The notes beneath the pieces are model-generated. The model did no database searches. It saw nothing but the letters and a program-made list of their open reading frames with translations, and had not been told where the DNA came from. From Bacillota bacterium (lineage in GTDB: Bacteria; Bacillota; SHA-98; Ch115): 40,341 nucleotides of DNA. A program made the translations under genes and the position numbers. Location: the NCBI GenBank assembly GCA_013178415.1, contig JABLXA010000031.1:1-40341 (forward strand), given 5' to 3'. Below are positions 1-40,341 of this stretch, one piece after another. Numbering within the stretch: the stretch's first letter is position 1; every line of letters starts with the position of its first letter.

Positions 1-263
1 CCAACGCACGGCAAGTGGATGGCCAAAGAAGTAATTTTGCGACTCTTTCCATGCTATCTGTTTCCATCACAGACTCCCAGCTAGCTGCCGCATTCCATAT
101 AGTGGGGCCTTATATCATAAGTCCAGTACGCCAATACGCCACACGCCCACAATGCGCCAATACGCCCACGCCCCAAGGCCCTTACAGCCATCGCGCCATA
201 TGCGACGTGTCTGGAGACCGCGAAGCAGCACTATCACTGGGCTTTGGGCTTGTTTCCTCATAG
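1..263. other. Non-coding start of window with short direct repeats
   Basis: I see no convincing gene here. Small open frames exist but resemble no family and lack ribosome binding sites. Around 127-175 the sequence CGCCAATACGCC occurs twice about 25 bases apart, with further CGCCCAC copies between, which looks like a degenerate short tandem duplication. Confidence 0.4.
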
Positions 264-365
264 TCGCCCTCGGTCCCGCTTATCCACAGCCCCCCTGATT
301 TTGCTCACTTGCGATCCCCGTTGGTTCCGCTTACCTATATACCTCCCGATTTTGCTCATTTACAA
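264..365. repeat. 51-bp tandem duplication at the 3' end of the NAPRT gene
   Basis: Two neighbouring 51-base units (about 264-314 and 315-365) share the blocks CCGCTTA and GATTTTGCTCA. The second unit contains the stop codon of the nicotinate phosphoribosyltransferase gene, so the duplication copied that gene's extreme 3' end into the downstream spacer. Divergence between units is substantial, so it is not recent. Confidence 0.6.
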
Positions 366-1426
366 TCGCCCTTGACCAGCCGCAGCCTGGGGTTTGGAAT
401 TCTCCCCGGAATCCTGCCCCTCTTGGCGATGGGTTTGCCATTTACCTCTTTGAGGTCAAGTGTCATATCGATCGGCGGCGCCTGGGATATGTAGCTTCCC
501 ACCCCGAAGGCTGAGGCGCCAGCCTCTATCAGTTGAGTGATCCTCTCTGGTGTGAGCCCGCCTGATACCAACACCTGCACATGACCAAAACCCGCCTGTT
601 CAAGTCTGAGACGCACTTCGCGCACCAGATCCGGCGTCACGCCACCACGTTCCCCTGGAGTATCGAGCCTCACGCCGGCAAGCCGCTCTTTCAGGGCCTC
701 CGCAACCCGCAAGGATTCTTCAGCCTCGTCCTTGAAAGTGTCCACCAGAATAATACGTGGCGCATCATCTGGCATGAATTCATCATACGCCTCTGCCACC
801 TTGACAGAATCACCGACTATCAGAAAGACTGCGTGGGGGACCGTGCCCATGGGCTTCCGTCCCAGAAGCTTCGCGGCGAGTATGCAACTTGCCCCATCAG
901 CTCCGCCTATCACTGCAGATCGTTCCAGAATGGAAGCCACTGCAGGATGCACATGGCGCGCCCCAAAGCAAATCACCTGCTTGTCGCCCGCCGCCCTTTT
1001 GACCTCCCTCGCCGCCGTGGCCCAACCGCTAGATGATGCGAGAATCCCCAGAATAGGAGTTTCGAAAATCCCGAATTCGCTATATGGCCCCTCAATCCGC
1101 ATTACTACTTCCTTTGATTCAAATTGCTGGCCTTCCTCCAAAGACCAAACACTTATAGCCTTATTTCGCAGCAAATTGAGCGTCTCTTCCACGCCAGCCA
1201 AAACCCCGGGCCTTCTCGGGAAGATCTCGGCTACCACAGGAGCGTCCGCAAGTCCCAGCTTGTCCAATATTTCCCTGGTCCTTATAAAATATATGTCGGT
1301 GGTGAGCCCCATCCTTATCTCTTCATGGCTTGCAGAAAATAACCTGCCCGCAGGAGACACTTTTACCGCGTCAACATCTGCCAAGGATTTCAATTCACGA
1401 ACCCCATCTGTTTCCCGATCCACCAT
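356..1426 (-). CDS. Nicotinate phosphoribosyltransferase-like protein
   Basis: A 356-residue protein of the nicotinate/quinolinate phosphoribosyltransferase fold. These cytoplasmic enzymes join nicotinate to PRPP to give nicotinate mononucleotide, the entry step of NAD salvage. The N-terminal part has the short alpha/beta region seen in short archaeal/Clostridial NAPRTases. The barrel follows, with an ICFGARHVHP stretch near residue 155, GGADGAS near 175, VDTFKDE near 229 and the phosphate-loop-like LVSGGLTPERI near 287-297 followed by GVGSYIS. Length fits the short NAPRT group, not the longer PncB group. The ATG at 1426 is preceded by a purine-rich stretch (GGGGGCG). It is followed downstream by a 51-bp duplication. 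The family call is firm; nicotinate rather than a related base as substrate is inferred. Confidence 0.85.
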   Translation of the reverse strand: MVDRETDGVRELKSLADVDAVKVSPAGRLFSASHEEIRMGLTTDIYFIRTREILDKLGLADAPVVAEIFPRRPGVLAGVEETLNLLRNKAISVWSLEEGQQFESKEVVMRIEGPYSEFGIFETPILGILASSSGWATAAREVKRAAGDKQVICFGARHVHPAVASILERSAVIGGADGASCILAAKLLGRKPMGTVPHAVFLIVGDSVKVAEAYDEFMPDDAPRIILVDTFKDEAEESLRVAEALKERLAGVRLDTPGERGGVTPDLVREVRLRLEQAGFGHVQVLVSGGLTPERITQLIEAGASAFGVGSYISQAPPIDMTLDLKEVNGKPIAKRGRIPGRIPNPRLRLVKGDCK

Positions 1427-1543
1427 GGTCGCCCCCGATCGCCATAATGCTTATGAATCCCATACCACAAGCTTCCAACTGCGCATATCGCATGTAATTA
1501 TAGCATACATCCTAGATCCATCTCAATATATGGAATTATTCAC

Positions 1544-2185
1544 TTAAGGACTATGAAGGAAACCAGAAAACAAGGCAATGTGCGCATATCCAGGCGACGC
1601 TGTATTCTCCCACGCCCCCCGATATGCCCATCTATAGATCCGATATGTATATAGTACCCTACGCACATATTTCCTAGTTTCCTGGTAAGGAATATTGTCT
1701 AATTTCTCTTCGGTACCGTCCCATATGCCCTTATCTAGCCATTCTCTTACAATTCCATGGCCCGCGTTATATGCGGCCAGAGCCACTGTTAATTCCCCGT
1801 TAAATTCACGCTGAAGGGAACTTAAATACCAGCTTCCTATCCTGATATTCACCAGCGGGTCATAAAGAGTATCTGGCGAGAATTTCTCAAATTCTAAAAT
1901 CTGGGCAACCCACAGGCCCGTCTCAGGCATTATTTGCATGAGCCCTCTGGCTCCCCTGGGGGATCTGGCGAGTGGATAGAATCTACTCTCCACATTGATA
2001 ATGGCTGATATGAGGAAAGGATCGATATTATGCTCCACAGAGCAATGAAAGATCTCTGTCCTATATTTGATCGGGTAGAGCCACCTTGCAAACCACCTTG
2101 ATTCTCGAATGAGGTGGAAAAGAGAGAGCAACAGCAAACTTGCCAGCAGTATGCCGACAAAACGCCTTCGCCAAATTACGATCAA
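1544..2185 (-). CDS. Membrane-anchored lytic transglycosylase (SLT domain)
   Basis: A 213-residue protein with an N-terminal membrane anchor (about residues 8-25, preceded by three arginines) and a C-terminal SLT/goose-lysozyme domain. Members cleave the MurNAc-GlcNAc bond of peptidoglycan with formation of 1,6-anhydroMurNAc, outside the membrane. The motif NVESRFYP places the catalytic glutamate at residue 66. It is followed by the family signatures RGLMQIMPETG and, further on, ALAAYNAGHGIVREW. Size is typical of the short Bacillota enzymes. The predicted start is TTG with GAGGCGGTGG just upstream. It lies downstream of coaE on the same strand, an order common in Clostridia, and may share a transcript with it (spacer of 240 bases with no obvious gene). 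Confidence 0.88.
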   Translation of the reverse strand: MIVIWRRRFVGILLASLLLLSLFHLIRESRWFARWLYPIKYRTEIFHCSVEHNIDPFLISAIINVESRFYPLARSPRGARGLMQIMPETGLWVAQILEFEKFSPDTLYDPLVNIRIGSWYLSSLQREFNGELTVALAAYNAGHGIVREWLDKGIWDGTEEKLDNIPYQETRKYVRRVLYTYRIYRWAYRGAWENTASPGYAHIALFSGFLHSP

Positions 2186-2425
2186 CTGTCCACCGCCTCA
2201 GATAGAATTATAGATGCTGACATCCGGCCGCCATCTCGCGCCCCGAACGACATAGAAGATGGCGCCTGATGGAATCATTCCTGTAGAATTGGTATGTAAA
2301 TCAATCTCCAAATAGCCCTATCATTTATCACCTCGGCGGCATCGGATCATTAAGACACTTTACCGGCATCAATTCCGCAAGGGATTCTCGCAACCTGAGG
2401 TTCTTGGAATCTCATGCTCCATGGG

Positions 2426-3166
2426 CTATACGATTCGGCCATTATATTTCATGATCTCTTTCCAGATTCGTATCGTCTGTTGTCTTGTCTCTTCAAGGGA
2501 ACCGGAATTCTCTATAACATAGTCCGCCCGTTGGCATAGTTCAACCTGACCGGTTTGAGAATGCATCCTGCGGAGCGCTTCTTCCGCCGAATATCCGTTC
2601 CTTTCCATCAGCCGCCGGACTCTCACGTCATCATCTGCGCGGACAACTATGACAACATCGACAAGCTTGTCCATTCCCGCATCGAACAGAATGGCAGCAT
2701 CGATAACAACCGCCGCGAGGCGAGATGTCGGAATCGACGCGGACGTAGAAGGCGTGGAATCAGATATTAGATCCCCGATAAAGTCAGATGCCGGATTTCC
2801 CAATTTGTCTGCGTGATACGACTCAGCCATCTGAGATCTGTAACAATCCAGCCGTCTTTGCACTTCCGAATAGAGTTTCGGAAACATGATCTGGTTAAGT
2901 TTTCTGAGGGCTGACGGATTGCCGAAGACCATTCTGCCAAGGACTCTACGTTTGAGCCGTCCATCGGGGCCGATGACATCGGGCCCAAATTCAGAACGAA
3001 TTTCCTGAAGCGCGGGCTGGCCGGGCTCCTGCAGCTCCCTTGCAACCTTATCTACGTCAATTACCTCTGCGCCCAGTTCTGAAAACATCCTGGCCACCAT
3101 GCTCTTCCCGGAACCGATGCCTCCAGTGAGCCCGATGACCAAAAGACCGGATCCAGCGAATCTCAA
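2426..3166 (-). CDS. coaE: Dephospho-CoA kinase
   Basis: Catalyses the last step of coenzyme A synthesis, ATP-dependent phosphorylation of dephospho-CoA at the 3'-hydroxyl of ribose, in the cytoplasm. The P-loop GLTGGIGSGKS lies near residues 13-23. The next segments (EVIDVDKVARELQEPGQPAL, then the RRVLGRMVFGNP region) match the CoA-binding part of the family. The C-terminal portion VVRADDDVRVRRLMERNG is the typical lid. At 246 residues it is about 40 longer than usual because of a low-complexity serine/threonine-rich insertion around residues 115-150 (containing STPSTSAS). The start codon is probably TTG at 3166, with GGGGG nine bases upstream. The core assignment is secure; the insertion is unusual. 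Confidence 0.93.
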   Translation of the reverse strand: MRFAGSGLLVIGLTGGIGSGKSMVARMFSELGAEVIDVDKVARELQEPGQPALQEIRSEFGPDVIGPDGRLKRRVLGRMVFGNPSALRKLNQIMFPKLYSEVQRRLDCYRSQMAESYHADKLGNPASDFIGDLISDSTPSTSASIPTSRLAAVVIDAAILFDAGMDKLVDVVIVVRADDDVRVRRLMERNGYSAEEALRRMHSQTGQVELCQRADYVIENSGSLEETRQQTIRIWKEIMKYNGRIV

Positions 3167-3394
3167 TGGAAATGCCCCCGATAGGTTATAATGGGCCCAA
3201 CACTTAAAATATCGTTCGCCAAATCTCCTCGTCCTCCTGCAATTGGAATGAATTCCCTCTGCAAGAGCAACCAGGCCTCGTGCCCCTTGACGTCACCGAT
3301 GACACCGATGCACCGGCACAGACCACGCTCTCAATAGAACCGGCATTGAAACTGCCAACATAAACTGTGCCTTCAATACGGAAGGATTTTGGAA

Positions 3395-3424
3395 TTGAAA
3401 ATCGAATATTTTCTCTGCTATACT
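3395..3424 (+). promoter_or_regulatory. Sigma-A-type promoter for the permease gene
   Basis: TTGAAA (3395-3400) and TATACT (3419-3424) are separated by 18 bases. This is about 70 bases ahead of the permease start and in the right orientation. A second TATACT at 3440-3445 has no good partner. I looked for a purine riboswitch in 3167-3480 and saw none. The rest of that spacer holds nothing I can name. Confidence 0.55.
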
Positions 3425-3492
3425 ACTCAATGTTCGTGGTATACTGATCCTTTCTCAGCATCATCATTATTTTATCCGGAGGTGTGAACACC

Positions 3493-4575
3493 ATGTCTCT
3501 CAACGATATACTCGCAGCATTAGGAGTGGTATTGAACGGAATACCTCAGGGTCTTCTGGCGCTGAGTTTCGGATTCGCCGCCATGCCCAGCGCGCTCGCA
3601 TTTATCATAGGAATGATAGGCGTCATCGCATTCAATTCCGTGGCTCCAATTTCATTTCAGGCTGAGACTATTACCATCGCCGGACGAATAGGGAAAAATA
3701 TGCCGGAGAGGCTCACTGCCATCTTTCTTGAAGGCATAATCATGGCGCTGCTTGGGACTTTTGGCCTTCTTGAGACCATCGTCCACCTCATCGGACCTCA
3801 GATAACCAATGCAATGATGGCCGGTGTTGGCATAATGTTAGCATTTGTGGCGATTGATATGGGAATGACCGATCGTATGATAGGTGTGGTTTCGGTAACG
3901 GTGGCTATCCTGGTCTGGGTGGCTACAAGAAGCCTGGTTCATACCATTGTATGGTCCGTAGTTGTGAGTAGCATAGCCGGGCGCCTTGTCAAATTTGAGC
4001 CTGTCCAACATGATGAGAGTAGAGAGCGAATCAAACTACAGCCCCTTATATGGCGTTTCTGGGAAAATCCAACGGTGATAAGGGGGGCCCTGGCTCTATC
4101 GATGCTTAATATTGGAGCAAATATCACATTCGGCAAACTGACAGGCCAGTTGGCTGGCGCCAATGTGAATGTAGACCATCTCTCCATCTATTCTTCACTT
4201 GCAGATATGGCGTCCTCCCTTTTTGGAGGCTCGCCTGTGGAGAGCATAATTTCGGCGACTGCTGATGCCCCGCACCCGGTGCTTGCCGGCGTCCTGATGA
4301 TGGGGATCTTCGCCATAATCTTGCTCCTGAGACTCCTGCCCAAGATCGGCCATTATGTGCCGCGAGCAAGCATTGCCGGTTTTCTTTTGGTCTTGGGCGC
4401 CATCGTCACATTGCCTGTCAATATGCAACTGGCATTCAATGGCGTAGAGATTCAAAGTCCTATGGCCGCTGTACTCGGCTTGACAGCGGTGGTAACGGCC
4501 AAATTCGATCCATTCTCAGGCATGGTCGCAGGCCTGGTCCTAAAGGGACTCTTCATGTTGGTGGGTCTGATGTAA
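3493..4575 (+). CDS. NCS2-like (xanthine/uracil/purine family) membrane permease
   Basis: A 360-residue, very hydrophobic protein with roughly ten membrane segments, probably a nucleobase importer coupled to an ion gradient. The N-terminal half contains the glycine/alanine-rich ALSFGFAAMPSALAF and FNSVAPISFQAETIT, resembling the first repeat of NCS2 carriers. The second half (FGGSPVESI) resembles the second repeat. It is somewhat shorter than typical NCS2 members (about 420-450). The ATG at 3493 is chosen because GGAGG (3478-3482) lies ten bases before it; a GTG at 3484 would be almost on top of that site. The phosphoribosyltransferase gene follows on the same strand, which supports a role in base uptake and salvage. 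Exact substrate is unknown. Confidence 0.7.
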   Translation: MSLNDILAALGVVLNGIPQGLLALSFGFAAMPSALAFIIGMIGVIAFNSVAPISFQAETITIAGRIGKNMPERLTAIFLEGIIMALLGTFGLLETIVHLIGPQITNAMMAGVGIMLAFVAIDMGMTDRMIGVVSVTVAILVWVATRSLVHTIVWSVVVSSIAGRLVKFEPVQHDESRERIKLQPLIWRFWENPTVIRGALALSMLNIGANITFGKLTGQLAGANVNVDHLSIYSSLADMASSLFGGSPVESIISATADAPHPVLAGVLMMGIFAIILLLRLLPKIGHYVPRASIAGFLLVLGAIVTLPVNMQLAFNGVEIQSPMAAVLGLTAVVTAKFDPFSGMVAGLVLKGLFMLVGLM

Positions 4576-4770
4576 ACACGGCATGATACTCACGTTGATC
4601 GAAGTCTTGGTTGATGTGATGAAGCTGAAACCAGGGAATACCGTGATTTTAGGCGTAAAGAGGTCTAGCTGGATTCCAGCCCGGCGGATGCCCTTGGGGT
4701 CGGGTCCGGACAATCCGGATTCTATGCAATTTCATGATAACATCGATAGATCGAGGTGAAACCAGGGAAA

Positions 4771-5328
4771 ATGCTGTATACTGGACAAAAGTACTATGAT
4801 CTTGAAATATGTGGTCTGAAACGACGACTTCCAATAGTGAAAGTGGGCGACAATCTGTGGATAGCATCCTTTGTGATGCTGGGAGATGTTCAGCTGGTAA
4901 ACATATGCGCAGGAAGTCTTGCTGCCAGGCTTTCAGCATTCGACTTTGACATAATGATGGGACCGGAAGCCAAGGTGGTCCCATTATTGCAGGTTCTAGC
5001 CACATTCATGGCGCACACGAGATATGTCGTCTGTCGTAAGAGCCTAAAGGCCTATATGGAAAACCCCCTCTGGGTCGAGGTAGAATCAATAACTACAAAA
5101 GGAATCCAACGGCTGGTGCTGGATGGACCGGATGTAGAACTAATACGAGGGAGACGGGTAGCCATCGTAGATGATGTGGTATCAACAGGCGGAAGCCTTA
5201 AGGGGGTAGAGGAACTCATCCGGAAAGCCGGCGGAGAAGTAGCCGCCCGGGCTTGCGTTCTCAAAGAAGGAAGCGACTATGCTGGCGACCTCATATATCT
5301 TGGAGAATTGCCAACGTTCAGCAAGTAA
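4771..5328 (+). CDS. Purine/pyrimidine phosphoribosyltransferase-family protein (APRT-like)
   Basis: A 185-residue type I phosphoribosyltransferase. The PRPP-binding motif RVAIVDDVVSTGGSLKG is clear in the C-terminal half, and PEAKVVPLLQVLA in the middle corresponds to the flexible region of the adenine phosphoribosyltransferase group. These cytoplasmic enzymes attach a base to PRPP to make the nucleotide. The upstream permease is probably co-transcribed and would supply the base. The ATG at 4771 is preferred (AGGG just upstream, GAGGTGA further up); an in-frame GTG at 4756 is possible. It ends tail-to-tail with the HepT gene, overlapping its reading frame by about 50 bases. The exact base used cannot be read from sequence. 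Confidence 0.75.
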   Translation: MLYTGQKYYDLEICGLKRRLPIVKVGDNLWIASFVMLGDVQLVNICAGSLAARLSAFDFDIMMGPEAKVVPLLQVLATFMAHTRYVVCRKSLKAYMENPLWVEVESITTKGIQRLVLDGPDVELIRGRRVAIVDDVVSTGGSLKGVEELIRKAGGEVAARACVLKEGSDYAGDLIYLGELPTFSK

Positions 5329-5855
5329 TAGAAGCAAAAAGTCATAAAAATGAACCCCGCCTCGCTCAGATAGGGGCGGGGCTTTACCTTAAATTGTAAA
5401 ATGTCGTCCTTAAATATCTTGTGCAAGGTCGGCAAGTTGACAACCAGTTCAAGAACCCTTTCTGAAATGAGATTATGGCCATAGATGTTTGCCACCAAAT
5501 GCCGAAAGCTCCGATATTCATCTATTTGACTAAAAGATCTCTCTGACAGCAACCTTGGCCTTAATCCAGGGACATCCCTTTTCATCTGGTTCAAGAGATC
5601 ATTGTGCCACGTTTCACCTTTCGGCAGACGCTCGTCGATTTCGTCCGCCACTCGTTTGAAGATTCTCTCCGCCCCTGAGTAATAGTCCTGAATCAACCCG
5701 GCCACCCCCCTCAGCACAATTGAATCCGCGAGAGCCTGCCGTCCCTTGTCCCTATCGGCTATGCCTCTCTTCACAAGCAACGATACCACATGCTCAAGGC
5801 TATTAAGCTCTTCGAGGATTTCTGCGCGAAGATGAACTAGTTCAGAAAAGGTCAT
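5277..5855 (-). CDS. HepT-like HEPN ribonuclease toxin
   Basis: A 192-residue all-alpha HEPN-family protein of the HepT-like group, paired with the nucleotidyltransferase gene just upstream (start and stop overlap as ATGA). In characterised HepT-MntA pairs the toxin is an RNase with an RX4HXY motif, and MntA silences it by adding AMP units to the tyrosine. Here the matching stretch is RHLVANIYG near residue 128, that is R-x4-N-x-Y, with asparagine where the best-studied toxin has histidine. The first ~155 residues look like a complete domain. The last ~35, with a hydrophobic run FIFMTFCFYYLL, are encoded across a terminator hairpin and may be read-through sequence of no function. Family assignment is good; activity is inferred. 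Confidence 0.75.
   Translation of the reverse strand: MTFSELVHLRAEILEELNSLEHVVSLLVKRGIADRDKGRQALADSIVLRGVAGLIQDYYSGAERIFKRVADEIDERLPKGETWHNDLLNQMKRDVPGLRPRLLSERSFSQIDEYRSFRHLVANIYGHNLISERVLELVVNLPTLHKIFKDDILQFKVKPRPYLSEAGFIFMTFCFYYLLNVGNSPRYMRSPA
5355..5381. terminator. Probable bidirectional terminator hairpin
   Basis: CCCCGCCTC (5355-5363) pairs with GGGGCGGGG (5373-5381), one G-T pair, around a nine-base loop. On the plus strand it follows the phosphoribosyltransferase stop by 26 bases. On the minus strand it is followed by TTCATTTTT. Because the HepT open frame runs through it, the hairpin is also in the 3' coding part of that gene. Confidence 0.55.
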
Positions 5856-6301
5856 TCAATCCTCACCCCTCTTGCCATTACCGAACGCAGCATCCTCTTA
5901 CCAACCTCGTCGCCGAACAATATATGGCTTGTAAAAGGAGAGACCAATTGATCAACTTCTGCAGCAAGTCTCATACGGTGCTCCTTTGGCGCCCCTAGGA
6001 CCATAATGTCGATGTCTGATCTTCCGTGGATCCGTCCGCGGGCAAGAGAACCAAAAAGATAGACCTGACTCACGCCATATCGTTCCTTCAGGTATCTGGC
6101 TGCTTCTTTCGATTTAGCCTGCATAGCACGCAGGCGATTTTCAAGATTGAGTTTCCGCTCCAGGAGCACGAGTCGGCTATAATCCAAATCCGTTCCCGGT
6201 CCAGACACTTGGGCAGAGTCGAGCCTGGCATCAGTCTTGGCCCCGGGATGTAGCCCACCTTTTGTGGCACTAGATTCTTGATTCCTCCCGCTTTCTCCCA
6301 T
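5852..6301 (-). CDS. MntA-like nucleotidyltransferase antitoxin
   Basis: A 149-residue minimal nucleotidyltransferase. The signature YLFGSLARGRIHGRSDIDIM has the nucleotide-binding Gly-Ser at residues 84-85 and the metal-binding Asp96 and Asp98. By analogy with MntA it would AMPylate and inactivate the adjacent HepT. The first ~40 residues before the helix LLERKLNLENRLRAMQ are low in complexity and not part of the domain, so a start further in is possible. I kept the ATG at 6301 because no better ribosome binding site is visible inside. It overlaps the toxin start by four bases, a layout typical of translationally coupled toxin-antitoxin pairs. Confidence 0.8.
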   Translation of the reverse strand: MGESGRNQESSATKGGLHPGAKTDARLDSAQVSGPGTDLDYSRLVLLERKLNLENRLRAMQAKSKEAARYLKERYGVSQVYLFGSLARGRIHGRSDIDIMVLGAPKEHRMRLAAEVDQLVSPFTSHILFGDEVGKRMLRSVMARGVRIE

Positions 6302-6599
6302 ATAGACCGGCTCCGAAAATCTTCAGAAATCCGCATTCCATCCTTATTTTACCAAGAAGCAAATAGGCCGTCAACATCGCGACTTCTATCTTGCTCCTGG
6401 AGGCCATATACGCGATAGAGCAACCAGATCTTGCCCAAATCTGCGTCACTCTCTCTAAAGAAGAAGGCGCGGCATCCCACCGCGCAGCATGTCACCTGGC
6501 ATGATACCATCTTGGGTCATGCTGCGCTGCCATGAAGATCTCAGCATATTGACACGTAATATGTGCACACATATAGTGAAATGGAGGAGGACAGATTTT

Positions 6600-6914
6600 A
6601 TGAAAAACATCACCATTTCCATTGATAGCAGGCTCCTTGAGGCCGGACGTGAGTATGCCAAGAAGCACAACATTTCTCTAAACGCCCTGATCCGGAGGTT
6701 ACTGGCTCAGACGGTACTGCCTCCATCCCGCGACTGGCTCGACGAATGCTTTTCTTTGATGGACGAAGCAAAGGCGAACTCCCAGGGTCTGAAATGGAAG
6801 CGGGAGGATCTTTACGAAGCGGGAGGATCTTTACGATGTCTAAAACATCGGATCTCATCCAAAACGCCATTGATTGTAGTATTATCAGCCGCTTATCCTT
6901 CTGGGACGCCCTAA
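6600..6914 (+). CDS. VapB/CopG-like antitoxin with an altered C-terminus
   Basis: The first ~75 residues match the ribbon-helix-helix antitoxins that accompany VapC toxins: a beta strand MKNITISIDSRLLEAG, two helices with SLNALIRRLLAQ, then a toxin-binding tail ending near WKREDLYE. The ATG at 6600 follows AGGAGG at a good distance. After LYE the frame continues into unrelated sequence because an 18-base stretch (GAAGCGGGAGGATCTTTAC) is tandemly duplicated and the beginning of the toxin gene is missing. The antitoxin may still be made, but its last ~30 residues are a by-product of the rearrangement. Ordinary antitoxins of this group are about 80 residues. Confidence 0.6.
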   Translation: MKNITISIDSRLLEAGREYAKKHNISLNALIRRLLAQTVLPPSRDWLDECFSLMDEAKANSQGLKWKREDLYEAGGSLRCLKHRISSKTPLIVVLSAAYPSGTP

Positions 6915-7018
6915 TAATCATAGCCGCTGAGAGCGCCCATTGCGAGAGAATCTGGACCGAGGACCTAGATGATGGCCAAGTAATCCAGGGGGTGAGGGTT
7001 GAAAATCCATTCTTATAA
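6836..7018 (+). pseudogene. C-terminal remnant of a VapC PIN-domain toxin
   Basis: About 60 residues survive, with RLSFWDALIIIAAE and IWTEDLDDGQVIQGVRVENPF. These match the end of PIN-domain VapC RNases, including the late acidic residues of the active site. The N-terminal half with the first catalytic aspartate is absent, so no active toxin can be made. The loss coincides with the 18-base duplication at about 6798-6835 at the end of the antitoxin gene. Confidence 0.7.
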
Positions 7019-7071
7019 TTGGCGGCAATTTTTTGATGTGCCTGCGCAGCCCGGCAAATTGACAACGTAAT

Positions 7072-7250
7072 CGTTCGTTGGTGCCGGCCGGGCCGGCATG
7101 GAGGGCTACTTTGAAAATAGCTGAGCGCCATTTTCATTTTTCGTTGGTGCCGCCCCGGCGGCATGGGGGGCTACCCTGAAAATGCGCGCCGCTGTTTTCA
7201 TCCCCCTGATGGTGCCGCCGTAGCGGCATGGGGGCCTACCCAGGAAATTA
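7072..7250. repeat. Three tandem copies of a ~67-bp palindromic repeat
   Basis: Copies start near 7072, 7141 and 7207. Each has a core hairpin (GGTGCCG ... CGGCATGG), then GGGCTACC, then GAAAAT and a GCGCC-rich segment ending in TTTTCAT. In the second copy CATTTTCA just before and TGAAAATG just after the core form an outer stem. The third copy runs into the ribosome binding site of the S41 peptidase gene. A fourth, diverged copy is at 18740-18800. It looks like an interspersed REP-type element. Confidence 0.7.
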
Positions 7251-7264
7251 GGAGAGTGATAAAC

Positions 7265-9040
7265 ATGTTTGGAACCGCGCTCCGGCCAGGAACTGTTTTT
7301 ATAATTATTGGAATGATATTGGGAGCAGGGGCTACGGCAAGAGCTGGAGAAGTGCTGCTGCAACCCAATCAGGCGCTACTACAACCTTATCAGAGTCTAC
7401 TGCAGCACGAACAGATGCTGGAAGACCTTAGATACCTATCCACCACCCTCAAGGAAGCTCACCCAGCCCTGGCTGACCGCGCGGCTCAGCAGGATTTTGC
7501 AGCCCGTAGTGAGGCATTGTCATCCCAATTGCGAAATCCCTTACCAGCCTGGGAGTTTTTCGCCATAGCCAATAAATTGGTCAACTCTCTACAGGATGCG
7601 CATACACGCCTGTTGCCCCCATCCGAGGGACTCCTCCCAGTGCATCTTACATGGGTCGAAGACGGCCTGGTGGTGACCAGAGTTCTGGATCCTTCCCTTC
7701 CCGTGCTCAAAGGAGACGAGCTCATCAGTCTAGGCGGCCATACACCTGATCAGCTTTTGGAAGACCTGAGTCTCTGGATCCCGCATGGAAATCCATACTG
7801 GGTCAAGGCGCTCAGTGGCCAATATTTGCAAAACCCCCTCGTCTTGCGGGGTCTTGGCTTGATCACGCCGTCAGGTACGGTCCAGATTATGGTTCGTCGT
7901 CCAAACCCAGCAGCTTCCGGACAATCTACATCGAGTCCTCTTATCTCCGCGGAGGTCCCTCTGTGGGGCAGGTTTACCGTAGTCCAGACCAGCATGGTCA
8001 CTGATGCCACCACGGGTCGCACTTTCTCGCCTGCGGCTGAAGCTGGCTTGCAGCCTGGAGACCAGATCCTATCGGCTGGCGGCAACCCCATCCATTCATC
8101 TGACGACCTGGCCCGGGCGATCCAGCAATATGGACGCGACGGCCGAAATCTGCCATTGGAAGTGCTGCGCCGCGGTCAGCGAATTATGATCTCTGTACGT
8201 CCCGCGGCCACGCGCGAACCCGGCGCTTCCGCACAAACACAACTGGTCTATCGAATTGGTGCCAGTCTCGGCCAGCCTCTGGTCCCAACACGCCCCTGGT
8301 TTGGCTGGAAGATCGACCAGCCACATGGCTATGGACTTTTCTGGCTTGATGAATGCAACGATACGAAAGAATACCGCCAGGCCGTGGAGCAATTTTTCGC
8401 GGCCGTCCGCAAAGAAGGCATTCAAAGGATCGCCATTGACCTGCGACTCAATGGTGGCGGCAACAGCATGGTCATAAATGCCTTCCTGAAACATCTGCCA
8501 TATAAAGACCTGCGGGCCGGCTACAGGTGTACTCGATTTTCCACGCAATTTTCTCAGCAGCGGGGCCTTGGAGTCCGCATCTTGACATATCTGGGACAGA
8601 CTCTGTTCCCCGGACACTGGATGCCCGTTTGGAAGGCGCCAGCGGATCAACTCTTCCAGGGACAGGTCTATGTCCTAACCTCATGGAATACCTTTAGTTC
8701 CGCCACAGACTTTGCCGCCCTTCTGTCTGATAATCACATAGCGCAAATCGTGGGAGAACCTACAGGCGGAGCTCCCACCCAATATGGGGATATTCTCAAT
8801 TTCAGGCTACCTAATACAGGCTGGTATTTCAATGTGTCGACAACTCGCTTCATCCGGCCGGATCCGACCCGTCCAGGAGAGTCGGTATATCCAGACATCC
8901 CAATCCCCACAAAGATGCGTGACATTCGGGAAGGCCGTGACCCGGTGCTTGAATGGCTCAAAGCCTCCTACGACGGGCCTAAGAGTATATCAATGTCATC
9001 GTCGCGTGAATCAGCTAGTTTGATCTCCAGATCGTTCTGA
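7265..9040 (+). CDS. Exported S41-family peptidase with PDZ domain
   Basis: A 591-residue protein starting at ATG 7265 behind AGGAGAG. Residues 1-29 form a signal peptide (hydrophobic VFIIIGMILGAGA, ending at ARAGE). A helical N-terminal region (EDLRYLSTTLKEAHPAL) resembles that of other S41-like proteins. A PDZ domain follows (AAEAGLQPGDQILSAGGNPI), then the tail-protease core: IDLRLNGGG, LTSWNTFSSATDFA with the expected nucleophilic serine, and VGEPTGGAPTQYGD. The order PDZ then core is that of CtpA-like proteases, though the whole resembles the outlying S41 group with a TPR/helical front. It probably works outside the membrane. Substrate is unknown. The last ~20 residues are serine-rich and lie close to the left end of an IS element, so the original C-terminus may be altered. 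Confidence 0.8.
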   Translation: MFGTALRPGTVFIIIGMILGAGATARAGEVLLQPNQALLQPYQSLLQHEQMLEDLRYLSTTLKEAHPALADRAAQQDFAARSEALSSQLRNPLPAWEFFAIANKLVNSLQDAHTRLLPPSEGLLPVHLTWVEDGLVVTRVLDPSLPVLKGDELISLGGHTPDQLLEDLSLWIPHGNPYWVKALSGQYLQNPLVLRGLGLITPSGTVQIMVRRPNPAASGQSTSSPLISAEVPLWGRFTVVQTSMVTDATTGRTFSPAAEAGLQPGDQILSAGGNPIHSSDDLARAIQQYGRDGRNLPLEVLRRGQRIMISVRPAATREPGASAQTQLVYRIGASLGQPLVPTRPWFGWKIDQPHGYGLFWLDECNDTKEYRQAVEQFFAAVRKEGIQRIAIDLRLNGGGNSMVINAFLKHLPYKDLRAGYRCTRFSTQFSQQRGLGVRILTYLGQTLFPGHWMPVWKAPADQLFQGQVYVLTSWNTFSSATDFAALLSDNHIAQIVGEPTGGAPTQYGDILNFRLPNTGWYFNVSTTRFIRPDPTRPGESVYPDIPIPTKMRDIREGRDPVLEWLKASYDGPKSISMSSSRESASLISRSF

Positions 9041-9123
9041 TAAAGGTCCAGGTTCCCAATGGGGAGCAGGTGTTTGTTTGCCTTGGCCCATAAGGCCGCC
9101 TGAGCGTTTAATGGACTATTGAC

Positions 9124-10544
9124 GTTATAGTCCTTACTTGAGTTGTGCAAAACCTGAACCAGAAAAATGGAAAGCAGCATAAGTGAGAAAAAGGAAGCAG
9201 ACAAGGCTGCACTTCTGTGATATAAAAGGGTTAACAATACAACCTATATATGACAGGAGTTGCAGCACATGTCTGCACCAATTATCGTACCAAGAGATAA
9301 GCGTTTGGTCAAGTTCTTTATGGCAATAGGCTTGCAGGTTATTTTATCCAAACCTCAGATCGCCTATTTTCTATACATCGTGGCAGGCATAATCGGTGGC
9401 AATGGCCGCCTCACCATATCAAATATCCATCGTGCTACGACGGTCCCAAGGGCCATTTCCAATACTACAAGATTCCTTGGACAGTCGCCTTGGGATGACA
9501 CCTTGGTCAACAGATACCGAAAGGAGTATGTCGTAGAACGATTTCAAAGGCAAGTAAGGCCTGGCACGGTTGGGTTCTTTATGATTGATGATACAACCAT
9601 GGCTAAAGATAAAGATACCAGGCATATTGAGGGACTCGATTTTCATTTCTCGCATCTTGATGGCAAAACCGTTTGGAGCCATCAGGTAGTCTCGTCCCAT
9701 TGCAAGATTGGAGATTTCTCTTTGCCTATGGATTATTCGATCTATCTGCGAGAAGAGTACTGCGAAAAACATGGGCTCGAGTTTAAGAGCAAGATCGATA
9801 TTGCCATCGAACAGATAAATGATTTCAAGGCTTTACCCGGTGTAAGGACTTATCTTCTGCTCGACAAATGGTATACCTGTCAAAAGGTAATTGAGGCCGG
9901 GTGGTCAAGGGGAATGCATACAATAGGGGCTACAAAGACCAATCGAATCATATATCCCAAGGGGATCCGTATATCCATTGCCGATTTCGCCAAGCACATC
10001 AGGAAAAGAGATCTCGACACGGTCACAGTCGATGGTAAGCGTTATGATGTGTATCGTCATGAGGGCAAAGCTGGCAAGATAGATAATGCAGTGGTCCTCA
10101 TGTGCTGGGAAGGTGGCTATGATAAGCAGGATGGACCATTCTGCATTCTGTGCACGGATGTGGAACTGGAAAGTGGCAAGGTCATAGCTTACTACTCGGA
10201 ACGTTGGGATATAGAGACTGGGTATAGGTATTTCAAGGACCGGTTAGGGTTTGACCACTACCAGGTTCGGTCACTTAGGGCGATTCAAAGGTTCTGGTGT
10301 GCAGTGTTCATGGCTTATACCTATCTGGAGCTGTACCGGGTTGAGAACAAGGGAAGGTTCAGGAATCTTGGGGAGGCGATAGATGCTTACAGACAAGGTA
10401 ATGCCCGTAGGGTTGCTAAGTTTGTATATGAAGCAGCCCTCAATGGGCAATCCCTCACGAGCATATACCGGAGTCTGGGTTTGGCTGCATGAAGTTGGGT
10501 TTCCAGTTTATTGGGCGTGCTTTCGCAAAAGTCAAGATCATAAC
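9124..10544 (+). mobile_element. IS4-superfamily (IS701-like) insertion sequence
   Basis: A single-transposase element of about 1.4 kb. Candidate imperfect inverted ends are GTTATAGTCCTT...GTTGTGCAAAA at 9124 and its complement, which reads GCTTTCGCAAAAGTCAAG...ATAAC, ending at 10544; they match at roughly three quarters of positions with a gap. I could not find a convincing target duplication, so the exact ends are tentative. Flanking genes are the S41 peptidase and a broken EamA transporter. Confidence 0.5.
9269..10492 (+). CDS. DDE transposase, IS4 superfamily
   Basis: A 407-residue transposase that appears intact. The catalytic acidic residues are likely in FFMIDDTTMAKDK (first Asp), LLLDKWYTC (second Asp) and the YSERWDIETGYRYFKDRLGF segment (Glu), which is the characteristic E-containing region of IS4-type enzymes. 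ATG 9269 is preferred because AGGAG lies nine bases before it; an in-frame TTG at 9260 is too close. No frameshift is seen, in contrast to the second element at 16 kb, so this IS could be active. IS701 rather than another IS4 subgroup is my best guess. Confidence 0.85.
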   Translation: MSAPIIVPRDKRLVKFFMAIGLQVILSKPQIAYFLYIVAGIIGGNGRLTISNIHRATTVPRAISNTTRFLGQSPWDDTLVNRYRKEYVVERFQRQVRPGTVGFFMIDDTTMAKDKDTRHIEGLDFHFSHLDGKTVWSHQVVSSHCKIGDFSLPMDYSIYLREEYCEKHGLEFKSKIDIAIEQINDFKALPGVRTYLLLDKWYTCQKVIEAGWSRGMHTIGATKTNRIIYPKGIRISIADFAKHIRKRDLDTVTVDGKRYDVYRHEGKAGKIDNAVVLMCWEGGYDKQDGPFCILCTDVELESGKVIAYYSERWDIETGYRYFKDRLGFDHYQVRSLRAIQRFWCAVFMAYTYLELYRVENKGRFRNLGEAIDAYRQGNARRVAKFVYEAALNGQSLTSIYRSLGLAA

Positions 10545-10805
10545 ATATGGGCGCGACATCGTTGCTGATACAATGCGCATAATGTGTATGCACGTATCGT
10601 CTGAATGGGGAGGGGGAACATTATTGATGAAAGGGTATAATTGTGATATCCTCATTCCTGGAACATCATTTTACATGCGGAATAGCATGGCCTCTCCCGC
10701 TGTTTCCTACTGCGCCGCGCTGATTACTGATCGATAAGATTTGCCCCTCTGATCATAGCCCAAGCCCATTGACGGCACTAATAACACTGGAAGGATCGAA
10801 ACATC

Positions 10806-11749
10806 TTGGCCGGGATTCGCAATTCAGAAAAAATGCCTGCATTATTCGCAATTCTCTTCGCTGCCGCTGTGTGGGGCGCCTCATTTATCAGCACAAAATC
10901 TCTTTTGATCTCTGGACTTACGCCCGTTCAGATTGCATTTGTGAGGTTCAGCATAGCATGCATGATCCTCGTCGGGCTTCAGATTCTGCATGGAACAGGA
11001 AAGTGGGAGCGGCCCTCAAATGAGAATCCCTCGAAACCTCCTTACAACGGTAGAATCCGAATGATGGTCGGCGGAATCATCGGCATTCCTGTATATTTCC
11101 TACTGGAAACACCGGCCTGCGCTTTACCGCGGCCAGCACAGCATCCCTCATCACTGGAACCGTGCCGGTCATCAATGCACTTGTCCTAGTCTTGCTATTA
11201 CATAGCAAAATATCCAGCTCACAGTGGGCGGGCATAGTCCTATCTTGTTTCGGTGTTTACGTTGTCACGCAGGCGGATCTGGCGGCCTCCATATCTGGCC
11301 ATGCAATGCTGGGGAATTTCCTTATTCTCCTTTCATCATGTTCCTGGGTGGCATATACCATCATCAATAAGCCTCTTCTCGACTACTACGATCGGCTCAC
11401 CCTAAACGCCTATCAGAATGTGATAGGGATCATTTGTCTCATTCCATTCGCTCTTCACGATGGCATGCCCACCATGGCTTGGGGCATCAAAGTTTGGCTC
11501 AATATCCTTTACCTCGGCGTAGTGTGTTCAGCGCTTGCCTATATTCTCTATGCATTTGCCCTCAAGCGCCTTGGATCTACAGTAGTTACCAGATTCATCA
11601 ATCTGGTGCCGTTCTTTGGTGTACTAAGTGCCACCATCCTTCTAGGAGAGCCCCTCTCATGGGTGAAAGCCATGAGTGGCATTCTAGCTATCACCGGAGT
11701 GTATCTTGTCAGCGTAGGAGGTGATATTCAACGAGCGATAGGAATATGA
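10806..11749 (+). pseudogene. EamA/DMT-family transporter, frameshifted
   Basis: Ten-helix drug/metabolite transporter with two EamA repeats. Residues up to GIPVYFLLE are read in one frame from TTG 10806 (GGAAGGA ten bases upstream). The rest, from the equivalent of NTGLRFTAASTASLITGTVP through to SVGGDIQRAIGI, is in the next frame. Adding one A to the GAAAC at about 11105-11108 (GAAAAC) restores a perfect reading through the expected conserved segment. This is therefore a one-base deletion in an A run, either a real mutation or a sequencing error. The second half has an ATG at 11162 but is unlikely to work alone. Substrate cannot be predicted. Confidence 0.8.
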
Positions 11750-11955
11750 GCTCGTATGTCGTATCGTATTGATAGACGATGTCTTAACGACTGCATAGTT
11801 ATTATCACATACGCTGCACTTAGTCTGCAATATATCCAGCATCTATCTTCTTTCCACATGTTCGTTGCCTAAGTTTTCACATTTGAGGAGATCATTGAAT
11901 TCCGACGTGTACTTCAGGATAGGACCTCCTGAGGCTGAGGGGAGGTGGAGGGTCT

Positions 11956-12951
11956 GTGACTAGCAGGGAGATAGTGAAAAGGAGCCTCGATTTCGCGGGA
12001 CCGGAGCGGATACCCATGTCATTTCCGGATCCATATCCCAACGATTTTGTAGGAGCCGGAATAAGCCCCCCTGACGATCCCACAGTCAATAAGTGGCAAT
12101 TCATTGGAAACCGCTGGGAGATGCGAGATGAATGGGGGAACATCTGGGGGAGGCTCGAAAACTTCAGTAAGGGTGAAGTGATAAAGGGAGCCATCGAGGA
12201 TGACTGGAGCCTCCTTGATTCCTATGAATTCCCCAAGCTGGAGCTCGAAGAAAGGTACGAAGATGCCCGAAGGATCTTCAGCGAGCATGAAGACAAATTC
12301 GGGATCGGTCATCTTCCCGGATTTCCATTCGCCATAGCCCGATATATGAGAAGAATGGAAGTCTTCCTTACAGATGTGCTCCTTGAGGAGGAACGGGTAA
12401 TAGGCCTTCTCGAAAAGATAGCAGACCTTCTCGAGAAATGCATAATCCAGTTTGCAAGGGCGGGCGCCGATGCAATCATGTTTGCCGAGGATTGGGGCAC
12501 GCAGGATAGGCTTCTGGTGAGCCCTGCCACCTGGCGAAAGCTTTTCAAGCCGGGTTTCGTGAGGCTCTGCCGCGCGGCTCACGACAATGGCCTTTATGTG
12601 TTTATGCATTCTTGCGGCCATATCTATGAAATAATCCCGGATCTCATCGAGGTGGGGATCGATGTCCTCCAGTTCGACCAGCCGACCCTCCACGGCATCG
12701 ATAATCTGGCTAGGGATTTTGGCGGCAAGGTGAACTTCTGGTGCCCCGTCGATATCCAGAGGACCCTTCAGACAAGAGATCCCGACGCCATCCGGAAAGA
12801 AGCCAGGGAACTCATCGAGAAGCTCGGGTGTTTCGGGGGCGGCTTCATAGCAGGCTACTATAGTTCTAATGAGGCCATAGGACTGGATCCCAAGTGGCAG
12901 GACATTGCCTGCCAGACCTTCATAGAATACGGTTCAAAGCGTTCAGTTTGA
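11956..12951 (+). CDS. URO-D-fold protein (uroporphyrinogen decarboxylase family)
   Basis: A 331-residue TIM-barrel protein of the URO-D/methyltransferase superfamily. Recognisable points are an N-terminal SREIVKRSLDFAGPERIPMSF (the family's usual opening), FAEDWGTQD and FMHSCGHIYEIIPDLIEVGIDVLQFDQP in the C-terminal half. The HSCGH motif is similar to the Zn/corrinoid-methyl-transfer branch, not to true haem-pathway HemE. No haem biosynthesis genes are near. Start is GTG 11956, behind GGAGGTGGAGGG. It precedes a second, related protein on the same strand, likely one operon. Function is probably a methyl- or carbon-group transfer on an unknown compound. Confidence 0.8.
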   Translation: MTSREIVKRSLDFAGPERIPMSFPDPYPNDFVGAGISPPDDPTVNKWQFIGNRWEMRDEWGNIWGRLENFSKGEVIKGAIEDDWSLLDSYEFPKLELEERYEDARRIFSEHEDKFGIGHLPGFPFAIARYMRRMEVFLTDVLLEEERVIGLLEKIADLLEKCIIQFARAGADAIMFAEDWGTQDRLLVSPATWRKLFKPGFVRLCRAAHDNGLYVFMHSCGHIYEIIPDLIEVGIDVLQFDQPTLHGIDNLARDFGGKVNFWCPVDIQRTLQTRDPDAIRKEARELIEKLGCFGGGFIAGYYSSNEAIGLDPKWQDIACQTFIEYGSKRSV

Positions 12952-13075
12952 GGCCGCGCGCTGGCCATTGAGGGAGATTCAAAGCATCCAGTTTGGGTCT
13001 GCGCGCAGTCAGCAGTCAGTTGAGAGGGAGCCAAGGCATCCAGTTCAAGGCCGCGCGCAGGCGGTTGAGGGAGGC
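12932..13075. repeat. Three imperfect ~48-bp tandem repeats between URO-D genes
   Basis: Units begin at about 12932, 12978 and 13031 and are 46, 53 and 45 bases long. Each has (T/C)CAA(A/G)GC(A/G)T(T/C)CAGTT, a GCGCGC core and a TTGAG(A)GGGAG end. The first unit contains the stop codon of the upstream URO-D gene. The GGGAGG ending the third unit serves as ribosome binding site for the downstream one. Confidence 0.75.
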
Positions 13076-13082
13076 TTATCGC

Positions 13083-14210
13083 ATGACCCCTCGTGAACGA
13101 TTCCTTGAGACTCTGACTTTCGGGAAGCCGGACAAGGTACCTTTCATGCCTGGATCGCCCAGGGAATCTACGCTTGCGGCCTGGCATCAGCAAGGCCTTC
13201 CGGATGGGGCAGACTACTACGAGTTTCTCTTGGAAACCCTGGGGATCCAATACGATGCGCCGAAGCAGCAAGTAAGCCTCGAGGTGTCATTCAAGATGAT
13301 CCCTGAGTTTGAGGAGAGGATCCTGGAACATAAGGACGGGCATTACATTGTGCAGGATTGGATGGGCGCCATCGTAGAGATATCCGACCGGTATGATTTC
13401 AGCTACCTCCGGAGGGCAAAGGACTTCGTCACTCGCAAGTGGCACAAGTTTCCCGTTCAGACGCCTGCTGATTGGGAGGAGATGAAGAAGCGCTATGACC
13501 CCAAAAACCCTGGTCGCTATCCCGAGGACCTCGAGGAACGCGCGAACCTTTTGCGAGAGCGTGACTATGTGGTCGGGCTCACGGTAAATGGACCCTTCTG
13601 GCAGCTCCGAGAATGGTGCGGATTTGAAGGGCTCTGCATCCTGATGATGGATGACCCGGATTTCGTCGAGGAAATGGCGAGATTCTGGACGGATTTTGTA
13701 TCGGAAACAATGGCCCCCGTGTTGGCCCGCATAAAGCTGGACTATGTAATGATCTCGGAGGACATGGCCTATAAGGCCCACAGCATGATCTCGCCCAAGA
13801 TGACACGGAGATTCCTCTTACCATCTTATGAGCGCTGGACGCAAGAGATCAAACGTAGCGGATGTCCTCTGGTGATGATGGATTCCGACGGGTACATCGC
13901 TGAACTCATTCCAATCTGGATCGAAGGCGGGATCAACTGCTGCAGTCCTGTGGAGGTTGCAGCCGGGAACGACATCGTGGAATATCGGAGCCTTTATGGC
14001 CGGAAGATGGCCTTTATGGGTGGAATTGATAAAAGAGCCATGGCCAAAGGCGGCCCGGTCATGGAGAGTGAGGTCATGAGGGTGGTTCCTCCTCTACTCG
14101 AGGACGGCGGATTCATCCCAGGCTGTGATCATGGAGTGCCGCCAGATATCTCATGGCCGGATTTTGTCGAATATAGCCGTTTGCTGGCGAAACTGACGGG
14201 ATGGCTTTAG
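13083..14210 (+). CDS. Second URO-D-fold protein
   Basis: A 375-residue member of the URO-D family, longer than its neighbour. It opens with [23 protein letters not shown], the family's N-terminal arginine-rich barrel entry. Later come [38 protein letters not shown] and [15 protein letters not shown], the order expected for the non-HemE branch found in anaerobic Bacillota. ATG 13083 has GGGAGG nine bases upstream. A longer in-frame start at 12993 would lie inside the triplicated spacer and is rejected. Two different URO-D proteins side by side suggest related enzymes in one pathway, with substrate unknown. Confidence 0.8.
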
Positions 14211-14211
14211 C

Positions 14212-14448
14212 CAGGGCGGGGTGGATGGGGCGATACATAGAGCTGGTGGGCCGCAGATCCTTGAGGAATGCAAAAGGATCCGCCGGGAGAAGGGGCCTTG
14301 CCTGCCCGGGGGGGCGGTTATAACAACAGGAGGAATGCTCAAAGCCCGGTATGTGATTCATACTGTCGGCCCGATCCGGCAGGGCGGGGATCGCGGAGAG
14401 GATCAAATTCTCGCCAGTGCATACCGGATATGTAAGAAACTTCTCTGA
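14212..14448 (+). pseudogene. Macro-domain (ADP-ribose hydrolase) fragment
   Basis: Residues [21 protein letters not shown], then [22 protein letters not shown] and ASAYR match the middle of macro-domain proteins that remove ADP-ribose or O-acetyl groups. About 35 N-terminal residues (which carry the AIVNAAN motif) and the whole C-terminal third are missing. The match begins within a few bases of the stop codon of the preceding URO-D gene, so an insertion or deletion has joined the two. It is not a functional gene. Confidence 0.8.
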
Positions 14449-14681
14449 AAGGTGTTTCTCGGGAGACGATACGTCCTGGTGGTTGGCTGCGGATCCCATA
14501 CAATGGTAGATTAAGAAATAGGTAAGCAAGAAGGTAAATCCCCTGCTTGAAACCAGCGGGGCTGCACCTAAGCATAGGGGTAGCTCCTTACCATTATTAG
14601 GGTTTTGGGGTGAGATATTACACGGGGAGACCATATATGCGGTTCTATGTAGGGCATCAGATAACCGAAAGGGGCTGAAGA

Positions 14682-15974
14682 ATGTCTACGCGGCGATTTT
14701 CCACTCAATCGGGTTGGAAGGCTGACCCATTACTTGTAAGGACTCTTGGTAAAAGGCAACCGCATGTCCTTTATGATGAGGAAAAGGTGCCACATTATAT
14801 CCTTCCCGATCCTTTGATACTTTCTGATGGTGTAAGAGTCACTACACCAGAGGTTTGGTACAGGAGGCGTATAGAAATCCTCGAGCTATTTCGTACTCAT
14901 ATATATGGGCGAGCGCCTGTTGGTCGACCTGAAGGGATGTCTTTTGAGGTTTTTGACTTAGATCATGATTCGCTTGGTGGAAGAGCAACGCGCAAACAAG
15001 TTCGTATTTACTTTGTTGGTCAACCAGATGGTCCTCACATGGATTTGCTTATTTATCTGCCGAATGATATTGTACGCCCTGTCCCTCTTTTTCTTCTCCT
15101 GAACTTTCGTGGTAATCATACCGTCCATCCCGATCCTGCCATAAGAATCACCACCAGTTGGGTCCGGGAAGGTGACCATCATGCTACCGAGGAGACGCGT
15201 GGGATAGATGCACCGGCGTTCCCAGTGGAAAGAATCCTTGCTCACGGTTATGGACTAGCAACAGCTTACTACGGCGAGATCGATCCTGACTTCCATGATG
15301 GTTTTCAGAACGGAGTACATAGGATATTTGATGGACTATTCGGGAAGAAGCGTCCACCGGATGCCTGGGGGGCTATTGGGGCCTGGGCGTGGGGGTTGAG
15401 CCGGGCTATGGACTACCTTGAGACAGATGAAGGAATTGATCGTCATCGTGTTGTCGTCTTAGGCCATTCGCGATTAGGAAAGACAGCGCTCTGGGCTGGT
15501 GCTCAGGACGGGCGGTTTGCCATTGTCATTTCTAATAATTCCGGCTGTGGCGGAGCCGCCATAAGTCGTAGGCGATTTGGTGAGACAATAAGACTCATTA
15601 ATACTGCATTTCCTCACTGGTTCTGTGAGAACTTCAAGCGCTATAATGATTGCGAGGATGAACTTCCGGTTGACCAGCATATGCTCATAGCTTTGATTGC
15701 TCCACGCCCAGTGTATGTTGCCAGTGCGGATGAGGACTTGTGGTGTGACCCATGCGGAGAGTTTCTTTCTGCAAAGGCGGCAACTCCTGTCTACAGACTG
15801 TTTGGAACGGACGGACTTCCTACTGAGGACATGCCTGCACTCAATACTCCTGTCATGGGCACTATGGGCTACCATATACGTTCTGGAGGGCACGGCCTGA
15901 CCGAGTACGATTGGGAGAGGTATATGGAATTTGCAGATATGCACTTCTCAAGATCAAGAGGGAATAAAGCCTGA
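14682..15974 (+). CDS. Glucuronoyl-esterase-like (CE15-type) alpha/beta hydrolase
   Basis: A 430-residue alpha/beta-hydrolase resembling carbohydrate esterase family 15, which split the ester linking glucuronoxylan to lignin. The nucleophile motif [15 protein letters not shown] puts the serine at residue 263; CE15 members have GxSRxGK at this point. The region [20 protein letters not shown] just before it and the late [17 protein letters not shown], with a suitable catalytic histidine, also agree. No signal peptide is evident, so it may act on imported oligomers. ATG 14682 has AAGGGG at good spacing. It stands alone: the 233-base spacer before it holds a small hairpin only, and an IS follows. 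Substrate is inferred from family. Confidence 0.78.
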
Positions 15975-16003
15975 AATCGCTAACTAAGTAATTGCCAAGA
16001 GGC

Positions 16004-17721
16004 TGTTGGTTCTGCTCAAGAACTGGCACCACCTACATCTTATCTCGCCATTTCGTAGAGATCTATCCCTTTATGTTGCCACTAATTGGAGGAATTCAAC
16101 AGTCTCAGCCAAAAATAACCGGCAGATTCATGATTCCCGTGTATAATCCCTGCCAGGAATATGCTCGAGAATCCCTATTACAACTCGGGCCATCCCTTTG
16201 ATCGCCTTCAGGCTGATGGGGACATAGATACACTCATGCGTTCCCTCTCGCGCTTCTGTACCCAGGTTAAGATCCAGGAGGCCCACTTAAGGGGGGAGCT
16301 CAGGGCATTGGGGGCATGGAGCATAGGACCGGAGCTCATCTTCGGCAGGCTGTGGGATCGGCTCAAGCTCCCGGCCATCATAGGGGGTTTATTGGAAGGG
16401 CGCAAGTTCGAGTTCGACGTGGAGAGGGCGATCTTTGTCACGGTGCTGCACCGTCTGTTCGAAGCAGGTTCTGACCGCCAGGGGGTGCGCTGGATGACTG
16501 GAGTGTCCGTGGCTGGGGCGGAAGGGATACAGTTACACCATCTGTACCGTGCGATGCGCTGGCTGGGAGAGGTCAAGGACCGGATTGAAGACGGCTTGTT
16601 CTCTTCTCACCGGGATCTGTTCACTGAGCTTTCGCTGGTTTTCTTTGACACCACCAGCATCTACTTCGAGGGCAGGGGTGGGGAGACGCTCGGTCAGCTC
16701 GGGCACTCCAAGGACCGCAGAGGCGACCACAATCAGGTGGTTGTCGGAGCGCTCCTGACCCAGACAGGGAGGCCGATAAGCTGCGACGTTGCCCCGGGCA
16801 ACCAGGTGGACGTGACTGCCCTCTTGCCGATGGTAGACAGGGCCAGGGCCCGATTCGGACTCAAGAGGGTGTGCTGGGTGGCAGACCGGGGGATGTGCAG
16901 CAAGGATATCATCGAGGGGCTTGAAGAGCGGCAGATGGAGTATATCCTGGGGGTCCGGATGCGTGCAGTCAAAGAGGTGGGGGAAGAGGTTCTCTCGCGG
17001 GCTGGCCGGTATCGCGACGTCGATGACAACCTCAAGGTGAAGGAAGTCTGGGTTGGTGATAGACGTTACGTGCTGTGCTACAACCCCGAGGAGGCAGCCA
17101 AGGACAGGGCAGATAGACAGGCCATTCTTGAAGCCTTGGAGGAGGAGCTTAAGAGGGACCCCAAGGCGCTGGTGAAGAACCGTGGGACCGCCGGTTTCTC
17201 AAGATAGATGGCAAGGCCATCAGCATAGACAAGGATAAGGTGGCCGAGGAGGAGCGCTTTGACGGGAAGCTCGTGCTCAGGACCAACACTACGTTACCAG
17301 CCGATGAGGTCGCACTGAGGTACAAGGAGCTTTGGATGGTAGAGGCGTTCTTCCGGGCAGCGAAGAGCCTGCTGGAGACAAGGCCGGTGTTCCACAAGTA
17401 TGACGACACGATCAGGGGTCACATCTTTTCGGGCTTCCTTGCGCTGCTCTTAAGGCACGAGCTCATGAGCTCTCTTGCATCTCGTGGAGAGAAGGCCGAG
17501 TGGGCAGACATCGTGCGGGATCTTGCGGCCCTGCAGGAAGTCGAGGTGGAGCAGGACGGTCGTCGCTACCGCCTGCGCTTGCCCCTTCAAGGGGTCTGCG
17601 GTAAGGTGTTCCAGGCCGTGGGGGTCGCAGTGCCCTGGCCCGTCCAGGCGATGTAATGTGGTGCCAAGGCCTTTCCGTGTACACGCAACCGCCCACCACA
17701 CGGGCACCGCGCGGAACCAAC
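16004..17721 (+). mobile_element. IS1634-like insertion sequence
   Basis: The element is bounded by GTTGGTTCTGCTC (16004-16016) and the inverted form GCGCGGAACCAAC (17709-17721), matching at 11 of 13 positions. The length, about 1.7 kb, suits IS1634-type elements with one transposase gene. I see no clear target-site duplication. Its only gene is frameshifted, so this copy is probably immobile unless the shift is a sequencing error. Confidence 0.65.
16161..17656 (+). pseudogene. IS1634-family transposase, frameshifted
   Basis: A DDE transposase in two frames. The first part (ATG 16161 to the stop at 17207) has FFDTTSIYFEGRGG, HSKDRRGDHNQVVVGAL and CWVADRGMCS. The second part, from 17187 on, has RFLKIDGKAISID, then the ELWMVEAFFRAAKSLLETRPVF segment that carries the catalytic glutamate and the IRGHIFSGFLALLL stretch. 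Inserting a single base after GGG at 17184-17186 (GGGTACCGC instead of GGGACCGC) joins the frames as NRGYRRFLKID, the usual sequence in this family. The mutation removes the last catalytic residue from the main product. Confidence 0.8.
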
Positions 17722-17788
17722 TGTAGAAGATGAGCTAAATTATCGGCATTTCCTCGCAAGATCTTAACCCTGAAATGGGCCTTGGAAC

Positions 17789-17910
17789 ATGAAGGAAGGG
17801 CCCTCAAGGCCGAGCATCGATGGAGGGGACTCAGAGAAAATTGAGGATTTCATGAGACTTCTCCAGGAAAGACTTGACGAGCAACTCGCAACTCCGCCAG
17901 AGGAACTAAA
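17789..17910 (+). pseudogene. Relic of the NotI-like endonuclease gene
   Basis: The DNA from 17789 matches two separated parts of the endonuclease gene at 33043-33919. AAGG..CCCTCAAGGCCGAG matches about 33473-33493, and GAGGATTTCATGAGACT plus the following ~50 bases matches about 33833-33890. The intervening ~340 bases are gone. It encodes the tail EDFMRLLQERLDEQL, nearly identical to the intact copy. It lies between the IS1634-like element and the convergent VapC gene. Confidence 0.8.
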
Positions 17911-18307
17911 GAATGGTCTCAAGGTGAAATGGATCCACTGTGGGCACCTCAGGAAAATCTTTGATATTTCTTGTGATAAGCTTGAGGCCATATAACTGCG
18001 CCGTAGCCCCAATCAGAGCATCTGCCATGCTCAATGTCATGCCTTTACCACGCCACATTCGCCGTATCTCTGCGGCCTGACAGGCTATCGCCAGATCAAC
18101 GGGGATGATATCCCATTCCGCAAGTAATTCCTTTACTGATTGTTGTGCCTTTAGAGTTGTAGCTCCCGTCCAGAGCTCATGATATACAACCACGCTCGTG
18201 CAAATCCAGCCGCCTCCGATAAGTCCCTCGAACCAGTCTCCGGATCGAGCTGGGAGTCTATCAAGAAGATAGTCGATGAGAACGCAGGTATCTACAAGAT
18301 AGGCCAT
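17906..18307 (-). CDS. vapC: VapC-like PIN-domain toxin
   Basis: A 133-residue PIN-domain endoribonuclease, expected to cut tRNA or other RNA when free of its antitoxin. The acidic active-site set is complete: Asp6 (YLVDTCVLIDYL), Glu44 (VYHELW), Asp96 (SMADALIGA) and Asp117 (TRNIKDF). Length is typical. The start ATG at 18307 lies inside the end of the antitoxin gene, a 16-base overlap that suggests translational coupling. Its 3' end abuts a relic of a NotI-like endonuclease gene on the other strand. Confidence 0.88.
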   Translation of the reverse strand: MAYLVDTCVLIDYLLDRLPARSGDWFEGLIGGGWICTSVVVYHELWTGATTLKAQQSVKELLAEWDIIPVDLAIACQAAEIRRMWRGKGMTLSMADALIGATAQLYGLKLITRNIKDFPEVPTVDPFHLETIL

Positions 18308-18585
18308 TCGGAATTGTCACGCTCCTTGGCCCTCAGCCTTTCCACCCATTCCGCTCCTGTTTTATATGATGCCCACTCTGGAGCATCCTCTGGTTTAAGA
18401 ACTCCCTTCAGCTTCCTAAAATTCTCCAGCGCAGATTCTCGGCGCAAATAATCAGATACGGCATCAACAATGAGCTGTGTTTTCGATTCCTTACGCCTTA
18501 TAGCATAAGCATCGATTCTCCTGATGAGGCTCACAGGCATACGGATATGTATCATCTTGGTTTCTCTTGAGATACTCTTGGACAT
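18292..18585 (-). CDS. vapB: Ribbon-helix-helix antitoxin of the VapC pair
   Basis: A 97-residue antitoxin with an N-terminal ribbon-helix-helix DNA-binding domain (MIHIRMPVSLIRRIDAYAIRR, then TQLIVDAVSDYLR) and a charged C-terminal tail with EWASYKTGAEWVERL that would wrap the toxin. The ATG at 18585 is preferred since AGGAG lies nine bases before it; the ATG at 18594 sits directly against that site. It would repress its own promoter through the palindrome in the promoter spacer upstream. Confidence 0.82.
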   Translation of the reverse strand: MSKSISRETKMIHIRMPVSLIRRIDAYAIRRKESKTQLIVDAVSDYLRRESALENFRKLKGVLKPEDAPEWASYKTGAEWVERLRAKERDNSEWPIL

Positions 18586-18610
18586 TTCACTCATCTCCTA
18601 TGTCTCATTA

Positions 18611-18639
18611 AGTATATCATATCATGATATATCAAACAA
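18611..18639 (-). promoter_or_regulatory. Promoter and operator of the vapBC pair
   Basis: On the minus strand TTGTTT (18639-18634) and TATACT (18616-18611) are 17 bases apart. The spacer contains the perfect palindrome ATATCATGATAT (18619-18630). This is a good site for binding by the ribbon-helix-helix antitoxin, which would block RNA polymerase. The start codon lies about 26 bases downstream of the -10 element. Confidence 0.6.
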
Positions 18640-18739
18640 TTACCATATTCTAAGATTTCCGCCACCTGACTTGTCTTGCATTCCCATCTCATGGTATAAT
18701 CTATTTTGAAAAAGGCAAACACTCCCATCTCCATCTCTC

Positions 18740-18800
18740 GATGGTGCCGCTCTGGGTGGCATGACAGACCACCCCAAGAATGTGCTGCCGCTGTTTTCAT
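18740..18800. repeat. Diverged fourth copy of the ~67-bp palindromic repeat
   Basis: CGATGGTGCCGC, GGCATG and GTGCTGCCGCTGTTTTCATC occur in the same order and spacing as in the repeats at 7072-7250, more than 11 kb away. It lies between the end of jetD and the vapBC promoter. This supports an interspersed element rather than a local duplication. Confidence 0.65.
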
Positions 18801-18816
18801 CTGTGACAGAGTAGTA

Positions 18817-20142
18817 CTAGATCAATGCTTCCTGTTCCAGCCTTATACCTTTCTTCAGCATATGCTCTATCACAGGGTAAAAGCATTCAAACTCGGGGTC
18901 GTCTAACAGCCGCCGGAGGCGGGCGGCATAGCCTTTCGACAAGGGTTTTGCGAATTTCTCATATCGGATCAAAGTGTCCAGATCCATCATGTAAGGCTTG
19001 ATCTCGATTCCGAGGCTCCTCCGGAGATGCACAAATATCGAGAACCCACCATAGTCGATGTCGCCCCAATGGTAGAAATCACAGGTAGCGCCCGGCATAG
19101 GGTTGTCCTGAGTATAACAATAGATGCGCCGGAGCAGCTCCCTTCGGGGCCGGTTGTGATAGCCTCCAAGGTAGATCGCAAGGTATTTCCGGCCCGAAGC
19201 ATCACGATAGCCTGGATTGGCCCTCAGGAATTCATGATAGCTGGTGAGGTTTTCTATTGTTATCACATAATCCGCTTCAAGGCTGGTTATCTGGAGATGC
19301 TCTATCATTGGAGTAGGGAGACCGACATCTGGCACGAAGCATCCGAGGTCTACCGGTCGCCCACATGATTGGCGTCCGATTTGGACTTTATCTGACTTCC
19401 TATAATCAGAAGGTTCCAGGTCAATCTGGACCGTTATTTCACCGCTCAGGTACACATATTGAAAAGTGTCTACCAGGCCGAGTTCTGCCAGTATCTCACC
19501 GGGATCACCCCCCATGGGATGAAAATCCCTCAAAATCGCCCTAATTCGCCCTTCGATTCTTTCAAACGCCTTGCTATCACCAAGCACCCGCGCGCTGAAC
19601 ACTCTCTTGGTCGTCTCTTCATCAAGGGCTGATAGCGCCACAAGCGCGCGGAGGATATTCTCCGTCTCATTATGGTCCGTTATATCGAAATATCGAGCCA
19701 CGCTTTCCCGCGCCGAAAGCCGCTGGAGAGCATAATCAAAGAATTGCGAAAGCCATCCTTCAGATTCTACCCTATCCCGGTAAGTTCGAATCACCTCGAT
19801 CGATCGGGTCACATGATCAGACTTGGGCGTCCTCCCAGCAAACTCGTATGCCGCCTGCACATGATCAAGCGCAAGGTCTATCCTGTCAATTAGGTTACCA
19901 CGCTCGTGCTTTACCCACCTGATGCAGATGATTCCCCGCCGCTCCAGCATCTCCGCTCCTTGATTGATTTCTTTCTTGAACCGTGCGGTGGAATCATCAA
20001 AGTACGCAGGCAGAGTGTCAGGTCGCACGGGAAATGAAACCCGCCTCTTAACCAGGCTGTCGCCACGATAATGGGCGCTCCGTTCGTATTTATCGAGGAG
20101 CGCGTTTAGAATAAAACGCAGGTAATCCATCCTTGAGATCAC
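18817..20142 (-). CDS. jetD: Wadjet nuclease subunit JetD
   Basis: A 441-residue protein of the JetD family (DUF3322-like N-terminal part plus DUF2220 Toprim-like part), the DNA-cleaving subunit of Wadjet, which linearises small circular plasmids. The Toprim-type metal site is visible: Glu297 in VITIENLTSYHEF, and Asp361 and Asp363 in FYHWGDIDYGGFSIF. The long helical N-terminal half is expected to dock on the JetABC loop-extruding complex. Its GTG start at 20142 overlaps the stop of jetC (GTGTGA), with AAGGA just upstream, so it is translationally coupled. It is the last gene of the operon. All expected residues are present, so the system looks complete. Confidence 0.9.
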   Translation of the reverse strand: MISRMDYLRFILNALLDKYERSAHYRGDSLVKRRVSFPVRPDTLPAYFDDSTARFKKEINQGAEMLERRGIICIRWVKHERGNLIDRIDLALDHVQAAYEFAGRTPKSDHVTRSIEVIRTYRDRVESEGWLSQFFDYALQRLSARESVARYFDITDHNETENILRALVALSALDEETTKRVFSARVLGDSKAFERIEGRIRAILRDFHPMGGDPGEILAELGLVDTFQYVYLSGEITVQIDLEPSDYRKSDKVQIGRQSCGRPVDLGCFVPDVGLPTPMIEHLQITSLEADYVITIENLTSYHEFLRANPGYRDASGRKYLAIYLGGYHNRPRRELLRRIYCYTQDNPMPGATCDFYHWGDIDYGGFSIFVHLRRSLGIEIKPYMMDLDTLIRYEKFAKPLSKGYAARLRRLLDDPEFECFYPVIEHMLKKGIRLEQEALI

Positions 20143-23100
20143 ACAGCATCCTTAAGCTGTTCTCCGCCCTCAAGTTGCTCATGTTCGTAGTCTTTAAGCC
20201 GTTTGTAATCCTCAACCCAGCTGCAGTTGCCATTGCGCATCACAAGTAATGTGGTAGTCACATGCGGCGTGATATATTCGCATTTTTCAGTAGGGGCCGC
20301 GATTATGCACTGAAGGCCCAGCGAGGAAATGAACTTCAGGCTGTTTTCGATCCTGTCGCTATCCATACGGTTGAATGCCTCGTCGAACATCATCAACCTG
20401 ATTGTTTGCTCGCTGGTGCGTGCACGATAGAGCTGCAGGAAAGATGCCACAATGGCTACATAATACGGGGTCTGAGTCTCTCCACCTGACTTTTCCCGGC
20501 AGACCCTCGAGAAATATGATATTTCGCCAGCGGAATTCGTGATCCGTATGTCGTAGTCCAGGAATGTCCTGTAGTCTGTAAAAAGATCAAGACTCTCATT
20601 CAGCTCTTCCTCTGATTCGGTGAGAATGCGTTCAAAGAAGGTATCGATGGCCTCCTTGTGTCTCGACTGGAACGCTTCATCAAAGAGCGAGCCTTCCACC
20701 AGGTGGACATCCATTATCATGTCGTAGAATTTCTTGTATTCGGCTGCCGGTGTGGCCATGAAATGATAATGATCGCCACCAAATTCTACTTCCTTCAAGG
20801 CGTCATTCAGGAGGTTGAATTCCATCTGGGCGGTTTCAATATTCTCTTTGAGCCGGTATACAAAATGCTCCTTGAATTCCTCCTCGGCCTCTTTCTTGGC
20901 CACATTGATCTTTTCCTCGTATTCAGGTAGCTCGCTCTCAATGAGCTTCTTGCGCTCTGCTTCATATTCGCTGATGTTGTCCGGGTCCGTAAGCCCGCCG
21001 AAGTGATAGGCACTGTTGTAATTCATCTGGAGAAGGGTGAGCTCCTCCCGTTTCTTCGCGATCATCGTCTCCAGACCCTTGCGGCTTGCGGTGAAGTTGG
21101 TGATGATCTGCGCTGCCGGCTTACTGGCTCTCTCGCGCCTGTACCGGTCTTCCCATGCCTCTTCCCGCCCCGGGTGCCGGGCCAGGAATGATTCCAGGTC
21201 AGCTGCTTTCTGCTCCCGCGCCAGCTTTGCTTCAACCTGGCGTTCCTGGCAGGTCTTGATCTCCGAGGTGAGTTGCCCCTCCTGCCTGCTCAGGCTGCGA
21301 ATGCGTTCCCGCGCGCGATCTAGCTCGGCCTTGATTTGCGCCATTTCCTCCTCGATGCGCTTCACATCGGAAACATCGATCGAATCCAGTTCCCTTTTGA
21401 GAGAGGCGAGCTGGCGATCGAGGTCCTCCAAATCCTCAAACACGCTTAGGTTTTCACGTATTCGGTAAAATCGCTCATCCTTGCCGGCGGTGAGATCCAC
21501 GAGCCTCTTTCTGCGCGCGCATTCCACCTTCAAGGATTCGCGGGATAAGTCTATTTCCCGAAGCTGCGCCTCCTTGCGCGCAATCTGGCGGGCATAAGCT
21601 CTCTGGCCTATAAATGGCGTTTCATAGACGTGGAAAGGAATCTGCCGCGCCACATTGTTGCGGTATGTCATGCATGTCGGCGTGATGGCCTGGCGATAGC
21701 GTTTCAGCTCCTGTTCATTCTCACACTTGATCACGTGGCCCAGCAGCTGGTTGATATAAGCTCTGGCGTAAGGATCGTTGGTTTTGACCTCTGTGGCCAG
21801 TGAATTCGGCTCAGCGCGGTATCCACCCTCCAGCACCTTGCCTGTGTTAACCAATCCTACGCCGAAGATATTTCTGGCCCGCTTGTACTTTTCATATATT
21901 GAAAGGGCAAAATCAAAATACTTTGGCGGCACTATGAGGTCGAACCTCTGCGTATTGAGGAAGCCTTCAACCGCGTCCTGCCATTTTTCATTGGGCACTT
22001 CCAGCAGCTCGCATAGAACGGCCGGCTTCACATCCGCCTGCAGGTCTTCCCAGGCCCTTTCAGAGATAAGATCCCGGAGGTCCGTTATTCTCTTGTCATA
22101 TACGAGCTTGTGAGCGCGCAGGCTTTCGAGCTCCTTCTCCAGCGTGCGGGCCTGCTGGTCAAGAGATTGCAATTCGTTCTGGCGCTCCCACAGCTCCTTG
22201 CTCCACCTGAAATTGAGATTGGCGAATAATTCCCTGGCCATCTCGACCGTCGGGGCGCAATCCTTTACCCTCACATCCTCATGCTGGATTGCATCAAGGA
22301 GGCGGCGGAAATCATCCAGGCTCTTCCGGCCTTCTTCCAGGGATTCTGGAGGAGCCGCCTCGGTAAGGGCCAGGATCTCCTTGGACTCCTCCGCAGCAAG
22401 CCGTTTCAGATCAATTATTCGGGCCTCAAGACTGCTCTTCTCCTGATTGAGCCGGCCAATCTCTGCCTGGAGCTCCCGTATGCGCTGGTAAGTGGCGTTC
22501 GCCGCAAGGAGGTCGCGGCAGGCGATGTATCGCTGGTCCAGGGAATCCTCATCCTGTCGCGCCTCATTCAGCGCGGCCAGCACCTGGTCAAGGGCGGCAT
22601 TCTTCTGGGATTCCTCATTCGCAAGCTCCAGGAGCCGTTCCTCCTCCTGCTCCAGCGTTGCCCGACAGATCAGATAGTCCTGAGTGAGAGCGCGCTCATA
22701 TTCCTGGCCGATATCTTCATACTTGGCGCGGATTCCCTCGAGCGCGGCGATCTTCGCCTTTGTCTGTTCGACAAGGTCGCTATACTCCTTATACCGCTCG
22801 AAATTCTCGCGCATGACGTCTATATTCACGCGCTTTTCATCCAAAACGTATGAATAGACGAATTGGCGGATATCAGTAATCGGCTTGAATGAAATAGCTT
22901 TCACGAAAAGGGTGAAAAAGCGCTCCCCGAGAGAACCCAATTTCATAAGGAGGTCTTCTCTATATTGCTCGACAGAAGGATAGACAATCGCGTCATAGCC
23001 CTTCATGTGAATCTTGAACTCGCGAATGTTGCGCGGGCGCTTGCCTACGAGGAAGAGGTCATCGGTTATCCTTTGCCTCTCGATCTTGAAGAAGTTGGTC

Positions 23101-23474
23101 TTGTAAGTCATCCCATCGGCATATGAATCCATCACTGCGCCGATGATGAAATATTCGTCCTTGGAATGGTCGCAGAATTCAAGAGCGATATATGAGGTGA
23201 TGTCCCCCTGCCGTAGGGACTTTTCACCGTTTTCGGTGGCGACGCCGGTCTTGCAGCGGAGGTAGCCGAGAAGGTCGCGCCTGGTTTCTTCATGGGCTGA
23301 CACATTGAATCGTACCTGGCGGAGGTCCGCCACGAGGACATACTGTATGGCATCTAGGATCGTGGATTTCCCAGTGCCGTTATCACCGGTGATAAGGACG
23401 CTCCCCTTGATATTGAGCTCCTCGTTACTGAAATAATGCCAGTTGATGAGCCTGATCTTGGTCAATTCCTTCAC
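20139..23474 (-). CDS. jetC: Wadjet SMC-like ATPase JetC
   Basis: A 1,111-residue SMC/MukB-like ATPase, the motor of Wadjet. The Walker A motif ITGDNGTGKST is at residues 28-38. Long coiled-coil arms follow with a hinge-like middle (about residues 450-600), then the signature REKSGGETQT and Walker B LMMFDEAFNRMD near the C-terminus. The start is placed at GTG 23474, just in front of KELTKIRLINWHYFSNEEL, the normal opening of the family, with AAGGGG upstream. A longer frame to 23756 would run back through jetB and is rejected. It begins four bases after the jetB stop. By analogy with characterised Wadjet it would work as a dimer, extruding DNA loops to test plasmid size. Confidence 0.93.
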   Translation of the reverse strand: MKELTKIRLINWHYFSNEELNIKGSVLITGDNGTGKSTILDAIQYVLVADLRQVRFNVSAHEETRRDLLGYLRCKTGVATENGEKSLRQGDITSYIALEFCDHSKDEYFIIGAVMDSYADGMTYKTNFFKIERQRITDDLFLVGKRPRNIREFKIHMKGYDAIVYPSVEQYREDLLMKLGSLGERFFTLFVKAISFKPITDIRQFVYSYVLDEKRVNIDVMRENFERYKEYSDLVEQTKAKIAALEGIRAKYEDIGQEYERALTQDYLICRATLEQEEERLLELANEESQKNAALDQVLAALNEARQDEDSLDQRYIACRDLLAANATYQRIRELQAEIGRLNQEKSSLEARIIDLKRLAAEESKEILALTEAAPPESLEEGRKSLDDFRRLLDAIQHEDVRVKDCAPTVEMARELFANLNFRWSKELWERQNELQSLDQQARTLEKELESLRAHKLVYDKRITDLRDLISERAWEDLQADVKPAVLCELLEVPNEKWQDAVEGFLNTQRFDLIVPPKYFDFALSIYEKYKRARNIFGVGLVNTGKVLEGGYRAEPNSLATEVKTNDPYARAYINQLLGHVIKCENEQELKRYRQAITPTCMTYRNNVARQIPFHVYETPFIGQRAYARQIARKEAQLREIDLSRESLKVECARRKRLVDLTAGKDERFYRIRENLSVFEDLEDLDRQLASLKRELDSIDVSDVKRIEEEMAQIKAELDRARERIRSLSRQEGQLTSEIKTCQERQVEAKLAREQKAADLESFLARHPGREEAWEDRYRRERASKPAAQIITNFTASRKGLETMIAKKREELTLLQMNYNSAYHFGGLTDPDNISEYEAERKKLIESELPEYEEKINVAKKEAEEEFKEHFVYRLKENIETAQMEFNLLNDALKEVEFGGDHYHFMATPAAEYKKFYDMIMDVHLVEGSLFDEAFQSRHKEAIDTFFERILTESEEELNESLDLFTDYRTFLDYDIRITNSAGEISYFSRVCREKSGGETQTPYYVAIVASFLQLYRARTSEQTIRLMMFDEAFNRMDSDRIENSLKFISSLGLQCIIAAPTEKCEYITPHVTTTLLVMRNGNCSWVEDYKRLKDYEHEQLEGGEQLKDAV

Positions 23475-23478
23475 GAAA

Positions 23479-24237
23479 TCACGCCCCCCTTGTCGCTGCG
23501 ACTTCGGCATCGGCTTCAACTTGAATAGCCTCCATAGCGTCGCCCTCAGCAGCTCCGCCATCGCTGGCGTCACTCTCGGCAGCCTCGCCCTCAGCGGCCT
23601 CGCTCCCGGCAGTATTGATCTCGTCGGCGTCACCCTCGCCAGCCTCGCTCCCGGCCTGGCGATAAGAAGCCAGCTTCTCATAGACCTGGCGTATGTCGTC
23701 CACCCGCACGGCAAGCAAGATCGAGGGCAAAAGGACCAGCCGGCAGTCAGGATCAACAGAATTTCGATCGAGAACCTCCACCAGGTTGAACCTCTTCATA
23801 AGTGAGATCGCATCCCGGAGCCCTTTCTTATCTATGGGTTTGTCCCGTATTTGAAGGGCGGCATATTTCTCCTGAATCTCCCGCACCCTGATCACCACAT
23901 TTTCGGCGAGCGTAAGCTCGCGCCGCTTTTCCTCATAGCAAAGGCGGACCAGGAGCAAGATTATGCTCTCCTGGAGTCTGAGTTGCAGCCTGTTGAACCC
24001 GTCCCGATTCACAGCCTGGTAGACTCCGAGCCCCTTGTCCCCTATCAGATCCCACCCGGACATCCCCAAGTATCCACGAATCATGGATTCATGTCGCTCG
24101 ATGAAATAGTAATCGCGCCGCTGGTCTTCTTTTCTCTTGGTAATGTAGGTCTGCGCGAGGAGCTTGTTCACTATTCTCCTAAAATCTTCGCGCTGCCCCG
24201 CGGTTAAAGCCTCGTATTCAATGACCCAATCCATCAT
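23479..24237 (-). CDS. jetB: Wadjet kleisin-associated subunit JetB with a repeat tail
   Basis: A 252-residue MukE-like (DUF4194-type) winged-helix subunit. Recognisable parts are VNKLLAQTYITKRKEDQRRDYYFIERHESMI near residues 23-55, the EYEALTAGQREDFRRI opening and the DAISLMKRFNLVEVLD helix near 138-153. After about residue 190 the protein changes to a degenerate acidic tail made of five-residue units of the type A-x-E-x-x (AGSEA, EGDAD, AAEGE and similar), encoded by eight 15-base repeats. Other JetB proteins are not known to me to carry such a tail, and it is probably flexible. It follows jetA after a 71-base spacer and is coupled closely to jetC. Confidence 0.87.
   Translation of the reverse strand: MMDWVIEYEALTAGQREDFRRIVNKLLAQTYITKRKEDQRRDYYFIERHESMIRGYLGMSGWDLIGDKGLGVYQAVNRDGFNRLQLRLQESIILLLVRLCYEEKRRELTLAENVVIRVREIQEKYAALQIRDKPIDKKGLRDAISLMKRFNLVEVLDRNSVDPDCRLVLLPSILLAVRVDDIRQVYEKLASYRQAGSEAGEGDADEINTAGSEAAEGEAAESDASDGGAAEGDAMEAIQVEADAEVAATRGA
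23535..23654. repeat. 15-bp tandem repeats in jetB (8 units)
   Basis: Eight contiguous 15-base units, with plus-strand consensus close to CGGCCTCGCCCTCGG, sit in frame and encode degenerate acidic pentapeptides. The units have diverged by up to half their positions, but the period is kept exactly. The length divisible by three keeps the reading frame open. Confidence 0.75.
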
Positions 24238-24308
24238 TGGCCTGCCTTTCCCTTGATCAGGGATCTCTTGCTAACCTTTTGATCGGGAAATCCCTGTCTT
24301 CCTCTTAG

Positions 24309-25766
24309 TCAGGAAGCCCCCGCCCTTTTTTTGATCAAGAAATCCCTGAGCTCAAAGCGACCGTCGTCGCCCGCGACAGTAAAACGTTGCCCGTCGAATT
24401 CCGCAGTATAATCTACCATCCTGGAATGGCTATATGCCGCGATATAGATCATACGGATAAGATCTTCTATCGTCTTGAGAGGGAACTGGGACGCGCGCGC
24501 ACTCTCTCTTTCACCGAGTTGCTGCAAGACAAATTGATTTATGTGTTCACGTGTCATATTGCTTGCGAGCCTTCTTCTGACCTCGGCGATCGCCTGCGCG
24601 CGCTCTTCTGGATCCAGCTCCGCAAGGCTCACCAGATCCTCCGGGTTGTGGATTCTGCTAATCTCCCTCGCCGTATAGAGAGAGTCTATATCAATGAAAT
24701 TCTGTTCATAGAGGCTGAAAAGCTCTCTTATTTGAGCCGGCACAATGCTATCTTTTCCATATAAAGATTCCTTTAGCAATCCTGCCAGGTATTTTAATAT
24801 CTCCAGTAGCTGGCCTTCCGTATCCTTGCTGCTATTGAGGATGTATTTTATCTGCATAAATGAAGAATTCGCATACTGCGCATTGCGCCTGTCGATTTCT
24901 TCGAGAAGGCTGTCCATGTTGAGATAGCTCTGGCGAATGAAATCCAAGCGCCGATAAGCATCCTGCTTGGCTTCATCAAGGGTCTTGAACCGGCCGCGCC
25001 TGACATCCGCCGCCGCTATTTCAGCGACCCACAGGTCATTCTCATACCATTCGCTGATCTTACTGATGATCCGCGGCCGATATTTGGAAACATTGTCTGA
25101 AGTCTTGAGGCGGTGGTATGAGCGATCCAAAATCTCTTGTTTATACTCATCAAAGTGAATCTTGAGAATCTCTTGAGGCTTCTTTTCCTTGAGCACGAGT
25201 TCGATGTAGCGCTTGATGTTATGGTTCAGCGACTTTAGCCCATTGATCAGCTGCTCGGTTTGCTCATACGCCTTTTCGAGGGCAATATGTCCCTGTTTCC
25301 CGGCTTCCTCAGAATAGAGCAAGGTATAAGTTGCGTACACGTAGCCCTGGTACTCTGCCTGATAGCTGCGCTTGATCTTGTCCAATGTGTCAATGATCTT
25401 GATGGCATAGTCAGTAAGATTGACATATTGCTCATAGTTGCTATAGGTCTCTATGGTAACCCATCCGCAATCTTCGAGCTTGCGCAGTATGAAACTGGCT
25501 CTATCCCTAATATTAGCGGCCGTAAGCATGGAGCTCTCCCATATCTCGTCATCCAGGGCCCGGGTCAGGGAAGCGTCTGAGCTACTGGCCATTTCCTCCT
25601 CGATCACTTCCACCAGGCAATCGATGACGACTTCGCGCGGTAGACCGAAGTTAATGAGAAGGTATTGCTGATAAACAGCAAAAATGGCCTCTGCATATAA
25701 GGCCTTGAGCGGGCTCGCAAGGATACTGAAAAACTTGTCCGGGACAATGTCAAATAACTTTGCCAT
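24309..25766 (-). CDS. jetA: Wadjet kleisin-like subunit JetA
   Basis: A 485-residue MukF-like protein at the head of the Wadjet operon. The opening MAKLFDIVPDKFFSILASPLKALYAEAIF and the helical C-terminus (RMIYIAAYSHSRMVDYTAEF) fit the JetA family once labelled DUF5716, not the DUF3375 type. I therefore lean to the Wadjet class with that JetA, but have not tested this by alignment. It would bridge the two JetC heads and bind JetB. Start ATG 25766 is chosen because AGGA lies eight bases before it; a GTG at 25772 is also in frame. The 5' untranslated stretch is an array of 17-base repeats, and a TATAAT promoter lies beyond. Confidence 0.85.
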   Translation of the reverse strand: MAKLFDIVPDKFFSILASPLKALYAEAIFAVYQQYLLINFGLPREVVIDCLVEVIEEEMASSSDASLTRALDDEIWESSMLTAANIRDRASFILRKLEDCGWVTIETYSNYEQYVNLTDYAIKIIDTLDKIKRSYQAEYQGYVYATYTLLYSEEAGKQGHIALEKAYEQTEQLINGLKSLNHNIKRYIELVLKEKKPQEILKIHFDEYKQEILDRSYHRLKTSDNVSKYRPRIISKISEWYENDLWVAEIAAADVRRGRFKTLDEAKQDAYRRLDFIRQSYLNMDSLLEEIDRRNAQYANSSFMQIKYILNSSKDTEGQLLEILKYLAGLLKESLYGKDSIVPAQIRELFSLYEQNFIDIDSLYTAREISRIHNPEDLVSLAELDPEERAQAIAEVRRRLASNMTREHINQFVLQQLGERESARASQFPLKTIEDLIRMIYIAAYSHSRMVDYTAEFDGQRFTVAGDDGRFELRDFLIKKRAGAS

Positions 25767-25782
25767 GGGCACCGTCCTGAAT

Positions 25783-25986
25783 GGCGTTTTGCACCGCTGG
25801 GAATTTTGTATTGCCGGAAATGTCGCGCCGTTGGAGACTCCGAGCCAGCGAGAATCTTACGGCGTCAGAAATTCCGCGCCGTCGGAGCCCTCGAGCCATC
25901 GGGGATCTCGCGCTATCGGAGACTTCGAGCATCCAGAAACTCCATGCCGTCGGCGTTTTTGGGCCGCCGGCGCTTCTGGGCCGCCG
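25783..25986. repeat. 17-bp tandem repeat array, 12 units, in front of jetA
   Basis: Twelve head-to-tail units of exactly 17 bases, with consensus close to GAGATTTCGCGCCGTCG. Units at 25868-25884, 25885-25901 and 25902-25918 are close to it, while 25783-25799 and 25953-25986 are more diverged. The period is not a multiple of three, and no frame across it resembles a protein, so it is non-coding. It fills the space between the likely jetA promoter (-10 at 26024-26029) and the jetA start at 25766, and would be part of the mRNA leader. Confidence 0.85.
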
Positions 25987-26023
25987 GCGGGTTAGATCGA
26001 CTCGGCCTACAGGCGCTATAGGT

Positions 26024-26032
26024 ATTATAGCA
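26024..26032 (-). promoter_or_regulatory. Extended -10 promoter of the Wadjet operon
   Basis: On the minus strand TGCTATAAT has a TG-N extension and a perfect TATAAT (26029-26024). A weak -35 (TGATAT) is 17 bases further upstream. It would give a leader of about 250 bases that includes the 17-bp repeats. No other good promoter is visible between here and jetA. Confidence 0.5.
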
Positions 26033-26161
26033 TAATACAATATTCGATATCACGGCCGGGCAATTGCAATTTGCTATCGCCCCGTGGTACCTGTTGTCGG
26101 TCTTTACGGGACGAGGATCATGGGCGGGTTAAAAACAGCATACCATGAAGAGTCTCCTTGT

Positions 26162-26425
26162 CATACCTACGACGCCGTTGACGCGCATGCCATTACCATG
26201 GTAAAATGAGGAAGTAAGGAGAATGGCTCGAAGTCATGGCTTCCAGATGCGCCTGATCCCTATGACCAATACCCACCATGCAACGATGGAAGAACTCGTC
26301 ATTGGTAAGGACCTATCGTGGCTAGACAGACTCCCAGCAGTGCATGAGCCTGAAGTTGAATACCGGGAGTAATTCAAGCGGAGCCGGAGGAGTCCAGATC
26401 AAAAGGTCCATCTCGGAGCCCATAT
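26162..26425 (+). pseudogene. Relic copy of the restriction-modification unit (promoter joined to methylase end)
   Basis: 26162-26211 matches 32919-32968, the promoter region of the intact cassette, with only a few changes. At 26211 it jumps directly to the last ~54 codons of the D12 methylase (matching 34701-34862: HGFQMRLIPMTNTHHATMEE and on to EYRE), then to its downstream flank (to about 26425, matching to about 34915). The whole endonuclease and most of the methylase are deleted. The join occurs at GAAGTAAGGA. The preserved promoter has TTGACG (26178-26183) and TAAAAT (26202-26207). Confidence 0.9.
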
Positions 26426-26796
26426 TCCGGATCGCCCGTCACCAGTACGGCCTGCTGCTGTGCGGCGAGAGCCAGCCCAAAGCAGTCGGCATAAGACATT
26501 CGATACCCCGCCTTATAATGCGCCGCCCGTAGAGTCACCCCACGCGAGACATCCACCTGCTCAATCGGCAGGCTGTCAATCATCGAAAGAGCCGCTTGGG
26601 CTGCCTGGATAGATTCCTCTCACTCGATAATGTAGAGAATCTCACCCAGATTGATTACGGACATTGATAGCTTGACTTCCCCATGTCTCGCCCGTTCCAG
26701 TAGGCTGGTGACAACTTCGCCGCCGGTCTCGCCTTGCAGCCACGCCAAGATCGCATGGCTATCTGGAACATATTGGGAGCTACCCTCATGGGTCAT
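26374..26796 (-). pseudogene. VapC PIN-domain toxin broken by an in-frame stop
   Basis: A PIN-domain toxin read in one frame from ATG 26796 (overlapping the antitoxin stop as ATGA). It has VPDSHAILAWLQGE, then NLGEILYIIE and, after a TGA at 26622-26620, EESIQAAQAALSMIDSLP, SYADCFGLALAAQQ and LVTGDPEYGLRDG. All parts of the fold are present and the only fault is the single TGA, most simply a CGA (Arg) to TGA change. Its last codons overlap the methylase relic's flank. A trace of the same gene end is detectable beside the intact cassette at about 34870-34915. Confidence 0.8.
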
Positions 26797-27044
26797 ACCC
26801 TGTTCTCCTTATCTCTATCCCTTTTCCTCTCCTCCAGGAGCCGTTCAGTGAAGCGATGTCCCTTGAACATCCCGAATCCTTGCTTGACAGGATCTTCTGG
26901 GACCTGAATAATACTCAATACGCCGCCATAATCCACAAAACATACTGGAATGCCTCTTCTCAGGCCATACTTTTTCCGCAATTCCTGAGGGATGACGACC
27001 CATCCCTTCTCTGACACCCTTCGAACATCTGGATTATGATTCAT
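26793..27044 (-). CDS. AbrB/MazE-like antitoxin
   Basis: An 83-residue SpoVT/AbrB-fold DNA-binding antitoxin. VRRVSEKGWVVIPQELRKKYGLRRG and CFVDYGGVLSIIQVPEDPV are the swapped-hairpin domain; a charged tail follows (FTERLLEERKRDRDKENR) for toxin binding. ATG 27044 is preferred, with GGGTGAGG just before it; a GTG at 27056 is also in frame. It overlaps its toxin gene by four bases. With the toxin gene interrupted, the antitoxin is now probably an orphan. Confidence 0.8.
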   Translation of the reverse strand: MNHNPDVRRVSEKGWVVIPQELRKKYGLRRGIPVCFVDYGGVLSIIQVPEDPVKQGFGMFKGHRFTERLLEERKRDRDKENRV

Positions 27045-27241
27045 TTGCACCCTCACCCTTAGTTATACAAATAGCAATTATAGGATAACCGATTTGGTCA
27101 TGAATGGCGAATGATGACCAGTCTTTACCCATTGTCATGAAACATTGTCAGAAAATATGGTAATACCTCATGACTTTGTATCAGCGCTATTGATGGGATT
27201 GAATGCATAATAGTGAGGTGAAAGGCGAAGGCCAAAACCAT

Positions 27242-28399
27242 TCAACTATTGCCACGGGGCCTATGATTGGGTATCTCATCTTGGAAAAGACTGGGATGAA
27301 GTGTGCTACTCTCATACCATCCCACCAGCGACGGAGAATTAACATCATGACCTTCTGCTTTGGATGCCCCAGCTGCCCCCTTGAATGCGTCTACTCCCGT
27401 AGCGTAGCAGTAAACACAGCCATGACGGCATGTCCCATAGACTCCTATGTCCTTACTTTGAACGCAACCGCAAGCGGCCCGCTGATGAGGGTCCTTTTTA
27501 TTCGTTACCCTGATGCCAAAGACCCTTTCAATGTATTCATCATCAATGCATTTCCCAGGTTTGATCCCAAAAGGAAGGAGGTCATATTCTTCCGCACAAC
27601 TCACGATTTCCATCCCGGAGTCTTCGGCCACATTGGCCATAGTCGAGAGCAGACTTGCTACATCAGGATTTTCCGGAGTACAGGGTTCGAAGTATATGCC
27701 TTGTTTGGCAAGCCGCGCAAGCCGGACACCGGCCCCATGATAATCATCTACCAAGCTCACAACAACACGCCTGGTCTTACCCCGCAGTGCCTTCGCGATC
27801 TCTCGAAAGCGTCTTTCATGGTACTGCCGGATTCCATGATGAAAAGATCGGTAGTAAGGACTTTCATGACGAGGGGTTCCATGGTCGTGGACCCCATGAT
27901 CGCAGGTTCCATAACCCCGGACTCCATAACTGAAGGCACCGTGATCGCAAGCTCCATGACCACGGGCCCCTTGACCGCAGGCTCCATGATCCTGGACTTC
28001 ATGACAAGCCTGGCCGTCGACATTTCCCCAAAGTACCGGATCGTAGCGCCAAATCACCCTTTCGGGCGATATCCTCTCCGAAAGCTGTTCAAAGGTACGT
28101 AAGATTTCTTCGAGCTGCGGCACGCCAGGCTCTATCAACTTGGGGTAACCATTCACCGTGAACTGAAAATAGTAGCGCAGGCCCATGCCGTCAAGTTCAT
28201 CCAGATAAGGTATGAGAGGTTTCGGGTCTTTGCTCCAGAATACGATCACATCCACATCTTCTGGCCGCAAAGAGACCTCCACAATCTGCTTTCTATTGAA
28301 GGGGTTCGGGAATGTGCAGTAGCCTGCCCTAATCCGGTTCATAAACCATTCCGGGTAAAATTTAGGGATATCGGTGCGTCTGCTTGCACTGATAATCAA
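27242..28399 (-). CDS. DUF1848-family protein with pentapeptide-repeat insert
   Basis: A 385-residue protein of the uncharacterised DUF1848 family, whose members have a barrel with cysteine clusters suggestive of a radical-SAM-like metal site. The N-terminus (MIISASRRTDIPKFYPEWFM, then VIVFWSKDPKPLIPYL) and the ending (HQRAACGCVQSKDIGVYG then CRHGCVYCYA) are typical; the late cysteines would bind Fe-S. Between about residues 130 and 180 a repeat of units like CDHGA, RGHGA and HDHGV interrupts the barrel. This array is encoded by ten 15-base repeats. A truncated copy of the gene's first ~64 codons lies at 32521-32712. Function is unknown. Confidence 0.8.
   Translation of the reverse strand: MIISASRRTDIPKFYPEWFMNRIRAGYCTFPNPFNRKQIVEVSLRPEDVDVIVFWSKDPKPLIPYLDELDGMGLRYYFQFTVNGYPKLIEPGVPQLEEILRTFEQLSERISPERVIWRYDPVLWGNVDGQACHEVQDHGACGQGARGHGACDHGAFSYGVRGYGTCDHGVHDHGTPRHESPYYRSFHHGIRQYHERRFREIAKALRGKTRRVVVSLVDDYHGAGVRLARLAKQGIYFEPCTPENPDVASLLSTMANVAEDSGMEIVSCAEEYDLLPFGIKPGKCIDDEYIERVFGIRVTNKKDPHQRAACGCVQSKDIGVYGTCRHGCVYCYATGVDAFKGAAGASKAEGHDVNSPSLVGWYESSTLHPSLFQDEIPNHRPRGNS
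27861..28010. repeat. 15-bp tandem repeats in the DUF1848 gene (10 units)
   Basis: Ten contiguous 15-base units with consensus close to GCTCCATGACCGCAG on the plus strand. They are in frame on the minus strand and give pentapeptides with a His-Gly or Tyr-Gly core. Period and phase are exact throughout, with base changes in every unit. Confidence 0.85.
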
Positions 28400-28709
28400 A
28401 TATGCTCACCTACTTCAAAGTCAATTGGACATGTTAGCCATTTTTCTATGATGCTATTACAACATAAGTAATCATGAACCATTTTGGCTATATCCGACGA
28501 AGCAAGAGGTGATCAAAGCAATCACTCATTCTAAATACCTGTTGTCTTTGTTCTCTCTCTATCCATAAGTGCCAATAATCTCGACAACTATTACTTTCCG
28601 AAGAGTAAACCAATAATGGCGACTCAAGGATCGCATGATGGAATCGCATTTCCGGCTTCACCGTTTGGTTTGTACAAGCAACCGGTTCAACTGGAAAATA
28701 CGGGTACTA
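28400..28709. other. Spacer without a recognised gene
   Basis: About 310 bases between the DUF1848 gene and the DUF362 gene, both on the minus strand. I see no coding pattern, convincing hairpin terminator or repeat here. Confidence 0.5.
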
Positions 28710-29849
28710 TTATTTGAGCACCCGCTCTGCAAGTCTGGCAAGGAACCCTCGAGATAGCGAAATAGCGCCTTCAGGGCACATCTCATGGCAACAAAAGCAC
28801 CGGATGCAGGTTTTGTCGTCTATGATGGCTTTCGCATCTGTCGACATTTTTATAGCCTGAGGTGGGCATGATGCAGCGCATGCCCTGCACCCAACGCATA
28901 TAGACGGATCAACCCTCGGATGCGCGGTGAAATAGCCCCTGATTCCTTTGATCATTTTGAAAATCCCGGAGGTTGCACGTGTCGCCGGCGGAATCTCAAA
29001 ATCGGTAATATGAAAGTTCTCGGGACTATCCCCAATAATTTCGATTTCTTCAGGTTTTGTGTTCCCTATCCCTAAATCCCTGGCGACCCTCAGATATGGC
29101 ACCTGCACCGGATCGCAATTAACAAGGCGGAGAGATACTGCATCAATGGCGACGGCGTCGTCTGACGCGAGAATTGCGCCTACCGGCCTTATTCGGCCAT
29201 GAGAAGGCCCATCTCCATCCATGGCTATCACTGCATCCACCAATGAAAGCCGCGGCTTGATCAGGGTTAGAAGATCCAGCAGCATTTGAGAAAAGGCGTC
29301 AGGATCGTTGTACCTCAAATGCATCTTCATCTTCTGCAGGCCAGAAATGCACCCGAAGAGATTTTTGACCGCCCCGGTGTATGTCATGAACCCATGAGTC
29401 TTCATCTTCGCCACATTGATAAGTGAACCTGCTTCCAAAACCGGACGCGCCAGAATGAATTCCTTGCAGATATGGCCGGCGGGATGCTTGACCGAAACCC
29501 CATCCTCAAAGGGTACGATCGGAATGCCCAGCGAACTGCAGGCCGAGGCTATTCCACATTTTTCGGCCACGCTCAGGGTATCGCCCCGTCCCGGGCTATC
29601 CCCAACTATTACGTCGGCGCCCGCTTGCTTGAAGAGTCCAGCTGTAGCGGCCACAACCTCAGGATGGGTCGTGACCGCCCGCGACGGTGCATAAGGAGAA
29701 AGCATATTAGGCTTGATCAAGACTGTCCTATCCTCTGGAATAAAAGCCTGCGCGCCTCCGAGGAGATCAATCGCTGCTTTGATCGATTCTACGACCTTTT
29801 CGCCGGAATATGAATCACACCTTATCAGAGCAACCCGAGTTTTTCCCAT
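28710..29849 (-). CDS. DUF362 protein with two [4Fe-4S] clusters
   Basis: A 379-residue protein: an N-terminal DUF362 domain (TVLIKPNMLSPYAPSRAVTTHPEVV, then AKMKTHGFMTYTGAVKNLFG) followed by a bacterial ferredoxin-type domain. The cluster ligands are CVGCRACAASCP and CIRCFCCHEMCP near residues 317-362, each CxxCxxCxxxCP. Such proteins occur widely in anaerobes, often near redox enzymes, but their biochemical role is unknown; a role in electron transfer or cluster handling is likely. Start ATG 29849 gives the standard MGKTRVALIRC opening. No neighbouring redox genes are visible in this window. Confidence 0.85.
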   Translation of the reverse strand: MGKTRVALIRCDSYSGEKVVESIKAAIDLLGGAQAFIPEDRTVLIKPNMLSPYAPSRAVTTHPEVVAATAGLFKQAGADVIVGDSPGRGDTLSVAEKCGIASACSSLGIPIVPFEDGVSVKHPAGHICKEFILARPVLEAGSLINVAKMKTHGFMTYTGAVKNLFGCISGLQKMKMHLRYNDPDAFSQMLLDLLTLIKPRLSLVDAVIAMDGDGPSHGRIRPVGAILASDDAVAIDAVSLRLVNCDPVQVPYLRVARDLGIGNTKPEEIEIIGDSPENFHITDFEIPPATRATSGIFKMIKGIRGYFTAHPRVDPSICVGCRACAASCPPQAIKMSTDAKAIIDDKTCIRCFCCHEMCPEGAISLSRGFLARLAERVLK

Positions 29850-29920
29850 AATTTGAAATCCTACCTTACGTTAAATGTTATGGAATACCAATAGATATAT
29901 TACCAGACATTCCGGCGCCT

Positions 29921-30022
29921 GTTGGTTCTTGTGCTCACGGAGAGAGCGGCGTCAATAGCGACATTGACATCGCGATCATTCCTCCTGATTTAGCCCAACT
30001 TTTGCCTTACCCGACACTCTGA
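29921..30022 (+). pseudogene. Nucleotidyltransferase (MNT-type) remnant
   Basis: The reading VGSCAHGESGVNSDIDIAII contains GS-x10-D-x-D spacing typical of minimal nucleotidyltransferases, but the preceding sequence is not recognisable and a stop follows at 30020. It is probably the N-terminal fragment of an antitoxin gene. It lies on the plus strand near a possible HEPN fragment. Confidence 0.55.
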
Positions 30023-30199
30023 AATGATTAGAGAATAGGCCTGGGGCGCTGGAGCTGGGCTAGTTGACCCTTTCACCGACGGCGCGTGCCAATACCCGGC
30101 TAAAGCTTAAGACAAGGATCTTGTCGCCGCCAAAATGCCATCAAACTGGCTCTTCATTTCCATGATGGCGCTCGATATATTCTCAGATATACCGTCGGT

Positions 30200-30320
30200 A
30201 TTCGCTTCCGCTTTAGGCTATTGCTATTTCCAAGTGGGTTGCCACGAATCGGCATTCGGATGCTACCGTCATGCCCCGACTGGACTCCTGACCCACAATC
30301 TCCTTAAGCTATGGCTGTAA
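30200..30320 (+). pseudogene. Possible HEPN-domain remnant
   Basis: The short reading GYCYFQVGCHESAFGCYRHA, then LLTHNLLKLWL, resembles the C-terminal half of HEPN proteins, where a paired-helix segment with YF..Q..E.A..A is followed by THNLL. About 180 bases upstream is a nucleotidyltransferase remnant, the partner usually found with HEPN. The similarity is weak and the piece is short. Confidence 0.35.
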
Positions 30321-31178
30321 TCTCAGCCGCAAATAGAGCCAATGATCCGGGCAATCTATACCAAGACTACAATCCATAATGAAACTAACATGAGCGCTGA
30401 TATGAAGCCCCTTATCTATCCGTGGGGCCAGCATCTCCGCCAACGTCCGTCTGAGATAACCAAGATCCTTGCCTTCAATGGTGACAACACGGATAGCATT
30501 GGGATCATTTGAGTTTTCTTTTTCACGCAGGAGGTAGACTTCATCGCCCACATGGAGAGTTTTGAGATTTTCCGGCCGGTCATCATATCTGGTTCCGACC
30601 ACACGAGCATAGAATCCCTTTACATTTTCATAATAGTCGTAAACCTCTATCATCTGTTCGCCAAGAAGCACTCCCCACATAAATCCTTGCGGAACATGCT
30701 TCCCGCCATAAGGTCGATGGAAGGAATGATGGTATTCCTCTGCGAAAGCATTGAGTAGAATATCGGGCGGGACCAATTCCTTCACCAGTCTTATCTCTTG
30801 ATGCCGCCATTTGGGGATCCCAGCCAGATCATTGGTCCCTGGGGCAAGCGCCCCCTTGCGAAGGAACGCGATGCCTCGCAGCATGGTGCCCAAATGATAG
30901 TCATCTTCCCCAAAGCCATCTAGCAAGCCTTTAGCGAGAGCTTCTTGGATGACATCTCTCATTATATTTCCCCCTATCTCCCTGATATAACCTCCCTGAA
31001 ATTGACGGGACTCACCAGTGCTGGCATCCTCGCGGAGAATAGTGCCAGTGGTTAGAACAGCACTGCCGTCTAGCATCGTCCGCCACGGATGTTCGCCAGG
31101 GATTATGTTGGTAATTGACATCATAATGGATAATGGCAAACGACAGCGTTTCTGATTTCGCTGATGCCTGGCTTTCAC
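30309..31178 (-). CDS. HIRAN-domain protein
   Basis: A 289-residue protein whose C-terminal ~100 residues are a HIRAN domain (FYARVVGTRYDDRPEN, then LHVGDEVYLLREKENSNDPN and VTIEGKDLGYLRRTLAEML). HIRAN domains recognise damaged or single-stranded DNA ends in helicase partners. Here no helicase or nuclease is fused. The N-terminal ~180 residues include PPDILLNAFAEEYHHSFHRP and resemble no family I know. The start is uncertain: GTG 31178 opens the frame, but MMSITN near 31124 is also plausible and neither has a clear ribosome binding site. It lies between a DUF362 gene and a HAD hydrolase gene, all on the minus strand. Confidence 0.7.
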   Translation of the reverse strand: MKARHQRNQKRCRLPLSIMMSITNIIPGEHPWRTMLDGSAVLTTGTILREDASTGESRQFQGGYIREIGGNIMRDVIQEALAKGLLDGFGEDDYHLGTMLRGIAFLRKGALAPGTNDLAGIPKWRHQEIRLVKELVPPDILLNAFAEEYHHSFHRPYGGKHVPQGFMWGVLLGEQMIEVYDYYENVKGFYARVVGTRYDDRPENLKTLHVGDEVYLLREKENSNDPNAIRVVTIEGKDLGYLRRTLAEMLAPRIDKGLHISAHVSFIMDCSLGIDCPDHWLYLRLRLQP

Positions 31179-31253
31179 ATATCGATCAATATCGATCTGC
31201 CCGGTTTTGCATATTTATACCAACTCCCCGTTGAAATCTGGCGCGGCACCCCT

Positions 31254-31970
31254 TCATTCATTTAACCGAGACTCGATTATCCTGGCGGCCTCCCAGAGAT
31301 CAATCGCATGATACCGAATTCCATCCGTTCGAGGTCTGCGGACAAGAATTGCTGGAATCCCAACAGACTCTGCCCCGGCAATGTCGGCTATAGGATTATC
31401 GCCAACCATCCAAGCTCTGGCCGGATTTCGAGCGGCCTCGAGAGCGATAAGAAATGATCTGGGATGTGGCTTTTCATATCCGATTGCAGCAGAGGAAAGG
31501 CATTTTGTGACCAGATGATCCAGTCCAATGCCTGAGACAATTTGCTCTAATTCAGGGATGTGGTTGGAGAGAATAATATGGCTCCATCCGCGATCTGCGA
31601 GATACTCAAGAACCCCAAGGGAATCTTCATAAAGGCAGTAACCACATGGATCGACTATCCTTTTGCGTACCAGACGTGATAGTTCAACAGCGCGTTGCCA
31701 GCTCAACCCGACCGCATGGTATGTCTGAGCAAAGATGGCCTCAACAGCTGCCCACCAGGCGCCAGGGGATGAAAGCTCCGGATGTGGCACATCAGGTTGG
31801 TGCCAAGGGAAGCCCCGCTGCAGATGGTGGCGTATCTGAGCAATCTCGACTTGGTGACCTGGCTCATTGTCATCAAGAACCTGCAAGAGCGCACTGCTCC
31901 ACATGCCAGGACGGTGTGCGAGAGTGCCATCAAAATCCCATATAATGGTGGGGTGGCTTTGCATCACCAT
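31254..31970 (-). CDS. HAD-superfamily hydrolase
   Basis: A 238-residue phosphatase-like protein of the HAD superfamily. Motif I is IIWDFDGTLAHRP with the nucleophilic Asp and general acid Asp; motif II is IILSNH; motif III/IV is GYEKPHPRSF and MVGDNPIADIAGA. The cap lies between motifs I and II and contains tryptophan-rich segments. This suggests a small-molecule phosphatase or phosphoglycolate-type enzyme. Start ATG 31970 (the 14th codon of the longest frame) is favoured, with GGGGAGG eight bases upstream. Substrate unknown. Confidence 0.85.
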   Translation of the reverse strand: MVMQSHPTIIWDFDGTLAHRPGMWSSALLQVLDDNEPGHQVEIAQIRHHLQRGFPWHQPDVPHPELSSPGAWWAAVEAIFAQTYHAVGLSWQRAVELSRLVRKRIVDPCGYCLYEDSLGVLEYLADRGWSHIILSNHIPELEQIVSGIGLDHLVTKCLSSAAIGYEKPHPRSFLIALEAARNPARAWMVGDNPIADIAGAESVGIPAILVRRPRTDGIRYHAIDLWEAARIIESRLNE

Positions 31971-32009
31971 CTCATCATCCTCCCCTTTGTGCCAATCCTG
32001 AAATACCAT

Positions 32010-32520
32010 CCCTTTGCATCAGTCCTGCAATTCTATCCCTTTGCGCACCCCTGCGATTCCATTTCATGAAATGATGCAGCAGTCACATCTTCGGCTCGTA
32101 TTTCTGATACACGTGAAACCGTCCCCTCCATGAGGCCATGCCTCCAGCCATCCTTTCAATAGTGGGTAAAGGAGCCCTACATTCAAATCCGACCCGTGCG
32201 ATTTCTGTGGTTATATTCAACATCTGACTGCAAATTCCTGGTGAGATTCACTCCAATTGGCATTCTCTACAGGGAACATATAGATAAGCAAGCCCAAATT
32301 CAGAAGTTGAGCCCGTTGTGGAGAATATGCACAAGGAGCGAGCCTGCGGCGCACGCAAGGTTGCAACTGCGCGGGAGATTGTGACAACCGATCTTTATCC
32401 CCTGGAGTGCGCGCATGGTTGCAACTTTGGCGTTGGCCATCTGCAGCTATGGGGTCTTATTAATGGCATGCTCTCCGAATCGCCTCAGGAACAGGCCCTT
32501 GCTGTCCGGCTCATGTAGAC
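32010..32520. other. Spacer without a recognised gene
   Basis: About 510 bases. I find only short frames without family resemblance. GGTTGCAACT occurs twice (near 32360 and 32420). The left part has near-repeats of TCCCTTTGC/TATCCCTTTGCG (about 32010-32050). No RNA gene or promoter is evident. Confidence 0.4.
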
Positions 32521-32712
32521 AGGGCAAAAAGGTTTCGGGTCCTTGCTCCAGAACACAATCACATCCACATCCTCCGGCCGCAAAGACACCTCGATAACCT
32601 GCTTTTTATTGAACGGGTTCGGGAATGTACAGTAGCCAGCCCTGATCCGGTTCATAAACCACTCCGGGTAGAATTTGGGAATGTCAGTGCATCTGCTGGC
32701 GCTGATGATCAT
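32521..32712 (-). pseudogene. Truncated copy of the DUF1848 gene
   Basis: The reading MIISASRCTDIPKFYPEW and onward through VIVFWSKDPKPF is nearly identical to the first ~64 codons of the gene at 27242-28399. Then similarity stops. The rest, including the pentapeptide-repeat and cysteine regions, is absent. It lies directly before the promoter of the NotI-like cassette, on the other strand. Confidence 0.85.
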
Positions 32713-32934
32713 TGTAGCCACCCGTCCCCTCTCCTTTGATTATAACAGGCGGAGGAAAAGACTGTCGAAGCAATGCCGTAATCCGAGCTTATTTTCTTTC
32801 CGTTCCCTCTCCTTACAAGCCATATAGGGACAGCCGCGCCCGAGTAATGCCAACCTAATAGCGAAACGCGGGCACTATGTGCTTCCGCGACACAAATACT
32901 ATGATCCCATATGAGAATCATGCCTACGACGCCG

Positions 32935-32964
32935 TTGACGTGCATGCCTTTACCATGGTAAAAT
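32935..32964 (+). promoter_or_regulatory. Promoter with palindromic operator for the R-M cassette
   Basis: TTGACG (32935-32940) and TAAAAT (32959-32964) are 18 bases apart. The 14-base perfect palindrome TTTACCATGGTAAA (32949-32962) covers the end of the spacer and most of the -10 element. The arrangement is copied, with few changes, at 26178-26207, where the operator core TTACCATGGTAA is also kept. A repressor, perhaps an R-M control protein, could bind here. No such regulator gene was recognised in this window. Confidence 0.7.
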
Positions 32965-33042
32965 AAGGTTAATCCGGATCCGTTGCAGAATTATATAGGA
33001 TCTGTATGATTGGCAGCCATAATATGGGAAAGGATGACATCC

Positions 33043-33919
33043 ATGGCTGGTCTAGGGCAACCGCTGGCAGAGGTCTTCGGTCACTTGATAACCGACCATT
33101 CAAAGAGGGCTGAAAGATATCGATCGCATCGTCTTTGCCCTTTCAACAACAAGGTGCCGAATTGTACGAAAGTTAAGGCGAAGAATCCGCTCGGCGTTTG
33201 CTCAATTTATCATGAGAATCATCCGGTTATCACTTGTCCGATTCGCTTCCGAGAAAATTGGATTATAGCCGACGATGCGACGGATTTCTTCTTTGGTAAG
33301 GGCGCAAAATGGAGTTCTCTTACAGAGGTTCGCTTAAATGATCTACACGGTAAATCTGCCGGGAATATTGATGTTGTGCTTGTTGCATATGAGGATATAT
33401 GATTTTGGCGCTCTCGAGATCCAGGCAGTGTATATTTCTGGGAATGTCCGCGACCCATTTGAATACTTTATGAAGGACCCTCAAGGCCGAGAACTGATGG
33501 AATGGCCTAAGGGTCCAGACTATCCAAGGCCTGATTACCTTTCGTCTTCTCGCAAACGACTTGCTCCCCAGCTTCTTTTCAAGGGTGGGATCCTTCATTG
33601 TTGGAAAAAGAAAATCGCCGTAGCATTGAACAAGAGCTTCTTCGCTGCTCTACCCAGCTTGAAAAGAGTGCCGAAATCCGATGCAGATATTGCGTGGTTC
33701 ATTTACGAGTTGGTATTGTCCAAAGGAGAAGGCCAAGAATCAGAGAGATACTGTCTTAAAAAAGTGGACGAAATCTTTACCGAGTTTGAGCCTGCTCTTC
33801 GTTCTATCACTACACCATCGCCAGAAAGAATCGAGGATTTCATGAGACTACTACAGGAAAAACTTGACGAACAGCTCGAAGTTCCGCCAGCGAATAAAAC
33901 GATTGAAAGGCCGTTTTGA
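33043..33919 (+). pseudogene. NotI-like type II restriction endonuclease, frameshifted
   Basis: Nearly full-length protein of the NotI family of type II endonucleases. Part one is read from ATG 33043: GLGQPLAEVFGHLITDH, RLCPFNNKVPNCTK (with the metal-binding cysteines of NotI-type proteins), SLTEVRLNDLHGKSAGNIDVVLVAYED. A TGA at 33400-33402 ends this frame. Part two is in the next frame: IYDFGALEIQAVYISGNVRDPF. The shift at about 33393-33396 separates the Asp (NIDVV) and Glu (LEIQ) residues that make up the nuclease centre. One extra base or two missing bases would explain it. Part two ends two bases before the methylase start. Confidence 0.82.
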
Positions 33920-33920
33920 T

Positions 33921-34862
33921 ATGGGCATCTATAGACAGGGGTTGTTATTTCCTGAGTCATCTCAAGAAATGAGAATACCGAAACCTGTAAATGTAGCGTC
34001 TGTCCCACAGCGAAGCCCATTCCGCTACCCTGGAGGGAAGACATGGTTCGTACCCACATTCAGACAATGGGCGGCATGGCTTCAACCAAAGCCCAGTATC
34101 CTTGTCGAGCCCTTCGCCGGTGGAGGCATTATCAGCCTTACCGCTCTCTTTGAGAATCTTGTCCAAAGGGCGGTTATGGTAGAGTTGGACGAAGAGGTTG
34201 CCGCAGTCTGGGCATCTATCGTAAACGGAGACGCAGAATGGCTGGCTAATCGAATCCTCTCTTTTAACCTGACGAAAGAAGCCGTTATGCAAGAAATAAA
34301 GAAGATCCCTGGAACCCAAAGAGAAAAAGCATTTCAAACGATTCTCAAGAACCGAGCATTGCATGGAGGGATACTTGCCGAAGGTTCAGGATTTCTCAAG
34401 TATGGAGAAAATGGGAAGGGGATCCGTTCCCGTTGGTATCCGGAAACCCTTGCTAAGAGGCTCTTAAACTTAAATCTCATCGCTGACAGAATCGATTTCC
34501 GCTGTGACGATGGGTTAAAGGTCATGCTGGAGTTTGCCGCCAATCCAGATGTGATATACTTCATAGACCCTCCATACACCGCCGGTGGGAAAAGAGCTGG
34601 CAGGCGATTGTATAAATATTGTGACCTCGACCATGAGCACTTATTTACACTGTGCGAGTCATTAAAGGGCGATTTTCTGATGACATATGATAATGCAGAA
34701 GAAGTAAGGAAAATGGCTCGAACTCATGGTTTCCAGATGCGCCTGATCCCTATGATTAATACTCATCATGCAACGATGGAAGAACTCATCATCGGTAAGG
34801 ACCTATCGTGGCTAGACAGTCTCCCCGCAGTACATGAGCCGGAAGTTGAATACCGGGAGTAA
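33921..34862 (+). CDS. D12-class adenine-specific DNA methyltransferase
   Basis: A 313-residue DNA methyltransferase of the D12 (Dam-like) class, predicted to make N6-methyladenine. The SAM-binding region begins FRYPGGKTWFVP (residues 34-45) and has VEPFAGGG at 62-69. The catalytic DPPY is at residues 216-219 in VIYFIDPPYTAGGKRAG. All motifs are intact, in contrast to the endonuclease upstream. ATG 33921 is two bases after the endonuclease stop, so they are probably co-translated. It should protect the host from the cognate endonuclease, but NotI itself cuts a GC-only site, so the recognition sequence of this pair should differ or the methylase may have been acquired separately. Confidence 0.88.
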   Translation: MGIYRQGLLFPESSQEMRIPKPVNVASVPQRSPFRYPGGKTWFVPTFRQWAAWLQPKPSILVEPFAGGGIISLTALFENLVQRAVMVELDEEVAAVWASIVNGDAEWLANRILSFNLTKEAVMQEIKKIPGTQREKAFQTILKNRALHGGILAEGSGFLKYGENGKGIRSRWYPETLAKRLLNLNLIADRIDFRCDDGLKVMLEFAANPDVIYFIDPPYTAGGKRAGRRLYKYCDLDHEHLFTLCESLKGDFLMTYDNAEEVRKMARTHGFQMRLIPMINTHHATMEELIIGKDLSWLDSLPAVHEPEVEYRE

Positions 34863-35055
34863 TTCAAGCGGAGCGGGGGGAATCCAGATTAAAGAATCCA
34901 TCTCGAGACCCTAGTTGCGGGACAGCCTACGCCAAGCGAGCCAACGGGCCCATACCCTGCGAAACAAAGTGTTTAGATGGCTAGATGGGTTATAGCATTA
35001 GCTATATTTAGTGCAGTATAATATGATTGAAAATTACTGGAAAGCGGGTGTCCTA

Positions 35056-35652
35056 ATGCAGCAAAAAGAGGTATTCACTATTGGCCATTCAACTCACTCG
35101 CTTGAGACCTTCATAAATCTTCTAAAACAACATGGGATACAAATTGTGGTCGATGTCCGGTCCTATCCGTATTCAAAGCATGTGCCGCAATTCAATGCAT
35201 CTAACCTGCCCTGAGCCTTAACTGTAGCCGGAATCAAATACTCGTTTATGGGTCAGGAATTAGGTGGACGTCCAAAGGGATCTCAGTTTTATGATGATGA
35301 CGGCCATGTACTTTATTCCCAGATAGCCAAAACGCCCGCCTTTACGCAAGGCATTTCACAGCTTGAAGATGGGCTGGAAAAGTCTCGAATAGCTATAATG
35401 TGTAGCGAGGAAGACCCAACAGTCTGCCATCGCTGGCTTCTTGTTGGGCGCGTGCTAAGAGAACATGGTGTACAGGTAAAGAATATCAGGGGGGATGGAA
35501 GGATTCAAACGGAAACGGCATTCGCTGATGGGAGGCATAGCAGAGACGGTGGTATGCAAGTGTCGCTCTTTCCAGAACAGGAGGTAGATGAATGGAAGTC
35601 TATACGATCGGTTTTTCACAAAAGTCAGCCGAAACCTTCTTCGGTACCTTGA
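35056..35652 (+). pseudogene. DUF488-family protein with premature stop
   Basis: Full-length DUF488 protein in one frame except for a TGA at 35212-35214. The start VFTIGHSTHSLETFINLLKQ and VVDVRSYPYSKHVPQFN precede it; ELGGRPKGSQFYDDDG and IAIMCSEEDPTVCHRWLL follow. The C-terminal ending (SLFPEQEVDEWKSIRSV) is also the family's usual one. A CGA to TGA change would explain the stop. Restart at ATG 35248 would lack the N-terminal motif. DUF488 proteins are small and of unknown activity. The gene overlaps the next by ~60 bases. Confidence 0.85.
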
Positions 35653-36029
35653 GACAAATCGGAATCAAGCGACTCATAGATGTACGCCTTAATAATATAT
35701 CTCAGCTTGCAGGATTTGCGAAGGCCAAAGATCTTCCTTTTTTTCTTCGTGAGCTTTGTAACGCCGAGTACCTCTACGAGCCGTTATTTGCCCCTTCTCA
35801 AGAGATCCTAGATTCCTATAAAAAAGGGAAAGGATCTTGGCAGACATACGAACAGCAGTTTCTGACATTGATGGAAAAGCGTAAAATTGAAGAAAGAATC
35901 CCTCGGAGCCTTTTTGACGTTCCTTCTGTGCTTCTCTGCAGTGAGGCGTCCGCTGACCATTGCCATCGTCGGCTGGTACTTGAGTACCTTCAGAAAAAAT
36001 GGGGAGGCATAGGAATCAGACACCTGTAA
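35592..36029 (+). CDS. Second DUF488-family protein
   Basis: A 145-residue DUF488 protein. The family landmarks are VYTIGFSQKSAETFFGTLRQ at the N-terminus, LIDVRLN near residue 28, the F-A-K segment before LPFFLRELC, and VLLCSEASADHCHRRLVLEYL at the end. It is intact and shorter than its neighbour. Its ATG at 35592 follows GAGGTAG. Two such proteins in tandem and then a DuOB-like gene make a set that I associate with genomic-conflict loci, but the function is not known. Confidence 0.85.
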   Translation: MEVYTIGFSQKSAETFFGTLRQIGIKRLIDVRLNNISQLAGFAKAKDLPFFLRELCNAEYLYEPLFAPSQEILDSYKKGKGSWQTYEQQFLTLMEKRKIEERIPRSLFDVPSVLLCSEASADHCHRRLVLEYLQKKWGGIGIRHL

Positions 36030-36041
36030 GAGGGTCATGTC

Positions 36042-36731
36042 GTGGAAGCCACTGAAATCGTCTGCCTGGCTAACTCCCGAAAGCTGAATGGTAGGTGTGT
36101 GGCTGGGTTGAGAACTGATGGCAGGGGATGGGTACGCCCCGTTTCGGATCGTCTAGACGGAGCACTTTTGCCGCACGAATATAGACTGAATGACGGATCA
36201 GGGACAGGGGTATTAGATATCGTCAAGCTTAACCTTCTGACACGATGCCCGAGACCTCATCAGCCCGAGAATTGGCTTACAAATTCATGGCGTCTAGTCA
36301 GGCGTCCTGCCTCTAAGGGCATAATTCCCTTGCTGCGTTCAAATCTCGTGAATGGGCCTGAGCTATTAGGCAATACATTCGACCGCGTTCCTGCGGCATC
36401 TTTCTCGAGCACGCCTGCACCATCGTCCCTGGCGCTAGTTGAGCCTAAAAACCTACAACTATACATTACTTTGAATGTGAGAAATAGGAAACAACCTCGA
36501 GCTATATTCGAACTATCTAGGGTGCGCTATAATCTTGCAATTACAGATCCTTTTTGGGAAGAACGGTTAGGAGTACTCTCAACAGGTCTATACCAGCCAA
36601 CTGCTATAGGTTTACAGCCTCACGATAAGATCTTGCTCACTATCAGTCTAGGTGAACCATTTGAAGGCTATTGTTATAAATTGGTAGCCGCGATCATTGT
36701 ATTGCCGCAGAGCTGGAGGAGATTCTGGTGA
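36042..36731 (+). CDS. Probable dual-OB-fold (DuOB-like) protein
   Basis: A 229-residue protein that resembles the DuOB-type proteins that commonly neighbour DUF488 genes. The N-terminal half has EIVCLANSRKLNGRCVAG and GRGWVRPVSD; the second half has LYITLNVRNRKQPRAIFELSRVRYNLAITDPFWE, which suits a beta-barrel that binds nucleic acid or nucleotides. Start is GTG 36042, with AGAGGG about eight bases upstream, twelve bases after the second DUF488 gene, so one operon. The last gene of the cassette. Its role with DUF488 is not established. Confidence 0.6.
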   Translation: MEATEIVCLANSRKLNGRCVAGLRTDGRGWVRPVSDRLDGALLPHEYRLNDGSGTGVLDIVKLNLLTRCPRPHQPENWLTNSWRLVRRPASKGIIPLLRSNLVNGPELLGNTFDRVPAASFSSTPAPSSLALVEPKNLQLYITLNVRNRKQPRAIFELSRVRYNLAITDPFWEERLGVLSTGLYQPTAIGLQPHDKILLTISLGEPFEGYCYKLVAAIIVLPQSWRRFW

Positions 36732-37080
36732 CCTTTATTCGAGTAAACTCGGCCGACGCAGACGATTCTAATTAGATTTGACCTGTCCTGTTCAGCGGGT
36801 TGGATTTGAAGGCCTGGTTTTATATCCGCGCTCTGTAACTTGCATAAGGGCATCTGGGAAGAGATAGATCTACCCTCTTGAGCCGCCCCCTTATCGCTGC
36901 AGGTGTAAGCAGCATAAGGGGGCATGATCGCTCGACATCCATTAGAGCATTCTGCGCAATAGCCCGCATGTCCGGCGCATTAAAAGGCAACCTCCGCTCG
37001 TCCATGGGAATCGGGCATGCTATTCTTGAGGGGAAGACGAAACGCAATATAAGAATGATAAAGGGGGTGGACTAAGGTAT
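36732..37080. other. Spacer with a long hairpin, no recognised gene
   Basis: About 350 bases after the DuOB-like gene. A minus-strand frame (36820-37047) is open but matches no family I know, so I do not call it. The only clear feature is the hairpin at 36885-36922. Confidence 0.4.
36885..36922. repeat. Long hairpin
   Basis: GCCCCCTTAT-C-GCTGC is followed, after AGGTGTAA, by GCAGC-ATAAGGGGGC. The arms pair over 15 bases with one bulged base. There is no T-run after it on either strand, so it is not an obvious terminator. It may be a transcript-end structure or a remnant of an inverted repeat. Confidence 0.6.
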
Positions 37081-37578
37081 GTGAGCGGTTGCGCGAACTG
37101 ATTGCTGCCGGGGAATCCATCACGGTAGAGTTCAATAGGGGAGGCTAGACACCCCCTTCCCGACGGGGAACTGGTAGAAGCGGTGGTCTGTCTTGCAAAC
37201 CGAAACCATGGCGATGAGGGATGGCTCCTTGTTGGAGTGGAAGACGATGGGACGATAACTGGAGCCCGCCCCCGGCACGGTGATACGATCGATCTAGCTC
37301 GCAGCGTGGTTGAGGGTCTTGTAGAACGCGGCTTTCTAGAGCGGCGGGGCGAACGCGGAGCACGCACCTATCATCTCTCGGCTGCCATTTACCGCAGGCT
37401 TGGCCAAAAGTCGGCCTATGTCCGGATTCGGGGTTTTGAGCCCGAACAGCAGAGGCAGATGATTATCCAGTATGAAAATAATCGTGCAGAAACGAGCGCG
37501 CTCGTTTTTTTTGGCGGTTCAGAAACGAGCGCTCGATTATTAGTTCCATCTAGAACATTATCCACTGTTGGGGCGTAA
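37081..37578 (+). pseudogene. AlbA_2/Schlafen-like ATP-binding gene remnant
   Basis: Two ends of a once longer gene. From about 37083 it reads RLRELIAAGESITVEFNRGG, then stops. One frame over it continues PLPDGELVEAVVCLANRN and EGWLLVGVEDDGTITGARP, matching the N-terminal AlbA_2 domain of RecG-like/Schlafen-type proteins. Then the sequence jumps to ARSVVEGLVERGFLERRGERGARTYHLSAAIYRRLGQ, which matches the C-terminal winged helix of the same family. The ~250-350 middle residues are missing. It is non-functional. A T8 hairpin lies in its 3' end. Confidence 0.75.
37491..37512 (+). terminator. Rho-independent terminator
   Basis: AACGAGCGCGCTCGTT is a perfect palindrome followed by a run of eight T residues. 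A partial copy (GAAACGAGCGCTCG) follows about 30 bases on. Orientation would end transcripts from the DUF488/DuOB side. It lies in the 3' end of the AlbA_2 remnant. Confidence 0.6.
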
Positions 37579-37614
37579 TCGCCCCGGCACATCTTTCCAG
37601 GGAAACGACGGTCT

Positions 37615-39954
37615 CTAAAAAACTAAAGAAGATTGGTCTGATCCAGCTGTAGGACGCGAATTTCTCTGTGGAAACAATGAAGCCAGCCCAAGGCTCTCCA
37701 GATCTTCAAGGAACCTGATGGCATCGGATTCTTTAAATTCGCCGAACTCGGCCGACACGCGCCGGACTATTTCCGACACAGTCCTTTTTGAATCCATCAG
37801 GTTGACGAATTCGAAGAGCTTCGATGAAAAAGCGGAGTCATCTTTGTCTTTCGTCCTATAGAATTCAGCCCTTTCAGGACCGATTTGCCGTAAGAAACTT
37901 CCCATATCAAGAGGAGCCTGAAACCCCCTTACAGGAACTGTCTGGAGCCCTGTGGACTGTTGCTCCGGCAATGGCGCGGATACATCCCCGGCGCCTCTGG
38001 CATCCGAACCTGCCGCCCATCTCAGCTTTCTCTTCACATATTCGGCCTCGCGGCGAAAACTCTCGCAGGCACGGGCAATGTCGTATTCCAGTTCAGATGC
38101 ATTCACCCTGGCCATCCCTGCGCCAGCTGCCTCCCCGCCAGGCGCAACCGCCTTAATCGTCGCATGGCTGAGTGCTGCCTCGCCAGGCGCCGTCTCGCCG
38201 GGAGCTGCCTTGCGAGACACCGCATCGCCAAGTGCCACCTTGGCAGGCGCCGCATCGCCGGACATCGACTCAACACTCCCCGTCTTGCCAGATACCAGAC
38301 CTAGGATCGACCGCATGGCGGCCTCCTCGCATTCTACGAGGAAGTCCAACCTTGTGATTTCGCCCCTGCCGTCGCTGCATTCGGCCGTCATCTGCCACCT
38401 CGGCGTATGCGCACCCATCACCGGCCCCCCGGCCATGTGCGCCATGGCCGCCTGCGCAACCGACCACAGCCTTGCCCTCGCGCCCGCTTCTACGAGGGAT
38501 AGCGCAAACTTCGCCCGGTTCTTGTCAAAGCTCGCTATATCAAGAATATATGAGGCAGCTACCAGGCCCACCAGCCTGAACTCCTCGGGATCGGTCTTGT
38601 CTATGGTATCCATGCTGGAATGATAGAACCTGTCCGGCCAGTGTCCGAGAAATACCGTCGGAATCCCCACTGTCGGGTCAACGAGTATATAATGGTCTGA
38701 ACCCCCGGCATAGCCGGAAATGCTGTAGCGCCGTATAGGGATTGGGGATGCCGGGTCAAAGCCCATCTTCCTATTGAAGAACCTATGCGTATAATATGCG
38801 GCTATATCGTTCACAGCAGAAGGGCAGCTCCACGGCGTCGAAGTCACTATAAAACTCGATCCAGTTGATTTTTGATCCTCACCCACCATATCCAGATCGA
38901 CCCCCGCGACAACCGACCTTGGCCACTCAGGGTGGGCATCAATGTAAGCAACGGTGCCATACATTTCTGGAACGAAGAGAAACCTTATGGACCTCCTGGG
39001 CCTCGGGATGGCCTCATGCGCAACAAGGGTGGAGATGGTCCTGGCAATCTCCATGCCGAGTCCGCAGCCGCTGGCATTATCGTTCGCCCCAGGCCTCGGG
39101 TGGCAGAGATGCGCTATGACAAGGGTCTCCTGGCCTGCAGGATCGGTTCCCGGGAGGATGCCTGTCACAACATCCATGTACCCCTGTCCCATACTGACAG
39201 AAATCTCAGCCTTGACCTGGACCTTCTCATTTGCAAGTATGCGTCTCAGGCGGTCCGCCTTCCTGGCAGACAGGGAAAACGCAAATACACCCCGTACGTG
39301 TTCGCCTTCCCGCTGTCCTTCATCTTTCCGTGCGCTCCCCCTTCCCTGATCCCAAGGATGGATGCTGAGCGACATATAGTTAACAAGGTCCGGGAGGTCT
39401 ATCCTGGTGCGACCTATTTCCGGGCACTCGCTCCTCATATAATCAGAGAGAATACCTATTGCGCCATATTTCTTTATGGCCATGTCGTAAACCCGGGATA
39501 TCTGGCCGCTGGCCAGGACTATCTTGCCCTTTACCGGTTCCCTGTACTCGTAATCTGATTCATCCGTCCCCTGACCCACGTCCACGACCTCCGCGCTGAT
39601 CCCGCCTCCCGGCGTGGCAGAACTCATAAAAACCAGACATACCGGCTCTTCCTTGAAGTCACACAGTACTTCCGTCCGGGGACTGATCATGGTAAGCCGC
39701 GCATCTTTAGGGTCCCAGGCGGCAGGCGGGCACCAGGTCATATACTTTTTCTCACCATCTATCGGGTAACGTTCAACTACGCAGGATTCAAGCCCAAAAT
39801 ATTCGAGTTGACGCCGGATGTATTCCGCGGCCTCGTGAAACTCGGCCGATCCTTTGCTTCTATGAAACCGGGAGATCTCGTGAGTGTAATGTTGAGCGAT
39901 TTTTCCCGAAAGCTCTTTTTCGAGAGCCTCAATGACTGATTCATCAAACGCCAT
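37615..39954 (-). CDS. M28/DUF4910-type metallopeptidase with C-terminal extension
   Basis: A 779-residue zinc aminopeptidase-like protein. The order is a helical lead-in, a PA-like insert (VKGKIVLASGQISRVYDMAIKKYGAIG), then the M28 core. Zinc residues are in IAHLCHPRPGANDNASGCG (His, Asp), PEMYGTVAY (Glu), VDLDMVGED (Asp) and the later GGSDHYIL (His). After the core is a degenerate pentapeptide insertion (APGEA-like units) and then a ~50-residue tail (RTVSEIVRRVSAEFGEFKESDAIRFLEDL) like PqqD-type small domains. It has no signal peptide, so it is cytoplasmic. ATG 39954 is preferred with AAGGGG nine bases before it; TTG 39972 and ATG 39963 are too near that site. Palindromic tandem repeats lie upstream. 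Substrate unknown. Confidence 0.8.
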   Translation of the reverse strand: MAFDESVIEALEKELSGKIAQHYTHEISRFHRSKGSAEFHEAAEYIRRQLEYFGLESCVVERYPIDGEKKYMTWCPPAAWDPKDARLTMISPRTEVLCDFKEEPVCLVFMSSATPGGGISAEVVDVGQGTDESDYEYREPVKGKIVLASGQISRVYDMAIKKYGAIGILSDYMRSECPEIGRTRIDLPDLVNYMSLSIHPWDQGRGSARKDEGQREGEHVRGVFAFSLSARKADRLRRILANEKVQVKAEISVSMGQGYMDVVTGILPGTDPAGQETLVIAHLCHPRPGANDNASGCGLGMEIARTISTLVAHEAIPRPRRSIRFLFVPEMYGTVAYIDAHPEWPRSVVAGVDLDMVGEDQKSTGSSFIVTSTPWSCPSAVNDIAAYYTHRFFNRKMGFDPASPIPIRRYSISGYAGGSDHYILVDPTVGIPTVFLGHWPDRFYHSSMDTIDKTDPEEFRLVGLVAASYILDIASFDKNRAKFALSLVEAGARARLWSVAQAAMAHMAGGPVMGAHTPRWQMTAECSDGRGEITRLDFLVECEEAAMRSILGLVSGKTGSVESMSGDAAPAKVALGDAVSRKAAPGETAPGEAALSHATIKAVAPGGEAAGAGMARVNASELEYDIARACESFRREAEYVKRKLRWAAGSDARGAGDVSAPLPEQQSTGLQTVPVRGFQAPLDMGSFLRQIGPERAEFYRTKDKDDSAFSSKLFEFVNLMDSKRTVSEIVRRVSAEFGEFKESDAIRFLEDLESLGLASLFPQRNSRPTAGSDQSSLVF
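38129..38293. repeat. 15-bp tandem repeats in the M28 gene (~10 units)
   Basis: About ten units with plus-strand consensus near GCCGCCTCGCCAGGC, in frame on the minus strand and encoding pentapeptides like APGEA. The best units lie between 38174 and 38263; the units at the edges are degenerate and the first has a three-base insertion. Confidence 0.8.
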
Positions 39955-40030
39955 GGATTCCATCCCCTTCAAGGTACTACTGATGTGGGGTATCTTATGT
40001 AACCATTCAGCATGATTACCCGGACTCCTT

Positions 40031-40212
40031 CTGCCAGGAACAGTGTTAGTGGCTGGCTAATACTATCTGCCAGGAACAATGTTGGTGGTCAGCACTGTGC
40101 GCCAAGAACAGTGTTGGTGGTTAACACTATCCAGCGGAAACAGTGCTGGTGATTAACACTATCCACCAGGAACAGTGTTAGTGGCTAACACTATCCGCCG
40201 GGAACAGTGTTA
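40031..40212. repeat. 32-bp palindromic tandem repeats (6 copies)
   Basis: The sequence GGAACAGTGTTAGTGG or a variant recurs at 40037, 40073, 40105, 40137, 40169 and 40201. The period is 32 bases except the first at 36. Each full unit contains a hairpin; in the fifth, AGTGTTAG and CTAACACT pair perfectly around TGG. It is in the spacer between the M28 gene and the next gene on the other strand, with no unique spacers, so it is not a CRISPR array. Confidence 0.85.
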
Positions 40213-40316
40213 GTACCCATATTTCGCATGTAATAATTCCCAGCCGGGTATTTTGAGGGATTAGAAGGGCCTGATGGCGAATCCCTTCGGAAGTAAGATA
40301 GTCCGGAGGGATGGCC

Positions 40317-40341
40317 ATGGACCCGAAGGTCATTTTAGAAG
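40317..40341 (+). CDS. Start of an unidentified gene, cut by the window end
   Basis: The ATG at 40317 has GGAGGG six bases upstream, a strong ribosome binding site; an ATG at 40311 is also in frame but touches that site. Only MDPKVILE can be read, so no family can be given. It is transcribed divergently from the M28 peptidase gene, with the palindromic repeats between. Confidence 0.5.

What the first reader, a model, noticed from the sequence alone, without database searches (positions are those of the whole stretch)
33043..36731. NotI-like endonuclease, D12 methylase, two DUF488 proteins and a DuOB-like protein in one cassette
Five genes lie on one strand, with tight spacing within the two sub-units (R/M: 2 bases; DUF488/DUF488/DuOB: overlap and 12 bases) and a ~190-base gap between them. 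NotI cuts GC-only DNA, yet the methylase is an adenine-type D12 enzyme, so the pairing is unexpected. DUF488 and DuOB are poorly understood families that may extend the restriction module, for example by acting on damaged or modified DNA. This is the best candidate here for a little-described composite defence system.
Basis: partly seen in the sequence, partly recalled or inferred. Interest (0 to 1): 0.65.

Follow-up and report, generated by a model that had tools for sequence, protein, structure and literature searches.

The report
Two separate, decaying defence modules side by side
What looked like one five-gene defence cassette is a widespread restriction-modification pair with a broken cutting enzyme, lying next to an unrelated and already catalogued candidate defence module (also with one broken gene); nothing in relatives suggests that the two work together.

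Summary
The NotI-like endonuclease is frameshifted by an 11-nt deletion inside its catalytic core, and the first DUF488 gene has an in-frame TGA. The five genes are two independent modules. (1) NotI-family endonuclease plus D12 adenine methylase is a very widespread type II restriction-modification pair: 72 of 80 named loci from many phyla have NotI directly upstream of this D12, as do plasmids of Thermus, Achromobacter and Aeromonas. None of the 80 has DUF488 or DuOB nearby. Pairing with an adenine methylase is therefore normal for this clade; other NotI-family clades pair with C5 or N4/N6-class methylases. (2) DUF488-DUF488-DuOB is PADLOC's phage-defence candidate PDC-M45. It recurs, in either order, beside BREX, Wadjet, CBASS or type III CRISPR, but never beside NotI-D12 in about 33 loci checked. 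In 398 genomes of the phylum 7 have NotI, 12 have DuOB, and only this genome has both. The best reading is chance co-residence in a decaying defence island that also holds Wadjet. A structural lead: the DuOB model is a tandem OB-fold protein whose top matches are HIN-200 DNA sensors and RPA.

The parts
32918..32968 (+). 5' flank of NotI with a promoter-like TTGACG-18-TAAAAT (32935-32964); repeated at 26161-26211
   Evidence: 92% identical repeat; promoter-like match, number in the region not above chance
33043..33919 (+). NotI-family type II restriction endonuclease, pseudogene: 11-nt deletion at about 33396-33399 between the catalytic Asp and the Glu-x-Gln; Cys4 metal-site cysteines present
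   Evidence: PF12183 in two frames; family profile matches NotI structure 3bvq E 1.1e-6; deletion seen against five relatives
33921..34862 (+). D12-class DNA adenine-N6 methyltransferase, intact (FRYPGGKT, DPPYTAGG motifs)
   Evidence: PF02086 E 1.6e-9; 42-62% identity to six homologues; up to 80% to named loci
35050..35652 (+). DUF488 protein, PDC-M45B, interrupted by in-frame TGA at 35212-35214
   Evidence: PF04343 on both halves; PDC-M45B E 1.7e-31 for the second half; alignment A5
35592..36029 (+). DUF488 protein, PDC-M45C, intact, with conserved CxE...CHR
   Evidence: PF04343 E 1.3e-19; PDC-M45C E 2.3e-64; invariant C116, E118, C124, H125, R126
36042..36731 (+). DuOB (dual OB domain) protein, PDC-M45A, intact, GTG start
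   Evidence: PF22557 E 3.1e-47; PDC-M45A E 1.2e-45; model pLDDT 88
26161..26430 (+). remnant of a second NotI-D12 copy: 5' flank joined to the last 54 codons and 3' flank of the methylase, about 1.73 kb lost
   Evidence: direct repeats D1 (87%) and D3 (92%); differences by codon position 1/3/10

Best explanation
Two unrelated defence modules sit next to each other in a decaying defence island. Module 1 is a type II restriction-modification system. The D12 methylase adds N6-methyl-adenine at a site that contains an A, and the NotI-fold, Cys4, PD-(D/E)XK-type endonuclease would cut that site when unmethylated. In this genome the endonuclease is dead, so at most the methylation activity remains. 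Module 2 is the candidate defence system PDC-M45. A tandem-OB protein (DuOB) probably binds nucleic acid, and two cysteine-based DUF488 enzymes probably process nucleic-acid ends or nucleotide phosphates; here one DUF488 is interrupted. Shown: gene identities, lesions, independent conservation of each module, absence of linkage. Inferred from family knowledge: cleavage and methylation chemistry, and the sensing and processing roles in module 2.
For: NotI directly upstream of D12 in 72 of 80 named loci, 3 of the other 8 being cut off by the contig end, and in plasmids L009, L011, L012. None of these 80 carries DUF488/DuOB. The DUF488-DUF488-DuOB unit recurs without NotI/D12 in same-phylum genomes, plasmids, IMG/VR contigs and other genomes. 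In the phylum 7 of 398 genomes have NotI, 12 of 398 have DuOB, and only the own genome has both. PADLOC already names the trio PDC-M45 A/B/C. The island also has a full JetABCD Wadjet at 18817-25772 and a deleted second NotI-D12 copy. NotI catalytic and Cys4 residues align with 3bvq.
Against: One IMG/VR locus has DuOB-DUF488-DUF488 inside a BREX operon beside the PglX methylase gene (L128), so a link of this module to methylation-based systems cannot be dismissed altogether. The two modules share strand and are only about 190 bases apart, so co-transcription here is possible.
Confidence: 0.87

Rival explanations
1. The five genes are one composite system: the restriction enzyme makes ends, DuOB recognises the ends, and the DUF488 enzymes modify them so that phage DNA cannot be repaired.
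For: Same strand, short gap. PDC-M45 once lies inside a BREX operon with a methylase. The DuOB model resembles tandem-OB DNA binders.
Against: 0 of 80 NotI-D12 loci have the trio and about 33 trio loci have no NotI/D12; genome-level co-occurrence is at background. Both units have a broken gene here.
Confidence: 0.04
2. The lesions are sequencing or assembly errors and both modules are intact and active in the living strain.
For: Each lesion is a single event; the rest of each gene is well conserved (NotI C part dN about 0.11-0.14 against relatives).
Against: An 11-nt deletion against five relatives is not a typical read error. Other genes in the window are also split (10806-11749, 16161-17656), and a second NotI-D12 copy has lost 1.73 kb. 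NotI is split in 8 of the 72 related pairs while the methylase is open, so loss of the nuclease is common.
Confidence: 0.08
3. The D12 gene is a PD-lambda-5 type system (compact R-M plus abortive infection) rather than a NotI-type R-M.
For: Best PADLOC match of the methylase is PD-Lambda-5_B, E 4.2e-36. PD-lambda-5 has been described as a compacted prophage version of an RM+Abi system (PMC9519451).
Against: The partner gene is NotI family; intact NotI homologues match no PD-Lambda-5_A model.
Confidence: 0.04

Closest known systems
NotI-family type II R-M with 'DNA adenine methylase' partner (Thermus brockianus plasmid pTbrSNM4-1c, Achromobacter pEST4011, Aeromonas pKAM497_4)
   Same: Same gene order, NotI then D12, close spacing; methylase 62% (Thermus) and 47% identical
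   Different: Endonuclease broken in the window; no DUF488/DuOB next to the plasmid copies
NotI itself (PDB 3bvq/3c25)
   Same: Profile match E 1.1e-6 over 200 positions, including the CPF, C-K, GVC and CP cysteines and the D ... E-x-Q catalytic residues
   Different: No significant single-sequence similarity. NotI cuts an all-GC site (own knowledge), which m6A could not protect, so the specificity must differ.
PADLOC PDC-M45 (A DuOB, B and C DUF488)
   Same: All three components match their models (E 1.2e-45, 1.7e-31 for the second half of B, 2.3e-64)
   Different: B component interrupted by a nonsense codon
Rhodanese-phosphatase superfamily, RapZ-C/DUF488/DUF4326 clade (Burroughs and Aravind 2023; recalled, not held in the library)
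   Same: DUF488 with conserved CxE...CHR. Some trios carry DUF4326 instead of one DUF488. The Viruses 2022 paper calls DUF4326 a clade of this superfamily (PMC9503650).
   Different: Function predicted only; the DUF488b model matched PTP-fold structures only at E about 0.008 or weaker
HIN-200 domains and RPA (tandem OB folds)
   Same: Top structural matches of the DuOB model (p202 HIN2 E 6.2e-4; IFI16, MNDA, p204, RPA)
   Different: TM-score only 0.2-0.4, sequence identity 6-14%; no homology claim

Membership tests
Type II R-M of the NotI family | PF12183 nuclease domain | tested here: met
   E 2.5e-22 and 2.8e-36 on the two halves
Type II R-M of the NotI family | catalytic Asp ... Glu-x-Gln and Cys4 metal site | tested here: met
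   Residues aligned with 3bvq and conserved in A3; in the window they are split over two frames
Type II R-M of the NotI family | intact nuclease gene | tested here: not met
   11-nt deletion, frameshift
Type II R-M of the NotI family | adjacent cognate methylase conserved across relatives | tested here: met
   72 of 80 loci
Type II R-M of the NotI family | nuclease and methylase recognise the same site | not testable with these tools
   needs methylome and digestion
PDC-M45 candidate defence system | DuOB (A) plus two DUF488 (B, C) adjacent on one strand | tested here: met
PDC-M45 candidate defence system | all components intact | tested here: not met
   in-frame TGA in B at 35212
PDC-M45 candidate defence system | protects against phage | not testable with these tools
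   no experimental paper found in the library
PD-lambda-5 | PD-Lambda-5_A partner next to the B methylase | tested here: not met
   NotI partner; no PD-Lambda-5_A match
NotI orthologue (GCGGCCGC specificity) | methylase that protects a site without A | tested here: not met
   partner is a D12 adenine methylase; inference from enzyme class, not measured

The most novel reading that the evidence does not exclude
DuOB is a bacterial tandem-OB nucleic-acid sensor, architecturally like HIN-200 DNA sensors, that triggers two DUF488 cysteine enzymes to process DNA or RNA ends. It would be a portable defence unit that is plugged next to, or into (BREX in L128), end-generating or methylation-based systems.
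Probability: 0.15. Interest if true: 0.55.

Novelty: new member of a known kind. Interest (0 to 1): 0.24.

Why it matters
It removes a false lead (a composite R-M system) and settles the apparent paradox: NotI-family enzymes form separate clades with D12, C5 or N4/N6-class methylases, so the family name does not predict the site. The D12-partnered clade is large (at least 569 methylase relatives in the scan) and a plausible source of rare cutters with A-containing sites. For PDC-M45, the recurrence in defence islands and the tandem-OB model give a testable hypothesis.

Tried and rejected
DUF488/DuOB literature: no paper with both terms in the library; the Burroughs and Aravind 2023 paper is not held. 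A conserved operator or recognition-site palindrome upstream of NotI: the window has TTTACCATGGTAAA, but it is not shared by relatives, and common 6- and 8-mers are near the shuffled level, so it was dropped. DuOB in 50,697 cultured phage records: none. Single-sequence searches of NotI, DuOB and DUF488 in the PDB: none. The dN/dS of the D12 remnant was computed out of frame and is superseded. In one search dS was saturated for most pairs, so only dN is used.

Full report
What is there. The five genes exist at the stated place on the + strand. The NotI-family endonuclease (PF12183) is split over two frames, 33010-33402 and 33338-33919. Against five relatives the window lacks exactly 11 nt at about 33396-33399, between the catalytic aspartate (NIDVVLV) and the Glu-x-Gln (ALEIQAVY), so no active enzyme is expected. 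The D12 adenine methylase 33921-34862 is open and has the expected motifs. The first DUF488 gene has an in-frame TGA at 35212-35214; the second DUF488 and the DuOB gene are open.

Module 1, restriction-modification. With a profile of seven D12 proteins, one scan of the genome collection found at least 569 relatives; the best 80 (organisms from many phyla, 57-80% identity) were kept. Local profile searches show a NotI-family gene directly upstream of the D12 in 72 of the 80; 3 of the other 8 end at the contig edge. Plasmids of Thermus, Achromobacter and Aeromonas carry the same pair, annotated as NotI family restriction endonuclease plus DNA adenine methylase. A profile of 23 NotI rows finds the solved NotI structure 3bvq at E 1.1e-6, with the four cysteines and the catalytic residues aligned.

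The pairing paradox. In the host's phylum, more distant NotI-family genes lie next to C5-cytosine methylases (four loci) or an N4/N6-class methylase (one locus). In a tree of 88 NotI proteins the D12-partnered and the C5/N4-partnered proteins fall on two sides of one branch, with far fewer partner changes than under shuffled labels (long branches among the C5/N4 rows make their internal order unsure). So the family name does not fix the target; the D12 clade must recognise a site with an A (inference from enzyme class).

Module 2, PDC-M45. PADLOC already lists DuOB, DUF488 and DUF488 as PDC-M45 A, B and C. DuOB is accompanied by DUF488 in nearly every locus seen: same-phylum genomes, six further genomes, plasmids and IMG/VR contigs, in both gene orders, sometimes with a DUF4326 protein in place of one DUF488. 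Neighbours include Wadjet JetC-JetD and MkoC (L110), a BREX operon with the trio between pglX and pglZ (L128), CBASS and type III CRISPR genes. Other trios lie among housekeeping genes. It was not found in 50,697 cultured phage records. This fits a portable defence candidate; no experimental proof was found in the library.

No linkage between the modules. Of the 80 NotI-D12 loci none has DUF488 or DuOB in the stretch held (63 have at least 1.9 kb downstream, 50 at least 5 kb). Of about 33 DuOB loci none has NotI or this D12. In 398 genomes of the phylum 7 carry NotI and 12 carry DuOB; only the own genome has both, against about 0.2 expected by chance. DuOB occurs in 3 of 50 NotI-D12 genomes, never in the same stretch as NotI, against 12 of 398 in the phylum sample.

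A decaying island. The region holds a complete Wadjet operon (18817-25772) and the remnant of a second NotI-D12 copy at 26161-26430: its 5' flank is joined to the last 54 codons and the 3' flank of the methylase, with about 1.73 kb lost. The remnant differs from the intact methylase at codon positions 1/3/10, so the two copies diverged under selection before one was deleted. NotI is split in 8 of 72 related pairs while the methylase is open; the loci were chosen by the methylase, so this comparison is biased, but nuclease loss is clearly common.

Mechanism of module 2. The DuOB model (pLDDT 88) is two OB folds. Its best structural matches are HIN-200 domains and RPA (E 6e-4 to 0.01, TM-score 0.2-0.4), which suggests nucleic-acid binding. 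The DUF488b model (pLDDT 89.5) matches PTP-fold phosphatases and tetrapyrrole/diphthine-synthase-like methylase folds only weakly, in line with the rhodanese-phosphatase assignment recalled from Burroughs and Aravind 2023 (not held). A sensor plus end-processing enzymes is the most likely reading, but it is inferred.

Verdict. Ordinary juxtaposition of two known kinds of module, both damaged. Low interest as a composite; modest interest for the NotI-D12 clade and for the DuOB fold lead.

Noticed in passing
window 18817-25772 (- strand): Complete type I Wadjet operon: JetD 18817-20142, JetC 20139-23756, JetB 23479-24237, JetA 24309-25772.
   Followed up: partly
window 26161-26430: Remnant of a second NotI-D12 unit with a 1.73 kb internal deletion.
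   Followed up: yes
window 32485-32721 (-) and 27242-28399 (-): A DUF1848 fragment duplicates the start of an intact DUF1848 gene (about 83% over 221 bases), next to the NotI copy.
   Followed up: partly
L128 7995-9696: DuOB-DUF488-DUF488 sits inside a BREX operon between pglX and pglZ, followed by brxL, on an IMG/VR contig.
   Followed up: partly
L197, L198, L200, L201, L199: NotI-family genes paired with C5-cytosine methylases or an N4/N6-class methylase instead of D12.
   Followed up: yes
L140, L143, L147: On viral contigs NotI-family genes lie convergent or divergent to the D12 methylase instead of in tandem.
   Followed up: no
window 37183-37578: Weak Schlafen AlbA_2 match (E 3.8e-4, below cut-off) in a short ORF downstream of DuOB, perhaps another pseudogene.
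   Followed up: no
window 10806-11749 and 16161-17656: Two further genes look split into two ORFs each (a permease-like and a transposase-like protein), consistent with general decay.
   Followed up: no
window 30309-31178 (-): HIRAN-domain protein (E 5.2e-15) near the island.
   Followed up: no
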